This document shows positions 1-64,000 of a stretch of 64,000 nt of DNA, in pieces; within the stretch, counting starts at the first letter, position 1; each line of letters begins with the position of its first letter. Where the stretch lies: the NCBI GenBank assembly GCA_019116805.1, contig DXAV01000019.1, forward strand, positions 1 through 64,000, read 5' to 3'. The notes below the pieces were generated by a model. It did no database searches. It had not been told where the DNA came from and saw nothing but the letters and a program-made list of their open reading frames with translations. This DNA is from Candidatus Bacteroides merdavium. Lineage in GTDB: Bacteria > Bacteroidota > Bacteroidia > Bacteroidales > Bacteroidaceae. Both the position numbers and the translations under genes were made by a program.

Positions 1-1314
1 TTTCAGTTTCACGTTCACAATGTCGTTTCCCTTCAGGCGGACGAGCGTTTCTGCCGCCTTGCGTCCCTTGACCAGCCGAAGGCGATAGGTGCGGCCGACG
101 GGCAGGTTGCGCAGCACACAGGGCGCGAAGCCTGCCGCGAGGCCGTTCAGGAAGACGGCCGCATCTACCTCGTCGCACGACACGTTCAGCAGTCCGTAAT
201 CGGCCAGAGGCGAAATGAGGTTCAGCTCCACGCTCTTCCCCGCATCCACCCAGAAGAAGTCGGTGCGCGAGTCCAGTCCCTCCTTCTTCGAACTGACGGC
301 ATAAAAGCCCGGCGCCAGCTTTCCCCGCCATTCGCCCTGCCCCACCCGCTCGCGGTTGAGCCAGATTTCGGTGTCAGCGTCGAAGGCGGTAATGTGCACA
401 TCCGACCACCGGCCGGACGGAAGCGAAAGGCTGTCCACGGCCAGCGAATCGGGCAAAGCCTCCTCTCCGGCTTCAGGCACTCCCGTGCCCGCCCTGCGGA
501 ACGGACGAAGCCCGACGCCATGCAGGTTGACCACCCTGCGCTCGGCGTTAGCCAGCTCCACCCACCGCTCATGCCAGAGCGAGTCGCCCCGACTGACGGT
601 CAGGCGGTAGCGTCCGGGCATCAGGCGGGCCGTTTCGGCGCGCTGCACACCCACGGGCTGCCCGTCCAGGCAGATACGGGCATCGGGCCAGTCGGTCTCC
701 ACGGTCAGGTAGGCATAATAGGGCTGCAAGACATACCGCTTCTCGAAACGCACGGTGTCGGTCAGCTCGATGGTGTCGGTCAGAGTCTGGTAGAAGGGCG
801 ACTCGATGCGGCAGGCATGACGCCCCAGGGGCAGGTAGAGCGAAAGCTGTCCGTCCATGACGGGATGGACGACGGTATCGACGCAGACGATGGCATGGCC
901 GGGCACGACGGAAAGCACCGCCCACTGCTTCTGCTGGCGGTACTCCTTCTCCAGGCTTTCGGTATGGAGGTAGGCATGATAGTGCTTTTTCTTTTTCAGC
1001 ACGCCGTCGGGCACCTTCCAAGCCAACTGCCCGTAATCCGGATGCTTGACGGTGAGGAAAGCGGTGCGATGAGGCAGGGTCAGGGTGACCATTCCCTCCC
1101 CCTCGGCAGCAGGCACAGGCACGTCGCCCACAAAGAACTGGAAGCCTTTCTCGTTGGTGAAAAAGTCCAGCAGAGCCTGCCGCTTGTCGGTGGCAAAGGG
1201 CGCCTTCCGCAGGAACGGCTTCCTGTAGCGTCCAAAATCCTCGACGTGCATCCGCTGGGCCATCACGGGAAAGGCCGTCACGCACCATAAAAGTATGATC
1301 CACCCGTATCTCAT
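1..1314 (-). CDS. Secreted PEGA-repeat protein (partial, 3' end off window)
   Basis: An uninterrupted frame of 438 codons runs from an ATG at 1312-1314 to base 1 with no stop, so the C-terminus lies outside the window. The N-terminus (MRYGWIILLWCVTAFPVMAQ) is a typical signal peptide ending in Ala-Gln, so export is expected. The rest looks like successive PEGA-type beta repeats: one around residues 120-190, one around 215-270 (ICLDGQPVG), one around 305-365 (IWLNRERVGQG) and one around 370-438 (VFLNGLAAG). PEGA domains are surface or periplasmic beta modules of uncertain binding role. The gene is divergent from the ubiquitin-like/baseplate locus and shares its control region, so it may be a surface partner of that system; this is inference. 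A 279-codon frame over the same bases is out of phase and was discarded. Confidence 0.8.
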   Translation of the reverse strand, partial: MRYGWIILLWCVTAFPVMAQRMHVEDFGRYRKPFLRKAPFATDKRQALLDFFTNEKGFQFFVGDVPVPAAEGEGMVTLTLPHRTAFLTVKHPDYGQLAWKVPDGVLKKKKHYHAYLHTESLEKEYRQQKQWAVLSVVPGHAIVCVDTVVHPVMDGQLSLYLPLGRHACRIESPFYQTLTDTIELTDTVRFEKRYVLQPYYAYLTVETDWPDARICLDGQPVGVQRAETARLMPGRYRLTVSRGDSLWHERWVELANAERRVVNLHGVGLRPFRRAGTGVPEAGEEALPDSLAVDSLSLPSGRWSDVHITAFDADTEIWLNRERVGQGEWRGKLAPGFYAVSSKKEGLDSRTDFFWVDAGKSVELNLISPLADYGLLNVSCDEVDAAVFLNGLAAGFAPCVLRNLPVGRTYRLRLVKGRKAAETLVRLKGNDIVNVKLK

Positions 1315-1341
1315 GCGTACTGTTTCTGAAATCATGCCTTG

Positions 1342-1349
1342 CAAACATA
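1342..1349 (-). promoter_or_regulatory. Candidate -7 box for the PEGA-protein gene
   Basis: The minus strand reads TATGTTTG here, matching the Bacteroidetes -7 consensus TAnnTTTG, 28 bases before the ATG. I see no good -33 TTTG at the usual distance. Confidence 0.45.
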
Positions 1350-1501
1350 CGGAAAAATAACGGAATAACCGACGCTGCTCTCCGATTTTCTTTACAAAGC
1401 ATCGGCATTATATACCTGCGCCAAATGCCACTTTATGCGCATAACTATGGACTTCAGGTTTGCCATGTAGGTAGTAAGCAAGCTGAAGAGGGTAATTTCC
1501 A

Positions 1502-1611
1502 GGCTGGGGAAAGCAGTCGTTTGCCCAGCTTAAAGCACCGCTTTATCCAGCTTAAACCATTGCTTTGCCCAGCTTAAAGCATCGCTTTGTCCAGCTTAAA
1601 ACTTCGCTTAG
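1502..1611. repeat. Tandem array, 22-bp period, five copies (array 1)
   Basis: CCAGCTT recurs at 1525, 1547, 1569 and 1591, exactly 22 bases apart. Each unit carries a small inverted repeat of the type AAAGC-N3-GCTTT. A degenerate fifth copy occupies 1502-1523. The array fills part of the 669-bp region (1315-1983) between the divergent PEGA gene and the E1-like gene. A period of about two helical turns would put bound protein on one DNA face. Two other arrays in this window (36165-36274, 40694-40781) have the same period but a different sequence. Confidence 0.85.
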
Positions 1612-1673
1612 AAGATGAAGTCCCTTCCCTTTTTAACCATAGGCAAATATTCTTCCCCGTTTATCCTTCATCG

Positions 1674-1880
1674 TTTCACAACGACGACAACAGGCTGCAG
1701 ATAAAGGAATTGCAGTGAAACATACCGGTTTCACGTGAAAGCAAACGAGACTTTACCTGGTGAAGGCAACGCTCCTCACACGGAGGCGAACACCTTCACC
1801 GCATGCTTCACAAGAAACCACTAATATACACCGCATTACGGTGAAATTTCACAAAGGGAAACGGAAATCGGGGCGTGAAA
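1674..1880. repeat. Cluster of TTTCAC/GTGAAA half-sites upstream of the E1 operon
   Basis: Within about 200 bp there are perfect palindromes TTTCACGTGAAA (1729-1740) and GTGAAATTTCAC (1841-1852). There is an inverted repeat GTGAAAC-N6-GTTTCAC (1715-1734). Further single half-sites or near-matches lie at 1674, 1760, 1794, 1806 and 1875. The cluster ends about 40 bp upstream of the E1-operon promoter and looks like a multi-site operator, but no regulator gene in the window is an obvious partner. Confidence 0.55.
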
Positions 1881-1921
1881 GGAAGCTTTTACAGGCTTTC
1901 ATCCAAAAATTGTCCCATTCG

Positions 1922-1954
1922 TTTGGGGGCTTTCCCGAATATTTGCTACATTTG
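1922..1954 (+). promoter_or_regulatory. Promoter of the ubiquitin-like/baseplate operon
   Basis: TTTG at 1922-1925 and TACATTTG at 1947-1954 are 21 bases apart, an excellent match to the Bacteroidetes primary sigma factor consensus. Transcription should start near 1961, giving a leader of roughly 20 bases before the ATG at 1984. Confidence 0.75.
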
Positions 1955-1983
1955 AGCAGCCAAACGACAGAAAGCATCTTGCA

Positions 1984-3216
1984 ATGAAAGAAAACGACCC
2001 GATACCGACCTTAGCTCCCACATGGGGCGCGGACGTGTTTCCGCTGCTCTCCTGGTTCAGACAGGAGCGGCTGAAGCAGGCCAACGTCATGGTGGTGGGC
2101 TGCGGTGCGCTGGGCAACGAGGTGCTGAAGAACCTGGCCCTGTTCGGCGTGGAGCATCTGGTCATCGTGGACTTCGACACCATCGAGCCGTCCAACCTGA
2201 CCCGCTCCATCCTCTTCAGCCGGGCCGACGCCGAAACACGCCGCCACAAGGCAACGGTAGCGGCAGAACGCCTCCGCGACATCAATCCCGCCATCCACGT
2301 ACTGCCCCTTGTGGGCGACATCTGCCACGACGTGGGGCTGGGCCTGCTGCGACGGATGGATGTCGTGGTGGGATGTGTGGACAACCGCTGGGCACGCTAC
2401 TGCCTGAACCGCCTGTGCATGCGTGCCGGTGTGCCCTGGGTGGACGGAGGCATCGACGGACTGGAAGGCACGGCGCGGGTATTCGTGCCCGGCAAGAACT
2501 GCTACGCCTGCAACCTGGGGCCCGAAGCGCTGAAAGACTTGTCGTACCGCCTGTCGTGCAGCGCGGCCATCCGACGGAACGAAGAAGCGGGCCGCGTGCC
2601 GACCACGCCGGTCATCGCCTCCATCATCGGTGCTGTGCAGGCACAGGAGGCCGTCAAGCTGCTGCACCCGGACGAATTGGCCGACGGAGAGCTGACCTCG
2701 CTGTGCGGCAAGATGTTCTACTACGAAGGCCAACACCTAGCCGCACGCATTGCGAACTTTGCGGGCTACGACGACGAATGCCCCATGCACGAACGATGGG
2801 AGCCGGTGGAAAAGGCAGACCTCACGACCGACCGGCCGATTGGCGAGGCACTGGACAGCCTGGCCGGGAAACTGGGATGCCGGGACCCGGAAATTGTACT
2901 CAGGGACCACTGCTTCGTGGACTACCTGACCGTACGGAAAGACGAGCGGAGGGTGGCCACCCTGCTGCCCGACTATGCCATCGCCCGCTTTCTGGAAGAA
3001 GAACCCTCGCTGCGACACCTTCCTTTCCACGCCCTGTACCAACACGAGATAAAAACCGTCGGCAAGGATTTTCCCTACCCGGAGCTGACGCTGGCACAGG
3101 TCGGCATCCCGCCGTGGAGCGTCCTGCACGTACGCACGGAAGACGGCAGCCGCTACGTGGAACTGGCCGACGAACGGAATTACGCAACCTTCTTATTTCA
3201 AAACAGACAGGCATGA
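1984..3216 (+). CDS. E1-like ubiquitin-activating (ThiF-family) enzyme
   Basis: A 410-residue ThiF/MoeB/E1-type adenylyltransferase expected to adenylate the C-terminal Gly of the modifier encoded at 7451-7768. Visible motifs are the nucleotide-binding GCGALG (39-44), NLTR with Arg74, the R-R-H-K segment ending at Lys89, and the VDN-x2-AR segment with Asp133. C-x2-C occurs at 173/176, and Cys176 (CNLGP) or Cys192 are candidates for the thioester Cys. MoeB and ThiF proteins usually show two CxxC zinc pairs; I find only one. After about residue 280 there is an extra domain whose end (LTLAQVGIPPWSVLHV, about 368-383) resembles a beta-grasp fold, as in the E2-docking domain of eukaryotic E1s; this is inference. 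The stop overlaps the next start by ATGA, implying coupling to the TssG-like gene. Confidence 0.92.
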   Translation: MKENDPIPTLAPTWGADVFPLLSWFRQERLKQANVMVVGCGALGNEVLKNLALFGVEHLVIVDFDTIEPSNLTRSILFSRADAETRRHKATVAAERLRDINPAIHVLPLVGDICHDVGLGLLRRMDVVVGCVDNRWARYCLNRLCMRAGVPWVDGGIDGLEGTARVFVPGKNCYACNLGPEALKDLSYRLSCSAAIRRNEEAGRVPTTPVIASIIGAVQAQEAVKLLHPDELADGELTSLCGKMFYYEGQHLAARIANFAGYDDECPMHERWEPVEKADLTTDRPIGEALDSLAGKLGCRDPEIVLRDHCFVDYLTVRKDERRVATLLPDYAIARFLEEEPSLRHLPFHALYQHEIKTVGKDFPYPELTLAQVGIPPWSVLHVRTEDGSRYVELADERNYATFLFQNRQA

Positions 3217-4031
3217 TGAACGAAACAGACCTATATGACATCAGTGCGGAATATCTGCTGAATTACCTCTACCCTGACCGCACAGACCAATGGCAGGCGG
3301 ATTGCGCCGGCACGTTCTATCGGAACTACAGCCCGGACATCCTGCCGCTTGAGGAAGACGGGCGGACGGTGCGCCTGACCCGTGACGGCTTCCTCCGGCT
3401 GCTTCCCCAAGGAGTCATCGCCCCCGACAATGCCCTGAAAGGAAAGGATTTCGAACAGAAATACGAACAGCTCAAGAAGAAAGAGGAACTCCTGAAAGAC
3501 CTCTTCCGGCCTGTGGACACACTGAACTTCAGGTTCCGCCTCCACATCGGGAAAGAGGCGGAAGAACTGTCGGGCGGGAAACTGGCCCTGCTGCTGAAAC
3601 GGTATTTCGGCTACGACCTGGAGCAGGAAGAAAATCCATACATCCGGAAAACGGCACCGCTGCTGCCGCTCGTCAGTCACCTGCGCGCCGACTTCGGCTT
3701 CCTGCACACCCTGCTGAAGAGTCTGTTCGGCTGCCCCGTGGAGATGACAACCGGACGATATACATGGGACGAAGGCAACGGCTATTCACAACCCGCCGTC
3801 AGCTACCACCTGCTTGTCCCCGACCTGACTACCGAGGCATACAACGAGCTGAAACAAGCCATAGATCCGTTCGCCGACTTTATCCGCGAATGGTTCATCC
3901 CCTTCGACACGCACTGTACCATAGCCGTCAAGCACCACGGCCGTCCCTTTGTCCTGGGCAACGCCCTGACACTGGACTACAACACCGAGACATCAACCCA
4001 GCATATTGACACTAACAGGAATCCATTATGA
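3213..4031 (+). CDS. TssG-like type VI secretion baseplate wedge protein
   Basis: 272 residues, somewhat shorter than classical TssG. It shows the TssG pattern: LPLVSHLRADFGFLHTLLKSLFG followed by CPVEM (about 151-178), an F-x2-F-x4-F-x-P segment (about 220-232) and a C-terminal VLGNALTLDYNT (248-258) like the TssG LG...YNT end. TssG pairs with TssF in T6SS baseplate wedges, and a TssF-like gene is in the same operon. The ATG at 3213 overlaps the E1 stop and a second ATG follows at 3216; the stop overlaps the next ATG. A much longer frame opens at 2022 but its first part only shadows the E1 gene. The family call rests on motif pattern and neighbours. Confidence 0.68.
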   Translation: MMNETDLYDISAEYLLNYLYPDRTDQWQADCAGTFYRNYSPDILPLEEDGRTVRLTRDGFLRLLPQGVIAPDNALKGKDFEQKYEQLKKKEELLKDLFRPVDTLNFRFRLHIGKEAEELSGGKLALLLKRYFGYDLEQEENPYIRKTAPLLPLVSHLRADFGFLHTLLKSLFGCPVEMTTGRYTWDEGNGYSQPAVSYHLLVPDLTTEAYNELKQAIDPFADFIREWFIPFDTHCTIAVKHHGRPFVLGNALTLDYNTETSTQHIDTNRNPL

Positions 4032-5170
4032 ACATCAATTCAAGAATAGACTGGAAAGCCGGCATGGCCATCACCGCCCAAACCTTCCTGGAACTGGACG
4101 AAAACCTGCGCCACAGGCAACAGGCGGCCACCCGGGCCGTCAACGGAAACGAATTCGGCCTCATCCCCTTCACCGAGTTCGACAACCGGGGTGGTTTCGT
4201 CCGCAACAAACTGGAAATAGAACGTCTGGCCTGCATGGCCCTTCTCCCTTCCGGAAAAATCCTGCACATTGACGAAAAGGTCGTGGTGACCGTCCCGCTG
4301 GTGTATGGCAACGAATACTACCTGGCCTGCGGCTTCGGCGAGAAAGACCTGGAATTCGACGTCGAGGAAGTGCCCTTCGTGCGGCCGGAATACACCTACG
4401 GCATCTACCCCCTGAGCGAACTGGAAGGGACAGACCTCTTCCCGGTCATGAAGTTCAAGGTCAACGAGGGTGTCTTTGCCATCGACGAATCCTATATCCC
4501 GCCCAGCCTGTATCTTTCGTCCGACAGCCGTTTCCAAGCCTATCTGGAACAGCTTACGGAGAAGACCCGCACGCTGGCCGAACATCCGAACCTGGAATCC
4601 GGCGAAGGGAAACGCGCCTTCCAGCGCTACGCCTATCTGCTAAAGAGCTATGACGCCCAAGGCAGAACACGCCCCTTCGTCCAACTGACCTACGAAATAG
4701 CCCAGGCCGCCGACTACTACATCGTCACGTCCCACTCAGAAACGCCGGCATCCATCCCAACCTATTCGGGATACGACATCGCAAGCTGGCTGGAGTGGCT
4801 GGACGGCTACCTGCACAATGCGGCAAGCATCCTTGACAAGGTTGTCCTGGAAGACCATTCCATCGACTTCGACGAACTGAAAGCACAAATCAAGGCGGAA
4901 CTGTACGAGCAATTGCGCCCCGAGCTGTACGAACAACTGTACGCCGAACTCAAAGAACGGCTCTATACCGAGATTTCCGAAGACCTGACCATCCGCCTGA
5001 CCGACTACATGAACCAGCAGCTCAAGGCCGAGCTGCACGACCTGTTGTCGGGCGAATTGTCGGAAGAACTGTACGAAAGACTGTACAAAAACCTGTATGA
5101 GAGCCTGTACAACGCCTTGTATGTCCCGACGGAAGAAGAAGAGGAAGAAGAGTTTACACCTTTAATTTAA
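4028..5170 (+). CDS. TssK-like baseplate adaptor with unusual repeat tail
   Basis: 380 residues. The start (IDWKAGMAITAQTF, 7-20) matches the TssK opening W-x-EG-x-PQHF, followed by a wild-type-like GL...F.. stretch, LPSGK (73-77) and IPPSLYLSSDSRF (157-169), all TssK shell-domain hallmarks. TssK links the baseplate to the membrane complex through a C-terminal head domain. Here residues 283-365 are instead a run of amphipathic repeats built on ELYEQL/LYAEL/ERLYKNLYESL, ending in seven consecutive Glu and a short tail. I infer that the head was replaced by a coiled or helical multimerisation or docking segment. It overlaps the TssG-like gene by ATGA. Confidence 0.7.
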   Translation: MNINSRIDWKAGMAITAQTFLELDENLRHRQQAATRAVNGNEFGLIPFTEFDNRGGFVRNKLEIERLACMALLPSGKILHIDEKVVVTVPLVYGNEYYLACGFGEKDLEFDVEEVPFVRPEYTYGIYPLSELEGTDLFPVMKFKVNEGVFAIDESYIPPSLYLSSDSRFQAYLEQLTEKTRTLAEHPNLESGEGKRAFQRYAYLLKSYDAQGRTRPFVQLTYEIAQAADYYIVTSHSETPASIPTYSGYDIASWLEWLDGYLHNAASILDKVVLEDHSIDFDELKAQIKAELYEQLRPELYEQLYAELKERLYTEISEDLTIRLTDYMNQQLKAELHDLLSGELSEELYERLYKNLYESLYNALYVPTEEEEEEEFTPLI

Positions 5171-5180
5171 CACGTTGCCT

Positions 5181-5627
5181 ATGAGCGTCCTACTACCCTT
5201 ACAAGTGACTGGCGGCCGGCTGGCCGGCTCCCCCAATCCGCAACCGGCCATCGACGCGTTCATCGAGCTGCTGTTGAGCACGCCATGCGGAGGCTGTGTG
5301 GCAGATCCGGAATTCGGGTTTATCTTCAATAACCTGAAGTTCGAAATCTTCAACGAGAAGGAAGGGGTCATTTATGACTCAGCACCTCAGGACGGTCCAT
5401 ATGCAAGATTATATGACAAAAAGGTGTCGGGGAATTCCCAAAACATCAACACATTCGCAGTGGATCTGAAAAAAGCCATCGAACAATACGAGAGAAGACT
5501 GACCGGCGTTTCCGTCTCCATGACCTACCTCAAAAGCCAAAAGATGATCCAAATCATCGTCGAAGGGTTGTTGACGGAAACCAACGAACCATACAAGTAC
5601 ACCACCAGCATCAACCTCTGGAACTAA
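5181..5627 (+). CDS. TssE/gp25-like baseplate protein
   Basis: 148 residues from the ATG at 5181; a TTG six bases upstream is a poorer choice. The fold signature of the GPW/gp25 lysozyme-like baseplate family is visible: DPEFGF (RPxFG-like) near residue 46, then an L-K-x-A-I-x-x-YERRLTGVSV segment near 100-115 that corresponds to the family EPRL-n-V motif, and a closing amphipathic strand pair. In T6SS and contractile phages this protein nucleates the sheath at the baseplate. No sheath gene is present in the window. It begins ten bases after the TssK-like stop. Confidence 0.8.
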   Translation: MSVLLPLQVTGGRLAGSPNPQPAIDAFIELLLSTPCGGCVADPEFGFIFNNLKFEIFNEKEGVIYDSAPQDGPYARLYDKKVSGNSQNINTFAVDLKKAIEQYERRLTGVSVSMTYLKSQKMIQIIVEGLLTETNEPYKYTTSINLWN

Positions 5628-5671
5628 CGACCTTCAGGGAACATCCCGACCAAAACTAAAATGAAACAGAA

Positions 5672-7366
5672 ATGAAGCAGACGATATTCAACACACGCCA
5701 AAGGGCAGAAGAAATCATCAAGGAAGCCATTGCCGCCTGGGAACAAAGCACCAACAGCGAACACCTGGAAGGGATTGAGCAAGATCCGGTTTTCTCGCTG
5801 TTTCTGACAGCACTGGCCTATCAGGCCAACGAAATCGACAACGAAATCGAACAGCTCAAAGCCGAAATTCTCTACGAACTGGGACAGATGCTTGTTCCCT
5901 ACGAACGGACTCACGCGCTTCCGGCAACGGCTGCCGTGGAGGTGACGCCGAGTGACAGCATCGCGATACAGACACTGGACCATCGGACAGTATTTTCCCT
6001 ACAGGACACGCCGTTCACGTTCATTCCGTTTCTCAGAACACGTGTGTTCAACTGTAAAACCACGTCAATAGCCCGAATGGACAGCCGTCGCTGGAAAGTG
6101 GCCCTGCAATGCAAGGAACCGCTCAACAATCTGTCCGGCATGACCTTCCTGATCGGCAATCCTCACTTCCAGGACCTGAAGGTTTTTGCCAACGGCCACC
6201 CGCTGCCGCTCATCAAGCCGTGGGACTATGCGGACCTGCCTCTGGACAGCTGTTTTTCACTGGAGAACCTGATCTATAACCAATCGCCCGTGTTCCAGCC
6301 CCGCCACATCTGGTTCGACCTGTTTGCCAGACAGAACGTACGGCTGTTCGCCATAGATTCCTACAAGACGCCTGCCGCATCGCAACCGACCGAAAGGCTG
6401 GAACTGGTATTCGAGTTCTTCGGCATCGACGACCAGTTTCTGTTCGACAAGGAGATGTTGTCCCTGAACTGTACCATCCTGGCCAATGCCTCCATAGCAT
6501 CTGCGACCCTCTCGGCCAGTTCCCCCATCACACGCCTGGCCGGACGGAACGACCTCTCCACGCGCTGGCAATTTCTGCACCTGCTCCGACCGACAGACAC
6601 GCAGATATTCAAAGAAGAGCCCATTGAAATCCGCAAGATGACAGCAAGCCGGTTCAACCCCGAACATTTGGTCAAACTGGCCAGCACGCTTATCAGCCGC
6701 TTCTCCTCCGATTATTATGCTTTCCAGGGCATCGACACCCTCCGGGAAGGGAACTTCATGGAAAGCTTCTACTCCCTGCTGAAAAAGATGTCGGAAGGAG
6801 TGGCCAAGGCCTCGAACACCTACACTTCGAGCCTGTATCTGATGCTCAAGAACGACAACGGTTTCCGCCCCAAAGACAAAAGTCTCCACATAGACTATCT
6901 GGTCACCAACGGCAGTGCCGTCAATGGCTTGCTGAACAACAAAAGCAAGTTCAATATTCAGGCAAACGGATATTTCACAAATGCCAGACTGGTTGCCGAA
7001 CCCATGCCAGGTTTTGACGAAGCACAAAGCATAGACGCCGAAAACGCGCTTGCGCGCTACTACCTGACGACCAACGACCGCATCGTGACACCGGCTGACA
7101 TCAAGGTGCTGTGCTATAACGAACTGGCCGCCCGGTTCGGCATCACCAACGAGATGATTACAGGCATAAGAGTCAGAAACAGCCGCCACACCGAACGCAA
7201 CCACTGCGGACTGGAAACCCAGGTTTACATCTCTCTGAAAAACGACCCGTTCATCAAACGGAGCTTTCAAGGGAAAATACCGATGACCGAAATGGTGCTG
7301 CAAAAAATGATTGAAGTGAGAAGCGCCAATATCCTGCCGGTCCAGGTCAATATCGAAATCGGCTAA
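5672..7366 (+). CDS. TssF-like type VI secretion baseplate protein
   Basis: 564 residues, normal for TssF. The N-terminal block DPVFSLFLTALAYQ...EILYELGQMLVPYERT (about 38-86) corresponds to the TssF DP...LleafAf...LL..l.P segment and is followed by the expected beta-rich region. The C-terminal third (NALARYYLTTNDRIVTPADI, about 453-472) matches the family pattern of a region preceding a cysteine-poor terminal fold. TssF and TssG form the inner baseplate wedge together with TssE and dock to TssK, so all four wedge components are clustered here. A short start/stop pair at 5661 precedes the chosen ATG. Confidence 0.78.
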   Translation: MKQTIFNTRQRAEEIIKEAIAAWEQSTNSEHLEGIEQDPVFSLFLTALAYQANEIDNEIEQLKAEILYELGQMLVPYERTHALPATAAVEVTPSDSIAIQTLDHRTVFSLQDTPFTFIPFLRTRVFNCKTTSIARMDSRRWKVALQCKEPLNNLSGMTFLIGNPHFQDLKVFANGHPLPLIKPWDYADLPLDSCFSLENLIYNQSPVFQPRHIWFDLFARQNVRLFAIDSYKTPAASQPTERLELVFEFFGIDDQFLFDKEMLSLNCTILANASIASATLSASSPITRLAGRNDLSTRWQFLHLLRPTDTQIFKEEPIEIRKMTASRFNPEHLVKLASTLISRFSSDYYAFQGIDTLREGNFMESFYSLLKKMSEGVAKASNTYTSSLYLMLKNDNGFRPKDKSLHIDYLVTNGSAVNGLLNNKSKFNIQANGYFTNARLVAEPMPGFDEAQSIDAENALARYYLTTNDRIVTPADIKVLCYNELAARFGITNEMITGIRVRNSRHTERNHCGLETQVYISLKNDPFIKRSFQGKIPMTEMVLQKMIEVRSANILPVQVNIEIG

Positions 7367-7420
7367 GAAACCGCTGGGGAAAATCTTTCGACAAACGGCA
7401 AGTGAGAACCTATAAATTAT

Positions 7421-7428
7421 TACTTTTG
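7421..7428 (+). promoter_or_regulatory. Candidate internal -7 box before the ubiquitin-like gene
   Basis: TACTTTTG matches TAnnTTTG and lies 23 bases before the ATG at 7451, in the 84-bp gap after the TssF-like gene. No convincing TTTG is found 19-23 bases upstream. It may allow the modifier and E2 to be expressed apart from the baseplate genes. Confidence 0.4.
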
Positions 7429-7450
7429 TAACCCAAACAGAAACGCAATC

Positions 7451-7768
7451 ATGGAAGATTTCTTTTTAGACATCGTATATAAAGACAAAAAGGTAAGGTT
7501 CCGCATCATGAACCCACAGGCACCACTGAGCGCCCTGATGAACAACCTGCGTCATGCTATCGGAAAGGACGGACGGCTCATTTTCGACTTTCCGTCGATA
7601 GACCCGACAGGTGCTCCCCTGGACTATTTTTTCGGAAAAGAGGACACGACGACCCACGAAACGCGTGTACTCAGACCCCGAATCGGCAAGACCGACCAGA
7701 CGCTGGCCGACTACAACGTCAACAACGGCGACACGGTTTTCCTAATTCCAGATCCCTTCCCCGGATAA
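7451..7768 (+). CDS. Ubiquitin-like modifier protein with C-terminal Gly
   Basis: 105 residues with beta-grasp features: an opening hairpin (FFLDIVYKDKKVRFRI, 4-19), a helix (APLSALMNNLRHAIG, 24-38), and a late segment TLADYNVNNGDTVFLI (about 83-98) that closely parallels ubiquitin TLSDYNIQKESTLHLV. The protein ends P-D-P-F-P-G directly before the stop, so a terminal glycine carboxylate is present without a processing peptide; most modifiers end in GG. A peptidase of the JAB or Ulp type is neither required nor seen nearby. The E2 gene follows after 22 bases and the E1 gene opens the operon. I infer conjugation to an unknown target. An insertion around residues 50-80 makes it longer than ubiquitin (76 residues). 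Confidence 0.82.
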   Translation: MEDFFLDIVYKDKKVRFRIMNPQAPLSALMNNLRHAIGKDGRLIFDFPSIDPTGAPLDYFFGKEDTTTHETRVLRPRIGKTDQTLADYNVNNGDTVFLIPDPFPG

Positions 7769-7790
7769 AATCCAACAAACAAGAGCAACC

Positions 7791-8393
7791 ATGCAAACGT
7801 ATCCTATGAACTGGCAGGACTATTCCCCCCAACTATTGAGCGGAAGAAACCGAAGGCTGCTCCATGAATGGAGCCAACTGGACCGTGCTCTGGAACACCG
7901 GAAAGAAATCGGATACCAAGTCAGCAGACGTAACGAGCAAGGCATGCCCACAACCTACCTGATAACCTATCGCATCCGTTCCATCTGCGGCGTGGAACAG
8001 CTTGAACAACTAAACGAACCGAACATCAACAACAAGCCCGTCTTTGCCTCCTGTTTCGTCATGCGTATCAGCCTGCCGGAGAATTATCCTTGCGTGGACG
8101 CACCTGCCGAATTTTATTTCCAGACTCATGACCAGGATGGAAAAGCAATCCCCCATCCATGGCATCCCAATATCCGATACTTCGGAGATTTCGCAGGAAG
8201 AGTCTGCCTGAATACACCCGACACTTATTCCAGCCTGGCCTGGTGTGTGGAACGTATCGGGCATTACTTGAGTTACGACCGCTATCACGCCACCCAAGAA
8301 CCGCCCTATCCGGAGGACTTGAAAGTAGCCGAATGGGTCGTCAGACAGGGTGAACCCCACGGATGGATTTACTTCGACCAGCAACCCTTGTAA
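7791..8393 (+). CDS. E2-like ubiquitin-conjugating enzyme
   Basis: 200 residues with the UBC core. A strand pair ends LPENYPCVDAPAEFYF (95-110), equivalent to the E2 lP-YP-x-PP-v-F segment. His125-Pro126-Asn127 forms the HPN motif, and Cys139 in GRVCLN is the predicted thioester Cys. Trp151 lies in LAWCVERIGHYL, which matches the conserved E2 W...l..i..lL helix. The Asn-to-Cys spacing is 12 residues, longer than the 8 typical of eukaryotic E2s, so the active-site loop carries an insertion. The enzyme should accept the modifier from the E1 encoded at 1984-3216 and pass it to a target, possibly with the RING protein at 10500-12932. It follows the modifier gene by 22 bases. Confidence 0.9.
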   Translation: MQTYPMNWQDYSPQLLSGRNRRLLHEWSQLDRALEHRKEIGYQVSRRNEQGMPTTYLITYRIRSICGVEQLEQLNEPNINNKPVFASCFVMRISLPENYPCVDAPAEFYFQTHDQDGKAIPHPWHPNIRYFGDFAGRVCLNTPDTYSSLAWCVERIGHYLSYDRYHATQEPPYPEDLKVAEWVVRQGEPHGWIYFDQQPL

Positions 8394-8435
8394 AAAATAA
8401 GATTACAGAACTGCTTCATATTCAATTTAATTTGT

Positions 8436-8443
8436 TATTTTTG
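8436..8443 (+). promoter_or_regulatory. Candidate -7 box before the envelope genes
   Basis: TATTTTTG fits TAnnTTTG, 26 bases before the ATG at 8469, in the 75-bp AT-rich gap after the E2 gene. The -33 element is weak. Confidence 0.35.
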
Positions 8444-8468
8444 TCCATACATATTTGAATACAGAAAC

Positions 8469-9617
8469 ATGAAATTCCTGAATAAAGTCATATATGGTCT
8501 TCTCCTGCTCTGCATCAGTTGTACCCTCAACGCGCAAACGGTCAAGCAGATAGAAGTGGCGGGAAATGCCCCATACGTGGACCACATCTCACTTATACCG
8601 GGAACAACCGACATGGACCTTCTGGTAAAAATCAGCTTCAACGAGCCGAACAACAGCCTCACTGTCCACCTGATATCCTATCGGAAGTTGTTTGCCTTCC
8701 AAAGCGATGTGCGCTATTCGCAGGTGGTACGCCACCACAAGCTCCGTCCAAACAAACTGCCTTATGTGGTGGAATCGGACGAAAAAGCAATCTACAAGAT
8801 GACCAAAGCGTTGAGAAAATCCATCAAACCTAAAAGAAAGCACGTCTTCAACCAATGGATTGCGTACGAAGGACTCCAACCGCAGCCAACGGAATACAAG
8901 ATGGTGAACGACTATATCGAACAGACATTCGACATCCTTCATGAAGTGGCCGACGTGTCTATTACGCTAAGAGACCTATTGGTGATGAACGAACAGGACA
9001 GCCGGAAAAAGACCCGATACGACCTGTTCTTCCAGACGGATCTGAACCGAAAATACAACATATCCATCAAAAGAGATCCATGTTTCGGAAAAGAAGAAGC
9101 CATACAGGAATCCGCGACTCAGGTGGAAAGCATCAAGGCCGGCTATACCTTGCTCAACCAGAAATTCGGCCAAAACTCCAACCAGAACACTCCAGAGAGC
9201 GCAAAAATATTCAACGAGATGAAAGCCCTTCTGATGAAACAATTTCCCAGAAAGGAAGGGAACAACGCCTGTCCTGACATTCAAGCTAACATAGAAGCCT
9301 ACAACCAGTACGTGGATGCCATCGAAAAGATGCAATGTAAATTCCAAGTCTTGAAAAAGAAAGGAAGCACCGCCCTTGACCTCAGTGCCGACTATATTCT
9401 GACAACAGCCCGGAAGATCGACAACAACACCAACAAATGGTTACTGAGCACAGACAACATTGAAAAAGCAGACTTGGAGACATCCTGCAACCAGGCTATC
9501 AGCTTGATTGAGACACACGTGAAACAGGCGACCCACATCAGCCAGAGCCAACAAGACGCCCTCAATATCTTCAATCAGGCAAAAGTATATTTTCGCAAGA
9601 CCTGCACAAAAGAATGA
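8469..9617 (+). CDS. Exported protein of unknown function in the Ubl/baseplate operon
   Basis: 382 residues beginning with a signal peptide (MKFLNKVIYGLLLLCISCTLNAQ; cleavage after LNA or NAQ is likely, although Cys18 could alternatively be lipidated). I recognise no domain. Residues about 24-100 look beta-rich, the remainder is mostly helical and hydrophilic, with Cys residues near 200, 279, 301, 341 and 379. It should be periplasmic or surface exposed. The stop overlaps the next start by ATGA, so it is translated with the coiled-coil membrane protein that follows. A structural role in the envelope part of the system is inferred from position only. Confidence 0.75.
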   Translation: MKFLNKVIYGLLLLCISCTLNAQTVKQIEVAGNAPYVDHISLIPGTTDMDLLVKISFNEPNNSLTVHLISYRKLFAFQSDVRYSQVVRHHKLRPNKLPYVVESDEKAIYKMTKALRKSIKPKRKHVFNQWIAYEGLQPQPTEYKMVNDYIEQTFDILHEVADVSITLRDLLVMNEQDSRKKTRYDLFFQTDLNRKYNISIKRDPCFGKEEAIQESATQVESIKAGYTLLNQKFGQNSNQNTPESAKIFNEMKALLMKQFPRKEGNNACPDIQANIEAYNQYVDAIEKMQCKFQVLKKKGSTALDLSADYILTTARKIDNNTNKWLLSTDNIEKADLETSCNQAISLIETHVKQATHISQSQQDALNIFNQAKVYFRKTCTKE

Positions 9618-10468
9618 TACGGATGGAAGAAGGAGCACATAACATACGATGGATCATCGGCCTATGCCTTTGTATAATCCTGTCCTGCACAAGTGTATCG
9701 GGACAGGACGAACAAACGACGTTTGCCGACAAAATGCACCTGCTGGAAACAGAAGAACGCATGCTCTATTTCTATCAGGAGCTCAAAGATATCTCTGCCA
9801 GGCTGGGACAATGCAAAACGATAGAAGAACTTGCAGGAACCAACAAACAAGTAACAGCCATCGATGCCAAATGGAACACCTACTACCAATCAAGACAGAT
9901 AGAAATTGCCGAAGACGACTCCCTTCTACAGATCGTTGCCGACTACCAACTGGCCAAACAGAACCTACTGGACTCGATCGCCTTTCAAAAACACATCATC
10001 GACGCACGTAAGGAATTTACCGAAGCTGAAATATTTTTCCAGAAACAGGATAGCAGTTATGCGCAACTGTACAAGACAGCCTTAGAATTATCGCTGGTAC
10101 AGGCATTGACCCCAAAATTGGAAAAGATGAAAGGCAAGGAACAACTGCTGTTTGCAGAAGCTCAAGGACATTATGATACAGCCAAAAGCCTGTCGGAGGA
10201 GTTCAGTGAGTTTCTTCCTCGATTTCAGCCCATTGAAGAAAAATTCATCGAAATAAAAAATTTGTCTGAAAAGATACAGGCGTTGGAATACAAGCCTTTG
10301 CTGGAACGCATCAAAGATTACTTGTACAGTCTGGCTGCAGTTGCCATGATCCTATTATTTCTCAACATGGTGCAAGCCAAAATAAAAGCACTGAAACAAG
10401 CGCGAGAGAATGCAAAGAAACTACGCGAGATGATGAACAACGAGGAGAGCGACTATCCGACCATCTAA
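9614..10468 (+). CDS. Coiled-coil envelope protein with C-terminal membrane anchor
   Basis: 284 residues, with an N-terminal export signal (WIIGLCLCIILSCTSVSGQ, about 13-31) and one strong transmembrane helix near the C-terminus (about 240-258, LYSLAAVAMILLFLNMV), followed by a short Lys/Arg-rich cytoplasmic tail. Between them the chain is charged and predicted helical, probably a long periplasmic coiled coil. The layout resembles a strut joining inner membrane to periplasm. A second Met at codon 4 could be the true start. Its position between an exported protein and the RING membrane lipoprotein suggests a shared membrane complex. No family recognised. Confidence 0.72.
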   Translation: MIRMEEGAHNIRWIIGLCLCIILSCTSVSGQDEQTTFADKMHLLETEERMLYFYQELKDISARLGQCKTIEELAGTNKQVTAIDAKWNTYYQSRQIEIAEDDSLLQIVADYQLAKQNLLDSIAFQKHIIDARKEFTEAEIFFQKQDSSYAQLYKTALELSLVQALTPKLEKMKGKEQLLFAEAQGHYDTAKSLSEEFSEFLPRFQPIEEKFIEIKNLSEKIQALEYKPLLERIKDYLYSLAAVAMILLFLNMVQAKIKALKQARENAKKLREMMNNEESDYPTI

Positions 10469-10499
10469 TGAAACCATAATCCCCAAATAACCAGTAACA

Positions 10500-12932
10500 A
10501 TGAACAACCGCCACACCATACTGTTTCTGCTGACTTTCATCCTCATTCTATCGGGCTGCAACAACTTGACGTCCAACAATGAAGAATACAAAAAAGATGT
10601 GAACATCAACATCACTAAAATTGAGTTCGAGCCCGATCATAAACACTTCCGACTGGACGTAGAGATCAATGACACGCTCACAGACCAGCTGTTGAGTACC
10701 AGTGCGGACAGTATCCACTTCAAGACGGAGGAATTCCTAAAAGGCAACATCTACGACCCCAAGACCCAGCCCCAACTGATAAGTTACGAAAATCTGAAAC
10801 TAAAAGAAATCGCCAAACTCAAATTGGACGCACTTTTCCTGATAGACCTGACATTGGACTCCACAGCCATCAGCCAGCAATATCAGATTATCAAAAACTT
10901 GAAACGCCTTTTTGCCTTGGAGCATCTTCACGTGGCCTTCATGAAAAATGAAAAGGTGACTCCAACCATGATAGCGACAGATTATGTCCTGAACAATTAT
11001 TTCAAGAGCGAACCCGGAAGGAAATACCTTTATCGGGCTATTTCACATAAGATTGACGAATTCAAAAACGATTCTTCCGAGTATGTAAAAAACGCAAAGG
11101 AAAACATATCTACCGCCCCACTTGCCTCCACACGAAAAATCATGTTTGTGTTTTCTGACGCAAAGGTTTACGAACACAACAAGCCCATTGACCCAAAACA
11201 CTTCGAACTGCAACACCAGATTGCCCAACAGATTGATACGACCATGAAGCTACCCATCTTCTATTTCAATCTGAAGAAGCAGAACGACAGTGAAGAACAG
11301 ACGAAAGAACAATCCGAACAATCAAAACTGACAGATGAAGAAGCACAAAACTTTCTGGCAGTCCTCTGCCAAAAAAGCGGAGGAAAATACATCAACGCAT
11401 TCAACCAGAAACTGAAACTGAATGACATATTGCATCTGTTCACCAAAGACTATATCGACTATGTCTTTACTTTCGTCAATCCCGACTATAAAATCTACAG
11501 GGGGATGGAACGAAAACTTCAAATCGGCTGCTACTCCGGTGACAGCCTGATAGCATCCGACTATATCTACTATAATGTGGGAAGCGTTTACAACCCCATC
11601 ATCGTCAATGGGGCGACAACGCTGCAAATCATTCTTCAAGGCTGCTTCCTGGGCATACTGACTATTATCATAATCTACCTGATATTCCAATTTGTCACGC
11701 CATGTATCAGTTACTGGTTATTTAAGAGGAAATATGTAACCCGCTATACTGGCAGGAACATGAGCTACAACGGAATGCTGATTGAGCAATCCTGCTACTT
11801 CTGCAAAGCCCCGTTCGTAGAAGGCGACGAAATTGTGGCTAAATGCAAGCACATACTCCACAAATCATGCTGGGACGAGAATGAATACAAATGTCCCGAA
11901 TATGGACGGCATTGCAAACATGGGAGCCACTATTACAACCGCAAGAATCTGTTCGACCCACATAACGCATCGTTCTATCTCATTTGGATTATAGCCGGTG
12001 CATTTGCCGGACTTGTTGCCTGGATTTATTTCACAGCCAACGCCCATCACAATGAGAACCTGTTGCTGGTAAGACTCATCCATCTCATCTTCAATGTGAA
12101 CCCCAGTTCGCCAGAAGCCATAACCCTGATGGATGAATATGGGAGTCACCTCTTTTTCCTCCCTTTCTACGGACTGACGATCGGATTTTCCCTCACACTT
12201 TCGCTGAGTTTGCTGACCACTCACGGCCGATGGTTGTGGAAAAGAACTTTGCAGATAGCCGCCAAGGCTATCATCGGAGGCCTGTTCAGTTATTTGGCCT
12301 TCTTTATCGGATGTGTCATTTCCATCACGCTAAACTTTAAAGACAACTCTTTCCTAATAGATTGGATACCTTGGATGCTCAGCGGATTTATCATTGCTGC
12401 CACAGTTTCCTATGGAACCGACATCAAACTGAAGAAAGCCCTGATAGGCGCGGCTATCTCCATTATTTTCGGTTTAGGCTCTATGTATATATGGTCGTAT
12501 GGTTTCAATTCGCAAGTGGACACACGCGAATTCCAGCTTCTAAGCTACATGATCTACTGCATTGGATTTGCCATCAGCGTGGCAGCTACCAGTCCGAAAT
12601 CAGAACACTACTTCCTACGGGTGGAAGGTCCCATCAAGGAAATGGACATCGCTGTTTACAAATGGATGAACTCGCACGAACAAGGCAAGACGATTTCCAT
12701 TGGCAAGTCGGTCAACTGTGACCTGCAAATGACGTGGGACATCACCAGCCCCATCGCACCCGAACAGGCTGAGGTGAAAATGATTAATGGATATCTCTAC
12801 CTGACAGCATTGGAAGAAGGTGTCGTGTTCGACAAGAAGCCGTTGAAGACAAACGTCAGGAAAAAGCTTTATCATGGAACCAAGTTTGTCATAGGAAAGA
12901 CGACATTCACCTACCTCGAAAAAGACTTGTAG
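10500..12932 (+). CDS. Polytopic lipoprotein with RING-H2-like and FHA-like domains (candidate E3)
   Basis: 810 residues. A lipobox (LILSGC, Cys20) anchors the N-terminus. Residues about 105-325 look like a degenerate von Willebrand A fold (ALFLIDLTLDS at 111-121, IMFVFSDAKV at 214-223), presumably periplasmic. A transmembrane helix (about 373-400) then leads to the cytoplasm. There Cys432, Cys435, Cys449, His451, His454, Cys457, Cys465 and Cys472 form C-x2-C-x13-C-x-H-x2-H-x2-C-x7-C-x6-C, a RING-H2-like pattern except that the last spacing is longer than the usual C-x2-C. About six helices follow (roughly 492-697), and residues 703-810 resemble an FHA domain (ISIGKSVNCDLQM ... KKLYHGTKFVIG). 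RING domains recruit E2s, and an E1, E2 and modifier are in the same operon, so I infer a membrane E3-like scaffold. A purely structural zinc knuckle is the alternative. Confidence 0.75.
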   Translation: MNNRHTILFLLTFILILSGCNNLTSNNEEYKKDVNINITKIEFEPDHKHFRLDVEINDTLTDQLLSTSADSIHFKTEEFLKGNIYDPKTQPQLISYENLKLKEIAKLKLDALFLIDLTLDSTAISQQYQIIKNLKRLFALEHLHVAFMKNEKVTPTMIATDYVLNNYFKSEPGRKYLYRAISHKIDEFKNDSSEYVKNAKENISTAPLASTRKIMFVFSDAKVYEHNKPIDPKHFELQHQIAQQIDTTMKLPIFYFNLKKQNDSEEQTKEQSEQSKLTDEEAQNFLAVLCQKSGGKYINAFNQKLKLNDILHLFTKDYIDYVFTFVNPDYKIYRGMERKLQIGCYSGDSLIASDYIYYNVGSVYNPIIVNGATTLQIILQGCFLGILTIIIIYLIFQFVTPCISYWLFKRKYVTRYTGRNMSYNGMLIEQSCYFCKAPFVEGDEIVAKCKHILHKSCWDENEYKCPEYGRHCKHGSHYYNRKNLFDPHNASFYLIWIIAGAFAGLVAWIYFTANAHHNENLLLVRLIHLIFNVNPSSPEAITLMDEYGSHLFFLPFYGLTIGFSLTLSLSLLTTHGRWLWKRTLQIAAKAIIGGLFSYLAFFIGCVISITLNFKDNSFLIDWIPWMLSGFIIAATVSYGTDIKLKKALIGAAISIIFGLGSMYIWSYGFNSQVDTREFQLLSYMIYCIGFAISVAATSPKSEHYFLRVEGPIKEMDIAVYKWMNSHEQGKTISIGKSVNCDLQMTWDITSPIAPEQAEVKMINGYLYLTALEEGVVFDKKPLKTNVRKKLYHGTKFVIGKTTFTYLEKDL

Positions 12933-12958
12933 CCACTTCCGCTCTTGTCGGACAAAAG

Positions 12959-13010
12959 AAAAAGGCTGTATCAAGAACCTATCCATGTTTGTTCTTAATA
13001 CAGCCTTTTT
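12959..13010. terminator. Bidirectional intrinsic terminator
   Basis: A long hairpin has arms AAAAAGGCTGTAT..AGAAC (12959-12978) and GTTCT..ATACAGCCTTTTT (12991-13010) around a 12-base loop. With T runs on both strands it can end both the rightward RING-protein transcript and the leftward thrC transcript. Confidence 0.9.
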
Positions 13011-13030
13011 GCTGCGACAAAAGAGTCTTT

Positions 13031-14332
13031 TTACTCGTTTATCAGGTAGTTCTTGAATGCAGCAAATTCCTTCGACATCGGTACACTTTGTTTTTCGCCT
13101 TTCATAAAGGCCTGCAGCTTGGCAGGAATTTCTACAGGTTCACCGATAATTCCTTCCACCGTATCCTTGAACTTGGCAGGATGGGCTGTTTCCAGGAAAA
13201 TACCCGTTTCGCCCGGCTTCAATCCTTCGGACAGAGCACGATAACCGCAGGCACCATGCGGGTCGAGCAGATAGTGGTATGCTTGCCATACGTTCTTCAC
13301 CGTTTCGGCTATCTGTTCGTCGGTATAAGTGGCTCCGCTGATATCAGCACAGATGGCGGCATGGCTATTGCCATAAAGGTCGAGTACGCGGGCAAAATTG
13401 CTGGGCGCACCTACGTCCATGGCGTTGGCAATGGTGGCTACCGACGGGCGGGGTGAATAGACACCTGTCTGCAGATATTGGTAGAAGATGTCGTTGCGGT
13501 TATTGGCAGCAATGAAGCGCTTTACAGGCAAACCCATGTACTTGCCGAAGAGGCCTGCCGTGATGTTTCCGAAGTTTCCGCTGGGTACACAGACAACGAC
13601 GTTGTCGGCTTTCCCCGCTTTCTTCAGTTGGGCATAGGCATAAAAATAGTAGAAGGCCTGCGGAAGGAAACGTGCCACATTGATGGAGTTGGCGCTCGTC
13701 AGCTGCATATGGACGTTCAGTTCCTGGTCCATGAAGGCTGCCTTTACCAGCGCCTGGCAGTCGTCAAAAGTGCCGTCCACTTCGAGGGCCGTAATGTTCT
13801 GTCCGAGAGTCGTGAACTGCTTTTCCTGTATCTCGCTTACCTTGCCTTTGGGATAGAGCACATAGACATGAATCCCTTCCACGCCCAAGAAGCCGTTGGC
13901 AACCGCACTGCCTGTGTCACCCGAAGTGGCTACCAGTACGTTGACCTGCTGCTTCCCCTCCTTGCGGATAAAGTAACCCAGCAGACGCGCCATGAAGCGG
14001 CCGCCCACATCCTTGAAAGCCAGCGTAGGGCCGTGGAACAGTTCCAACGAATAGATGCCGTCTGACACGGGCACCAAGGGGGCATCGAAACTCAGTGTAT
14101 CACAAACAATCTGCTTCAAGGTGTCGGCAGGCACGTCTTCGCCAAAGAAAGCGTCGGCCACACGACAAGCTATCTCCTGAAAGCTGAGCTCCTCAATGTG
14201 GTCGTAAAACGACGCAGGCAGCAACTTGATGGTATCGGGCATGTAGAGTCCCTTGTCAGCGGCCAGCCCTTTGACGACGGCTTCTTCCAGGCTGACGTTA
14301 CGTTCCTGTCGGTTGGTACTATAGTATTTCAT
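13031..14332 (-). CDS. thrC: Threonine synthase
   Basis: 433 residues, converting O-phosphohomoserine to threonine with PLP. The PLP lysine segment HGPTLAFKDVGGRFM (about 108-122), the phosphate-binding ATSGDTGSA (about 145-153) and SGNFGNITAG (about 258-267) are clear and the length is normal. It is the last gene of the leftward thrA-apgM-thrC operon, 19 bases after apgM, and its transcript ends at the terminator at 12959-13010. Confidence 0.97.
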   Translation of the reverse strand: MKYYSTNRQERNVSLEEAVVKGLAADKGLYMPDTIKLLPASFYDHIEELSFQEIACRVADAFFGEDVPADTLKQIVCDTLSFDAPLVPVSDGIYSLELFHGPTLAFKDVGGRFMARLLGYFIRKEGKQQVNVLVATSGDTGSAVANGFLGVEGIHVYVLYPKGKVSEIQEKQFTTLGQNITALEVDGTFDDCQALVKAAFMDQELNVHMQLTSANSINVARFLPQAFYYFYAYAQLKKAGKADNVVVCVPSGNFGNITAGLFGKYMGLPVKRFIAANNRNDIFYQYLQTGVYSPRPSVATIANAMDVGAPSNFARVLDLYGNSHAAICADISGATYTDEQIAETVKNVWQAYHYLLDPHGACGYRALSEGLKPGETGIFLETAHPAKFKDTVEGIIGEPVEIPAKLQAFMKGEKQSVPMSKEFAAFKNYLINE

Positions 14333-14351
14333 GTCTTTTTCGGTATTTGGG

Positions 14352-15599
14352 TTATTTCATAAATTCGTTCATAAACTCGTCTTCTTTCATCAGACCGTAG
14401 GCACCGCTGCAAGCAGCCACTTCGTCGAAGGTCTGCACCTCGTCGGGTTCTATACCCGGATACCAGATAAGGAAAGGTACAGGCTCGGCCGTATGCGTGC
14501 GGAGTTCGCAGGGTGTGGGGTGATCGGGCAGGACGGCGATGGCTACCGGTTCGTCCCAATCCTTCACCGCCTCATAAATGGGGCCTATGGCGCGGCTGTC
14601 CAGATTCTCGATGGTGCGTATCTTCAAGTCCACATCGCCCTCATGGCCAGCCTCGTCACTGGCCTCCACATGGAGATAAACGAAGTCGTCGGTCTTCAGT
14701 GCCTCGAGCGCAGCGGCTGCCTTGTTCTCGTAGTTAGTGTCATACAATCCGGTGGCTCCCTCCACCGTCAGACGTCGCAGGCCTGCATAATAGCCTATGC
14801 CGTTGATCAAATCGACAGCCGAGATGACACTACCTTTGCGGATTTGAGGATATTTCTCGGCCAATGGCTCCATCTGCGGACGATAGCCGGGACTCCATGG
14901 CCAGATACTGTTGGCCGGGGCCTTCCCTTCAGCTTTGCGCTTCAGGTTGAGCGGATGGTTCTCGAGCAGTTCCTGCGAGCGTACAATCAGGTCGTTTATC
15001 AGGTCTGCCGTCTGCTTGGGCGTCAGCTCGGCACCACCTTCAGGCTGGGTGATGTGTTCCGTACCCGGCAAAGGTTTCACCATCAGGGGACGATAGGGCT
15101 TGAGCGGCACATCATGGGGCGGCGTACAATCAATACGTTTGTCACCCCCCTTGATCACCAGCAGATGGCGGTATTGCACACCTGTATAGAAGTGTACCCG
15201 CTCGTTCCCCAGCTTCTCCTGAAGATACTTCACCAATATGTCGGCTTCAGGTGTTGTGATGTGTCCTGCCGAGTGGTTTTTCAGCAGGTCACCCTCAATA
15301 CAAATAATATTACACCGCATGGCCATCTCTCCCGGCTTCAGGTCAACACCGATACTGGCGGCTTCCAGCGGACCACGGCCTTCATAAACCTTGGGCAAGT
15401 TATAGCCCATGACAGACATGTTGGCCACCTCGCTGCCGGGGTGGAAACCGTTGGCTACAGTAACAAGCCGGCCTGTGCGACCCATGCGAGCCAGCTTGTC
15501 CATGTAGGGAGTGTGGGCAACCTGTAGCAAAGTCTTACCGCCCAGCGACTTGACAGGCCAGTCGGCCATACCATCGCCCAATATAATAATGTGTTTCAT
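14352..15599 (-). CDS. apgM: ApgM-type phosphoglycerate mutase / proposed homoserine kinase
   Basis: 415 residues of the alkaline-phosphatase superfamily. It shows the archaeal-type cofactor-independent phosphoglycerate mutase motifs: an N-terminal ILGDGMADWP metal site, PYMDKLARMGRTG and PGSEVANMSVMGY (about 54-66). Bacteroidales members that sit between thrA and thrC have been proposed to act as the homoserine kinase, replacing ThrB. That fits here: thrA and thrC flank it and no GHMP-type thrB is in the window. The sequence alone cannot distinguish the two activities. Confidence 0.88.
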   Translation of the reverse strand: MKHIIILGDGMADWPVKSLGGKTLLQVAHTPYMDKLARMGRTGRLVTVANGFHPGSEVANMSVMGYNLPKVYEGRGPLEAASIGVDLKPGEMAMRCNIICIEGDLLKNHSAGHITTPEADILVKYLQEKLGNERVHFYTGVQYRHLLVIKGGDKRIDCTPPHDVPLKPYRPLMVKPLPGTEHITQPEGGAELTPKQTADLINDLIVRSQELLENHPLNLKRKAEGKAPANSIWPWSPGYRPQMEPLAEKYPQIRKGSVISAVDLINGIGYYAGLRRLTVEGATGLYDTNYENKAAAALEALKTDDFVYLHVEASDEAGHEGDVDLKIRTIENLDSRAIGPIYEAVKDWDEPVAIAVLPDHPTPCELRTHTAEPVPFLIWYPGIEPDEVQTFDEVAACSGAYGLMKEDEFMNEFMK

Positions 15600-15687
15600 T
15601 TTTTAATGGAAAATTGAGAATGGAAAACTGAAAATGGGGTATCGATATTTGCGAACTATCCATTATCCATTGTCCATTCTCCATTAA
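15600..15687. repeat. Intergenic imperfect palindrome of ATGGA/TCCAT repeats
   Basis: Between apgM and thrA, one side repeats AATGGAAAA / GAATGG and the other repeats TCCATTATCCATTGTCCATTC. The arms are complementary, so the thr transcript can fold here. It resembles the ATTCTTCATTC elements elsewhere in the window (22741, 38873, 42163, 51580). Confidence 0.65.
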
Positions 15688-18120
15688 TTAAACGTTCGCA
15701 ATACTCATGATATCGGCAAAGACACCGGCGGCCGTCACACTGGCTCCTGCGCCATAGCCCTGAATCATCATCGGATATTCGCGGTAGCGTTCGGTGGTGA
15801 GCAGGATGATGTTGTTGCTGCCCTCCAGACCGTAGAATGGATGCCCGACGCCCACTTCCTGCAAGCCTACCGAGGCTTTACCATCCTCCAGACGGGCCAC
15901 AAAGCGCCAGTGTTTCTTTTCGGATTCGAGCACCTGGCGACGGGCTTCGAAGTCGGCATCCAATGTGGGCACTTTCTTCCAGAAGTCGTCCAACGAACCT
16001 TCGAAGAAGTTGTCGGGGACGAAGAGATTCTTCTCTACATCGTCCTGTTCCAGGCGGTAACCGGCTTCACGCGCCAAGATAACCAGCTTGCGGATAACGT
16101 CCTTACCGCTCAGGTCAATACGCGGATCGGGTTCGGAATAACGTTCCTCCTGCGCCATACGGATAGTCTGGCTGAAGGGTACGTCGGCACTGATTTTATT
16201 GAAGATATAGTTCAGCGTTCCGCTCAACACGGCTTCAATCTTCAGGATCTTGTCGCCACTATGGATAAGGTCGTTGATGGTATTGATGATGGGCAGACCT
16301 GCGCCTACATTGGTTTCAAAAAGGTACTTCACCCCACGTTGGCGGGCTATCTGCTTCAGTTCACGATAGTTTTCGTACTCCGACGAGGCGGCAATCTTGT
16401 TGGCGGCCACCACGGACACGTTGTGTTGCAACAAGTCTTTGTAGAGAGAAGCAACGCCCGCGCTGGCTGTACAATCGACGAACACCGAATTGAAGATGTT
16501 CATGCCGATAATCTCGTTACGCAACACGCCCAGTGAGCTGTCCATTCCCTTCTGATCCAGGTCCTCACGGTAATGCTCCAAGTCGATGCCTTCGCGGCAG
16601 AACAGGGCTTTCGTGGCGTCGGCAATACCCACCACATTCAGCTGGAGACCATTCTCCTGCATCAGCTTCTGACGTTGGCTCTGAATTTGTTCGATGAGAC
16701 TTCCACCCACCGTACCGATGCCACAGATGAAGAGGTTGAGCACCTGATATTCGGAAAGGAAGAACGAGTCGTGGATGACGTTGAGCGACTTGCGGAGCGA
16801 CTTGCTCTCCACGACAAACGAAATATTCGTTTCCGAGGCACCCTGCGCACAGGCTATCACGTTGATACCGTTGCGTCCCAGTGTGCCGAACAGCTTGCCT
16901 GCGATACCCGGCGTGTGCTTCATGTTCTCGCCTACAATAGCCACCGTAGCCAGGTTCTTCTCCGCCTGGATGGGCGAAATTTCACCCATTTCGATTTCCT
17001 TGGCAAACTCTTCGGTCAGTACGGCACAAGCCAGGTCGGCATCGGCATTGCGTACACCGATAGAGGTGGAGTTTTCCGACGACGCCTGCGACACGAGGAA
17101 CACGCTGATGCCGTTCTTGGCCAGCGCCTTGAAGATGCGGTAGTTTACACCGATGACACCTACCATACCCAAACCCTGAACCGTGATCAGCGTGGTGTCG
17201 TTGATGGACGAAATACCCTTGATAGGCTTGCTCTGCGGGTCGGATACCTCTTGCTTGATGATGGTTCCTTCGCCTTCGGGATTGAAGGTATTCTTGATGA
17301 GGATGGGGATATTCTTATGGCAAACAGGGTAAATGGTTGGCGGATAGACCACCTTGGCACCGAAGTTACACAGCTCCGTGGCCTCCACATAACTCAGTTC
17401 GTTGATGGTATAAGCCTTCGAAATGACCCGCGGATCGGCAGTCATGAAGCCGTCCACATCAGTCCATATCTCCAGCGAATCGGCGTCGAGAGCTGCGGCG
17501 ATAATGGCTGCCGTATAGTCGGAGCCACCCCGTCCCAGGTTGGTCACGTCGCCAGTCGTCACGTCGGTAGCAATGAAACCGGGCACCAATGAGCGTTGGG
17601 GCAGGTTGGCGAAAGTACTGCAAACCAATCGGTTGGTCAGTTCCTTGTCGAGCACGTGCTTGGAAAATTTCTTTTCCGTCTTGATGAACTGGCGTGAGTC
17701 AAACCATTCAGCTCCCGTCAGCTGGGCAGCGATGATAGAAGAAATGCGTTCACCATAGCTGACGATGGTATCCGACGTCTTCTGCGACAAGTCTTTGATG
17801 AGATAGATACCCTGGAAGATATCTTTCAGTTCGTTCAGCAGTTCGCCCACCTTGTGTTGCAATTCAGTCTGCTGGGAACCGACAGGAAAAACTTCCCTAA
17901 TCATCTCCACGTGTCGGAATACAATCTCACGGAAACCATCCTCATAAGAGGCGTCGCCTGCCGCGGCCTTGCGCGAGGTGTCTATCAGCTTGTCCGTAAT
18001 GCCTCCCAAAGCCGAAACAACCACAATCACCGGCTCGTTTGCAGCTTCTACTATCTTTTTGACGTTCAAAATACTTTTTGCGGAACCTACTGACGTTCCG
18101 CCGAATTTCATAACTTTCAT
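15688..18120 (-). CDS. thrA: Bifunctional aspartokinase / homoserine dehydrogenase
   Basis: 810 residues from the ATG at 18118-18120. The frame is open another 44 codons upstream, but those residues do not resemble the family, whose members begin MKVMKFGGTSVG. The aspartokinase domain (1 to about 290, KFGGTSVGSA, RGGSDYTAA) is followed by tandem ACT regulatory domains (about 315-460). The homoserine dehydrogenase (about 465-810) has the NAD(P)-binding LFICGIGTVGGSL and a catalytic region with GTLNYIFNKI. It performs the first and third steps from aspartate to homoserine, feeding Thr, Ile and Met. The ACT domains imply feedback control; the leader at 18265-18330 implies attenuation. Confidence 0.96.
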   Translation of the reverse strand: MKVMKFGGTSVGSAKSILNVKKIVEAANEPVIVVVSALGGITDKLIDTSRKAAAGDASYEDGFREIVFRHVEMIREVFPVGSQQTELQHKVGELLNELKDIFQGIYLIKDLSQKTSDTIVSYGERISSIIAAQLTGAEWFDSRQFIKTEKKFSKHVLDKELTNRLVCSTFANLPQRSLVPGFIATDVTTGDVTNLGRGGSDYTAAIIAAALDADSLEIWTDVDGFMTADPRVISKAYTINELSYVEATELCNFGAKVVYPPTIYPVCHKNIPILIKNTFNPEGEGTIIKQEVSDPQSKPIKGISSINDTTLITVQGLGMVGVIGVNYRIFKALAKNGISVFLVSQASSENSTSIGVRNADADLACAVLTEEFAKEIEMGEISPIQAEKNLATVAIVGENMKHTPGIAGKLFGTLGRNGINVIACAQGASETNISFVVESKSLRKSLNVIHDSFFLSEYQVLNLFICGIGTVGGSLIEQIQSQRQKLMQENGLQLNVVGIADATKALFCREGIDLEHYREDLDQKGMDSSLGVLRNEIIGMNIFNSVFVDCTASAGVASLYKDLLQHNVSVVAANKIAASSEYENYRELKQIARQRGVKYLFETNVGAGLPIINTINDLIHSGDKILKIEAVLSGTLNYIFNKISADVPFSQTIRMAQEERYSEPDPRIDLSGKDVIRKLVILAREAGYRLEQDDVEKNLFVPDNFFEGSLDDFWKKVPTLDADFEARRQVLESEKKHWRFVARLEDGKASVGLQEVGVGHPFYGLEGSNNIILLTTERYREYPMMIQGYGAGASVTAAGVFADIMSIANV

Positions 18121-18226
18121 TTCTCTGTATATATAGATTGAAAGGGTGATACAATGTGTCGGAAGCAAACGCTCCAAAAGGGGTTTGCACTGACGTTCCT
18201 GAAAATGTAAAATTGAAAAACTGCTG

Positions 18227-18261
18227 AAAAATAGTGTAACACGTAGAAACACAAATACTAT
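18227..18261 (-). promoter_or_regulatory. Possible attenuator of the thr operon
   Basis: On the minus strand, just after the leader stop, ATAGTAT (18255-18261) can pair imperfectly with ACACTAT ahead of a five-base T run (18227-18231), giving a weak terminator-like hairpin. The same ATAGTAT is the exact complement of ATACTAT inside the leader coding sequence (18310-18316). This supplies a competing antiterminator pairing. Ribosome stalling on the leader could choose between them. The hairpin is short and bulged. Confidence 0.4.
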
Positions 18262-18264
18262 CCC

Positions 18265-18330
18265 CTAACCCCTAAGGGTCATGGTACACATGGATGTCCC
18301 TGTATGAAAATAGTATCCCTTCATAATCAT
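18265..18330 (-). CDS. thrL: Thr/Met-rich leader peptide of the thr operon
   Basis: A 21-codon frame starts at the ATG 18328-18330 and ends in TAG at 18265-18267, about 145 bases before thrA. Four of the last twelve residues are Thr (positions 10, 12, 16, 18), and Met occurs at 14 and 17; the core reads HTGTSMCTMTLRG. Thr and Met are both end products of the ThrA pathway. This is the expected composition for translation-coupled attenuation, as in the E. coli thr leader, though its sequence is unrelated. Promoter and downstream pairing elements are in place. Confidence 0.7.
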   Translation of the reverse strand: MIMKGYYFHTGTSMCTMTLRG

Positions 18331-18361
18331 TGTTTCTTCGTTCTCTTTTGATAGGTTGCCG

Positions 18362-18369
18362 CAAATATA
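18362..18369 (-). promoter_or_regulatory. -7 box of the thr operon
   Basis: The minus strand reads TATATTTG here, matching TAnnTTTG. Transcription would begin about 25 bases before the leader-peptide ATG at 18330. The -33 region has GTGTT about 21 bases upstream, a weak match. Confidence 0.6.
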
Positions 18370-18525
18370 GTAATAAAAACATTCAATCTAACACTTTTCC
18401 CTACTTTTTTGCGATAAAAATGCAGAAAGAGCCTCAAAAGGCAAGACAAATGTCCGTCAACTCTTTTGCCCGTTTCTATTTTCCCCACACGGAAAGCCGG
18501 AGATTTTGCGTCACTTTTCTTTCAT

Positions 18526-18560
18526 TTTGTCAGGATATTAAAGTAATATAACTATATTTG
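18526..18560 (+). promoter_or_regulatory. Promoter of the asparaginase gene
   Basis: TTTG at 18526-18529 and TATATTTG at 18553-18560 precede the ATG at 18588; the 23-base spacer is slightly longer than usual. Confidence 0.6.
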
Positions 18561-18587
18561 CATAAGAATTACGAAATAAATCATTGA

Positions 18588-19625
18588 ATGGCCGCCAATA
18601 ACACTTCCGTTTTGCTAATATACACCGGTGGTACTATCGGAATGATAGAAAACCCCGAGACGGGTGCGCTGGAAAACTTCACCATGGAGCAGCTCCAGAA
18701 GCACATCCCCGAGCTGCACAACTTCGGTTTCAGTATCGACACGTATCAGTTCGATCCTCCGATAGACTCGTCGGACATGGATCCCGAGGCTTGGCAACGG
18801 CTGGTGCGCATCGTCAGCGAGCACTACGACCGCTATACGGGATTCGTCATCCTGCACGGCACCGATACGATGGCTTACACGGCTTCGGCCTTGAGCTTCA
18901 TGCTCGAAAACCTGAACAAGCCCGTCATCCTCACCGGCTCGCAGCTGCCCATCGGCGTCCTGCGCACCGACGGCAAGGAGAACCTCCTGACCAGCATCGA
19001 GATAGCTACCGCCTGCCACGCCAACGGACGCCCTGTGGTGCCCGAAGTCTGCATCTTCTTCGAAAACCACCTGATGCGCGGCAACCGCACCACCAAGATG
19101 AACGCCGAAAATTTCAATGCCTTCCGTTCGTTCAACTACCCCAACCTGGCGTCGGCCGGCATACATATTAAATATAATAATGTGCAGATTCATGCCCACT
19201 CAGGTGCTGCGACCCTGAAGCCCCACTACCTGCTGGACACCAACATTGGCGTATTAAAACTTTTTCCCGGTATCCAGGAAAACGTCGTGGCGGCCCTGCT
19301 CGCAACCAAAGGCCTGAAAGCCGTAGTGCTCGAAACCTATGGCTCGGGCAACGCTCCCCGCAAGGAATGGTTTCTCCGCCATCTGCATGATGCCTGCCAG
19401 CGGGGCATCGTCATTGTCAACGTCACCCAATGCCACGCCGGCATGGTAGAGATGGAACGCTACGAAACGGGCTACTGGCTGATGCAGGCCGGCGTAGTGA
19501 GCGGCTACGACAGCACCACCGAGTCGGCCGTCACCAAGCTGATGTTCCTCCTGGGTCACAACTACGGGCCCGACGAAGTGCGCCGTCTGATGACCGTCCC
19601 CCTGGCAGGCGAAATCACCGTCTGA
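18588..19625 (+). CDS. ansA: Type I (cytoplasmic) L-asparaginase
   Basis: 345 residues without a signal peptide, hydrolysing asparagine to aspartate and ammonia. The two asparaginase threonine motifs are present: LLIYTGGTIGM (9-19) with the nucleophile Thr, and VILHGTDTMAYTASAL (about 87-102) with the Thr-Asp-Lys relay Asp. Lack of an export signal favours the housekeeping type I enzyme over periplasmic type II. It ends immediately next to the converging carbonic anhydrase stop, with no space for a terminator. Confidence 0.95.
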   Translation: MAANNTSVLLIYTGGTIGMIENPETGALENFTMEQLQKHIPELHNFGFSIDTYQFDPPIDSSDMDPEAWQRLVRIVSEHYDRYTGFVILHGTDTMAYTASALSFMLENLNKPVILTGSQLPIGVLRTDGKENLLTSIEIATACHANGRPVVPEVCIFFENHLMRGNRTTKMNAENFNAFRSFNYPNLASAGIHIKYNNVQIHAHSGAATLKPHYLLDTNIGVLKLFPGIQENVVAALLATKGLKAVVLETYGSGNAPRKEWFLRHLHDACQRGIVIVNVTQCHAGMVEMERYETGYWLMQAGVVSGYDSTTESAVTKLMFLLGHNYGPDEVRRLMTVPLAGEITV

Positions 19626-20168
19626 CTATTCTACCGCTGTCAGCTCTCCCGTCACGGAGTCGATGATGTAGCCCGACACGCGTATGTCGTGCGGAATAAG
19701 CGGATGGTTCACGATGGTATCCACCGTCTGCCGCACCGATTTCTCCGTGTCGCCGAAGCCGTAAAGCCACGATTCAAAGTCCACGCCACAGAAACGCATC
19801 ATGTCGATAGTTTCCTGGTGGATACCCCGTGCCTTCATGTGGGCTATCATCTGTTCGCTGCTCATGTGGCACGCCCCGCAGTCGGAGTGCGCGATGACCA
19901 TCACCTCCGTCACGCCCAGCTCATAAATAGCCACCAGCAGGCTGCGGATTACACTCCCGAAGGGGTGCGAGATGATGCCTCCCGCATTCTTGATCATCTT
20001 CACGTCACCGTTCTTGATGCCCAATGCGGCAGGCAGCAACTCCGTCAGCCGCGTGTCCATACACGACAGGATGGCTATCTTCTTGTCGGGATACTTCGTC
20101 GTGATAAACCGTTCATAACCCTTTTCGGCCACGAACTGCTTGTTGAATTTCAGAATTTCGTCTATCAT
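19626..20168 (-). CDS. can: Beta-class carbonic anhydrase
   Basis: 180 residues. Zinc ligands Cys36, His94 and Cys97 and the Asp38-Arg40 dyad are visible in SCMDTR (35-40) and AHSDCGAC (93-100). It interconverts CO2 and bicarbonate in the cytoplasm, supplying bicarbonate for carboxylases. It is a short beta-CA of the type common in Firmicutes and Bacteroidetes. It converges directly on ansA (stops adjacent at 19625/19626). Confidence 0.93.
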   Translation of the reverse strand: MIDEILKFNKQFVAEKGYERFITTKYPDKKIAILSCMDTRLTELLPAALGIKNGDVKMIKNAGGIISHPFGSVIRSLLVAIYELGVTEVMVIAHSDCGACHMSSEQMIAHMKARGIHQETIDMMRFCGVDFESWLYGFGDTEKSVRQTVDTIVNHPLIPHDIRVSGYIIDSVTGELTAVE

Positions 20169-20204
20169 AATGAAATCGTGTTATAGGTGTACTGCAAAAG
20201 TAAA

Positions 20205-20240
20205 AAAACTCCGTGAAACCCTGTGTACTCTGTGGTGAAT
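20205..20240. repeat. Partial CACAGAG-type repeat
   Basis: The stretch CCGTGAAACCCTGTGTACTC followed by TGTGGTGAA is a single arm of the repeat family seen fully at 40315-40478 and 48958-49166, here between the carbonic anhydrase and radA genes. Confidence 0.6.
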
Positions 20241-20244
20241 AAAG

Positions 20245-20252
20245 TATCTTTG
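20245..20252 (+). promoter_or_regulatory. -7 box of radA
   Basis: TATCTTTG matches TAnnTTTG 28 bases before the ATG at 20281. No strong -33 is visible because the CACAGAG-type repeat abuts it. Confidence 0.5.
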
Positions 20253-20280
20253 AAGCCACAATCTTTTAAACAATCTGATT

Positions 20281-21648
20281 ATGGCCAAAGAAAAGACCGT
20301 GTACGTGTGCAGCAACTGTGGGCAGGAGTCGCCCAAGTGGCAGGGAAAGTGCCCTGCGTGCGGGCAGTGGAACACCTTTGTCGAGGAAATCGTGCGCAAG
20401 GAGCCCGCGGCCCGTCGCCCTGAGGCAGGCATCTCGCCGACCAAGGCCAAGCCCGTGACGCTTGACCAGATAGAGGCGGCCGACGAACCCCGCATCGACC
20501 TGCACGACGCCGAGCTGAACCGCGTGCTGGGCGGCGGCCTGGTGCAAGGCTCGCTGGTGCTGATAGGTGGCGAGCCGGGTATCGGCAAATCGACCTTGGT
20601 GTTGCAGACCGTTCTGCGACTGACAGAGAAGCGCGTGCTCTACGTCTCGGGTGAGGAAAGCGCCCGCCAGCTGAAGTTGCGTGCCGAGCGCTTGACCAAA
20701 CAGTCGTCCGACTGCCTCATTGTTTGCGAGACATCGCTCGAACAGATCTACGTCCACATCAAGAATACCCGTCCCGACCTGGTCATCATCGACTCCATAC
20801 AGACCATCTCGACTGAAGCGCTCGAATCCTCGCCCGGCAGCATCGCCCAGGTGCGCGAGTGTGCCGCCAGCATCCTGCGCTTCGCCAAGGAGACGCACAC
20901 GGCGGTCATCCTCATCGGCCACATCAACAAGGAAGGCAGCATCGCCGGCCCCAAGGTGCTGGAGCACATTGTGGACACCGTCCTCCAGTTCGAGGGCGAC
21001 CAGCACTACCTGTATCGCATCCTGCGCAGCATCAAGAACCGCTTCGGCAGCACTGCCGAGCTGGGCATCTACGAGATGCGGCAGGACGGCCTGCGACAGG
21101 TGAGCAATCCCTCGGAGCTGCTCCTGAGTCAGGACCACGAAGGCATGAGTGGCGTGGCCATCGCTTCGGCCATCGAGGGTGTGCGTCCGTTCCTCATCGA
21201 GACGCAGGCGTTGGTCAGCTCCGCCGTCTATGGCAATCCGCAACGTTCGGCCACAGGTTTCGACCTGCGCCGCATGAACATGCTCCTGGCCGTGCTCGAG
21301 AAGCGCGTGGGCTTCAAGCTGGCACAGAAGGATGTCTTCCTGAACATCGCCGGCGGGCTGAAGGTGAACGACCCCGCCATCGACCTGGCCGTCATCAGCG
21401 CCATCCTGTCGAGCAACGTGGACACGGAAATCGAAGCCGAAGTGTGCATGGCAGGCGAAGTAGGACTCTCGGGCGAGATACGCCCCGTGAACCGCATCGA
21501 ACAGCGCATCGGCGAGGCCGAGAAGCTGGGCTTCAAGCGCTTCATCCTGCCCAAGCACAACCTGCAGGGGCTGGACACGCGGAAGCTGCGCATCGAGCTG
21601 GTGCCGGTGAGGAAGGTGGAGGAAGCTTTCAGAACACTTTTTGGATAA
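20281..21648 (+). CDS. radA: DNA repair protein RadA/Sms
   Basis: 455 residues, full length for RadA. A four-Cys zinc finger (Cys10, Cys13, Cys24, Cys27) is followed by a RecA-type ATPase with Walker A GEPGIGKST (97-105). The RadA-specific KNRFG motif lies about residue 243, and a C-terminal Lon-protease-like domain carries the usual DLAV and GEVGLSGEIRPV segments. RadA promotes branch migration of recombination intermediates. The next gene starts six bases downstream, so the two are probably cotranscribed. Confidence 0.97.
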   Translation: MAKEKTVYVCSNCGQESPKWQGKCPACGQWNTFVEEIVRKEPAARRPEAGISPTKAKPVTLDQIEAADEPRIDLHDAELNRVLGGGLVQGSLVLIGGEPGIGKSTLVLQTVLRLTEKRVLYVSGEESARQLKLRAERLTKQSSDCLIVCETSLEQIYVHIKNTRPDLVIIDSIQTISTEALESSPGSIAQVRECAASILRFAKETHTAVILIGHINKEGSIAGPKVLEHIVDTVLQFEGDQHYLYRILRSIKNRFGSTAELGIYEMRQDGLRQVSNPSELLLSQDHEGMSGVAIASAIEGVRPFLIETQALVSSAVYGNPQRSATGFDLRRMNMLLAVLEKRVGFKLAQKDVFLNIAGGLKVNDPAIDLAVISAILSSNVDTEIEAEVCMAGEVGLSGEIRPVNRIEQRIGEAEKLGFKRFILPKHNLQGLDTRKLRIELVPVRKVEEAFRTLFG

Positions 21649-21654
21649 GAACCT

Positions 21655-23289
21655 ATGATATACGAATATAACATTCGAGTGCTACCCGAGGTAGCCGCCA
21701 ACGAACAACGATTGAAAGCCTATCTCGTACGCGAGAAAGGCCTTGACGAGAGAACCCTCAACGCCACCCGCATCCTGAAGCGGAGCATCGACGCCCGCCA
21801 GCGGACGGTCTTCGTGAACCTCACCGTGCGGGCCTACGTCAACGAAGTGCCCAAGGACGACGAATACCAGCATACGGACTACCCCAACGTGGAAGGCCGC
21901 CCGCAAGTCATCGTCGTGGGTGCCGGCCCAGGCGGCCTCTTCGCCGCCCTGCGCCTCATCGAGCTGGACCTGCGCCCCGTGGTGGTGGAGCGCGGCAAGG
22001 ACGTGCGCGAGCGCAAGAAAGACCTGGCCCAGATCAGCCGCACACAGGCCGTGGACCCCGAATCGAACTACAGCTTCGGCGAAGGCGGCGCGGGAGCCTA
22101 CTCCGACGGTAAGCTCTACACCCGCAGCAAGAAGCGCGGCAATGTGGACAAGATACTCAACGTCTTCTGCCAGCACGGTGCTTCCCCCTCCATCCTGGTG
22201 GACGCCCATCCGCACATCGGTACCGACAAGCTGCCCCGCGTCATCGAGAACATGCGCAACACCATCCTCCAGTGTGGCGGCGAAGTGCATTTCCAGACAC
22301 GCATGGACGCCCTGCTCATCGAAGGTGACGAGGTGAAGGGCATCGAAACCCATACGGGACAGACCTTCCTCGGCCCCGTTATCCTGGCCACGGGCCACTC
22401 CGCCCGCGACGTCTATCGCTGGCTGGCCGCCAACGACGTGGAGATTGAGGCCAAGGGAATCGCCGTGGGTGTGCGCCTGGAACATCCTGCCCACCTCATC
22501 GACCAAATACAGTATCACAACAGAAACGGCCGCGGCAAGTACCTGCCCGCCGCCGAATACAGCTTCGTCACGCAGGTCGAAGGCCGTGGCGTTTACAGCT
22601 TCTGCATGTGCCCCGGCGGCTTCATTGTGCCCGCTGCCAGCGGTCCCGAACAGATTGTGGTGAACGGCATGAGTCCCAGCAACCGCGGCTCGCGCTGGAG
22701 CAACAGCGGCATGGTGGTGGAGATACGACCGGAAGACCTGGAAAATGAAGAACTAAGAATGAAGAATGAAGAATTATTGGGCGATGATAGAAATTCTTCA
22801 TTCGGAAGCACAGCTTCCATTCTTCATTCTTCATTAAATATGCTTTCCTTTCAGGAACACCTTGAGCGCCTCTGCTGGCAGCAGGGTAACCGTCGTCAGA
22901 CGGCGCCTGCGCAGCGCATGGCCGACTTCGTGAACCGCTGTCTCAGTGCCGACCTGCCCGAGTCGTCGTACGCCCCCGGCCTGATTGCTTCGCCCCTGCA
23001 CTTCTGGCTGCCCCCGTTCATCGCCGGGCGCCTGGCCAAAGGCTTCCAGCAGTTTGGCCGCAACGCCCATGGCTTCCTGACCAACGACGCCGTGATGATA
23101 GCCGTGGAGACCCGCACGTCGGCACCCGTCCGCATCGTGCGCGACCGCGACACCCTGCAACATGTCCGCCTGCGCGGCCTCTTCCCCTGCGGCGAGGGAG
23201 CTGGCTATGCCGGCGGCATCGTCTCGGCTGGTGTAGATGGCGAGCGGTGTGCCGAAGCTGCGGCAGAATATTGCGAAGGAAATAAATAA
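21655..23289 (+). CDS. FAD-dependent dehydrogenase (COG2509 type) with in-frame repeat insertion
   Basis: 544 residues. A small N-terminal alpha/beta domain (1 to about 75) precedes the FAD-binding VIVVGAGPGGLFAALR (about 83-98). Further family segments are SFGEGGAGAYSDGKL, FCMCPGG (about 320), RRQTAPAQR and the C-terminal PCGEGAGYAGGIVSA FAD loop. The substrate is unknown; the family is often annotated as an uncharacterised NAD(P)/FAD oxidoreductase. Codons 363-396 are made of the palindromic GAATGAAGAA/ATTCTTCATTC repeat and interrupt the family sequence between EIRPEDL and LSFQEHLE without breaking the frame. The insertion lies on a loop judging by the surrounding sequence. Confidence 0.9.
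   Translation: MIYEYNIRVLPEVAANEQRLKAYLVREKGLDERTLNATRILKRSIDARQRTVFVNLTVRAYVNEVPKDDEYQHTDYPNVEGRPQVIVVGAGPGGLFAALRLIELDLRPVVVERGKDVRERKKDLAQISRTQAVDPESNYSFGEGGAGAYSDGKLYTRSKKRGNVDKILNVFCQHGASPSILVDAHPHIGTDKLPRVIENMRNTILQCGGEVHFQTRMDALLIEGDEVKGIETHTGQTFLGPVILATGHSARDVYRWLAANDVEIEAKGIAVGVRLEHPAHLIDQIQYHNRNGRGKYLPAAEYSFVTQVEGRGVYSFCMCPGGFIVPAASGPEQIVVNGMSPSNRGSRWSNSGMVVEIRPEDLENEELRMKNEELLGDDRNSSFGSTASILHSSLNMLSFQEHLERLCWQQGNRRQTAPAQRMADFVNRCLSADLPESSYAPGLIASPLHFWLPPFIAGRLAKGFQQFGRNAHGFLTNDAVMIAVETRTSAPVRIVRDRDTLQHVRLRGLFPCGEGAGYAGGIVSAGVDGERCAEAAAEYCEGNK
22741..22840. repeat. ATTCTTCATTC palindromic element inside a coding sequence
   Basis: The left arm repeats GAAGAATGAAGAAT. The right arm repeats ATTCTTCATTC and contains an inner hairpin GGAAGCACAGCTTCC. 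The element encodes about 34 residues (charged Asn/Glu then Ser/His-rich) within the FAD-dependent dehydrogenase gene. Related copies elsewhere in the window are intergenic. Confidence 0.85.
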
Positions 23290-23309
23290 CCATAACTTAA
23301 CTCTTGATT

Positions 23310-23918
23310 ATGACATCCACTCCCGAAATCGCCATTATCGGCTCCAACACCCTGAGCAACCTGGGGCTGGGCAGCCTGCTCGAAGAGCTGATACCTGGTG
23401 CCATCATCCGTACGTTCACCTCGTTTGCAGCCTTTATGGACGACACGCCCGACATGTATGCCCACTACTTCATTTCGTCGCAGGTGTATCTGGAGCATAC
23501 GGCGTTCTTCCTGCCGCGGCGTCCCAAGACCATTGTGTTGGCTGCAGGTGAGGGGAACCCGCAACTGGCGGGCGTGCTGACGCTGAACATCTGCCAGCCG
23601 GAGAAGGAACTGGTGCGGAGTATCGTGCAGTTGCACGGGCACGGCCATCGACACGGACACCCCGGCAAACTGCCCGCACCGGCCGACCTGCCAGCCAACC
23701 TGACATCCGGTCACGACCTGACGGCGCGCGAGATAGAGGTGCTGGTGCTGGTGGTCAAAGGGTTTATCAACAAGGAGATAGCCGACCGCCTGAACATCAG
23801 CCTGACCACCGTCATCAGCCACCGCAAGAACATCACGGAGAAGCTGGGCATCAAGTCTGTCTCGGGCCTCACCATCTATGCCGTGATGCGCGGCTATGTG
23901 GAGGCCGACCAAATCTGA
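23310..23918 (+). CDS. LuxR-type regulator with degenerate receiver and His-rich linker
   Basis: 202 residues from the ATG at 23310; a TTG two codons earlier is in frame. Residues 1 to about 105 have receiver-like alternation (EIAIIGSN..) but lack the acidic pocket and the phospho-acceptor Asp at strand 3, so phosphorylation is unlikely. Residues 109-117 alternate His (109, 111, 113, 115, 117), a possible metal-binding linker. The LuxR helix-turn-helix (about 136-195: LTAREIEVLVLVVKGFINKE, ISLTTVISHRKNITEKLG) is intact. It lies just upstream of a TonB-dependent receptor gene and a palindrome at 23938-23951, which suggests a local target. Metal or redox sensing is inference. Confidence 0.85.
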   Translation: MTSTPEIAIIGSNTLSNLGLGSLLEELIPGAIIRTFTSFAAFMDDTPDMYAHYFISSQVYLEHTAFFLPRRPKTIVLAAGEGNPQLAGVLTLNICQPEKELVRSIVQLHGHGHRHGHPGKLPAPADLPANLTSGHDLTAREIEVLVLVVKGFINKEIADRLNISLTTVISHRKNITEKLGIKSVSGLTIYAVMRGYVEADQI

Positions 23919-23937
23919 CCACTTTCTCCCGCGATTT

Positions 23938-23951
23938 CCTCATAAGTGAGG
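23938..23951. promoter_or_regulatory. Palindrome upstream of the TonB receptor gene
   Basis: CCTCATAAGTGAGG is a perfect inverted repeat (5-bp arms, 4-bp spacer), 20 bases after the LuxR-type gene. It sits just upstream of a possible promoter (TTTG near 23970 and TACTTTG near 23978). It could be an operator for the neighbouring regulator or a weak terminator hairpin. Confidence 0.4.
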
Positions 23952-24006
23952 ATTGTACGTTCCGTGGATTTGCCCTTACTTTGCGGCCGAAACAACTGAA
24001 ACTGCA

Positions 24007-26385
24007 ATGAAGAAACCTATTTGGACTCTTCTTGCGCTGCTCGCTGTAGGAGCAACGCAGGTCGCCCGGGGCGAAGAAGCCCCCAAAGACACCGTCAAGG
24101 TGGTGGATATCGAAGAAGTGGTGGTCATCGCCACGCCCAAAGAGAACAACCGTCTGCGCCAGCAGCCCCTTTCGGCCACATCACTCTCGCAGGCCGACAT
24201 GCGGGGCAATGCCGTACGTTCGGTCAAGAGCCTGTCGTCGCTGGTGCCCAACCTTTTCATACCCGACTATGGCTCGAAGCTGACGACCTCGGTCTATGTA
24301 CGCGGCATCGGTTCACGCATCAACACGCCGGCCGTAGGCCTTTACGTGGACAACATTCCCTTCATCGACAAGTCGGCCTTCGATTTCAATTACTCCGACA
24401 TCGAACGTATCGATGTGATGCGAGGCCCGCAAGGTACGCTCTACGGACGCAACACGATGGGCGGTCTGATACGTGTCTTCACCAAGTCGCCCTTCACTTA
24501 TCAGGGCACAGACCTCATGCTGAGCGCTGCTACCTACAACAATTACAAGGCCAGCGTGAGCCATTACCACCGCATCAGCCCGAAGTTTGCCTTCTCCACC
24601 AACTTCTTCTACGAGCACAAGGGAGGTTTCTTCAAGAACTCTTACCTGAACGAACGCGTGGACAAAGACGACGAGTTCGGAGGCCGTTTCCGTGCCATCT
24701 ACCTGCCCAACGAGAACCTGAAGCTGGACTTCACCCTGAACTATGAATACACCAACCAGGGCGGATATCCTTACGAATATACAGGCGTAACTGAGGGCGA
24801 GGAAGACCGCGCCGACTACATCGGCCGCATCGCCTATAATCACAAGAGCGGCTACAAGCGTAATCTGCTGAACGGCGGGCTCAACCTGGAGCATCAGGCC
24901 GACAACTTCATCCTGAGCAGCGTGACAGGCTTCCAGTTCCTGGACGACCACATGGATCTGGATCAGGACTTCACGGAGCAAGACATCTACACCATGATGC
25001 AGAAGCAGAACTCCAAGACCGTAAGCCAGGAACTGGTGCTAAAATCCAAACCCGGCCGCCGCTGGCAGTGGACCACGGGCGCCAGCGCCTTCTATCAGTG
25101 GCTCGATACTGACGCACCCGTCACATTCGAGAAAGATGGTGTGAAAACGATGATTGAGAACAATGTGAATAGTGCTTTCCCCCAAGATAATCCTATGGCT
25201 CCCCAGCTAAAGTTCACGGTCAACAACACAACTCTGCCTGTGCCTGGTTTCTTCAGCACTCCCATTCTCAACACAGCTTTCTATCATCAAAGTACCGTCA
25301 ACGATCTTTTTGTCGAAGGACTGTCATTTACAGTCGGCTTGCGCCTTGACTACGAGAAACTCATGATGGATTACAATACGGGATGCCAAATGAACTTCGA
25401 CTTCAGCATGAAGATGCAGATGCCAGGAATGCCCTTCCCCATCCAGGCCGAAGCCCTCGGCAAGGATGCCGTGGCCAGTTTCGTCGGGCATGAGCAAACC
25501 GATTATCTGCAGTTACTGCCCAAATTTGCCCTGCAATACGACTTTGACCGGCAGAACAATATCTATGCTTCCGTCACGAAGGGTTACCGTTCAGGTGGAT
25601 ATAACATACAGATGTTTTCCGATGTCATCAGCGGTTCTCTGATGGGGGTGACGATGGATGTACTGGCTCAAGACGAACAGTTCAAGAAGTATGCCCAAAT
25701 GTTTGAACAGTTCAAGAAGGAACCGCAAGACATCCGTGAGGCTACCCTTTACCGCCCCGAATACTCATGGAACTACGAGGTGGGCTCGCACCTGACTCTC
25801 TTCGACGGCCGCCTGCAGGCCGACCTGGCAGCCTTCTACATGGACACGCGCGACCAGCAGATTTCGCGCTTCGCCGCCAGCGGACTGGGACGCATCACCG
25901 TCAACGCCGGAAAAAGTCGCAGCCTGGGTGCCGAAGCCGCCCTGCGTGCCCGACTGACCGACGCGCTGAGCCTGAGCGGCAGCTACGGATACACCTATGC
26001 CACGTTTACCGACTACGTGGTGAGCGACGAAGTGAATTATAACGGAAAGTATGTACCTTTTGTACCCAAGCACACCTTCAACGTGGGTGGGCAATACATC
26101 TTCGCTATGAAGTCAGGCGCGTGGCTGGACAACATCACACTCGACGCCCACTACAAAGCAGCAGGCCGCATCTACTGGACGGAGGCAAACAATGCCAGCC
26201 AAGCCCTCTACGGTACGCTGAACGGACGGTTGAGTTTCAATAAGGGTAACGGGCAGATAGCCTTATGGGTGGACAATGCACTAAACAAGCGCTACCAGGC
26301 CTTTTGGTTCGAAACCATGAGCCGCGGCTTTGCCCAGATGGGGCGTCCCATACAGGTAGGAATCGACCTGCGTTGCCGCTTCTGA
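24007..26385 (+). CDS. TonB-dependent outer membrane receptor
   Basis: 792 residues from the ATG at 24007. The signal peptide (MKKPIWTLLALLAVGATQVARG) is followed by a TonB-box-like VEEVVVIATP segment (about 30-45). The plug domain has SVYVRGIGSR, ERIDVMRGPQGTLYGRNTMGG and the C-terminal 22-strand barrel ends in QVGIDLRCRF with terminal aromatic Phe. There is no SusC-type N-terminal carboxypeptidase-like domain and no SusD partner, so it belongs to the siderophore, vitamin or metal class. The substrate is unknown. The adjacent regulator with a His-rich linker would fit a metal, which is inference. Confidence 0.93.
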   Translation: MKKPIWTLLALLAVGATQVARGEEAPKDTVKVVDIEEVVVIATPKENNRLRQQPLSATSLSQADMRGNAVRSVKSLSSLVPNLFIPDYGSKLTTSVYVRGIGSRINTPAVGLYVDNIPFIDKSAFDFNYSDIERIDVMRGPQGTLYGRNTMGGLIRVFTKSPFTYQGTDLMLSAATYNNYKASVSHYHRISPKFAFSTNFFYEHKGGFFKNSYLNERVDKDDEFGGRFRAIYLPNENLKLDFTLNYEYTNQGGYPYEYTGVTEGEEDRADYIGRIAYNHKSGYKRNLLNGGLNLEHQADNFILSSVTGFQFLDDHMDLDQDFTEQDIYTMMQKQNSKTVSQELVLKSKPGRRWQWTTGASAFYQWLDTDAPVTFEKDGVKTMIENNVNSAFPQDNPMAPQLKFTVNNTTLPVPGFFSTPILNTAFYHQSTVNDLFVEGLSFTVGLRLDYEKLMMDYNTGCQMNFDFSMKMQMPGMPFPIQAEALGKDAVASFVGHEQTDYLQLLPKFALQYDFDRQNNIYASVTKGYRSGGYNIQMFSDVISGSLMGVTMDVLAQDEQFKKYAQMFEQFKKEPQDIREATLYRPEYSWNYEVGSHLTLFDGRLQADLAAFYMDTRDQQISRFAASGLGRITVNAGKSRSLGAEAALRARLTDALSLSGSYGYTYATFTDYVVSDEVNYNGKYVPFVPKHTFNVGGQYIFAMKSGAWLDNITLDAHYKAAGRIYWTEANNASQALYGTLNGRLSFNKGNGQIALWVDNALNKRYQAFWFETMSRGFAQMGRPIQVGIDLRCRF

Positions 26386-26408
26386 TACCCCTGCCAGGCT
26401 TTTTTCTC

Positions 26409-26442
26409 CCCCAGTTAAGAAAAAACAAATTCTTAACTGGGG
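26409..26442. terminator. Hairpin between the TonB receptor and histidine kinase genes
   Basis: CCCCAGTTAAGAA (26409-26421) and TTCTTAACTGGGG (26430-26442) form a perfect 13-bp stem with an 8-base loop in the convergent gap. Rightward it is followed by AAATTTTATAAT, leftward by no T run, so it is best as the receptor gene terminator. Confidence 0.75.
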
Positions 26443-26447
26443 AAATT

Positions 26448-27770
26448 TTATAATATTTCACCAGCTTTCTTTTCAGGGAAATTGATGCGGAAACGTGTCA
26501 GCCCGTCGGGCCAGGTACGGAGCGAGAACGTACAGCCATGCTTGCTGAGCACTTCGCGGATGAAGATAAGTCCGATACCCTGTCCGTTGGGTTTGGTAGA
26601 AAAGAAGGGACTGAACAATTTCGCCTCCACCTCGCGTGAGATGCCTGCACCTGTATCTGCCACTTCCAAGACGGCAGGCGAGGCCGACGTGCGAATGTAA
26701 ATGTCGCCTGACTGACCGATGCTTTCCGCCGCATTCTTGATGATATTCACCAGTACCTGTTCGAAGAGGACAGTATCCATCCACACCAAAGGATTGTCTG
26801 CACACAATTCATTGTGCAGGGTGATGTCGCGGTCGCGGCAGATGGTCTCCATAAACCGCTTGCAGGCAGACACGCGATCGTTCAGGCGCACCTGCTCCAG
26901 TTGCGGGTCGGGTATCTTCACCACGTTGGCGAAGTTGGTGATGAAGCGGCTCATGCCATAGCAACGCTCCACACAGACCTTCATCACGTCGCGTAGGTCG
27001 GCGGTGTCGTCCATCTCCTCCAGCGCTTCATTAACGGTCTCTAGTGTGGATGTGATACCCGCCGTCGTGTTGTTCACCTCGTGGGCTATCATACGAATCA
27101 CTTTCTCATATGCTTTCTTTTCCGCCTTCACCACTTCCGACGTCAGACTCTCGATGAGGATAAACGGATGGGGGAAGCCACGATCGACAAACGAAAGGCG
27201 CGAGCAGCGATAAATCATGGAGTCGTTCAGGCGAATGGTATCGGTAGAATCCTTGTCCAGCCGGTTGATTTCTTCTGCCAGCGGAGCATCAAGCGCACTG
27301 AAGTTTTTGCCAATCAAATCGGTCTGCGACGTATAGCCCAAGAAACGGAGTGCGGCGGCATTCAGCATCGACACCTTGCCGTCGAAGTCGAGAATGATAA
27401 CGCCCATCGGCGACACGCTGATGAGCAGGTCGAGAAAATGGTTCTGTTCACGCAGGCGCAGGCGTTCGTTCTTCAGCTGGTCCATCATGCCGTTGAACAT
27501 AGTCACAATGCGGTCGGCCTCCGCCTGCCCCACTTTAGAGAGGCGGCTGCTGAAGTCCTGCTCGCGTAGCAGGTCGATACCGTTGGCAATACTGTTGAGG
27601 GGCATCACCAGCTTGCGATAGAAATAGACCAACACTATCAGGCTGAGCGTAGTCACTCCCTCGCCCACGTAGAACAAGGTCTTTCCCGACTCAAGCGCCA
27701 GCACAAGCAGAATGCCCCACACCACCATCAGCAGCAGGGCCAAGAGGAAGAACAAGGTTTTCAGTCGCAT
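26448..27770 (-). CDS. Sensor histidine kinase of the efflux locus
   Basis: 440 residues. Two transmembrane helices (about 5-25 and 37-50) have almost no periplasmic loop. They are followed by a HAMP-like segment, a PAS domain (about 112-210, PMGVIILDFDGKVSMLNAAA), a dimerisation helix with His230 in MIAHEVNN, and an ATPase domain with Asn346 in NIIKNAAES, DTGAGIS (372-378) and a G box near GQGIGL. The minimal loop suggests sensing within the membrane or cytoplasm. It is the last gene of the leftward efflux locus, 12 bases after its NtrC-type partner. Confidence 0.93.
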   Translation of the reverse strand: MRLKTLFFLLALLLMVVWGILLVLALESGKTLFYVGEGVTTLSLIVLVYFYRKLVMPLNSIANGIDLLREQDFSSRLSKVGQAEADRIVTMFNGMMDQLKNERLRLREQNHFLDLLISVSPMGVIILDFDGKVSMLNAAALRFLGYTSQTDLIGKNFSALDAPLAEEINRLDKDSTDTIRLNDSMIYRCSRLSFVDRGFPHPFILIESLTSEVVKAEKKAYEKVIRMIAHEVNNTTAGITSTLETVNEALEEMDDTADLRDVMKVCVERCYGMSRFITNFANVVKIPDPQLEQVRLNDRVSACKRFMETICRDRDITLHNELCADNPLVWMDTVLFEQVLVNIIKNAAESIGQSGDIYIRTSASPAVLEVADTGAGISREVEAKLFSPFFSTKPNGQGIGLIFIREVLSKHGCTFSLRTWPDGLTRFRINFPEKKAGEIL

Positions 27771-27782
27771 GACACAGCAGGA

Positions 27783-29135
27783 TTAATCGTTGGTGCTGAT
27801 GCCGTATTTTTCCAGACGGCGATAGAGGGCCGCACGGCTGATGCCCAAGGCTTGAGCCACCTGCGAAAGGTTATTCCCATGCTTTTCGAGAGCCTGAAGG
27901 ATGGTTTGCCGCTCCATCTCCTCGAGCGTCATTCCTTGCAGGGAGACGGTCTGCGGCGCACTTGTGGGGTGGTACTGCTGTTTGAAGTCGTCTGCCGTCA
28001 ACACCTCCTTGCCACATACCAGCAACGTTCGCTCCACGAAGTTCTTCAGTTCACGGATATTACCCGGATAGGGCAAGCTGCTCAAGTAGTCCAAAGCATC
28101 GTCAGTCAGGCGAACAGGAGCAAATCCATCGGTCTGGCAACGTTTTTCTATAAAATGGCGGGCCAGCAGAGGGATGTCTTCACGCCGCTCGCGCAGGGCT
28201 GGCAAGTGGACCGTTATCAGGTTGATGCGATAGAAAAGGTCTTCGCGGAAGGTATGCTCACGCACCATCTGCTCCAGGTCGGCGTTGGTGGCACAAACCA
28301 CGCGGACGTCCACCTTGCGGGGTTGGCTGTCGCCCAACGGCTCAAAGGTCTGCTCCTGAAGTACACGCAGGAGTTTCACCTGGCACGAGAGATCGAGTTC
28401 GCCAATCTCGTCGAGGAAGATGGTACCCTTGTCAGCCAGTTCGAAGCGTCCCTTGCGGTCGGACACTGCATCGGTGAAGGCACCCTTCTTGTGGCCGAAC
28501 ATTTCGCTTTCAAACAACGTTTGCGACACACCCCCCAGGTTGACCTTGACAAAGGGCTTGCCACGTCGAGGACTATTGCGATGCACCGCCTCGGCTATCA
28601 GCTCCTTGCCCGTACCGCTCTCGCCCGTCACCAGGATGGAAGCGTTCGTCCGCGCCACACGTTTCACCGTAGCCAGCACGTCCATCAACGCCTTGCTGCG
28701 CCCGATGATATGGCTGCGGTCAAAGCCATCGTTGTCCGTCAGGGGCTCGTCGGTTTCCTGTCCTTCCGCCGTCAGTTCAAGGGCCGTCTCGATGCGCTGC
28801 ATCAGGGCTGCGTTGTTCCACGGCTTGGTGATGAAGTCAAAGGCGCCTGCCTGCATGCCCTGTACCGCCAAGGGGATACTACCCCATGCCGTCATCAGAA
28901 TCACAGGTGTCTGAGGGCAGAAAAGCTTGACTTGCTTCAACAAGGTCAACCCCTCCTGACCATTGGTGGAGAGGCTGAAATTCATATCCATCAGAATGAG
29001 TTGCGGTGTGGTGGAACGCACCGCCTCAATGGCCTCCTTGGGTCCGGAGACCGCCTTCACCTCGTACTTCGCCCGCTTGAGCATGAAGCTGAGCGAAGAA
29101 CGGATGGCACTGTCGTCATCTACAATTAGTATCAT
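27783..29135 (-). CDS. NtrC-family sigma-54-dependent response regulator
   Basis: 450 residues. The receiver domain (1 to about 120) has acidic DDD (6-8) and phospho-acceptor Asp50. The AAA+ domain (about 142-370) has Walker A GESGTGKE, the sigma-54 contact motif GAFTDA and the arginine-finger FREDLFYR region. A Fis-type helix-turn-helix ends the protein (NNLSQVAQALGISRAALYRR). It should activate sigma-54 promoters. Two such promoters with paired inverted repeats (50464-50563 and 40480-40578) lie upstream in the same locus and are likely targets. Confidence 0.95.
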   Translation of the reverse strand: MILIVDDDSAIRSSLSFMLKRAKYEVKAVSGPKEAIEAVRSTTPQLILMDMNFSLSTNGQEGLTLLKQVKLFCPQTPVILMTAWGSIPLAVQGMQAGAFDFITKPWNNAALMQRIETALELTAEGQETDEPLTDNDGFDRSHIIGRSKALMDVLATVKRVARTNASILVTGESGTGKELIAEAVHRNSPRRGKPFVKVNLGGVSQTLFESEMFGHKKGAFTDAVSDRKGRFELADKGTIFLDEIGELDLSCQVKLLRVLQEQTFEPLGDSQPRKVDVRVVCATNADLEQMVREHTFREDLFYRINLITVHLPALRERREDIPLLARHFIEKRCQTDGFAPVRLTDDALDYLSSLPYPGNIRELKNFVERTLLVCGKEVLTADDFKQQYHPTSAPQTVSLQGMTLEEMERQTILQALEKHGNNLSQVAQALGISRAALYRRLEKYGISTND

Positions 29136-29174
29136 AATGGCGCAAAAATAAACATTATTCCGCGAACCGCCGCC

Positions 29175-30671
29175 TCATCGGCGCACAATCTTGTCGAAGT
29201 CGGCGTCGATACCCGTGCCGGCAACGAAATCCCACAGCGTCAGGCTGCGCAGCTGGTAGTAATAGTACCAATAGTAGAACAGTTCAGTGATGTGCTTGCG
29301 ACGTGCCTCGTCCTTCTGGGTCTGCGAGTCGTTCAGGTCGAGGGTGGAAATTTTACCGATGAGGAAAGTCTCCACGTTGGTGTGGTAACGCTTGCGGGCG
29401 ATACGGTCGGCTTCGTCGGCCAAGTGGAGCTGGGCCTGCTGGTTGTTGAACTGCTCTACCAAGATGAAGATGTTCTGGTTGAAGTTCATCGCCTCCTGGC
29501 GCAACTTGCTCTCGGTCACCTCGCGATTACTCTGTGCCACCTTCACCTGACCGCGGCGCTTTCCCCAGTCCAGAATAGGTATCTTGAAGCCCACTTCCAC
29601 CACCTGATTGTCTTTCAGACGGCGATAAGCACTGTCAAAGCGGTTGTCCGTACCCGTATAGCCCACCTGAGCAAAGAGGGTAATTTCCCGCATGTTGCCC
29701 TTTGCCTTGGCCACCTCGTAATCGGCCTCCAACTGACGGCGGCGGATGTTGTGGGCAAAAGAATTGTTTTTCAATGCCTTGTCCAGCACCTCGTCATAGT
29801 TGAGCAGGACATCGGGCACAGAGTCGGGCACCACAGGTTCCAATTCCTCGTCCTCGCCCAGGGCCAGGAACGAGCGCAGGGCGAACATGTTGCTCTTCAG
29901 CGAGCTTTCGTTCGAAGTCAACGTGGAGCGGGCATCGAGCACGTTCAGCTCCAGTTGCAGCAGGTCGTTCTCGCTGATCTGTCCCATGCGGCGCTTGGCC
30001 ATTGCCACCTCGTGAAGCTTCTCGGCGTTGGCCAGGTTCTGACGGGCGATGTTGACGTTCTCGCGAGCCAGCAGGAGGTTGAAGAAGTGATTGATGGTGG
30101 TCATCGTCACTTCCTCGGTGGCACTGAGGAAAGCTGCCTTGGCCTCGGCGTAACGCACGGGCTCGATACGACGGTCCCACTTGATGGTATTCACGCCGAA
30201 GATGGGCTGGTTCAGCGTCAATGCCAGAGGCACGGACATGAAGCGGTTACCCACGGTGCCGTCCATCTGGCGCAGAAAGTCGAGCGAAGTGTTCAGTGAG
30301 AGCGTACCGCCCGTCAGCCAGATATTCTGGTCGATGGAGAGCTGGCCGCTCATCTGCATGTAGTTGTTACGCACGAAGGTGTACGAACCGTCGTCCTGCT
30401 GGTAGGAGTTGTAGCTCTTGTTATACGAAGGCAGGGTAGCCGTCAGGTTCACTTCCGGCAACAAGTCGGCACGGAAGGTGCGGTACTCCCAGTAGGCGGT
30501 TTTCAGTTCGTTCAGGGCCACAGCGGCGTCCACGCTCTGCACGCGGGCCAGCAGGATAGCCTCATCCAGCGTGATGGGACGATGATGCACACTGTCGGCA
30601 GCAGCAGGAGTGGCGGCGAAAGATACCAGCGGCACCCATGTCATCAACAGGAAATAGAATTTCATTCTCAT
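29175..30671 (-). CDS. TolC-family outer membrane efflux protein
   Basis: 498 residues with signal peptide (MRMKFYFLLMTWVPLVSFAA). It shows two OEP-type halves: the first around residues 35-240 (ITLDEAILLA, LSLNTSLDFL) and the second around 280-480 (FKIPILDWGKRRGQVKVAQ, a TolC hallmark). It would form the trans-envelope duct for the adaptor (49172-50422) and ABC components. It follows the last permease gene by about 30 bases and precedes the regulator by 39 bases. Confidence 0.93.
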   Translation of the reverse strand: MRMKFYFLLMTWVPLVSFAATPAAADSVHHRPITLDEAILLARVQSVDAAVALNELKTAYWEYRTFRADLLPEVNLTATLPSYNKSYNSYQQDDGSYTFVRNNYMQMSGQLSIDQNIWLTGGTLSLNTSLDFLRQMDGTVGNRFMSVPLALTLNQPIFGVNTIKWDRRIEPVRYAEAKAAFLSATEEVTMTTINHFFNLLLARENVNIARQNLANAEKLHEVAMAKRRMGQISENDLLQLELNVLDARSTLTSNESSLKSNMFALRSFLALGEDEELEPVVPDSVPDVLLNYDEVLDKALKNNSFAHNIRRRQLEADYEVAKAKGNMREITLFAQVGYTGTDNRFDSAYRRLKDNQVVEVGFKIPILDWGKRRGQVKVAQSNREVTESKLRQEAMNFNQNIFILVEQFNNQQAQLHLADEADRIARKRYHTNVETFLIGKISTLDLNDSQTQKDEARRKHITELFYYWYYYYQLRSLTLWDFVAGTGIDADFDKIVRR

Positions 30672-30701
30672 ATCATATATACTATTAATCGTTAGCTAAA
30701 G

Positions 30702-31955
30702 TTATTCATCGTGCAGCGCCTCGGCGGGCTGTATCTTCATGGCCTGACGGGCCGGATACCAGATGCCGGCCATGATAATCAGTGCCATCAGTAACAGTGC
30801 CAAACCAAAGCAGCCTGCAAAACGTCCGCCCGTCGCATCCATCAGCGTGTGGACGGTCAGGTCGGCCAACTGGACATTGAAGGCAACGACCAGGGCGGGC
30901 ACGGCAGCCATCAACAGGAGCAGAAGACCCTCCAACAGGAAATAGGCCATCACCGACTGACGGTTGCTGCCCATTGCCATGCGGAGCGCCACCTCGCAAC
31001 GACGCTTGCGGGTACGGTACCAGAACGTGGCAAAGATACACAGAAATACGTTGAACAGGAAGAAGGCCGCCACGGCATAGACCGTGTTCAGGTAGTTCAC
31101 CGTGCCCTGTTGCACGTCGTAAGCCGCCTTCATGTCGTCGTACGAACGAATGGTGTTCAGGTAGAAGATGCCACGGTCGAACACCGGCTGCATATCGCGG
31201 CGGAAACGCTCGGCGAAACCGGCCACCTGGTCGGGCGCGACACGTATCGCCACGTTCTGCCAGAAGAGAGCCTTTTGGGCAGGCAGATAGATGAACGGCT
31301 CGTAGCGTTCGTAGTCGCTCAGCTTGTGGCGGGGCAGGACGGCTGCCACACGATAGTTGGTCTGCGGGCGGGCCGACTTCAAGAAGTAAGGGTTAAAGCA
31401 GGTCTTGCCTACGGCATCGGCCACATTGGGCAAATGAAACAGCGAATCAGCCAGGTCGGCACTCATCCATACCGGCATGGGATATTCGGCAGGCGACCAG
31501 TGCGCCTCGTCGGGCTGCCCGGCCAGGGGCTTCAGGCGAAACACGTCGAAGTAAGAGGGTGTGACGTAGCGGATGTAGCTGTGCACCACGTGCGTCGAGT
31601 CGCTGTGCGGTGCATAACCCTCGAACATGGCGTCGTCCGTATAGGGGATGCTGCCATGGTAGGCACAGACAGATTCCACGCCGGGATAATCCTTGATCAA
31701 GTTATACAAGTAGGTGAAGTCCTCCCCCGCCCGACGGTTGTCGGCGTCGTTGATGACCTCCAGGGGCTTCGTTGCCACCGTCAGGTCGAAGACGCACGAC
31801 GTGTCGTAGCCCTTGGGCTGCCAGGCCGCCCCTTCGTAATTATAGACCAGATCGATGCCATACCACAGCAGCACGGTCACGATGCACAGCTCCGTCCACA
31901 GCCAGGCGTTGGCGCAGCGCTGGTTCCATATCTGATTGAACAATTGTTTCCACAT
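30702..31955 (-). CDS. FtsX/MacB-type ABC permease, pair 6 second member
   Basis: 417 residues. One N-terminal transmembrane helix (about 19-38, LWTELCIVTVLLWYGIDLVY) precedes a large MacB-type periplasmic domain (about 45-290). Three C-terminal helices end in PARQAMKIQPAEALHDE, the coupling end typical of this subfamily. It starts three bases after its partner gene. The ALHDE ending groups it with the permeases at 33339 and 36296 rather than with the upstream cluster (ALRDE/ALREE). Confidence 0.9.
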   Translation of the reverse strand: MWKQLFNQIWNQRCANAWLWTELCIVTVLLWYGIDLVYNYEGAAWQPKGYDTSCVFDLTVATKPLEVINDADNRRAGEDFTYLYNLIKDYPGVESVCAYHGSIPYTDDAMFEGYAPHSDSTHVVHSYIRYVTPSYFDVFRLKPLAGQPDEAHWSPAEYPMPVWMSADLADSLFHLPNVADAVGKTCFNPYFLKSARPQTNYRVAAVLPRHKLSDYERYEPFIYLPAQKALFWQNVAIRVAPDQVAGFAERFRRDMQPVFDRGIFYLNTIRSYDDMKAAYDVQQGTVNYLNTVYAVAAFFLFNVFLCIFATFWYRTRKRRCEVALRMAMGSNRQSVMAYFLLEGLLLLLMAAVPALVVAFNVQLADLTVHTLMDATGGRFAGCFGLALLLMALIIMAGIWYPARQAMKIQPAEALHDE

Positions 31956-31958
31956 AGT

Positions 31959-33308
31959 TTATTCTCCTCCCGTTAATGTGTACGAAATACTGCGACGCAC
32001 CGCCATCCAGGCCGGAAGCAGGGTGGACAGCGCATTGAAGACGAGGCACGCTGCCAGCACCGCCACGAACAACGACGGGCGCAGCAGCAGGTCGCTTCCC
32101 AGCACAATGCCCTGCAGCTCGACGCCACCCGTACCGAACAACCACGTGCCACCCGCTACAACCAGTCCACACGACAACACATAGCCCAGCACACCACCTA
32201 TCAGCGTGGTACCCAGGCTCTCGATGAAGAGGTGGCCAATGATGTTGGCATTCGAAGCACCATACGCCTTGCGGATGGCAATCTCGCCCAGGCGGCTCTG
32301 CATTTGGGCATGAACCAGCCCTGAGATGCCCACGGCAGGTACCACCAGCAACACTACCAGCAACAGCACATAGACCAGCCCCGCACTGATGTCACCGTCA
32401 CGGAAAAAGGTAAATTCCGTATGTGTATAGAGTTTCGGATCCTTCAAGACATACTCCAACCCCTGCTTGTTGAGCTGCGCCAGGCGGCGGTCCACCTCGG
32501 CGCGGACAGCGGCCGCCGACGTGCCGGGCGACAGATGGAGGACAGCGTAGCGGAAGCCTATCAAGCCCGCGGTGGCGAGGTTCGGATCGAGGTTGTCCTC
32601 ATTCATCAGGGTGAAGGGCTCCCAGATGTCGGCATAGGCAGTCTGAAAGATGGAGCTTACATTCCGCACAACTCCCACCACGCGAGCCTCCTGAAAGTCC
32701 AGCAACAGCTGCTTGCCCACCGCCTCGGCGGCTCCGCCGAACAGCTGGCGTGCCAGTCGCTCGCTGATGACAATGAAACGCCTCACCAGACCGTCCACAC
32801 GATTGCGGACGAGCCGCCACTCGTCGTCGGCCTTCTCGAAAGCGGCGCGACCGGCATCGTATTCAGCCTGTGTGAAGGGACGGCCTGCCACGAAGTCGTA
32901 GCGGAAGAAGTCGAACCAGTTGGCAGCCACGGCACGAAGCATCACCGACTGACGGTCGGACGAAGCGGGCAAAGCACACACCGCTTTGCTCAGTCCGCCA
33001 TGCCATGTCAGTTCGTCCACGCCGGGCAGATTGTCGAAAAAAGCATGGAAAGCGGTGGGTCCCAAGGCGCGGTAGCCCCACATGTTCGAACCATCGGGAC
33101 GCATGCACTGGGTGCCGTAGTTATAGAGCACACGGCTGCGTCGGGTTTCAGGAGCTACATCTGCCGTACGGAAGTCGTAAACCATCACGACCACCATCAC
33201 AAAAGCAATGGTGACTGCCGTGCCCACCACACACACTGTCGTATAGAAGCGATGCTGGCCCAGCAGACGGAAGAACGAGCGCAAATTATGTAACAAAGAA
33301 TGTTTCAT
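31959..33308 (-). CDS. FtsX/MacB-type ABC permease, pair 6 first member
   Basis: 449 residues. The start LRSFFRLLGQHRFYTTVCVVGTAVTIAF marks the first-member type, whose N-terminal helix follows a Phe/Leu-rich amphipathic segment. The C-terminal FtsX domain includes RLGEIAIRKAYGASN, the conserved cytoplasmic coupling helix facing the ATPase, and ends LPAWMAVRRSISYTLTGGE. The permease would work with the ATPase at 39609, the only one in the locus. Confidence 0.9.
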   Translation of the reverse strand: MKHSLLHNLRSFFRLLGQHRFYTTVCVVGTAVTIAFVMVVVMVYDFRTADVAPETRRSRVLYNYGTQCMRPDGSNMWGYRALGPTAFHAFFDNLPGVDELTWHGGLSKAVCALPASSDRQSVMLRAVAANWFDFFRYDFVAGRPFTQAEYDAGRAAFEKADDEWRLVRNRVDGLVRRFIVISERLARQLFGGAAEAVGKQLLLDFQEARVVGVVRNVSSIFQTAYADIWEPFTLMNEDNLDPNLATAGLIGFRYAVLHLSPGTSAAAVRAEVDRRLAQLNKQGLEYVLKDPKLYTHTEFTFFRDGDISAGLVYVLLLVVLLVVPAVGISGLVHAQMQSRLGEIAIRKAYGASNANIIGHLFIESLGTTLIGGVLGYVLSCGLVVAGGTWLFGTGGVELQGIVLGSDLLLRPSLFVAVLAACLVFNALSTLLPAWMAVRRSISYTLTGGE

Positions 33309-33338
33309 GTCAACAAGCGGTTTATCAGAGATTCATGA

Positions 33339-34640
33339 CTACTCATCGTGCAACGCTTCCGCCGGCTGGATCTGCATAGCCCGGCGGGCAGGATACCACA
33401 CGCCCACGACAATCATCAGTGCCATCAGCAGCCACGAAAGCAGGAGGGTGAGCAGGAAGCGGGGAACGTCGAAAGGCAACTTCTCAACATCCACCAGTTC
33501 TGCCATGCCAAGGTTCAATGCCACAAGAGCGGCAGGCAGGGCGGCCAACGTCAGCAACAGCAGGCCTTCGACCACGAGGCGCACAAAGACACCCCGACGC
33601 GTACTGCCCATCGCCATGCGGAGCGCCACCTCCTGACGGCGGTGCTGCGTACGGAACCAGAAGGTACCGACAACGCCCAGGAAGATGTTCAGCAACAGGA
33701 ACCCCAGGATGCAGAGCTGCGTGCGCACCTCGTTCACATTCTCCAGTTCTTCAATGTATTGCAGCTGGTCGAACGACAGCACATCGAGGATAAAAACATT
33801 TCCTACACGATAGAGGCGATCGGCATCGGCCATCAATGCTTCCACGAAACCATGGTCGGCATCGGGGGTGACGCGTACGCTCAATTGCAGATAGGCGGGA
33901 TTTTCGAACTCAACCATCACCTCGCGCGGCAAGTCTGTAGCAATGAAGGGACCGCCCCACCAATCGGAAGGTTCGAAGTGGCTCCAGCGCATGGGCTCGG
34001 CGATACCTGCCACGCGCATACGGTAATCGTTATCCGGTTTCCACAAAGGTAACTGGCGGCCCAGCAACGGAATGGCATCGGGCATTCTCAGTTCCTTATA
34101 CTTCGCTGTCACGTTGCGCGACAGGATCATCGTTTCCGGGGTCAGTACAGCAGCCAGCGAGTCCGGACTCTTGGTCCACACTGTCCGCCCGTCGGCTCCC
34201 TGCACGGCCACACCCTGAATGCGGAAGAGACGCAAAAAATCGGGCTGTGCCCAGCGATGCATGGCGTGCACGGGGACCGTATCCACGCAGACGGTAAAGC
34301 CGTTACTGCCGTCGCCGTAAGGGATACAGTTCTGCGAAATTGCCACTTCCTCTACGCCGGGACGATGGCGCAGGCGTTCGGCTATTTCCAGCAAGGCATC
34401 CATATCGTCCGCAGCCGTATGGTCGGCTTCGTAAAGAGCGGAATTGGGCGTCAGGCGGTTTACCATCAGGCAATAGCAATGGCGTGTGTCGAAGCCCATC
34501 GGTGCAAAATAAACGCGCGCCGTCACGCAACACCAATCCACGATGTACCACAAAACCACGAAGACAACCAACAGTTCCAAGGCGAGGAAGAAGTTGCTCC
34601 GCCATTCGTTTCGTATTTGAGTAAATAGTTTCTTCATCAT
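33339..34640 (-). CDS. FtsX/MacB-type ABC permease, pair 5 second member
   Basis: 433 residues. The N-terminal helix is ALELLVVFVVLWYIVDW; the cytoplasmic RRQEVALRMAMGSTRR coupling segment precedes the last helices, and the C-terminus reads RRAMQIQPAEALHDE. The start IRNEWRSNFFLALELLVV is nearly shared with the permease at 36296, showing that the pair was duplicated locally. Confidence 0.9.
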   Translation of the reverse strand: MMKKLFTQIRNEWRSNFFLALELLVVFVVLWYIVDWCCVTARVYFAPMGFDTRHCYCLMVNRLTPNSALYEADHTAADDMDALLEIAERLRHRPGVEEVAISQNCIPYGDGSNGFTVCVDTVPVHAMHRWAQPDFLRLFRIQGVAVQGADGRTVWTKSPDSLAAVLTPETMILSRNVTAKYKELRMPDAIPLLGRQLPLWKPDNDYRMRVAGIAEPMRWSHFEPSDWWGGPFIATDLPREVMVEFENPAYLQLSVRVTPDADHGFVEALMADADRLYRVGNVFILDVLSFDQLQYIEELENVNEVRTQLCILGFLLLNIFLGVVGTFWFRTQHRRQEVALRMAMGSTRRGVFVRLVVEGLLLLTLAALPAALVALNLGMAELVDVEKLPFDVPRFLLTLLLSWLLMALMIVVGVWYPARRAMQIQPAEALHDE

Positions 34641-34721
34641 ATCTTTTATTTTTAATTGACAAGTTAACGAGCTAACAAGGCAAGTCCTTGTTGTCTTTAA
34701 CCTTGTTCCCTTGTCAACTGA
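34641..34721. repeat. TTGACAAG/CTTGTCAA intergenic inverted repeat
   Basis: TTGACAAGTTAACGAGCTAAC with CAAGGCAAG on one side and CCTTGTTCCCTTGTCAA on the other form an imperfect hairpin between two permease genes. A lone TTGACAAG also occurs near 36136. Confidence 0.55.
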
Positions 34722-36092
34722 TTAATGAGCCTTCCCATTTATCGCCTCTACAATGTTCATCCTTGACGCACGCCAGGCGGGAATACCCGCGCTGAGCAGG
34801 TTCATCAGCAGGCAGAAGGCAAAAGCAGCCAGAAAAATCCACGGGCTGAGCAAATCGCCCGCCGTCAGGCTGGTCTCGCCCGCCAGATAGGCGTTGGTGG
34901 AGTTACCGAAGAGGAAGCCGTTCAGCACAAAGGTGGCGGCATAGCTCAACGCCAGCCCCAACAGGCCTGCCAGGCAGGTCAGCAGCAGGTTTTCCAGAAA
35001 GACCTGCCGCATCAGTTCATTGGCCGTAGCGCCGAAGGCCTTGCGTACCCCGATTTCAGCCATCCGCTTCCGCATCCGCGACAGGGTCATGCTGCTCAGG
35101 TTGATGGCAGGCACGATGAGCAGGATGAGCATCACCACGACGTAGCGCAACACCACGCCCTGTACGTCGGGTTCCTGGCTCCACGTGCGGTAAAGGTGGG
35201 TGAACTGTGTGTCGGGCTGACCACGGTAGAACACCTCTACCCCATCCTGTGCATCGTTGTACTTCTGTCGCAGGCGTTCACATTCCTCGCGGATAGTGGG
35301 GAAGTCGGCACGGCTATGAGCCAGTATGACGGCGCGCATCGGCCCCATCAGGTTATTGCCCCACGAATTGGCTTCGGCATCGCCGGCCGTATAGGGTATC
35401 CACACCTGAGCATAAGCGTCCGTGGCCAGCATGGAAACGTCGGCCACCACGCCGCACACCTGGAAGTCCACGTGGTTCAGCTCTATGTGCTGCCCGCTGA
35501 CGTCCGTACGCCCAAACAGGCGGCGGGCCACCGAAGCGCCGATGACGGCACGGGGCAAACCGCTGTTCAGGTCGGCTGCCGTGAAAGGTTTGCCGTCGAG
35601 GAAGCGGAACTGGAACACTTGCCAGAAGGCCTCGTCGGTCTGCACCCTGTCGGCCGACATCTTGGCGCCGGCGGGCAGCGAAACACGTACCTTGACGGGA
35701 TTCGATACCAGCGTCACAGCCTCGGCCGTAGTCAGCGTCTTGAAGCATTCGCGACCCGTCTGTACCGACATGCGCGAGTTGGCGGAACTGCCGCTCAGGT
35801 CGCCCTTAGCACGATAGGACATGTTGGGCACATAGAGCGAGCGGCTGCGGTTCACCTCCGGCTCGCAATCGGCCGTGCGCACCCGCAGGGTGATGACGAT
35901 GACCATAATCATGCAGATGGACAACGCAGTGCCCAGCACGGATATCCAGCTGATGACGGGATTCTCGCGCAGGTGGTAAAGGGCCTGCTGGAAGTAAAGC
36001 CTCATCCCTGCCCCTTCTCCCAAGGAGAGGGGAAAGCGGGAAGTATGGAAAGTTTGTTTCATTTTACACGTTTCATTATTTGAATCACTCAA
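34722..36092 (-). CDS. FtsX/MacB-type ABC permease, pair 5 first member
   Basis: 456 residues as the longest frame. Family alignment favours a start at the internal Met of MRLYFQQALYHLRENPVISW (codon 29, base 36008), since the preceding residues (TFHTSRFPLSLGEGAGMRL) do not look like the other first members. The periplasmic domain is followed by MRKRMAEIGVRKAFGATANE and a C-terminus AGIPAWRASRMNIVEAINGKAH, close to that of the permease at 37580. The 203-bp gap upstream contains tandem array 2. Confidence 0.86.
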   Translation of the reverse strand: MSDSNNETCKMKQTFHTSRFPLSLGEGAGMRLYFQQALYHLRENPVISWISVLGTALSICMIMVIVITLRVRTADCEPEVNRSRSLYVPNMSYRAKGDLSGSSANSRMSVQTGRECFKTLTTAEAVTLVSNPVKVRVSLPAGAKMSADRVQTDEAFWQVFQFRFLDGKPFTAADLNSGLPRAVIGASVARRLFGRTDVSGQHIELNHVDFQVCGVVADVSMLATDAYAQVWIPYTAGDAEANSWGNNLMGPMRAVILAHSRADFPTIREECERLRQKYNDAQDGVEVFYRGQPDTQFTHLYRTWSQEPDVQGVVLRYVVVMLILLIVPAINLSSMTLSRMRKRMAEIGVRKAFGATANELMRQVFLENLLLTCLAGLLGLALSYAATFVLNGFLFGNSTNAYLAGETSLTAGDLLSPWIFLAAFAFCLLMNLLSAGIPAWRASRMNIVEAINGKAH

Positions 36093-36164
36093 TTTTCACA
36101 CGTTCGAGCTGACAGTTCTGTCATCTCTTACGCAATTGACAAGTAACAACAAAGCTGTTTATTT

Positions 36165-36274
36165 TTGGTTTACTCGTATTAAACAACCAGTTTACTAGCA
36201 TTAAACTATCAGTTTACCCGTTTTAAACTATCAGTTTATCCGTATTAAACTGACAGTTTATCCACACTAAACTA
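36165..36274. repeat. Tandem array, 22-bp period, five copies (array 2)
   Basis: Units begin at 36165, 36187, 36209, 36231 and 36253. Each carries an inverted repeat AGTTTA-N6-TAAACT-like core, with variable bases confined mostly to the centre. The array lies between two permease genes (36093-36295), where nothing else is visible. Same period as arrays 1 and 3 but unrelated sequence. Confidence 0.88.
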
Positions 36275-36295
36275 AAATAAACTGCTCAAGGTTTC

Positions 36296-37552
36296 TTACT
36301 CATCGTGCAATGCCTCCGCCGGCTGCACCTTCATGGCACGACGGGCAGGAAGCCCGATACCAACACCGATCATGGCGGCGATGAGAACAAACGTGGCGGC
36401 AACACAGAACAACAGGCGCGGCCACTCCAGCGTAGTGCCGTTGCGCCAGCTGTTCAGTTCGAAGTGAGCCAATAGGACGTCGATAATGATGGCAGGCACG
36501 GTGACGATCAGCAGCAGAAAGATACCTTCGCTCATCAGGCGGCCGAACACCGCACCGTCCGTGGCGCCCATCGCCTTGTGCAGGGCAATCTCGCCGCGCC
36601 GTTGCTGCGTGCGGAACCAGAACGTGCCGAGCAGTCCCAGGAAGATGTTGAGCAGCAGGAAGCCCATGCCCACAACCAAGTTGCGCATCTGGCTGGTCTC
36701 GCCTTGCTGGAAGCTGTGGCGGATGTCCTTGAAGCTCTTGATGTCGCTGATGTAGAGATTGCCAATGCGGAACTGCTTCTCGCTGTCGGCCTTCAGGTTC
36801 TCCATAAAGTTCTGGTCCCGGTCGGCACGGACGCGGACGCAGAGCTCGCGGTCGGCGTTCCACCACCCTTCGTCCAGCAGGTTCATGTTGAACACCATGG
36901 AATAGCTGGAACGTGCCTGACTGAAGTCGTCGTAGCGCACATTCTGCAAAGCGGCGCCCAAACGGTACATCTGGGCCGTATCCCCGAACAGATAGAATTC
37001 CTTCTTGCCTACCAGCGACGTCATCGGGACGCTGTACTTGCGATACAGGTTGTCCGAAGCCAGGAAGTCTCCCCGCTCCAATATTTCAGCCAGCTGCTCG
37101 GGCGTCTCGCCACGCGCCCCCCTGTAACGGAACACACGTACAAAGTCGGGCGTCACAATGCGGCGGATGGTCCAGCGGGGCGCATGAAGCGTGTCGTAAT
37201 CCACTTCCGCAGAGCCGTTGCTACCATTATAAGGATAGGAATTTTGTGACAGGCTGACCGCTTCCACCTCGGGGCGGCGGCGCAAGCGCTCCACCAGCTC
37301 GCGCACTTCGTCGGTCTGTTTGTGGGTATCGCTATAGGGGGTATAGTCGGGACTCTTGTCGGTGAGCACGCCCATGGTTATCAGGTAGCAATGCTCCGTG
37401 TCGAAGCCGCGCGGCTCCATATAGGTGGCCAGGCGGCAGTAGAGCAGGTCGATGATGTACCACATCACCACGCTCACCACCAGCAACTCCAGCGCCAGCC
37501 ACAGGTTGCTGCGCCACTCGTTTCGTATTTGGGTAAATAGTTTCTTGTTCAT
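36296..37552 (-). CDS. FtsX/MacB-type ABC permease, pair 4 second member
   Basis: 418 residues. The N-terminal helix is LALELLVVSVVMWYIIDLLY; the coupling segment is QRRGEIALHKAMGATDG and the end is PARRAMKVQPAEALHDE. It follows its partner gene by 27 bases. It is the last gene before the array-2 gap, so a break in the operon here is possible although no promoter stands out. Confidence 0.9.
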   Translation of the reverse strand: MNKKLFTQIRNEWRSNLWLALELLVVSVVMWYIIDLLYCRLATYMEPRGFDTEHCYLITMGVLTDKSPDYTPYSDTHKQTDEVRELVERLRRRPEVEAVSLSQNSYPYNGSNGSAEVDYDTLHAPRWTIRRIVTPDFVRVFRYRGARGETPEQLAEILERGDFLASDNLYRKYSVPMTSLVGKKEFYLFGDTAQMYRLGAALQNVRYDDFSQARSSYSMVFNMNLLDEGWWNADRELCVRVRADRDQNFMENLKADSEKQFRIGNLYISDIKSFKDIRHSFQQGETSQMRNLVVGMGFLLLNIFLGLLGTFWFRTQQRRGEIALHKAMGATDGAVFGRLMSEGIFLLLIVTVPAIIIDVLLAHFELNSWRNGTTLEWPRLLFCVAATFVLIAAMIGVGIGLPARRAMKVQPAEALHDE

Positions 37553-37579
37553 AATGTAATCCTATTTTATACATTCACA

Positions 37580-38872
37580 TCACTGTGCCTTGCCGTTAAT
37601 CGCCTCCACGATATTCATCCGCGACGCCCGCCAGGCGGGAATGCCGGTGCTGAGCAGGTTGAGCACGAAGCAGAAGAGTAACGCCCAGCCGAAAGTGGAG
37701 GCATGTATCAGGATGGAGGCATCGACCACGGGCGGATTGAGCGTAGTGTTCCAGCTCTGCACAAAGAGGGTATCGCCCAACAGGAAGGCAAAGAGAAAGC
37801 TGATTATCAGCCCCAGCACACCTGCCAGCAAGGTGACGATGAAGTTCTCGCCCAGTATCTGCCCCAGCAGTTCCATGCGCGTGCAGCCAAAGGCACGGCG
37901 CACCCCGATTTCCGCCACGCGACGGCGCAGACGGCTCTGCGTCATGCTGCTCAGGTTGATGGCAGGCACGATGAGCAGGATAAGGAAGATGATGAAACGG
38001 GTCCGGCGGGCAGCCGTCACATCCGGCTCCACATTGGCGCCGGCTACCAGGGCATTCTTCTCCTGGTCGTAAGGACGGTTGCGGTTGATAATTTTATAAC
38101 CGTTCTCGCCTATCACCTTATTGAATTCGTCCAACCGCCGGGCTGCCTCCTCGCGGATGGCAGGGAAGTCGCTGCGGTCGCGTGCCAGGATGGTGCAACT
38201 CATCAGGCCCATCAGGTCGTGCTCCCACGTGTTGTTCACCTGGTCGGTCGAGGTATAGGGAATCCACACCTGCGCATAGGCCGTTTCGGCCAGCGTCGAT
38301 ACGTCCTTCACCACGCCGCACACCCTGTAGGGCGCATGGGCCAGCAGGAATTCTTTTCCCACGGCCTTCGTCGTGCCGAACAGCAGGCGCGCCACACTTT
38401 CGGTGATGACGGCCACCGGCCTGCCGGCATCGAACGTAGCCTGGTCGAAAGGCTTACCGTCGGTGAAGGCGAAATCGAACACCGACCAGAACTGACTGTC
38501 CGTCTCGCGCACATCCACCGCCGTAGTGGGCTGGCCGGGCAGGCTGATTGGTTTGGGTAGGGAATAGACCACATAGACGGTGACAGCCTCGGGCGTCGTC
38601 AGCTTGCCGTAGATTTCTTTCAGCGTAGCTGCGCTCCACGGGCCGTTGCTGTTGCCGTCTCCCCACGCTTCGTTAGTAATGCTTCCCCACTTCACGTGCA
38701 GGAAGCGGTTGCGGTTGCTTTCGGGCGCAAAAGGCTCGACCTGCACCTGCTGCATCATCACCACCAGCATGATGAGGAAGATGGAAAGGGCCGTACCCGC
38801 CACCGTCACCCCGCTGATGAGCGGCTGCTGGCGGAGCTGCGCCCAGGCTTGTTGAAAATATTGTTTGATCAT
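37580..38872 (-). CDS. FtsX/MacB-type ABC permease, pair 4 first member
   Basis: 430 residues. It begins MIKQYFQQAWAQLRQQPLISGVTVAGTALSIFLIM split across a short amphipathic stretch and the first membrane helix. The cytoplasmic segment RLRRRVAEIGVRRAFGCTR faces the ATPase and the C-terminus is GIPAWRASRMNIVEAINGKAQ. It is the first permease after the ATPase and GIN-domain genes in the direction of transcription. Confidence 0.9.
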   Translation of the reverse strand: MIKQYFQQAWAQLRQQPLISGVTVAGTALSIFLIMLVVMMQQVQVEPFAPESNRNRFLHVKWGSITNEAWGDGNSNGPWSAATLKEIYGKLTTPEAVTVYVVYSLPKPISLPGQPTTAVDVRETDSQFWSVFDFAFTDGKPFDQATFDAGRPVAVITESVARLLFGTTKAVGKEFLLAHAPYRVCGVVKDVSTLAETAYAQVWIPYTSTDQVNNTWEHDLMGLMSCTILARDRSDFPAIREEAARRLDEFNKVIGENGYKIINRNRPYDQEKNALVAGANVEPDVTAARRTRFIIFLILLIVPAINLSSMTQSRLRRRVAEIGVRRAFGCTRMELLGQILGENFIVTLLAGVLGLIISFLFAFLLGDTLFVQSWNTTLNPPVVDASILIHASTFGWALLFCFVLNLLSTGIPAWRASRMNIVEAINGKAQ

Positions 38873-38971
38873 CTTTTTAATGAAGAATGATGAATGAAGA
38901 ATGAAGAATTTATTATGAAGAAAGGATGTATCGGGTTGCCCGATTCTTCATTCCTCATTCTTCATTCTTAA
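38873..38971. repeat. ATTCTTCATTC palindromic element
   Basis: The arms GAATGAAGAATGAAGAATT and ATTCTTCATTCCTCATTC flank a GGGTTGCCCGAT centre. The right arm supplies the last codons of the GIN-domain gene (…KNEE then stop), so the element has replaced that gene's original 3' end. Confidence 0.75.
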
Positions 38972-39578
38972 TTTTTAATCGTTTCGTATTCACACTGCCG
39001 ATGCCACTGCGCGATATGTCGGCCTCATCGGCACTTCCCCTCAATTCCAGGCTGCCTACGCCGCCCATACGTGCTTTCAGGTAGTCGCAATCGACGTTCA
39101 CCTCGGCACCGCCCACTCCGTTCAGGCTGACGGTGAAGCGGCGGCAGGTCAGGTCGGCTACCTCGGCAGAGCCTACGCCGTTGATGCGAAGCGTGAAGTC
39201 GTCCAGCTTCAAGTGCTCCTTACACTCCAGGTTACCCACACCTGTCAGCTCAACTGCCTCCAGCGTGGGAGCAGTGACATAGAGCTTCAGGCCGTCAATG
39301 TTCTTGACGGACTTTTCTCCCTTCTTGAAACTGATAACCAAGTAGCCGTTCTTCACCTCGGTAGTGGTGAGCTTCACCCATTTTTCCTTGCCCTCCAGGC
39401 GAAGCGAACAGTCATCGCCCTGCGTGAAAATGACATTGGCTACCGACGTTATCCTGATAGATGAGAAATCGTCCACCTTGCGCACTTCGCTCACCTTCTC
39501 GTCCTGCGCCCATGCGCCTACTGCCGCGGCAAAAGCCAGTACCAGCGCCACTACAATTCCTATGATGTTTGTTTTCAT
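38955..39578 (-). CDS. GIN-domain (DUF2807) secreted protein
   Basis: 207 residues. A signal peptide (MKTNIIGIVVALVLAFAAAVGAWA) is followed by a head-GIN auto-transporter-adhesin-like beta-helix (about 35-200) with the family's repeated VTLNGVGS/INGVGSAEV turns. The function of this family is not established. Its place between the ATPase gene and the second permease cluster suggests an exported product or envelope partner of the transporter. Codons for the last five or so residues (IKNEE) come from the palindromic repeat element. Confidence 0.85.
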   Translation of the reverse strand: MKTNIIGIVVALVLAFAAAVGAWAQDEKVSEVRKVDDFSSIRITSVANVIFTQGDDCSLRLEGKEKWVKLTTTEVKNGYLVISFKKGEKSVKNIDGLKLYVTAPTLEAVELTGVGNLECKEHLKLDDFTLRINGVGSAEVADLTCRRFTVSLNGVGGAEVNVDCDYLKARMGGVGSLELRGSADEADISRSGIGSVNTKRLKIKNEE

Positions 39579-39608
39579 TGTCTGTCTGTTTTGTCGGTTT
39601 GTTACACA

Positions 39609-40274
39609 TTATCCTATCTGGCGGCCGTCGAAGAAGCGCACCGTGCGGCTCGTCTGCTTGGCCTGGTCTTCGTTGTGCGTCACCATGACAATGGTACGCT
39701 TGTCTTCCTCGTTCAACTGATGCAACAAGTCCATAACCTCGGCACCCATCTTTGAGTCCAAGTTACCTGTCGGCTCGTCGGCGAGGATGATTTCAGGATT
39801 ACCGATAATGGCTCGGGCAATGGCTACGCGCTGACATTGACCGCCGGAGAGCTGGGTAGGCATGTGGCGCATACGATGACTGAGGCCCACCTTCCGCAGC
39901 ACCTCTTCGGCGAGACGACGACGCTCCTTGGCAGAGACCTTACGATAGAGCAACGGAAGCTCCACATTGTCTATCACGTTGAGCGAGTTGATCAGATGGA
40001 ACGACTGGAAGACGAAGCCCAGATTCTGGTTACGGAAAGCAGCCAGTTCCTTGTCTTTCATACCCTCCACGCGGGTACCGGCTATTTCGATGGTGCCGCT
40101 GGTGGGTGTGTCGAGCAGCCCCATGATGTTGAGCAGCGTGGACTTGCCACAACCCGAAGGTCCCATGATGCTGAGGAATTCGCCCTGCTCTACAGTCAGG
40201 TTCACGTTCTCCAATGCCTGTGTCTCAATCTCGTCTGTACGGTAAATCTTGTTGATACCTGTTAATTTGATCAT
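39609..40274 (-). CDS. ABC transporter ATPase (LolD/MacB type)
   Basis: 221 residues from MIKLTGINKIYRTDE; an ATG two codons upstream (40280) is equally possible. The frame stays open another 43 codons but those read through CACAGAG repeats. Walker A is GPSGCGKST, the signature is LSGGQCQRVAIARAI and Walker B is IILADEPTGNLD; the size and order match LolD/MacB-type ATPases that power FtsX-like permeases mechanically across the membrane. It is the single ATPase for twelve permeases and has its own putative sigma-54 promoter. Confidence 0.95.
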   Translation of the reverse strand: MIKLTGINKIYRTDEIETQALENVNLTVEQGEFLSIMGPSGCGKSTLLNIMGLLDTPTSGTIEIAGTRVEGMKDKELAAFRNQNLGFVFQSFHLINSLNVIDNVELPLLYRKVSAKERRRLAEEVLRKVGLSHRMRHMPTQLSGGQCQRVAIARAIIGNPEIILADEPTGNLDSKMGAEVMDLLHQLNEEDKRTIVMVTHNEDQAKQTSRTVRFFDGRQIG

Positions 40275-40314
40275 GTCCATAATTGTATGTTGTTTATAGT
40301 TATTGTATTCTTTG

Positions 40315-40478
40315 TTTTCACCACAGAGGACACAGAGTTTCACAGAGTTCTCTGTTTTTACCACACGGGGATTTTTTTCTGCTTCCATCCGCATTCTCTT
40401 TTTTACCACAGATTACGCAGATTAACACAGATTTCATCGATCCTTCTGTGATAATCTGTGTAATCTGTGGTGAACTTA
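40315..40478. repeat. CACAGAG / CAGATTACACAGATT repeat element
   Basis: Two nested repeat types lie in the ATPase gene leader: TTCACCACAGAGGACACAGA with its echo ACAGAGTTTCACAGAG, then ACCACAGATTACGCAGATT answered by the complement AATCTGTGTAATCTGTGG, forming a large hairpin. The same family occurs at 48958-49166. Confidence 0.85.
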
Positions 40479-40479
40479 A

Positions 40480-40495
40480 TTCAAAAGTCGTGCCA
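40480..40495 (-). promoter_or_regulatory. Sigma-54-like promoter of the ATPase gene
   Basis: The minus strand reads TGGCACGACTTTTGAA. The -24 element TGGCAC is perfect; the -12 element is TTGA instead of TTGC. Position relative to the inverted repeats (40539-40578) matches that of the stronger promoter at 50464. The leader would be about 190 bases because the CACAGAG-type element lies in it. The rest of the 583-bp gap to 40863 holds the inverted repeats and tandem array 3. Confidence 0.6.
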
Positions 40496-40538
40496 AAACC
40501 AGCCATCCCTGATAATCTGCAAGTTAGCAAAAACGCAG

Positions 40539-40578
40539 GTGTCCGAAAATGAACACCCTGTCCGATTTTGGCGAACAG
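40539..40578. promoter_or_regulatory. Paired inverted repeats, candidate enhancer of the NtrC-type regulator
   Basis: Site 1 is GTGTCCG-N4-TGAACAC (40539-40556); site 2 is CTGTCCG-N7-CGAACAG (40558-40578). Further TGTCC half-sites lie at 40591 and 40605. Site 1 begins 44 bases upstream of the -24 element. The same two-site layout stands before the adaptor gene at 50524-50563. Confidence 0.72.
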
Positions 40579-40693
40579 CCGTTCCTCATTTGTCCGCCCC
40601 GCCCTGTCCAAACGGAAACTAACGGCAGGGGATATAGGAAGCAAGCATCTGATAATCAGAAAGAAGAGTTTCTACCCCCTTCTCACAGGCGGG

Positions 40694-40781
40694 GAAAAGC
40701 TTTCCCTCACCGAGAGAAAGGTCTTCCCTCTAAAAGGGAAAGGCTTTCTCCTTTAAAGGGAAAGGTTTTCTCACGCTGTGG
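40694..40781. repeat. Tandem array, 22-bp period, four copies (array 3)
   Basis: Units start at 40694, 40716, 40738 and 40760; each opens with GAAAGGCTTTC or a close variant, itself a small palindrome, and ends in a variable A/G-rich half. It lies between the 3' end of a permease gene and the enhancer-like sites of the ATPase promoter. Confidence 0.85.
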
Positions 40782-40863
40782 GAAAAGGCGTATCACGTCG
40801 GGAGAAGAGAAGTCCCGTGCCGGAAGACCGGCGCCCCAATGCAGGGACAGCCGGAGCAGGCAC

Positions 40864-42162
40864 TCACTCGTCTCTCAACGCCTCGGTAGGCGGAATGCTG
40901 CTGATGCGGCGCGCAGGGATGTAAATACCTACCAGCACGACGACCAGCAGAATGAGGTAGATGATGAGCGACACGATGACGAAATGCTGCCCGAAGTGAT
41001 CCACCCAGCAGGGCATGGTGCTCTTCATCCAGGCGCTGCCCCGATGCAGCCCCTCGCTGAGCCCGTATTGCAGGTAGAGGAAACAGCCCGCCAGCGTGGC
41101 CACCGTCGTGAGCACCATGCCCTCGCCCAGCAGCTGGAGGCGGATGCGGCGCGGTGTGGCACCGTAGGACAGCATCACGCCCACTTCCTCGCGGCGCGTG
41201 CGCGTCTGCAGCCAGAAGGTACCAATGACACCCAGGCAAAGGTTGACGAGGAAGAACAGGGCGATGCTCAGGTTGCGGCGATAGACCGACGTGGAAGTGA
41301 AGAACTCGCCCGAGGCAATGAGGTCGTCGTACGACTGGAGCTCGCGGGCATAGAGATTGCCCGCCCGCATCTGGCGGAGCATCCACGGCTTGAACTCGTG
41401 CAGGAAGCGGTCCATGCTGACCCCGTCCTTCAGGCGGATGACGATGTGCATATCTTCCAGCGTCGAAAGGATGTCCGGATGCAGTTCGGGCACGAAGGCC
41501 ACAGGGATGGGGCGCCAGTCGTTGGCATACTTGAAGGCCTCCACCACGCCCACCACCGGGTTGTAGAGCGTATCTCCCTGCCGGGTCTCCCAGCAGCGTT
41601 GCCGGTTGTAGGCGCGGGTGTGGAACAACCTTTCCATCGCGTCCTCGGTCACGACGATATCCGATTCACGATAGGCATAGTCCGACAACTGCTGCGCCGT
41701 CGGGCTGCCCTGCCCTGGCCGGAAGCCATACGTCTCGAAGAAGTGGGTGTGAGGCCAGAAGTAAACATGCAGGACGTCGAGCTGCGTCGAGTCGCCCTCC
41801 GCCGTCAGGGTAGAACTGCTGTTTCCCATCGAGCCCGGATAGACAAAGGAGACGAGCGGCGTAGCCTGCCCCACATCGGGATGCTGGCGGGCCCGCTCCA
41901 CGAGGTTCAGATAGGCCTGCATCATCGAGGCAGAGTCGGCAGCCTGGTCGTCATAGCCCGACGCCTGCGGCTGGAGTGCGGCCACAGACACCATGCAGAG
42001 GCGGTTGGCATCGTAGCCAAGCGGAAGGTGACGGTCGTAGGTCACCACAATGACGGGGTCGAAGATAATCCATGAGAGGACAGCGACCAGTATCAGTTCG
42101 GCCAGCAGCCAGCCGTTGCGGCGGCGACGGGTCCATAGGGTTTTCAAGATAAGGGTAAACAT
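40864..42162 (-). CDS. FtsX/MacB-type ABC permease, pair 3 second member
   Basis: 432 residues. Arg-rich start (LWTRRRRNGWLLAELILVAV), then a MacB-type periplasmic domain, a TRREEVGVMLSYGATPRR coupling segment and the end PARRISSIPPTEALRDE. Its closest relative in the window is the permease at 43683 (same start and end), indicating duplication of the whole pair. Last gene of the upstream permease cluster; the 583-bp gap with array 3 follows. Confidence 0.9.
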   Translation of the reverse strand: MFTLILKTLWTRRRRNGWLLAELILVAVLSWIIFDPVIVVTYDRHLPLGYDANRLCMVSVAALQPQASGYDDQAADSASMMQAYLNLVERARQHPDVGQATPLVSFVYPGSMGNSSSTLTAEGDSTQLDVLHVYFWPHTHFFETYGFRPGQGSPTAQQLSDYAYRESDIVVTEDAMERLFHTRAYNRQRCWETRQGDTLYNPVVGVVEAFKYANDWRPIPVAFVPELHPDILSTLEDMHIVIRLKDGVSMDRFLHEFKPWMLRQMRAGNLYARELQSYDDLIASGEFFTSTSVYRRNLSIALFFLVNLCLGVIGTFWLQTRTRREEVGVMLSYGATPRRIRLQLLGEGMVLTTVATLAGCFLYLQYGLSEGLHRGSAWMKSTMPCWVDHFGQHFVIVSLIIYLILLVVVLVGIYIPARRISSIPPTEALRDE

Positions 42163-42312
42163 AAAAATGAAGAATGAAGAATGAAAAATGAAGAATTTAT
42201 ACGAATGAGGAATTTATAGAAATGAGGAATGAAGAATTTATACGAATGAGGAATGTCAATGTCAGCATCCGCATGGCAATTCTTCATTCTTAATTCTTCA
42301 TTCTTCATTAAA
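42163..42312. repeat. ATTCTTCATTC palindromic element, expanded
   Basis: Left part repeats GAATGAAGAATGAAAAATG and TTTATACGAATGAGGAA (twice); right part is AATTCTTCATTCTTAATTC and TTCATTCTTCATT. The arms can pair into a long hairpin in the 153-bp gap between permease genes. Confidence 0.85.
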
Positions 42313-42315
42313 TAA

Positions 42316-43635
42316 TTATCTTTTTTCATACAGCGAATAAACAATCGGTTTGCGGAGCGACATCCACGCCGGCAGAAGGGCCGACAGCAGGTTCAGCGCC
42401 AGACAGAGCAGGAAGGCGATAACAAAGACGGCAGGCGCGAAAAGCATCTCGCCCGACACGTAGACGTTGGCATCCTGCGGAGCCTCCACCATCCAGTCTT
42501 TGAGCAGCGTGAAGATCCATTCGCGGCTCAGGTAAACGGTGGTCCAGGCCAGTATCAGGCCCAGCAAACCGCCCGCCAGCGTCAGGAAGAAGTTCTCCCA
42601 CATCACCTGCGAGAGCAGCACCCGCCTGCCCGCGCCGAACGACTTGCGCACGCCCATCTCGGCCAGGCGGCTCTCCATGCGGCTGGCAATGAGGCCGCTC
42701 AGGTTGAGCGCGGGCACCAGCAGAAGCACCAGCACCACAACAACCAGATAGGCCACCGTCTTCCAGGGGTTGAAGCTGGCGTCCGACGGATAGCTCTGGA
42801 AGACGCTCAACCAGTGCGAAGTAGGCTGCTTCCACAGCTCCATCTGCCACTGCTCCTTGTTCTGCAGGTTCAGCCGCCTCGTCACGTCCGCGATTTCCGC
42901 CCGCAGAGCATCGGCCTGCGCCCCGTCCTTCACCAGGAACGTGACGGAAAAGCCGCCGCAATAGGGGAAGTAGGCGGCAAGCGCTTTTCTGTAGTTCGGG
43001 GCGGTCGAATAAGGCAGGTAGACCTGCGCATACGACTGCGAGGTGAGGAAGCTGGCACCGCGCACCACGCCGCAGACCCGACAATTCACATAGTCCAGCG
43101 AGAACGAACGCCCCACGACTCCCTCGACGGTGCCGAACAGGCGGCGGGCCAGGTCGTCGGAGATGACGGCCTCGTGGATGCCGCTCTCCAAGTCGGCTTC
43201 GGTAAACGGATGCCCCTCCAGAAAACGGAGCGGATAGATGCGGAAGAAAGCAGGGTCCACCAGCTTCACCGCCGGACGGAAATCACCGCTGCGGTCGGCG
43301 GGCTGGATGTAGCCGCCCTCCTCCATGTCGCTTCCCAGCTGGGCCGACACCGCCATCACGTTCTTCAGCGGATACACCCAGTCCTGAAGAGCCTGATAGG
43401 ACAAGCCGTCCTGCAACGTCGATTTCCTTTCATCCGAATGGAAACTGGCGCTGGTCAGGTACAAGATGTTCGCCCGGTTCTCCTCGGGGTATACAGGTGC
43501 CAGCTTCACGTAATAAACCAGCGCCATCACGACCGTCATGGCAATGGCCAGCCCCGTACCGGCAATGTAGAGCGTACTGAACAGGCGGTTCTGCCTGAAC
43601 AACGCAAGGGCTTGTCTGAAATAGGTCTTTAGCAT
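42316..43635 (-). CDS. FtsX/MacB-type ABC permease, pair 3 first member
   Basis: 439 residues. It starts MLKTYFRQALALFRQNRLF, and the first roughly 33 codons are almost identical in DNA to those of the permease at 44984. Downstream the two diverge in the periplasmic domain. The coupling segment is RLAEMGVRKSFGAGRR; the end is LPAWMSLRKPIVYSLYEKR. Confidence 0.9.
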   Translation of the reverse strand: MLKTYFRQALALFRQNRLFSTLYIAGTGLAIAMTVVMALVYYVKLAPVYPEENRANILYLTSASFHSDERKSTLQDGLSYQALQDWVYPLKNVMAVSAQLGSDMEEGGYIQPADRSGDFRPAVKLVDPAFFRIYPLRFLEGHPFTEADLESGIHEAVISDDLARRLFGTVEGVVGRSFSLDYVNCRVCGVVRGASFLTSQSYAQVYLPYSTAPNYRKALAAYFPYCGGFSVTFLVKDGAQADALRAEIADVTRRLNLQNKEQWQMELWKQPTSHWLSVFQSYPSDASFNPWKTVAYLVVVVLVLLLVPALNLSGLIASRMESRLAEMGVRKSFGAGRRVLLSQVMWENFFLTLAGGLLGLILAWTTVYLSREWIFTLLKDWMVEAPQDANVYVSGEMLFAPAVFVIAFLLCLALNLLSALLPAWMSLRKPIVYSLYEKR

Positions 43636-43682
43636 ACGTATTTATTATTATAATAGTCAAATAGCCAGCTTGTCAACAGAAC

Positions 43683-44978
43683 TCACTCATCCCTCAGAGC
43701 CTCGGTCGGCGGGATGCTGCTGATGCGGCGCGCAGGGATATAAATGCCCACCAGCACCACAGCCAGCAATACGAGATAGACAATGAAAGACACAATACAG
43801 AAATGCAGACCGAAGTTCTGTACCCAGTAAGAGCCGGTGGTCTCCATGCCCGTCTGTCCCTTGGCCAGTCCTTCACTGATTGCATATTGCAAATAAAGGA
43901 TACACCCTATCAGAGCAGAAGCGGTGGTAAGCACTATCCCTTCGCCCAACAGGAAACGGACTATGCTTCCCGGCGTGGCACCATAGGACAGCATGACGCC
44001 CACTTCCTCGCGGCGGGTACGTGTCTGCACCCAGAACGTTCCGGCTACCCCCAGACAGAGATTGACAAGGAAGAACACCGCCATCGCCACGTTGCGCTGG
44101 TAAAGCGTCGTCGTTCCCGCATACTCGCGTCGGGCTATCAGTTGCCGGTAGGGCTCCACCTTCTGCGCATACAGATTGCCCGCATGCAGCTCGCGCACCA
44201 TCCACGGGTGGAAGCGGTGCAGAAAGCGCTCCATGCCGACGCCGTCTTCCAGCCGGACCAATATTTTGACATCATTGGGGAAATAACTCAGGTTGACTGT
44301 ATGCATCGGAACAAAAGCCACCGGTATGGGTTGCCAGTCGCTATACATGCGGAAAGTGGCTGTCGCGCCTACTACATCCGTGTACAGCGTATCCTGGCTT
44401 CGAGGTATCCAGAAACGGCGTCCCTGCGGATTGTCTGTATGGAAAAAGGCTTCCAACGTATTCTCCGTCAGTACCAAATCGCCGTCTTTATAAGGATAAT
44501 CGGAAAGCGCGGCCGGCGTCAGTCCCTTGGCCGGACGGAAGCCATAGGTTTCGAAAAACTGTGTATGGGGCAGGAATTCGATGTAGCGCATGCGGCAGAC
44601 GGTGGTGTCGCCTGCCGGTATCCGGGTCATGGTTCCCTGCCCTTGCGAGTTGGGATACAGCCAGCCTAAAAGAGGAGTGGCATGCTCCACTTCGGGATAG
44701 TTGCGCACCCGCTGCACGAGGTTGTCGTAGGCCTGCATCAGCGAGGCCGAGTCGGTGGCCTGTTCATCGTAACCGGGCGCATTGGGGCGGTACATGTTCA
44801 GCGACACCAGGCAGAGACGGTCGGCATCATAGCCCAAGGGAATCATCCGGTCGTGCGTCACGACTATCACCGGGTCGAATATCACCCACGACACGATGCA
44901 CACAACAATCAGTTCGGCCAGCAACCAGCCGTTGCGGCGACGACGGGACCATAAGGTTTTAAAGATGAGTTTCAACAT
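43683..44978 (-). CDS. FtsX/MacB-type ABC permease, pair 2 second member
   Basis: 431 residues with start LWSRRRRNGWLLAELIVVC, periplasmic domain about 45-290, coupling segment TRREEVGVMLSYGATPGS and end PARRISSIPPTEALRDE. It begins five bases after the stop of its partner, so the pair is translationally close. Confidence 0.9.
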   Translation of the reverse strand: MLKLIFKTLWSRRRRNGWLLAELIVVCIVSWVIFDPVIVVTHDRMIPLGYDADRLCLVSLNMYRPNAPGYDEQATDSASLMQAYDNLVQRVRNYPEVEHATPLLGWLYPNSQGQGTMTRIPAGDTTVCRMRYIEFLPHTQFFETYGFRPAKGLTPAALSDYPYKDGDLVLTENTLEAFFHTDNPQGRRFWIPRSQDTLYTDVVGATATFRMYSDWQPIPVAFVPMHTVNLSYFPNDVKILVRLEDGVGMERFLHRFHPWMVRELHAGNLYAQKVEPYRQLIARREYAGTTTLYQRNVAMAVFFLVNLCLGVAGTFWVQTRTRREEVGVMLSYGATPGSIVRFLLGEGIVLTTASALIGCILYLQYAISEGLAKGQTGMETTGSYWVQNFGLHFCIVSFIVYLVLLAVVLVGIYIPARRISSIPPTEALRDE

Positions 44979-44983
44979 AATCC

Positions 44984-46306
44984 TTACCTTTTCTCATAAA
45001 GTGAATGTACAATCGGGTTACGCAAAGACAGCCATGCCGGCAGGAGAGCCGAAAGTGTGTTCAGCACCAGGCAGAACACCAGGGTTATCAGGAAAACAGC
45101 AGGCGCAAACAGCATTTCGCCCGACACATGGACATCGGTCCCGTCGGGTACCAGCCAGGCATAACGGTCGAATACGCGGAACACCCACTCCCTGCAACCG
45201 TACAAAGCAATCCAGGCTACCACCAGTCCCAAGACTCCACCGGTCAAGGTCAGCAGGAAATTCTCCCACAACACTTGTGAGAGCAGCTTGCTCCGTCCGC
45301 CTCCAAAAGCCTTGCGGATGCCCATTTCAGGCAAGCGGCTTTCCATGCGGCTGGCTATCAGCCCGCTCAGGTTCAAGGCGGGCACCAGCAACAAAGCCAG
45401 CAGGATGAACAACAGATAGCGGACGGCCCTCCACCAGTCGCCCCCTCCTCCACCGACCGACATCATGAGAGATGCACGCAGATGGGAAACCGGATCACCC
45501 TCAATGTTCATCTTCAGCCCGTCGGCCTCGTGCAGCAGATTCTGCTTCCGCACAATTTCGTGAACTTCGTCGCACAGAGCCTCACCCTGTTTCCCGTCTT
45601 CCACCCATACTGTCACCTGGAAGGGACCGCAATAAGGCACCTCTGGATAGGCGGCATCGCGATACCCCTCCACCGTACTGTAAGGTACATACAGGTCGGC
45701 ATACGAACGGCTTGTCAGATAACTGGCCCCACGGACCACTCCGCAAACCTGATAGGCTTCGTAATCCAACAGGAACTGGCGGCCTATGACTCCCTGCTCT
45801 TCGCCAAACAGACGACGGGCCAGTTTGTCGGTAATCACGGCCTTGCGGATGCCGCTCTCCAGATCGGCCTGCGTAAAAGGCTGCCCCTCGAAAAAACGGA
45901 ACGCATAGATACGGAAATAAGCCGGATCGGTTTCGACAATCTGCACCGCGAAATCACCGCTACGGTCGGAAGGCTGGATGTACTTCACCGCTCCGAAGGT
46001 GGAAGCACTCACCTCACGGGCATTCTTCAACGGATAGAACCATTCCTGCAACGCCCTGTACGAATAAGCATAGCTCCACGACTGAAAACGACCGTCCTTG
46101 TTCCGCTCGAAAGATGTCCCCGACAGGTAATACGTGTTTCCACGGTTCACCTCGGGATAGACAGGCGCCAGCTTCACATAGTAAACTACCGCCACAATCA
46201 CCGTCATGGCGATAGCCAGCCCCGTACCGGCAATGTAGAGCGTACTGAACAGGCGGTTCTGCCTGAACAACGCAAGGGCTTGTCTGAAATAGGTCTTTAG
46301 CATCAT
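44984..46306 (-). CDS. FtsX/MacB-type ABC permease, pair 2 first member
   Basis: 440 residues, sharing the N-terminal helix (RLFSTLYIAGTGLAIAMTVI) with the permease at 42316. The coupling segment is RLPEMGIRKAFGGGRS and the end LPAWLSLRNPIVHSLYEKR. A Gly-rich patch (SVGGGGGDWW) stands just before the second membrane helix and is not seen in the paralogues. Confidence 0.9.
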   Translation of the reverse strand: MMLKTYFRQALALFRQNRLFSTLYIAGTGLAIAMTVIVAVVYYVKLAPVYPEVNRGNTYYLSGTSFERNKDGRFQSWSYAYSYRALQEWFYPLKNAREVSASTFGAVKYIQPSDRSGDFAVQIVETDPAYFRIYAFRFFEGQPFTQADLESGIRKAVITDKLARRLFGEEQGVIGRQFLLDYEAYQVCGVVRGASYLTSRSYADLYVPYSTVEGYRDAAYPEVPYCGPFQVTVWVEDGKQGEALCDEVHEIVRKQNLLHEADGLKMNIEGDPVSHLRASLMMSVGGGGGDWWRAVRYLLFILLALLLVPALNLSGLIASRMESRLPEMGIRKAFGGGRSKLLSQVLWENFLLTLTGGVLGLVVAWIALYGCREWVFRVFDRYAWLVPDGTDVHVSGEMLFAPAVFLITLVFCLVLNTLSALLPAWLSLRNPIVHSLYEKR

Positions 46307-46321
46307 GTTTCGGTTTTATAT

Positions 46322-47632
46322 TTATTCTTCCCTCAACGCCTCCACCGGCAGCGTACGGGCCGCACGGCGTACAGGGATATACGTTCCGACCAGCGCTATC
46401 AACACCAGAACCAGGTAGCTGAGTGCAAGCACCACGGTGAAGTGGAAGCCGAAACGGTTTTGCCCGTAGGCGGGATTGGGCACAAACTTGTCATTCATCT
46501 CTACCGTGTACAGGCCGTTGACATGGGCATGATAGAGCAGGAAGGGAATGACCAGCACAAAGGCCACCGTCAACAACAGCCAGGCTTCGATGAGGAACTG
46601 CCGCACGATGCACCCTTGCGAAGCGCCCATGCTGCGCATCACCCCAATCTCGCCGCGACGGGCGTTGCTGCGTATCCAGAAGGTGCCCACCATGCCCAGG
46701 AAGATGCAGAGCAGGGCGAAACCCGTCAGGGCGTATTGCAGGCGGAGCTTGTTGGTGACGCCGCTCTTCATGGCATAGTCCTCACTCAGCTCCGAAAATT
46801 CCTTCAGGCTGTCGAAGTAGAAGTTGCCTACGGAGAGCTGCGGCGCCACTTCCTGCTGGAAACGCTGCTTGAAGGCCGATACGTCCACACCCGGCTTCAG
46901 ACGGATGACAAAATTGTACCACCACGGCATATACGGACTTCCATACATTTCGCTGTACATGGTGACAATGAGCGGATAAGGCTGCTCGTAGTCGCGGTGC
47001 TTGAAGTCGCGGAATACACCCGCTACCTCCAAAGCATCCTCTCCCTGGTAGACTTTCTTTCCCACGGCATCGGCCGTACCGAACAGGCGCTGAGCCAGCC
47101 GTTCGGAGATGAATGCCTTGTCTTCCACCTGTTCAGGCACCTGGATGTCACCACCCGTACGGGCATCCTTCATGCCATAGGTATGAAGCATATTGCTGCC
47201 ATCGGTTGCCACAAAACTATAAGTCTGGGCATGTACGAAACCTTCCCTTTTGTGCAAAGAGGCGGTATCGGCATAGATTTGCGTACCGCTCCACGAGTTG
47301 CTACAAGGGAAACTTTGATTACCGGAGATGGTCCAGCACTCCACCTCGGGCTGCTCGCGTACGATGCGGGCAAGGCGTGTGTAGGCCACCAGATTCATCG
47401 AGTCGGAAGCCATGTCGGGGTCGAAGTTGCCGTTCGTCTCGTCGTACATGCCGATGTTCACCACGTAAAGCCTTTCGGGGTTATACCCTCGGTCGATGGT
47501 ACGGTTGGCGGTCAATACATAGATAGGGTCGATGACGGTCCAAAGGAAGAAACTGACGACCAGCAGTTCCAGGAATATCCAGCCGTTCTGACGACGCTGG
47601 TTCCATAGTTGGTGTAAGATGGTTTGAAGCAT
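46322..47632 (-). CDS. FtsX/MacB-type ABC permease, pair 1 second member
   Basis: 436 residues. Start LWNQRRQNGWIFLELLVVSF; coupling segment NARRGEIGVMRSMGASQG; end PVRRAARTLPVEALREE. It is the most divergent of the second members in the upstream cluster, consistent with being the older copy from which the others were duplicated; this is inference. Confidence 0.9.
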   Translation of the reverse strand: MLQTILHQLWNQRRQNGWIFLELLVVSFFLWTVIDPIYVLTANRTIDRGYNPERLYVVNIGMYDETNGNFDPDMASDSMNLVAYTRLARIVREQPEVECWTISGNQSFPCSNSWSGTQIYADTASLHKREGFVHAQTYSFVATDGSNMLHTYGMKDARTGGDIQVPEQVEDKAFISERLAQRLFGTADAVGKKVYQGEDALEVAGVFRDFKHRDYEQPYPLIVTMYSEMYGSPYMPWWYNFVIRLKPGVDVSAFKQRFQQEVAPQLSVGNFYFDSLKEFSELSEDYAMKSGVTNKLRLQYALTGFALLCIFLGMVGTFWIRSNARRGEIGVMRSMGASQGCIVRQFLIEAWLLLTVAFVLVIPFLLYHAHVNGLYTVEMNDKFVPNPAYGQNRFGFHFTVVLALSYLVLVLIALVGTYIPVRRAARTLPVEALREE

Positions 47633-47638
47633 GAGATT

Positions 47639-48943
47639 TTATCTTTTCGTATTCAACGATTCCATAATCGGATAGCGCATCGCCCCCAGCGCGGGCACGA
47701 GGGCCGACACCACATTGAGCACCACACACACGGCCAGCGCGCAGCCGAACACGGCGGGATTGAACAGCATCTCGGGCGTGAGCGACGTGGAGAGCGAAGT
47801 GTCGTAGATGTTCTTGTCGAACAGCGTCAGAATCCAGTCGCTGGCCGTCAGCACAATCAGGTAGGAGAACAACAGGCCTGCCAGACCGCCCAGCAACGTG
47901 AGCAACAGGTTCTCACAGAGCACCTGCTCCAGCAGGCGGCGGCGCGTAGCCCCATAGGCCTTACGGATGCCTAGCTCGGCAATGCGGCTGTCCATACGCG
48001 AGGAAATCATGCCACTCAGATTCAAGGAAGGGATGAAGAGCAGGGCCAGCAGGATGTAGAGGAAGTCCTTGGCCAGTTCCATCGTGTCGGGCGCCTTCTC
48101 CACATCCTGGCGGAAAGTGCTGAGCCAGTATGGATCGGGTTGCCCCATCAGGTCGTATTCATAATCCTTGTCCTGCTGGGTATAGCGCCGGAACACATCC
48201 TGCACCTCGCTGCGCACGGTTTCGAAGTTCTCCGCATCGTCCACCAGCAGCGACACAAACACATTGCCCAGCAAACCGAACCGATCCAGTTCTTTGGAGA
48301 TATACTGCGCATTGAGCAAGGGCAGCCACAGGTCGCCTGCCGTCTCGGGCGTAGCATTGGAAACATCCCGCACCACGCCGCACACGCGGTAGTCGCGTCC
48401 GTTGAAACTGAAATGACGCCCCGTCACTCCCTCGGTGGCGGCAAACAGCCGCTTGGCCAGCGACTCACCGATGACGGCCACTTGCGCCTTGGCCTCCACA
48501 TCTTCCTGCGTGAATGGCTGGCCGTCAACAAAACGGAAGGAAAAGACTTTCCAGAAAGCGCCGTTGGCAAAACGGGGAGTAGCTTTGAAGGGCTTTACGT
48601 CTGTGGCAGACACCTGATAATCTCCCCAAAAATCAATCACACTGCCCGCCACCTGCTCCACATGAGGCAACCCCGGCAGCATCTGGTCCACGACATAATA
48701 GGCCACGCCACCGTTGATGGTCCAGCTCTCGGGCTTGTCCTTCGGGTAGCGCTTTATCGGCTTCAACACCAGCGTGCGGTCGCGGTTATACTCGGGATAG
48801 ACGGGGCCGAACTTGACGTAGAAGATGATGAACAGTGTCATCACCAGCGCAATGGACAGACCCGTGCCCACCACGTAGATGCCTGTAAAGAGGCAGTTCT
48901 GCCGCATCAGGGTCCAGGCTTGTTTGAAATAATTCTTCAGCAT
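47639..48943 (-). CDS. FtsX/MacB-type ABC permease, pair 1 first member
   Basis: 434 residues. Start MLKNYFKQAWTLMRQNCLF, first helix FTGIYVVGTGLSIALVMTLF, coupling segment RIAELGIRKAYGATRR, end MRYPIMESLNTKR. It is the first permease transcribed after the adaptor gene, separated from it by a 228-bp gap filled with CACAGAG repeats. Confidence 0.9.
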   Translation of the reverse strand: MLKNYFKQAWTLMRQNCLFTGIYVVGTGLSIALVMTLFIIFYVKFGPVYPEYNRDRTLVLKPIKRYPKDKPESWTINGGVAYYVVDQMLPGLPHVEQVAGSVIDFWGDYQVSATDVKPFKATPRFANGAFWKVFSFRFVDGQPFTQEDVEAKAQVAVIGESLAKRLFAATEGVTGRHFSFNGRDYRVCGVVRDVSNATPETAGDLWLPLLNAQYISKELDRFGLLGNVFVSLLVDDAENFETVRSEVQDVFRRYTQQDKDYEYDLMGQPDPYWLSTFRQDVEKAPDTMELAKDFLYILLALLFIPSLNLSGMISSRMDSRIAELGIRKAYGATRRRLLEQVLCENLLLTLLGGLAGLLFSYLIVLTASDWILTLFDKNIYDTSLSTSLTPEMLFNPAVFGCALAVCVVLNVVSALVPALGAMRYPIMESLNTKR

Positions 48944-48957
48944 AGCTATTTCTTGTT

Positions 48958-49166
48958 TGTTTCACCACAGAGGGTGCAGAGTTTTTATTGAGTTCACCAC
49001 AGATTACACAGATTGACACAGATTGTGGATTATCTGTGATTCCTTGGTTCACTTCCAATTATACAGACGATACAAATACGTTGCACGAATCTGTGATAAT
49101 CTGTGTAATCCGTGGTGCAACATACACATATTTCCTCTGTGAAACTCTGTGTACTCTGTGGTGAGC
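48958..49166. repeat. CACAGAG / CAGATTACACAGATT repeat element
   Basis: TTCACCACAGAGGGTGCAGAG and ACCACAGATTACACAGATTG on the left are answered by AATCTGTGTAATCCGTGG and CTCTGTGTACTCTGTGGTGA on the right, two nested inverted repeats of about 210 bases. They lie between the adaptor gene and the first permease gene and could fold in the transcript. Confidence 0.88.
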
Positions 49167-49171
49167 GTTTC

Positions 49172-50422
49172 TTATTTCTTCAGTTTCAGCTTGTTCTTGT
49201 TCTTATACTGGCTCATGTCGCTCACCACCACCTGGTCGCCCGGTTTGAGACCCGAAATCACTTCGACGTACTCGAAGTTGGAGTCGCCCAGCTGTACCTT
49301 GCGCTTCACGAGCTGACCTTCACCGTCGCGCACAAAGAGGTCGTACTCGCCACGGCCCACATAGTACGAGGCGTTGGCCACGCGCATCACGTCTTCCTTC
49401 ACGGCGTTCATCACGTAGACATCGGTCTTCAGGCCCGAACGCAGGCGGCGGTTGCTGTCGTCCTCCAGCTGGACGGTGAAGGAGATGACGCCGTTCTTCG
49501 AAAGCGGGGTGACGCTGCTCACCTGCCCTTCCAGCTTCTCGCTGCCTATCTTCACGATGGCGCGCCCGCCGGCAGCCACACGGTCGCCGTAGGTATCGGC
49601 TATCTCGCCCTCCACCTTGAAGTGGCTCAAGTCGGAGATGACGGCTATCTGCGTGCCCTCGCCTACCTGCGCACCAATCTGGTTATTGATATAGGTAAGG
49701 ATAGCCTTGCGGGGCGAGCGTACCTGCGCATCGTCCAACGTACGTTTGGTTTCGGCCAGGCTCTTGCGGAAAATCTCATACTCCAGCTGCTTCACCTTCA
49801 GGTCGGCGGCTTTCACCTTACGCTCGTTGGCCAGCTGCTGGCGCAACTGCTCCAGCTCCAGTTTGCCCGTCTTGAAGTTCAGTTCCGCCTGATGCACACG
49901 GTCGGTCGTTCCCGATCCCAAGCTGTCCAGATAACGCTCGTTGCGAAGCTCCACCTCCATGCGGTTCAGCTTCATCTCGGACACCTTCACCTGCATCTCC
50001 AGGTCGCTCAGGTAAGTGCTGTTGTTCACCTCCAGCTGCTCCAGCTGGTAGCGCTTCATCTGCTCCTCGTCGAGCTGTTTCTTGTATTCGGTTTCGGCGC
50101 TCTGCAAGTCCAGCTTCAATATGGGTGTACCCACGTCCACACTGTCACCCCCTTTTTTATAGACTTCAAGGATGCGCGTGTTGATGGGCGAGTTGATAAT
50201 TTCTTCAAAGGCAGGTACTACCTTACCCGAAGCACTGACACTTACTTCGATAGTTCCTTGGTCTATGGTAGAAAAGACCAAATCCTTCTCTTTCACGCCT
50301 GTCCGCATCAGCGAAATGAGCACACTGAGCACCACCACACCTGCGACTCCTGCTACACCATAACGAATCAGTTTTTTGTTGCGCTCCCTACGGCGCTCTT
50401 CTTTGGGAATTTCTCTATCCAT
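49172..50422 (-). CDS. Periplasmic adaptor (HlyD/MacA-type membrane fusion protein)
   Basis: 416 residues. One N-terminal membrane helix (about 24-43) is followed by a split barrel-sandwich/lipoyl domain (about 65-95 and 245-290), a long coiled-coil hairpin (about 105-235, EYKKQLDEEQMKRYQLEQLE) and beta-barrel and membrane-proximal domains ending in LKPGDQVVVSDMSQYKNKN. It would link the permease-ATPase complex to the TolC-type channel. It is the first gene of the efflux locus, about 40 bases downstream of a sigma-54 promoter. Confidence 0.94.
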   Translation of the reverse strand: MDREIPKEERRRERNKKLIRYGVAGVAGVVVLSVLISLMRTGVKEKDLVFSTIDQGTIEVSVSASGKVVPAFEEIINSPINTRILEVYKKGGDSVDVGTPILKLDLQSAETEYKKQLDEEQMKRYQLEQLEVNNSTYLSDLEMQVKVSEMKLNRMEVELRNERYLDSLGSGTTDRVHQAELNFKTGKLELEQLRQQLANERKVKAADLKVKQLEYEIFRKSLAETKRTLDDAQVRSPRKAILTYINNQIGAQVGEGTQIAVISDLSHFKVEGEIADTYGDRVAAGGRAIVKIGSEKLEGQVSSVTPLSKNGVISFTVQLEDDSNRRLRSGLKTDVYVMNAVKEDVMRVANASYYVGRGEYDLFVRDGEGQLVKRKVQLGDSNFEYVEVISGLKPGDQVVVSDMSQYKNKNKLKLKK

Positions 50423-50463
50423 GGCAATAATTTTGAATTAGCTGTTTCAATCCATATACAGCC

Positions 50464-50479
50464 AGCAACTATCATGCCA
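50464..50479 (-). promoter_or_regulatory. Sigma-54 promoter of the efflux locus
   Basis: The minus strand reads TGGCATGATAGTTGCT: GG and GC elements at the required 12-base spacing, an excellent -24/-12 match. Transcription would start near 50452, about 30 bases before the adaptor ATG at 50422. Confidence 0.85.
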
Positions 50480-50523
50480 AAACAACAAATCACTGATTTT
50501 CAGATATAAGATATTATTCGAAA

Positions 50524-50563
50524 GTGTTCATTTTCGGACAGGTGTCCGATTTCGGGCGGACAG
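50524..50563. promoter_or_regulatory. Paired inverted repeats, candidate enhancer of the NtrC-type regulator
   Basis: Site 1 is GTGTTCA-N4-CGGACAG (50524-50541); site 2 is GTGTCCG-N8-CGGACAG (50542-50563). Site 1 starts 45 bases upstream of the -24 element, the same distance (within one base) as at the ATPase promoter. Site 2 ends just before the stop of the neighbouring gene. Confidence 0.78.
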
Positions 50564-50565
50564 TT

Positions 50566-51519
50566 TCACTCGTTCATGGCTCCGCAATGCGGACACATAC
50601 CCTTGTGCATCAGCTTGCCGCCACAACGACCGCAACGGTAGCGATCGGCACGCAACGACTGGCGAAACTTTCTGAAGAACACCCAGATGAAAGCGGCTAA
50701 AAAGACGTAACCCACATAGATGTGAGTGGTCAAGATAAAGAAGAAATAGCAAAAAATACAGGATGAAGCCAACCCCAACAGATAAAACACCGCCGCCGCA
50801 GGTGAAAGCTGACGAAATAGATCATCGAGCACGGCCAACAATACGATGACAAACATCCATATTCCAGCCAGGAACAACGAGAGGATAAAGGGAACTTTAA
50901 AGGGCGAAAGCGTAGGATTATAATAATAATGCTCCCACGTGTCGGGCACAAATACCTGTATCGACTCATAAATCGTGGCGCAACAGGCCATCAACAGGCA
51001 CAAGGCCAACGGGTAGAGGCTATCGATGTCATTGAAATAGACCATTTGCAACTGCTTGCGACGGAACGCACGTACCAGCCACACAGCCACAAAAAGGGCA
51101 AAGACCACCACGAAGTACGACGCATGGGTGTCGCTGAAGAGATAGATAGATTGGGAAATGCTGTCGTCGGGTACGCAACAACGCTTCATTTCGACCTCGC
51201 GTACCCAACCTTGTACCTCCTGCGAATGGGCCAGCTTCACCCAAACGGAATCTATCGAGTCGGCAGAATGGATGGCAAACTCGGCCACCACTACCCGATC
51301 GCCCTTGTACAACTGGTAATAGGCTCCTTTCACAGGCAACAAATCCAAACGCATGGAATCGGTCCGTACTTCCAAGTTGGTTCCCCACGTATAATGACGT
51401 TCATACAGATAGGTCAACGAGTCGCGTGTCCGTTGGGATAAGTCGGAGTTCTCCAAGTTGGGGCGGGAATAATGGCAGGAAGACAAAAAGAATAAAATGA
51501 AGAATAAAAAATGAGGCAT
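50566..51519 (-). CDS. Membrane lipoprotein with SH3-like domain and C-terminal zinc ribbon
   Basis: 317 residues from the ATG at 51519, chosen because it starts a lipoprotein signal (MPHFLFFILFFLSSC). The frame continues 27 codons upstream only through repeat DNA. After the lipid anchor a bacterial SH3-like stretch is plausible (about 40-115, with VQGWVREVEM). Then come about five membrane helices, and a cytoplasmic end with C-G-R-C ... C-P-H-C (two CxxC pairs in the last 22 residues), a zinc ribbon. Function unknown. It lies downstream of the U32-family gene in the same direction. Confidence 0.78.
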   Translation of the reverse strand: MPHFLFFILFFLSSCHYSRPNLENSDLSQRTRDSLTYLYERHYTWGTNLEVRTDSMRLDLLPVKGAYYQLYKGDRVVVAEFAIHSADSIDSVWVKLAHSQEVQGWVREVEMKRCCVPDDSISQSIYLFSDTHASYFVVVFALFVAVWLVRAFRRKQLQMVYFNDIDSLYPLALCLLMACCATIYESIQVFVPDTWEHYYYNPTLSPFKVPFILSLFLAGIWMFVIVLLAVLDDLFRQLSPAAAVFYLLGLASSCIFCYFFFILTTHIYVGYVFLAAFIWVFFRKFRQSLRADRYRCGRCGGKLMHKGMCPHCGAMNE

Positions 51520-51579
51520 GAAGCATCCGATGCGCCAAAGGTCATGAACCGTCCCGCACTTTCTTCCCAAACCACCGTT

Positions 51580-51613
51580 CTTTAATTCTTCATTCTCCAT
51601 TATTCACTCTCCA
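51580..51613. repeat. Short ATTCTTCATTC element
   Basis: TTAATTCTTCATTCTCCATT followed by ATTCACTCTCCATCATTCATT, one arm of the palindromic family, in the gap between two leftward genes. Confidence 0.6.
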
Positions 51614-53452
51614 TCATTCATTATCAAGCACTTTCATCTGACAATTCTTGCAATCAAATTCCAAACGAAAGCGACGGCCATCCGCACTCACCAAATAGTA
51701 GGGTTCACGATAGGGTGAACGTCCCTTCTGATGGACAGGGCACCACCCCATGCTATAACGCAGACAATGGCGGCAGAACATCAGTACCGCTCCGCCCTTG
51801 AACTGCTTTTCGTAGGCAGGCGCTACGGACTTCACGCCATGATCCAGGTAGAAGCGGCGCGCCTCTTCGTTCATCACGTTGCCCAGATAGGTCAGCGTCG
51901 TTGCAAGATAGGCATGATGCGTCGGCCTCCACACGGCCAGCTCACGGCGGTAATTGATGCGGCGTGCGGCCGTCAGCCGCTCCACCACCTGCCTGCGCCA
52001 CTCCGCCACGACAGACGAAGGAATGAACCATTCCTCCGCCAAAGTGATGCAAGCCGGTTCCATCAGCTCATAGGGTGTACCGCCCAACTTGGCCAATTGT
52101 GTCCGCAAGTTATCGACCTGAGGCGTGCGTGCCCGTTCCTTCACATGAGCAAAGGCCAGCGTCACACGATTGTCGTCTTCGTCGTCCGCCGTCAGCGAGA
52201 AACCAAAACAATTCTCTTCCAACTTCATGCGGATAGCTATCTTACGTTCGGCGGACTTGCGTGCCAATATCCGCTCAAATTCCTGGTCCTGATTGCGGAA
52301 CAGCAGTGTGCGCGGACGAATGCGCGGCACATTACCTGCGGGAAACAGTTTGTTGCCCTCCACGCGATTGATGCGGAATCCTTGCAGACGTCCCTGTTCG
52401 TCGAGGTAGCACACGCCGTCGCCATTGTGGAAAGGCTTCACGCCTGCCACGCTCACCCATCCGCCACGCTGCTCTTTCAACGTGCCCATGGCCTCGCCCA
52501 GCGACTTGGGCGTGTCAAACGAAGTGATGTCTTCGCCCCGCCCCTCCAGGAAGTAATGCGTAAATCCCCGACTAAAACTCTTTTCAGGTTGGGGTTGAAA
52601 ATCGAAACGACACGTACCCGACGAGGCACGAACGTATTCCTTCCTGCGCTTCAGAATAGCGTCCAGACGCTGACGATAGGCAGCCGTCACGTTCTTCACG
52701 TAGGCCACATCCTTCAATCGGCCTTCTATCTTCAACGAAGTAACTCCAGCATCCAGCAATTGCTCCAGCATGTCGAGGCGGTTCATGTCTTTCAGCGAGA
52801 GCAAGTGCTTGTCTTTTGCCACGACTTTCCCGTCGGCATCGACCAACGAGAAAGGAAGGCGGCAGAACTGAGCACACTCCCCGCGGTTGGCACTACGTCC
52901 GAAGCAAGCCTGGCTGGCATAACATTGCCCGCTATAACTTACACACAAAGCTCCGTGTACAAACACTTCGAGCGGCGTGTCGGGACAAGCCTTATGGATG
53001 GTGGCTATTTCGTCCAGCGAAAGTTCGCGGGCCAGCACCACTTGGCGGAAGCCTGCCTCCGTCAGGAAACGTACCTTCTCCGCCGTGCGGTTGTCCATCT
53101 GCGTGCTGGCATGTAGCGGGATAGGAGGCAGGTTCAGACGGGTCAAGCCCATGTCCTGCACAATAAGTGCATCCACACCCCTGCGATACAATTCCCAAAT
53201 CATCTCCTCCGTTTCCTTCAACTCTTCGTCTTTCAGAATCGTATTCACGGTCACGTAGATGCGTACTCCGTAGAGGTGGGCATAGTCAGCCAGACGCCCG
53301 ATATCGTCCATCGAGTTGGTGGCCGTCGCCCTGGCACCGAACTTTGGCGCGCCAATGTACACCGCATCCGCACCATGGTTCACCGCTTCGATGCCACATT
53401 CCAGATTGCGGGCAGGGGCCAACAATTCTATTTTCCTCAGCTCCTTCATCAT
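51614..53452 (-). CDS. U32 peptidase-family protein (RlhA/TrhP-like)
   Basis: 612 residues. The family opening [26 protein letters not shown] (about 8-33) is followed by the conserved Cys-rich block of U32 proteins ([20 protein letters not shown], about 170-200; CAQFCR) and SLKIEGRLK. The length and presence of a large C-terminal domain (about 380-612, with two CxxC-like pairs near the end) resemble RlhA/YdcP more than the shorter TrhP/YegQ. Known relatives hydroxylate cytidine of 23S rRNA or uridine of tRNA with prephenate-derived oxygen chemistry; actual protease activity is unproven for most. It starts by ATGA overlap with the metA stop. Confidence 0.9.
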
Positions 53453-54366
53453 TCAATCTCGTTGATGTTGTAGGGTGTCTCCTGATAGACGAAATAGTTC
53501 AACCAGTTGGTGAAGAGCAAGTTAGCATGGCCTCTCCAGCGCACCAACACCCCTTTATCGGGATCATTATCTATATAGTAATTCTTCGGCATCTCGATAG
53601 GAAGTCCCTTATCCAGGTCGCGTCGATACTCTGTGTCCAATGTAAGAGGCGAATACTCAGAATGACCCGTCACGAAGAACTCACGTCCTCCACGCGCCAT
53701 CACCATATATACGCCCGACTCGTCCGATTCCGAAAGGAGAGTCAAATCCTTCACTTTCAGGATATCCTCGCGACGCACCTCCGTATGTCGGCTATGAGGC
53801 ACATAGAAGACGTCGTCGAAACCTCGGAAAATGGGATGTAAAGGTTGCAGCGTGTGATGTTCGAAGATGCCGAACATTTTCTTCTCCAACGGATATTTCG
53901 GTATGCCATAGTGATGATAGAGGCCAGCCTGCGCCGCCCAACAGATGTAGAGGGTAGAAGTGACGTGCGTACGTGCCCAATCGAAGATTTCCGTGATTTC
54001 ATCCCAATAGCTCACTTCCTCAAAATCCATCTGCTCCACGGGTGCGCCAGTGATAATCATGCCGTCATATTTCTCGTTCCTCATCAGTTCGAAGTCCGTA
54101 TAGAAGGCCTTCATGTGCTCGATAGGGGTATTCTTGGGCGTATGACTCTTTATCTTCATGAAAGAGATTTCCATCTGTAGCGGCGTGTTGGAGAGCAACC
54201 TGACAAGATCGGTTTCCGTCGTTATCTTCAAGGGCATCAGGTTGAGAATGACAATCTTCAATGGACGGATGTCTTGTCGCGTAGCGCGCGAATTATCTAT
54301 AACGAATATATTTTCCCGTTTCAATAGTTCAATAGCGGGAAGTTTGTCAGGCAAATTGAGTGGCAT
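53449..54366 (-). CDS. metA: Homoserine O-acyltransferase (MetA), probably acetyl-specific
   Basis: 305 residues, full length. Catalytic Cys142 (ICWAAQAG), His235 and Glu237 (GHSEYS) are in the family positions. Residue 111 is Glu (GAPVEQMDF); in characterised MetA proteins Glu at this position goes with acetyl-CoA use and Gly with succinyl-CoA, so this is predicted to make O-acetylhomoserine for methionine synthesis. It draws on homoserine from ThrA. The stop overlaps the start of the U32-family gene. Confidence 0.94.
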
Positions 54367-54396
54367 GATTGTTCAGTATTTATTGTTTCAGAGGCT

Positions 54397-54404
54397 CAAA
54401 GGTA
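54397..54404 (-). promoter_or_regulatory. -7 box of metA
   Basis: The minus strand reads TACCTTTG, matching TAnnTTTG, 31 bases before the metA ATG. I looked for a SAM-binding leader in this short region and saw none. Confidence 0.5.
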
Positions 54405-54468
54405 GGTAAAAATGAGGGAGTGCGGAAAAAAAATAGTATTTTTTGTTTTTTTAATAAATTTATTTATA

Positions 54469-54476
54469 TACCTTTG
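54469..54476 (+). promoter_or_regulatory. -7 box of the fimbrillin-like operon
   Basis: TACCTTTG matches TAnnTTTG, with TTTG at 54442-54445 (23-base spacer), 31 bases before the ATG at 54507. The surrounding DNA is very AT-rich. Confidence 0.55.
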
Positions 54477-54506
54477 ACGCCAATAGAACCTTAAAAGAAA
54501 GATAGT

Positions 54507-56405
54507 ATGAAACACAAATTCATTTTAGCACAAGCAGCCACCTTGCTATATGGTTGCATTTTACTGACCTCGTCCTGTTCAAAAGAAAACGATACATTCA
54601 ATATCCAACCCGGCAATATACCCATTACATTCGCAGGCATTCTGGAACAGCCACAAACCAAAGTCACTTCCACATCTTTCGAAGCCAACGACCCCATAGG
54701 ATTGTTCGCCACCCTGACCCCAAGCCCTCTCGAGGATAAAAGATACATAGACAACCTGCTCCTGACGTGCAAGGACGGAAGCACCTTTACGCCAGCCAAA
54801 ACGGTCTTCTATCCAGAAGGAAAGGCCACGTTGGACTTCATCTGCTATCACCCTTACCAAAGCGAAGGAGTGACAGAAGGAAACTCCATCCTGCCTGTAA
54901 CTATCCAATCGAACCAAAGCCTCAAAGAGAATTTCTCGAAAAGCGACTTTCTGCTGGCCAAGAAAACAAATGTAGGGAGCAGTGAAAACGCAGTGGAACT
55001 GAACTTCAAGCACAAATTCGCCAAATTGCAATTTTCCCTTCTCCCTGGCGAAGATGAAGACGCGGAAAGTATCTTGGACAACAACCCCCAAATCATTGTT
55101 ACAGGTATCTACTCACAAGCCAACTACAACCTGTCCGACGAAAGCATCACAGACTTGACGCAAGAAACAAGCATCGTCACACATGGCTCATGGAGCAATG
55201 AAGAAGGAAAACTTATCGGAAAAGAAGCCATCATCATCCCCCAAAGTCTGAATTCAGAGAGACAATCCATCATCCTCGAATGGAACGGGAGGATCTATAC
55301 CTGCCAGATGCCCGAACTCACCATGCAAGCCGGCACGCAATGTGAAATCTCCATTACGGCCACCCAAAGCGGGAACACGACCCTCACAGGCATAGCAGGT
55401 ACTGTAAGCGACTGGACTAATATGGAAAGTGAGGCTACGGACAACACCCAAGAGAACATCGCCATACATACCTCATCCCTTTCTTTTCAGACTTCAGACA
55501 TCTATCGGGTTTACTACCAAGGGAAACCCATCTTGGACATCTGCAAAGAATATCTGAAATCATCGGAACTGACCTCCAGAGCAATCGTGGCCTATCCCTT
55601 ATCGGAAGACACTGAGATGCCCGACCTGACAAAAGGCACCATACTACGACTACTCGACACTGCCGAGCCCATCTGCGGCGGAACCTTACAATGGGACATC
55701 GTGGAAAACACGTTCAACTATGAGAAGGGAGACAAAGCCCTCGTCGATAAATTCTATGTAGAAGAGAGCGGCACCTTGAACCTCACCTCCGACAACAATG
55801 CAGTGAGTTGCAACATTGTGGCCCTGACCATACGCGACGTGCGAAGCTCAAAACAACAGACCTATCCCATTGTCAAAATAGGTACCCAATATTGGATGAA
55901 AGAAGATTTGAGAGCTACCTGCTACCGAAACGGTACCCCCTTGACCAACCAAATCAATCAGGGAGAAGGCGCCGGCTATTTCAAACCTGAAGATTTGGAC
56001 ATTTACTTTTACAATGGAGAAGCTGTCCTTGCTGACGAGCTGAGCCCTGAAGGTTGGAGCCTCCCTACAGACCTGGATTGGGAAAGCCTGAAGACCTACA
56101 TCGGCAATGACGTTTCCCTGCTCAAAGGGGGAGAATGGCAAGTCGTTGGTGAAGAAGAAGGAACGCCAGCACCAGTTAACAACCTGACTGGCTTCAGCAT
56201 CCTGGCCAATGGTTCGTGGATGGACGGACTCCACAATAGCTATAAACAAATAAACGGCTATTGGGCCCTCAAGGAAAGCGGAAAAGAAATTGCGGACAAG
56301 ATCATATTCTTTACAGGCAACATCAATGAATTCCACCTCTCCGATCCCATCGCAAAGGAAGGGGATTTCTATAAAGTCCTATCTATCCGTTGCATCAAAA
56401 AATAA
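54507..56405 (+). CDS. Fimbrillin-family lipoprotein with C-terminal FISUMP domain
   Basis: 632 residues. A lipobox (LLTSSC, about 24) begins the mature protein. Residues about 38-320 match fimbrillin A/Mfa-type proteins (IPITFAGILE, YPEGKATLDFICYHPY, LNFKHKFAKLQFSL). Residues about 450-632 carry a FISUMP domain (KIGTQYWMKEDLRATCYRNG, LSPEGWSLPTDLDWESL, SIRCIKK). It is likely a surface lipoprotein or fimbrial tip/anchor rather than a main shaft subunit, because of the extra domain. A paralogue follows 26 bases downstream. The ligand is unknown. Confidence 0.88.
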   Translation: MKHKFILAQAATLLYGCILLTSSCSKENDTFNIQPGNIPITFAGILEQPQTKVTSTSFEANDPIGLFATLTPSPLEDKRYIDNLLLTCKDGSTFTPAKTVFYPEGKATLDFICYHPYQSEGVTEGNSILPVTIQSNQSLKENFSKSDFLLAKKTNVGSSENAVELNFKHKFAKLQFSLLPGEDEDAESILDNNPQIIVTGIYSQANYNLSDESITDLTQETSIVTHGSWSNEEGKLIGKEAIIIPQSLNSERQSIILEWNGRIYTCQMPELTMQAGTQCEISITATQSGNTTLTGIAGTVSDWTNMESEATDNTQENIAIHTSSLSFQTSDIYRVYYQGKPILDICKEYLKSSELTSRAIVAYPLSEDTEMPDLTKGTILRLLDTAEPICGGTLQWDIVENTFNYEKGDKALVDKFYVEESGTLNLTSDNNAVSCNIVALTIRDVRSSKQQTYPIVKIGTQYWMKEDLRATCYRNGTPLTNQINQGEGAGYFKPEDLDIYFYNGEAVLADELSPEGWSLPTDLDWESLKTYIGNDVSLLKGGEWQVVGEEEGTPAPVNNLTGFSILANGSWMDGLHNSYKQINGYWALKESGKEIADKIIFFTGNINEFHLSDPIAKEGDFYKVLSIRCIKK

Positions 56406-56431
56406 TCAACCACAAACACCCTGATTACGTC

Positions 56432-58339
56432 ATGTATCACACTCCCACATCCAAAGGCTGGCAGGCATTAACGCTTGCCGCCTTGCTTGCACTCACACCA
56501 ACCTCATGCGTAAACCACATCAACGAAGAAATCCAAATGGGGACAATCCCCATCACATTCTCGGTGAAAGTAGTACAAAGCAACACTAAAATAACGGACA
56601 ACAACTTCGAAAGCGGAGATGAAGCGGGACTGTTCGCCATGCTCAGTTCCCAAGGGATAGACCAACAACGCTACATCGACAACCTGAGGCTGGTGTGTGA
56701 CGGGAGTACAACCCTAATCCCTGAACGGGAGATATTCTATCCTGAAGGAGAAAGCACACTCGACATATTCAGCTACTACCCCTACCAGAAAAGTGGCATC
56801 GAAGCCGGCAAAAGCAAGCTCTCCGTACACACCCAGACCGACCAAAGCAACCGAAGCCATTTTTCCGCCTCCGACTTCCTGACAGCAGAAGCTCCCCAAA
56901 CAATCAGCAGCCCCGACCCTGTAGAGCTGAACTTTGAACATCGGTTCACCAAAATCAAACTTAAACTGACCCCTACGGAAGGCGAAAGTCTCTCGGACCT
57001 GCTCAAAGCCAACCCTAAAATCATCGCAAGCGGCTTCTATACAGAAGCGAAATACGACTTTCTGACCAAGGCATTCAGCGAACTGGCAACGCCAACAGAT
57101 ATCATCCCCTACGGCGAATGGAAGAAGGATGATGATTGCCTGACGGGTAAAGAATTCATTGTCATTCCACAAGAGAACACCGACGGCAGACAATCGTTCA
57201 CCATGGAGTGGAACGGAAAGATATACACCTGCCCCATGCCTGCGATTGAAATGGAGAGCGACGTGGTGTGCGAGATAGACATCAAAGCCTTCCAATCGAC
57301 CAGCCACACCCTGAGCGGGGCGGTGAGCAGTATCAAGGAATGGGGAAGCGTCCAAAAGGGAGAAAGCACCACAAACGTCAACCTGACGTCAGTAAAAGTA
57401 GCGGCCCTTTCATTCGAGCCGTCGAAAGTGTACAGAGTCTATCACAACAGTACGCCCGTGGCCGAAGTGTGCAAAGAGTATCTGCTATCGAACGAACACG
57501 ACCTGCAAACGAAAGCCCTCGTGGCCTACCCCGTCCGTAATGGAAAGACAGACCAGACACAAGGCATCGTCCTCCAACTCTTGGGGACAAACGCCCCTGT
57601 ACACGGCGGAAGCATCCAATGGGACACAGAAAGGGGGACATTCGACTACACACCCGGCAGCTCACTACCCATCAACGAATTCTACATCGACGAGGAGGAA
57701 CAGATCTGCCTGGCCGAACCTGAACATCCCATTCCTATCAACATCAGCAGCCACACGCTGCGCGATCTGAGGGGAGGCGAGCTACAAACCTATCCCATCG
57801 TGAAAGTAGGCACACAATACTGGATGGGAGAGGATTTGAGAGCCAAACAATACAACCAGGTCGGGCACACGCTGAAGCAAATCACCCAACTTGGAGAAGC
57901 AGGCTACCTGACCTACCGGAATAATTATTTCTACACAGGAGAAGCACTGCTGGAAGACGAAATGGCACCTTACGGATGGCGCATCCCCCAAAAGAACGAC
58001 TGGGAGCAGCTCATTTCCTACATCGGACAAAACGCCTCCCTCGTCAAGAACGGCACGTGGAAGACAATCACATCCGAAGAAACCCTATACCCTGCCACCA
58101 ACGAAACTGGCCTGAACATCCAACCCAACGGATTGTTCATTTTCAATGAAAGCGGAAAGACCCAACACTACAACTGGCAAACCTCCGCCGCCTATTGGAT
58201 AAGCGGAGAAGAGGTGTGCTCGCTGACAGACGAATCCATCCTGCTGATGGGAAACAACAACGAAGTGGGCACAGCAGGCAACCGTCCCATAGGCCAAACC
58301 TGCTATGCAGGCCTGTCCATCCGCTGCATCCAACAATAA
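56432..58339 (+). CDS. Second fimbrillin-FISUMP lipoprotein
   Basis: 635 residues from the ATG at 56432, which gives a lipoprotein signal (LLALTPTSC). The frame is open 14 codons further upstream, overlapping the previous gene. Same layout as its neighbour: fimbrillin-like N-terminal region (IPITFSVKVV, YPEGESTLDIFSYYPY, LNFEHRFTKIKL) and a C-terminal FISUMP domain (KVGTQYWMGEDLRAKQYN, YGWRIPQKNDWEQLISYIG, SIRCIQQ). The pair arose by tandem duplication and has since diverged well beyond strain-level variation. No terminator is evident before the convergent GH3 gene. Confidence 0.88.
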   Translation: MYHTPTSKGWQALTLAALLALTPTSCVNHINEEIQMGTIPITFSVKVVQSNTKITDNNFESGDEAGLFAMLSSQGIDQQRYIDNLRLVCDGSTTLIPEREIFYPEGESTLDIFSYYPYQKSGIEAGKSKLSVHTQTDQSNRSHFSASDFLTAEAPQTISSPDPVELNFEHRFTKIKLKLTPTEGESLSDLLKANPKIIASGFYTEAKYDFLTKAFSELATPTDIIPYGEWKKDDDCLTGKEFIVIPQENTDGRQSFTMEWNGKIYTCPMPAIEMESDVVCEIDIKAFQSTSHTLSGAVSSIKEWGSVQKGESTTNVNLTSVKVAALSFEPSKVYRVYHNSTPVAEVCKEYLLSNEHDLQTKALVAYPVRNGKTDQTQGIVLQLLGTNAPVHGGSIQWDTERGTFDYTPGSSLPINEFYIDEEEQICLAEPEHPIPINISSHTLRDLRGGELQTYPIVKVGTQYWMGEDLRAKQYNQVGHTLKQITQLGEAGYLTYRNNYFYTGEALLEDEMAPYGWRIPQKNDWEQLISYIGQNASLVKNGTWKTITSEETLYPATNETGLNIQPNGLFIFNESGKTQHYNWQTSAAYWISGEEVCSLTDESILLMGNNNEVGTAGNRPIGQTCYAGLSIRCIQQ

Positions 58340-58397
58340 ATCGAGATAAGGGCAAAACACACGCGCCCCATCGTCGGCAGAAGCCTCATCCTCCACC

Positions 58398-61300
58398 TCA
58401 GACCTTTGCACGCAAAGCCCGATAAAGCACCTCCTGAATGCGCTCGCGAACCTTCAACTCCATCAACAGATTATTACATACATCGGGAGAAATACGATTG
58501 CTAAGAAAAACATAAACAAGACCATTGTCGGGGTCAATCCACGCACAAGTACCTGTAAAGCCTGTATGGCCATAGACGGAAGCAGGAGCAGACTCACAGC
58601 ACGGACTGAAGCGCGCATTAGCCTTGCCTGGCTTGTCGAATCCCAATCCCCGACGGCTGATGCGGGAGGTTTGTGTCGTGAAGACACGGCAAGTCTCGGC
58701 ACTCAAATAGCGTTTGCCCTGATAGACGCCACCGTCGAGCAACATCTGGCAAAGGGCCGCCACCTCGGAAGCGTTCGAGAACAGGCCGGCATTGCCCGAC
58801 ACACCTCCCAGAAAAGCAGCCGACTCATCGTGGACAAAGCCTCGCAACGTGGCCTTGCGCAAGAAGGCGTCGGTCGAAGTAGGCACAATGTGGCGGGCGG
58901 GCAGGAAAGCCAAGGGGCGGAAACCAGTATGTGTCAATCCCATCGGCCCATAAAACTCTTTGTCAAGGAACTCATCCATCGAAAGGCCTGTACGGGCTTC
59001 GACCACCTGCTGCAGGAGGATGAAACCCACGCAACTGTAACGGTAACGCTTGTCGCGGAGGCGCGCGTCGGCAATCTTTTGCATCATCTCCTGCTTGAAG
59101 GAGACTTGGAGCCAAAGACTATCGGACACCTGAAGGGTACAACTGTCGGTTCTGAACGGAGAAGTCAGGCCCTCGCGGAAGCGGAAATGGGGATTGCCCC
59201 ACGTATTGCGCCCCAGGCCGGCAGTATGAAGACGGTCGGCATTCGCCTTGAACAAGGTGCCGACGTAGCTTTCCTTGTCAATGGCGTCCTGATAGAACAG
59301 AAGGGTGGAAGGCAAGCCCGACTCGTGCAGCAGCAAATCGCGAACGGTGATGCGTTCCTTGTTCGTCCCCCTCAAGAAAGGAAGGTAGGTCGAGGCGTAG
59401 TCGGTCAGGCTCAGGAGGCCCTGATCGTAGAGCTTCATCACCGCCAGCAGAGTGGCTGTCATCTTGGTGAGCGAAGCCAGGTCGTAGGCATCAGCAGCTT
59501 CTACAGGGACTCTCCCCTTTTTCTCCTGCATGCCGAAAGCCTTGTTGAACATCTCATGCCCGTCCTTCCACACGACAACCTGACAACCAGGGAAGGCCCC
59601 CTTGCGGATGCCTTCCTTCACGATGTCGTCAATCTCGGAAAGGACACCTGCATCCATGCCATGCTCGTCGGGGTTGTAGCGGGGGAGTGTACGCGCCTCG
59701 ATGGTTACGCCCTCGCCTGCGGCAAAGGCCTTGCCGATGCTGGCCGAAAGACGTCCGTCGGCACCTGCCACGCCATAGAGTATGTCCGCCACGCCCTGTT
59801 GCACATCCTCGTCGGAGGTATGGGCCAGGACTACGGCCGACGCCTTCTTGAGGCATCCGCCCATCCACGACTTCACCCGATGGCCCTGGACGAAGAGGAC
59901 ATAGACCACGGGGACGTCTGAGGCAAAGGTTTCAAAGAAGGTGCGATAGGCAGCCAGATTGTCCTCCGTGACACACACCACCACCCGACGGCAGGAAGCG
60001 AGTTTCTTCCGAAAGGCGGCACATTGCGAGGCGTTCATGCCACGCGCCACGTCGAACTGCTGGGGCTCGGCATAGCGGCGCAGGGCCTGCATGAAGGGCA
60101 TCAGTTCCGCATGGCCGCCCACGTTGACTACGGCCACGTCCTTTATCGTAGGGTCCAACGGCAGGGTCTTCTCCCCGTTGCCCAGCACGGTGACGGCCGC
60201 CAGACTCAAACGGCGCACGAGGTCGCGTGCCTGGGGCGTATTGAGCCGCGTGCTGAGTCCCGACAGGCGCACGAAAGGCTTCCGACTCAATCCCAGCGCA
60301 TATTTGTAGGTCAGCACCTTGCGGCATCGGCGCGCAATGTCTTCTTCGGAGAGCTCGCCACGCTTGACGGCACGAAGCACAGCATCGACATCTTCCTTGA
60401 GGCGGCGCGGCACGAGCAGCTGGCCATGGCCCGCCTTCAACGCCTCGAGGCACAGGGAAGCGCTGCCCGAAACACCTTTCATGGCAAGGGCGTCGGTAAA
60501 GACAAGACCCTTGAAGCGAAGTTCATCGACGAGGAGGTCGTGCGTAATCTTGCGCGAGAGGGAGGCAGGCACTCCTTCCCTGCCCTCCAGCGCGGGTACG
60601 GCCAGATGGCCCACCATGATGCCGTTCAGCCCCGCGTCTATCACCTGGCGGAAGGGGTAAAGCTCCACGCTGTCCAGCCTTTCGCGCGAGAAGCGCAACG
60701 TGGGCAGGGCTTTGTGGGAATCGACGTTCGTATCGCCATGGCCGGGGAAATGCTTGGCCACAGAGAGCACGCCTCCGTCTTCGAGGCCGCGGGCATAGGC
60801 CACGACCTTGCGGGCCACGTTCGCGGGGTCTTCGCCGAAGGATCGGGTATTGATGACGGGGTTCGAGGGATTGATGTTGACGTCGGCCACAGGGGCAAAG
60901 TTGACGTGGATACCCATCTCGCGGCACTCGCGGGCCACCTCGCGCCCGTATTCATAAAGCAGGCTGTCGGCGGCAATGCATCCCAGCACCATGTTGCGCG
61001 GAAAGCGGGGCGTCTCCTTCAGGCGCATGGCCAGGCCCCATTCGCCGTCCAAGGTGATCATCAGAGGCACGTCGGCCCACTCCTGCGCCAGGTTGGTCAG
61101 CGCCACCTGATTGGGCACCTCGCCGGCGGAGAACAACAGGCCGCCCACCTTGTAATCCTTCACCACGCGGCGCAGGAGGTCCACGTTCGGCTTGTCCTGC
61201 GTGGGGGCGATGGTGTAGATGAACAGCTGGCCGATGCGCTCGCGCAGGCTCAAGGTCTGCATGACGGAGTCCACCCATTGGCGGCAAGCCGCATCGTCCT

Positions 61301-61445
61301 TCATCGCATGGAGGAAAGAAGCCTCTCCGCGGGGTGTGGAGAAACGGGGCGCAGACACGTTTTGGGCTTCGGACAGAAGACAGCCGGCAAAGAGCAGCAG
61401 CAGGACAGCCAGCAGGGGGATGCGCTTCAAGGGAGTGTTTCTCAT
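58398..61445 (-). CDS. GH3 (NagZ-type) N-terminal domain fused to a serine beta-lactamase-fold domain
   Basis: 1015 residues. After a signal or lipoprotein peptide (LLLLFAGC) comes a GH3 domain (about 50-385) with KHFPGHGDTNVDSHKALP, the NagZ-type catalytic loop, and DALAMKGVS. A Rossmann-like GH3 C-terminal domain spans about 395-590. From about 605 a class C beta-lactamase/DD-peptidase fold follows, with SLTK (S-x2-K) in DLASLTKMTATL, a YSC variant of the Y-x-N motif (YRYSCVGFILL) and YGHTGFTGT in place of KTG. The enzyme is probably periplasmic, trimming peptidoglycan-derived amino-sugar material; the second domain may cleave the attached peptide. Substrates are inferred. Confidence 0.92.
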   Translation of the reverse strand: MRNTPLKRIPLLAVLLLLFAGCLLSEAQNVSAPRFSTPRGEASFLHAMKDDAACRQWVDSVMQTLSLRERIGQLFIYTIAPTQDKPNVDLLRRVVKDYKVGGLLFSAGEVPNQVALTNLAQEWADVPLMITLDGEWGLAMRLKETPRFPRNMVLGCIAADSLLYEYGREVARECREMGIHVNFAPVADVNINPSNPVINTRSFGEDPANVARKVVAYARGLEDGGVLSVAKHFPGHGDTNVDSHKALPTLRFSRERLDSVELYPFRQVIDAGLNGIMVGHLAVPALEGREGVPASLSRKITHDLLVDELRFKGLVFTDALAMKGVSGSASLCLEALKAGHGQLLVPRRLKEDVDAVLRAVKRGELSEEDIARRCRKVLTYKYALGLSRKPFVRLSGLSTRLNTPQARDLVRRLSLAAVTVLGNGEKTLPLDPTIKDVAVVNVGGHAELMPFMQALRRYAEPQQFDVARGMNASQCAAFRKKLASCRRVVVCVTEDNLAAYRTFFETFASDVPVVYVLFVQGHRVKSWMGGCLKKASAVVLAHTSDEDVQQGVADILYGVAGADGRLSASIGKAFAAGEGVTIEARTLPRYNPDEHGMDAGVLSEIDDIVKEGIRKGAFPGCQVVVWKDGHEMFNKAFGMQEKKGRVPVEAADAYDLASLTKMTATLLAVMKLYDQGLLSLTDYASTYLPFLRGTNKERITVRDLLLHESGLPSTLLFYQDAIDKESYVGTLFKANADRLHTAGLGRNTWGNPHFRFREGLTSPFRTDSCTLQVSDSLWLQVSFKQEMMQKIADARLRDKRYRYSCVGFILLQQVVEARTGLSMDEFLDKEFYGPMGLTHTGFRPLAFLPARHIVPTSTDAFLRKATLRGFVHDESAAFLGGVSGNAGLFSNASEVAALCQMLLDGGVYQGKRYLSAETCRVFTTQTSRISRRGLGFDKPGKANARFSPCCESAPASVYGHTGFTGTCAWIDPDNGLVYVFLSNRISPDVCNNLLMELKVRERIQEVLYRALRAKV

Positions 61446-61458
61446 AGCAGCAAGAAAG

Positions 61459-62310
61459 TTATTTTTTCGTCAATGTCAATGTCCATACTCCCACATACAC
61501 GCCGTTGCGGCCCGTATGGAACACGGGCGTCTCGCGTCCCTCGGCATTGGGGTAGAAGGCGGGAGTCTCCATGAACGTGTGCGAGTGTCCGCCCAGGATG
61601 GCGTCGATGCCCGAGGTGGCCGCCACCAGCTTCTCGTCGCTCGCGGCTTCGGGGTCGATGCCGCGAATGCCCAGATGCGACAGGCAGATGACGGCGTCGC
61701 AATGTTCCTCGTTGCGAAGGAGGTCGGTCATCGCCTGCGCCACGGGGATGGGGTCTTTGTAAACCACGCCCCGGCACTTGTCGGCCTGTATCAGTCCTTC
61801 GGGTTGGGGAGCCAGGCCGAAGATGCCGATGCGCAAGCCTCCGCGTTCGATGACCACATAGGGTTTCACCAGCCCTTCGAGCGGCGTGCCGGCCACCTCA
61901 TAGTTGGAGCAGACCACCGGGAAGCGGGCCATGCGGAAGAGGCGGGCCATGTTCTCCATGCCGAAGTCGAATTCGTGGTTGCCGATGGCCATGGCGTCGT
62001 AGCCCATGTGGTTCATCAGCTGGATTTCGACCTCGCCCTTGTAGAAGTTGTAGTAGGGCGTTCCCTGCGAGATGTCGCCGCAATCGAGCACCAGCGTGTT
62101 GGGATGCTCGGCGCAGAACTGGCGGACGAAGGCGGCACGGCGGGCCAATCCGCCCTTGCCGGCATCGGCGTCGGCAGCATCAGCGGCCAGGGGTTCCACG
62201 CGGCTGTGCATGTCGCTCGTGTGGAGCAGGTAGAGTTCTTTCGTCTGCTGGGCGGAGAGGCTCAGTGCCAGACATCCGGCCAGCCAAAGCAGCATATAGA
62301 TTCGTTTCAT
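61459..62310 (-). CDS. Metallophosphoesterase (UshA-type 5'-nucleotidase N-terminal half)
   Basis: 283 residues from the ATG at 62310 (MKRIYMLLWLAGCLALSLSAQ, a signal peptide). Two-metal phosphoesterase motifs are all present: TSDMHSR, LDCGDISQG, GNHEFDFG and GGHSHTFME. The usual UshA C-terminal nucleotide-binding domain is missing but is encoded by the separate gene just upstream in transcription (62356-63144). Periplasmic nucleotide or sugar-nucleotide hydrolysis is likely. Confidence 0.92.
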   Translation of the reverse strand: MKRIYMLLWLAGCLALSLSAQQTKELYLLHTSDMHSRVEPLAADAADADAGKGGLARRAAFVRQFCAEHPNTLVLDCGDISQGTPYYNFYKGEVEIQLMNHMGYDAMAIGNHEFDFGMENMARLFRMARFPVVCSNYEVAGTPLEGLVKPYVVIERGGLRIGIFGLAPQPEGLIQADKCRGVVYKDPIPVAQAMTDLLRNEEHCDAVICLSHLGIRGIDPEAASDEKLVAATSGIDAILGGHSHTFMETPAFYPNAEGRETPVFHTGRNGVYVGVWTLTLTKK

Positions 62311-62355
62311 CATTGCGATCATTCCTTTCGTTCAGTTTTTTTGAGATTACACGGT

Positions 62356-63144
62356 TCATTTCTTCATCACCACACGGCCTTCGATGCGCGCCTCTATCTT
62401 CCGTCCGGCAGCCGCCTCGCGCTCCACATAGTCCATGAAGAGGCCGCGGAGCGTGGCTCCCTCGGGGCACTGGCGCTGGCTGGCGCGGGTCAGGGCCGAC
62501 ATGCCGTCGTTGCCCTCGGCCAGGAAGTCGATGGTGCCCACGGTGTAGGTGCGTCCCTCGTCGATGGCCTGTCCGCCCACCTTCGCCTCGAGCAGGCGGC
62601 CTTCGGCATCGATGACCAGGTTCAGCCCGCTCACTCCCTCACCGCCACGGGCGGCGATGTTGGCGCAAAGCTCCTTCAGGTCGGCGCCGCCCAGCGTGAG
62701 CACGCAGAGCGAGTTTTCAAAGGGCAGGATTTCGTAGATGTTCTGCGTGGTGATGTCGCCCTCGGTCAGCACGTTGCGGATGCCGCCCACGTTGACCAGC
62801 CCCACGTCGGCCGGACGGCCCAGCACGTCCGCAGCAGCCTGGCGCAGGACGTCAGCTATGAGGTTAGACAAGGGACTTTCGGGGCGGAAGCGGTCCATCG
62901 ACACGGCGGCCACGCCTTTCACCTCGCCCATCACGCTGTCCACCCCAGCCTTGTAGGGCTCCAGCAGCGCCAGGGCATCCTTGTCAGGCTCCGCATCCCA
63001 GGCGGCGTCCATCGCCACCCGCGTGCCCTCCACCTTCGTCACTTCGTATTCCGTACGGCAGGAGGCCAGGGCGCATACGCAGGCCAGCAGCGTCACCGCC
63101 AGCCACTTCGAGTATTCAATTTTCTTTTTCGTCGTTTTTTCCAT
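62356..63144 (-). CDS. 5'-nucleotidase C-terminal domain lipoprotein
   Basis: 262 residues. Lipobox (LLACVCALASC, about 19-29), then the 5'-nucleotidase C-terminal domain with SPLSNLIADVLRQAA, NVGGIRNVLTEGDIT, ILPFENSLCVLTLGGADLKEL and GTIDFLAEGNDGM. This is the substrate-specificity half of UshA-type enzymes. The catalytic half follows 46 bases later, so the two proteins probably act together, one anchored to the membrane and one soluble. Confidence 0.92.
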   Translation of the reverse strand: MEKTTKKKIEYSKWLAVTLLACVCALASCRTEYEVTKVEGTRVAMDAAWDAEPDKDALALLEPYKAGVDSVMGEVKGVAAVSMDRFRPESPLSNLIADVLRQAAADVLGRPADVGLVNVGGIRNVLTEGDITTQNIYEILPFENSLCVLTLGGADLKELCANIAARGGEGVSGLNLVIDAEGRLLEAKVGGQAIDEGRTYTVGTIDFLAEGNDGMSALTRASQRQCPEGATLRGLFMDYVEREAAAGRKIEARIEGRVVMKK

Positions 63145-63242
63145 CGTTCGTCTGCATTTTTAAAACCGACACAAAAATACGAAAAAAAATCGGAACTACC
63201 AATAGGCAATACACACAAGAACGCCACATTTTCCGACCAGCG

Positions 63243-63550
63243 CTTCAGGCATCACAAATATCACAAATCACAAATCACAATTACCGAAAATGGTTTTCAA
63301 CCCAGCCAAAAGAAAGCAGGATCGAAAAATAATATTATATATATATTATATTATATATAATATTAAATTATTTAACACTTCTCTTTCGTTACAACAGCCT
63401 AAAATCGTTTCGGCTAATTGTGATTTGTGATTTGTGATAATCGTAACGGAGGAAAAGAATGAAGCTATTAAGAAAATATCCAACAAAACACACGTAAAAA
63501 GTCAGAAATAAAGAAAAAGCAGAACGTCACAAATCACAAATCACAATTAA
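63243..63550. repeat. CACAAATCACAATT repeats flanking an AT palindrome
   Basis: TCACAAATCACAAATCACAATT occurs near 63258 and 63527 and in inverted form (AATTGTGATTTGTGATTTGTG) near 63416, so the copies can pair. Between them, 63328-63370 is almost pure A/T and self-complementary (AATAATATTATATATATATT). These elements fill the 653-bp gap (63145-63797) before rplS; I see no gene there. Confidence 0.75.
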
Positions 63551-63676
63551 TGAAAACGAATTTCACCACCGCCGGAAAGAACGCAACCCATTCCGCCCCT
63601 GCCACGAAGAAATGTCCTTTCGGGAAAGACAAACGGCACGCTTTTCCTCGCAAAAGCACAAAAAAAGCGCCAAACA

Positions 63677-63708
63677 TTTGTGTATCCGACAAATAATTCG
63701 CAACTTTG
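63677..63708 (+). promoter_or_regulatory. Promoter of rplS
   Basis: TTTG at 63677-63680 and CAACTTTG at 63701-63708 are 20 bases apart; the -7 box has one mismatch to TAnnTTTG. The resulting leader is about 80 bases, long enough for an autoregulatory structure, though none is obvious. Confidence 0.6.
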
Positions 63709-63797
63709 CACCCGCTTTCGCGCAATCGCTGTCAGGAAAAACAGAGAGAAGCCTGGTATGTTGCGTAGTAACGATAACAATTTAACCAATTAGAACA

Positions 63798-64000
63798 ATG
63801 GATTTAATTAAAATTGCAGAAGAAGCATTTGCTACCGGCAAGCAGCACCCCAGCTTCAAGGCTGGTGACACCGTAACCGTAGCATACCGTATCGTAGAAG
63901 GTAACAAGGAACGCGTTCAGCTGTATCGCGGCGTTGTTATCAAAATTTCCGGCCATGGTGAAAAGAAGCGTTTCACCGTTCGCAAGATGTCGGGTACTGT
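63798..64000 (+). CDS. rplS: 50S ribosomal protein L19 (partial, runs off window)
   Basis: 67 codons from the ATG at 63798 to the window end, in frame and without stop. The sequence is typical L19: MDLIKIAEEAFATGKQHPSF, then FKAGDTVTVAYRIVEGNKER and QLYRGVVIKISGHG. L19 lies at the 30S-50S interface. The 3' end is outside the window. Confidence 0.97.
   Translation, partial: MDLIKIAEEAFATGKQHPSFKAGDTVTVAYRIVEGNKERVQLYRGVVIKISGHGEKKRFTVRKMSGT

What the first reader, a model, noticed from the sequence alone, without database searches (positions are those of the whole stretch)
1984..12932. Ubiquitin-type conjugation cascade encoded together with T6SS-like baseplate proteins
Seen: one operon-like run holds an E1-like ThiF protein, TssG-, TssK-, TssE/gp25- and TssF-like proteins, a ubiquitin-like modifier, an E2 with HPN and Cys139, two exported or anchored proteins and a RING-H2/FHA-like membrane lipoprotein, linked by three ATGA overlaps. 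Known: bacterial Ubl systems (CBASS Cap2/Cap3, Bil operons) carry E1/E2 and sometimes a Ubl and JAB peptidase; Bil modifies phage tail tips. T6SS wedges derive from phage baseplates. I am not aware of a characterised system joining both. Inference: either a baseplate-like platform that conjugates the modifier to phage tails or envelope targets, or a secretion-like machine controlled by ubiquitin-like tags.
Basis: partly seen in the sequence, partly recalled or inferred. Interest (0 to 1): 0.95.

Follow-up and report, generated by a model that had tools for sequence, protein, structure and literature searches.

The report
Type VI secretion with ubiquitin-like cascade
Several Bacteroidales bacteria carry a type VI secretion system (a phage-tail-like injection machine) whose gene cluster is interleaved with genes for a predicted ubiquitin-like tagging cascade, which likely marks parts of the machine to control its assembly or firing.

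Summary
Ten genes (window 1984-12932) encode E1-like, TssG, TssK, TssE, TssF, a ubiquitin-like protein (Ubl), E2-like, two exported proteins and R810, a vWA-TM-RING-6TM-FHA membrane protein. All ten keep order and strand in 16 of 20 related loci; the other four are cut by contig ends. They are half of a type VI secretion system (T6SS): ClpV, TssB, TssC, Hcp and VgrG were found in 7 of 7 genomes read, on the operon's contig in five and on another contig in two, the window's own genome among them. Ubl ends in Gly in 22 of 22 rows, E2 keeps WHPN and Cys in 23 of 23, the RING keeps eight ligands in 21 of 21. Over seven genomes Ubl is as conserved as tube and sheath, unlike E1/E2. TssN, hub of the known Bacteroidota membrane complex, is missing from 16 of 18 such genomes. 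Best reading: a dedicated Ubl-conjugation system licenses T6SS docking or firing. Genes are shown; conjugation, target and function are inferred. Phage defence is unlikely. Searches of an open-access library listed no such system.

The parts
1..1344 (-). PEGA-domain exported protein, cut by the start of the contig; neighbour of E1 in relatives
   Evidence: clusters with L018:4682-6094, which has PEGA at 4.5e-16
1984..3216 (+). E1-like adenylating enzyme, one ThiF domain; probable catalytic Cys192, CxxC 173/176, C266/H269 (window protein numbering)
   Evidence: ThiF 6.9e-52; these residues in 20 of 20 rows; which Cys is catalytic is inferred
3216..4031 (+). TssG-like baseplate protein
   Evidence: no Pfam hit alone; hhalign 99.4% with the TssG-like family of canonical loci, one member of which matches PF06996 at 6.7e-5, under its cut-off
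4028..5170 (+). TssK-like baseplate protein; C-terminal half (185-380) is a repeated, probably helical pattern
   Evidence: TIGR03353 1e-13; hhalign 98.5% over residues 4-184 only; pattern read from sequence
5181..5627 (+). TssE / gp25
   Evidence: PF04965 4.6e-8; hhalign 98.5%
5672..7366 (+). TssF-like baseplate protein
   Evidence: PF05947 2.7e-3; hhalign 99.7% over 15-563
7451..7768 (+). Ubiquitin-like modifier (Ubl), 105 aa, ends in Gly
   Evidence: beta-grasp model; weak ubiquitin match; C-terminal Gly 22 of 22 rows
7791..8393 (+). E2-like conjugating enzyme, WHPN motif and Cys139
   Evidence: UQ_con 3.3e-3; Ube2K match with Cys in register; motif and Cys 23 of 23 rows
8469..9617 (+). S382, exported protein without a known domain, candidate membrane-complex part
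   Evidence: in 20 of 20 loci, partial in L017; no Pfam hit above cut-off; export read from sequence
9614..10468 (+). M284, signal peptide plus C-terminal TM (read from sequence); fused to R810 in L028
   Evidence: in 19 of 20 loci; L017 ends before it
10500..12932 (+). R810: lipobox Cys20, vWA (about 106-316), TM 374-412, RING 428-475, six TM helices within 492-697, FHA 703-808; candidate membrane E3 and anchor
   Evidence: AlphaFold mean pLDDT 72.8; vWA and FHA folds in PDB; RING ligands 21 of 21, Cys20 19 of 21

Best explanation
These ten genes are the baseplate and membrane half of a type VI secretion system locus that also encodes E1-like, E2-like, ubiquitin-like and RING-like membrane proteins, and this cascade likely attaches the modifier to parts of the machine at the inner membrane to license its docking or firing. 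Shown by sequence: the T6SS genes, their conserved order with E1-Ubl-E2-R810, invariant catalytic-type residues, no TssN in 16 of 18 such genomes, and a TssK whose C-terminal half does not align with canonical TssK. Inferred: E1 adenylates the C-terminal Gly of Ubl and passes it to E2 Cys139; R810 senses envelope state through its periplasmic vWA domain, and its cytosolic RING brings E2~Ubl to the baseplate; Ubl joined to a lysine of the machine (or of R810) takes over the docking role proposed for the ubiquitin-like domain of TssN in the known Bacteroidota T6SS. The FHA domain of R810 would add a phospho-input, in line with a sister T6SS type that carries kinases and FHA proteins instead of the Ubl cascade.
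Confidence: 0.5

Rival explanations
1. Ubl is conjugated to cargo (effectors, VgrG or Hcp-like proteins) as a loading or export signal rather than as a switch of the machine.
For: VgrG is the most variable protein compared (35.7% mean identity over six) while Ubl is nearly fixed, as a universal tag would be; the locus carries Hcp-like and long VgrG genes.
Against: With T6SS, E1 lies directly beside TssG wherever both were seen, in the close loci and in G178, G242 and G046, not beside VgrG or PAAR; R810 is a membrane protein with a predicted periplasmic domain.
Confidence: 0.2
2. Ubl acts mainly as a non-covalent structural part, a detached docking domain in place of TssN, and E1/E2 regulate it through adenylation or thioester only.
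For: TssN is missing and Ubl resembles EccD-type ubiquitin-like domains; Ubl evolves like a structural subunit.
Against: E2 keeps HPN and Cys in 23 of 23 rows, which argues for transfer to lysine (established knowledge of E2s).
Confidence: 0.17
3. A Bil- or CBASS-like anti-phage system that modifies incoming phage baseplates or tails, with the Tss genes as decoys.
For: Bacterial E1/E2/Ubl operons characterised so far include defence systems (recalled); E1 has PADLOC E1-E2 matches over its adenylation part (best 6.7e-17).
Against: A T6SS tail is present; no JAB or CD-NTase among the proteins scanned; no E2 relative in viral contigs.
Confidence: 0.06
4. Sulfur-carrier chemistry: a ThiF-type E1 and a beta-grasp protein forming a thiocarboxylate.
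For: E1 scores highest against ThiF and MoeB models.
Against: Scores are far under those models' cut-offs (134 against 275 bits for ThiF); an E2-like protein with invariant Cys travels with it.
Confidence: 0.03

Closest known systems
T6SS subtype iii of Bacteroidota (TssNQOPR membrane complex; PMC10781749)
   Same: PF17541-type TssC, PF17642-type Hcp, ClpV, TssB, VgrG, DUF4280 PAAR-like, TssE/F/G/K
   Different: No TssN in 16 of 18 genomes; E1 next to TssG; TssK C-terminal half does not align; other membrane proteins (S382, M284, R810); TssC lies apart from the canonical rows
Bil operons (BilABCD) and other E1-E2-JAB-Ubl operons
   Same: E1, E2 and Ubl in one operon
   Different: No JAB found; E1 with one ThiF domain, not two; E2 has HPN rather than the CEHH arrangement (review PMC11354881, passages); joined to a T6SS. 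The 2006 survey (PMC1779556, passages) lists operons with JAB and E2s lacking the usual His
Prokaryotic RING-E1-E2-YukD-like Ubl clusters predicted by Burroughs, Iyer and Aravind 2011 (recalled; not held)
   Same: E1, E2, RING and a free Ubl in one neighbourhood (recalled)
   Different: I could not check whether that paper lists this cluster or links it to T6SS
T6SS controlled by threonine phosphorylation (PpkA/Fha; recalled) and the kinase/FHA type seen here in G258
   Same: A post-translational cascade encoded in the T6SS locus, with an FHA domain
   Different: Ubiquitin-like cascade instead of kinases

Membership tests
Type VI secretion system (general) | Contractile tail: TssB, TssC, Hcp, VgrG, PAAR, ClpV | tested here: met
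   Own genome contig C78: TssC 4.9e-104, Hcp 1.2e-30, VgrG Phage_base_V 6.3e-18, DUF4280 8e-33, ClpV AAA domains; TssB only 0.038 by Pfam but homologous to TssB in place in the other loci
Type VI secretion system (general) | Baseplate TssE, F, G, K | tested here: met
   (TssK N-terminal half only)
Type VI secretion system (general) | Membrane complex TssJLM | tested here: inconclusive
   No TssJLM hit in the ten operon proteins; not searched genome-wide
T6SS subtype iii | TssN (PF17555) between TssK and TssG | tested here: not met
   No match in 16 of 18 Ubl-type genomes, the window's included; G297 has one plus a second, canonical TssC; G307 a partial match under cut-off. No gene lies between TssG and TssK in the window
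T6SS subtype iii | TssR (PF17643) | tested here: inconclusive
   Found in 2 of 22 genomes (G019, G297); 4 genomes with canonical systems (G100, G285, G250, G287) had none either, so the model does not discriminate
T6SS subtype iii | TssO, TssP, TssQ | not tested
   only that the ten operon proteins gave no Pfam hit to them
Ubiquitin-like conjugation cascade | Ubl beta-grasp with C-terminal Gly; E1 with Cys; E2 with HPN and Cys | tested here: met
Ubiquitin-like conjugation cascade | Covalent transfer of Ubl to lysine | not testable with these tools
   needs biochemistry or mass spectrometry
RING E3 ligase | C3H2C3 Zn ligands with RING spacing | tested here: inconclusive
   eight ligands 21 of 21, but last pair x6 not x2, Pfam hits under cut-off, most ligands lost in G372 and G466
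Bil system | JAB peptidase (BilC) and two-domain E1 (BilD) in the operon | tested here: not met
   no JAB in the locus proteins scanned; E1 410 aa with one ThiF stretch
CBASS with Cap2/Cap3 | CD-NTase and E2-E1 fusion | tested here: not met
   E1 and E2 are separate genes; no CD-NTase among the ten operon proteins

The most novel reading that the evidence does not exclude
Bacteroidota evolved a portable ubiquitin-like E1-E2-Ubl-RING/vWA/FHA module that plugs into contractile injection machines (T6SS, perhaps eCIS) and replaces a fixed docking domain by a covalent, switchable ubiquitin-like tag: ubiquitin-type signalling used to arm a bacterial injection weapon rather than to fight phage.
Probability: 0.37. 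Interest if true: 0.95.

Novelty: new variant of a known kind. Interest (0 to 1): 0.88.

Why it matters
To my knowledge it would be the first bacterial secretion machine governed by ubiquitin-like conjugation, and a second anchoring plan for T6SS in Bacteroidota, where one study reports subtype iii as the only type and its membrane complex, or part of it, in all systems (PMC10781749 section 11). It makes testable what an HPN-type bacterial E2 with a RING-like partner does outside defence. Named strains among the carriers, such as Mediterranea massiliensis Marseille-P2645T and Millionella massiliensis Marseille-P3215T, make it approachable.

Tried and rejected
Chance neighbourhood: made unlikely by 20 loci and co-occurrence. 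Orphan baseplate: rejected once TssC, Hcp, VgrG and ClpV were found; the first sheath search (PF05943) was negative because this TssC belongs to PF17541. Homology of TssN with Ubl or R810: no signal. TssG profile against PDB sequences: 0 hits. R810 profile against PDB sequences: an unrelated hit at 0.2 and weak RING hits from 1.1. PHROGs: only weak baseplate matches and E1 matches of unknown function. A first survey with window TssF hit 11 of 295 genomes, strongly in three; weak hits came from other T6SS types. Single origin of the Ubl type on the TssC tree: not supported (two changes, AU p 0.03, long branches), so either the kinase type lost the cascade or G046 gained it apart. In that tree I labelled the second TssC of G307 'kinase' by likeness only; its genes were not read. 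Literature: searches listed no paper on T6SS or eCIS with a Ubl cascade; I saw listings (15 of 3,313 for, 20 of 44) and passages of five papers plus one section. PMC4714493 has no 'ThiF' or 'ubiquitin' in its main text and found no T6SS in nine Alistipes genomes (passages). The 2011 RING paper is not held.
Full report
What is there. The window's ten ORFs at 1984-12932 are intact and co-directional, with gaps of -4 to 84 bases. Database hits for the window proteins alone are strong only for E1 (ThiF 6.9e-52), TssK (TIGR03353 1e-13, under its cut-off) and TssE (gp25 4.6e-8), and under curated cut-offs for TssF, Ubl, E2 and RING; TssG had none in Pfam. Family alignments make the case. hhalign against Tss families taken, with my own profiles, from canonical Bacteroidales T6SS loci gives TssG 99.4%, TssF 99.7%, TssE 98.5% and TssK 98.5% probability. 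TssK aligns only over residues 4-184, so its C-terminal half, in canonical systems the side that meets the membrane complex (recalled), is different here. The E2 profile finds Ube2K-type E2s with the Cys in register (9.3e-4). The Ubl profile finds ubiquitin only weakly (2.1e-3 for tetra-ubiquitin by summing copies, 0.27 to 1 for most natural one- and two-domain chains), through a 'TLxDYN' stretch.

Conservation. A scan of one genome for each of 84,980 species with a TssF alignment returned 20 loci whose titles name Bacteroides, Mediterranea, Caecibacteroides, Alistipes, Millionella, Parabacteroides, Prevotella and a Paludibacteraceae bacterium. Sixteen of 20 carry all ten genes in the same order and strand; the other four (L017, L021, L028, L030) lack genes at a contig end, and L028 fuses M284 to R810. 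Ubl ends in Gly in 22 of 22 rows (window, 20 loci, G178); E2 has WHPN and Cys in 23 of 23 (also G242); E1 has C173, C176 and C192 in 20 of 20; R810 has all eight RING ligands in 21 of 21 and the lipobox Cys in 19 of 21.

The whole machine. TssC of PF17541 is present in 19 of 19 genomes searched: 15 with this operon, G178, G242, and G258 and G273, which carry another type (in G273 only a fragment at a contig end). In Millionella (G298) one run of about 25.5 kb reads ClpV, TssB, TssC, two Hcp, an Hcp-like protein, VgrG, a 595-aa protein, PAAR-like DUF4280, an RRF-like and a PEGA protein (both on the other strand), then E1 to R810. Six further genomes, the window's included, have ClpV, TssB, TssC, Hcp and VgrG in the stretches read. 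In the window's own MAG (85.6% complete) the tail contig C78 begins inside the RRF-like gene and the window's contig C72 inside the PEGA gene, as an assembly break between these neighbours would leave them (inference).

Not the canonical subtype iii. The published Bacteroidota T6SS anchors through TssNQOPR, with tssN between tssK and tssG; TssN interacts with TssK, and its cytosolic ubiquitin-like, EccD-like domain is proposed as the dock (PMC10781749, passages, section 11). TssN (PF17555) was sought in 25 genomes and was over cut-off in 6. Of 18 Ubl-type genomes 16 have no match; G297 has one and also a second, canonical TssC; G307 has a partial match under cut-off. Five of six canonical-type genomes have it (G247 none); G258 has none. 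TssR was uninformative. On a TssC tree of 25 rows the ten canonical rows lie on one side of a branch (100/99); on the other side are G046, a pair (G258 and the second TssC of G307) and 12 Ubl rows. The Ubl rows are not one clade (AU p 0.03), and long branches make this tentative. G258 carries three kinase genes and FHA proteins in its T6SS region and no E2 by genome-wide search. Eight canonical genomes have no E1, E2, Ubl or R810 match in the stretches read, some only 6-9 kb long, and are not among the 5 E2 hits of the order.

Rates. Over seven genomes mean identity is Hcp 87.0, Ubl 85.4, TssC 84.4, TssB 81.7, ClpV 75.0, E1 60.6, E2 59.3, TssK 57.5, TssE 55.6, TssF 52.9, TssG 48.7, R810 48.3, S382 46.7, M284 44.6 and VgrG 35.7 (six rows). 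The modifier evolves at the pace of tube and sheath, not of its enzymes. I take this as a hint that its final partner is the conserved machine; it is not proof.

A portable module? An E2 profile search of 395 genomes of the phylum hit 3, the window's genome and G372 and G466, two genomes of one genus; of 295 of the order it hit 5. G372 and G466 hold E1-Ubl-E2-about 760 aa-R some 2 kb from a PAAR gene, in a neighbourhood that also holds an eCIS (sheath 1.5e-10, gp25 2.6e-24, Phage_base_V 5.2e-19, Pvc16_N 3.9e-25); the sheath-to-Pvc16 block lies about 18 kb away in G372 and 42 kb in G466, so this link is looser than the T6SS link. There most RING ligands are lost. G016 holds the module close to SrfB and SrfC-type genes, with no TssC found in its genome. 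In G016 and G466 the Ubl has four and two residues after the Gly, so a processing step would be needed.

Interpretation. The anatomy fits a T6SS whose docking or firing is set by ubiquitin-like conjugation at a membrane platform. Shown: genes, order, residues, TssN missing from 16 of 18 genomes. Predicted: folds and topology. Inferred: activation, transfer, E3 role, target, effect. Rivals are cargo tagging and a non-covalent docking role; phage defence is unlikely. Novelty: the listings of searches in an open-access library showed no description of such a system; a 2011 study on prokaryotic RING fingers that I only recall may have listed the enzyme part.

Noticed in passing
L018:3940-4677 (-), L050:1-690 (+, start cut): A protein with ribosome-recycling-factor similarity (PF01765 7.9e-14 and 7e-10) lies in this T6SS locus; its role is unknown.
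   Followed up: partly
L035, L052 (G258); L036 (G273): Another T6SS type without E1, E2 or Ubl matches in the stretches read; in G258 no TssN or E2 genome-wide, and kinase and FHA genes by Pfam. L036 looks similar by sequence only.
   Followed up: partly
L088-L095 (G372, G466): The E1-Ubl-E2-vWA/FHA membrane protein module in an eCIS neighbourhood, 18 and 42 kb from the sheath block; RING ligands mostly lost.
   Followed up: partly
L096-L098 (G016): The same module close to SrfB and SrfC-type genes; further ORFs there (joined coordinates 23181-23927 and 25811-26884) begin like a Ubl by eye.
   Followed up: partly
window 4580-5170: TssK C-terminal half shows a repeated 'LYExL' pattern with an acidic tail and does not align with canonical TssK.
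   Followed up: partly
L028:5648-8977: M284 and R810 fused in one 1109-aa ORF, suggesting that they work together.
   Followed up: no
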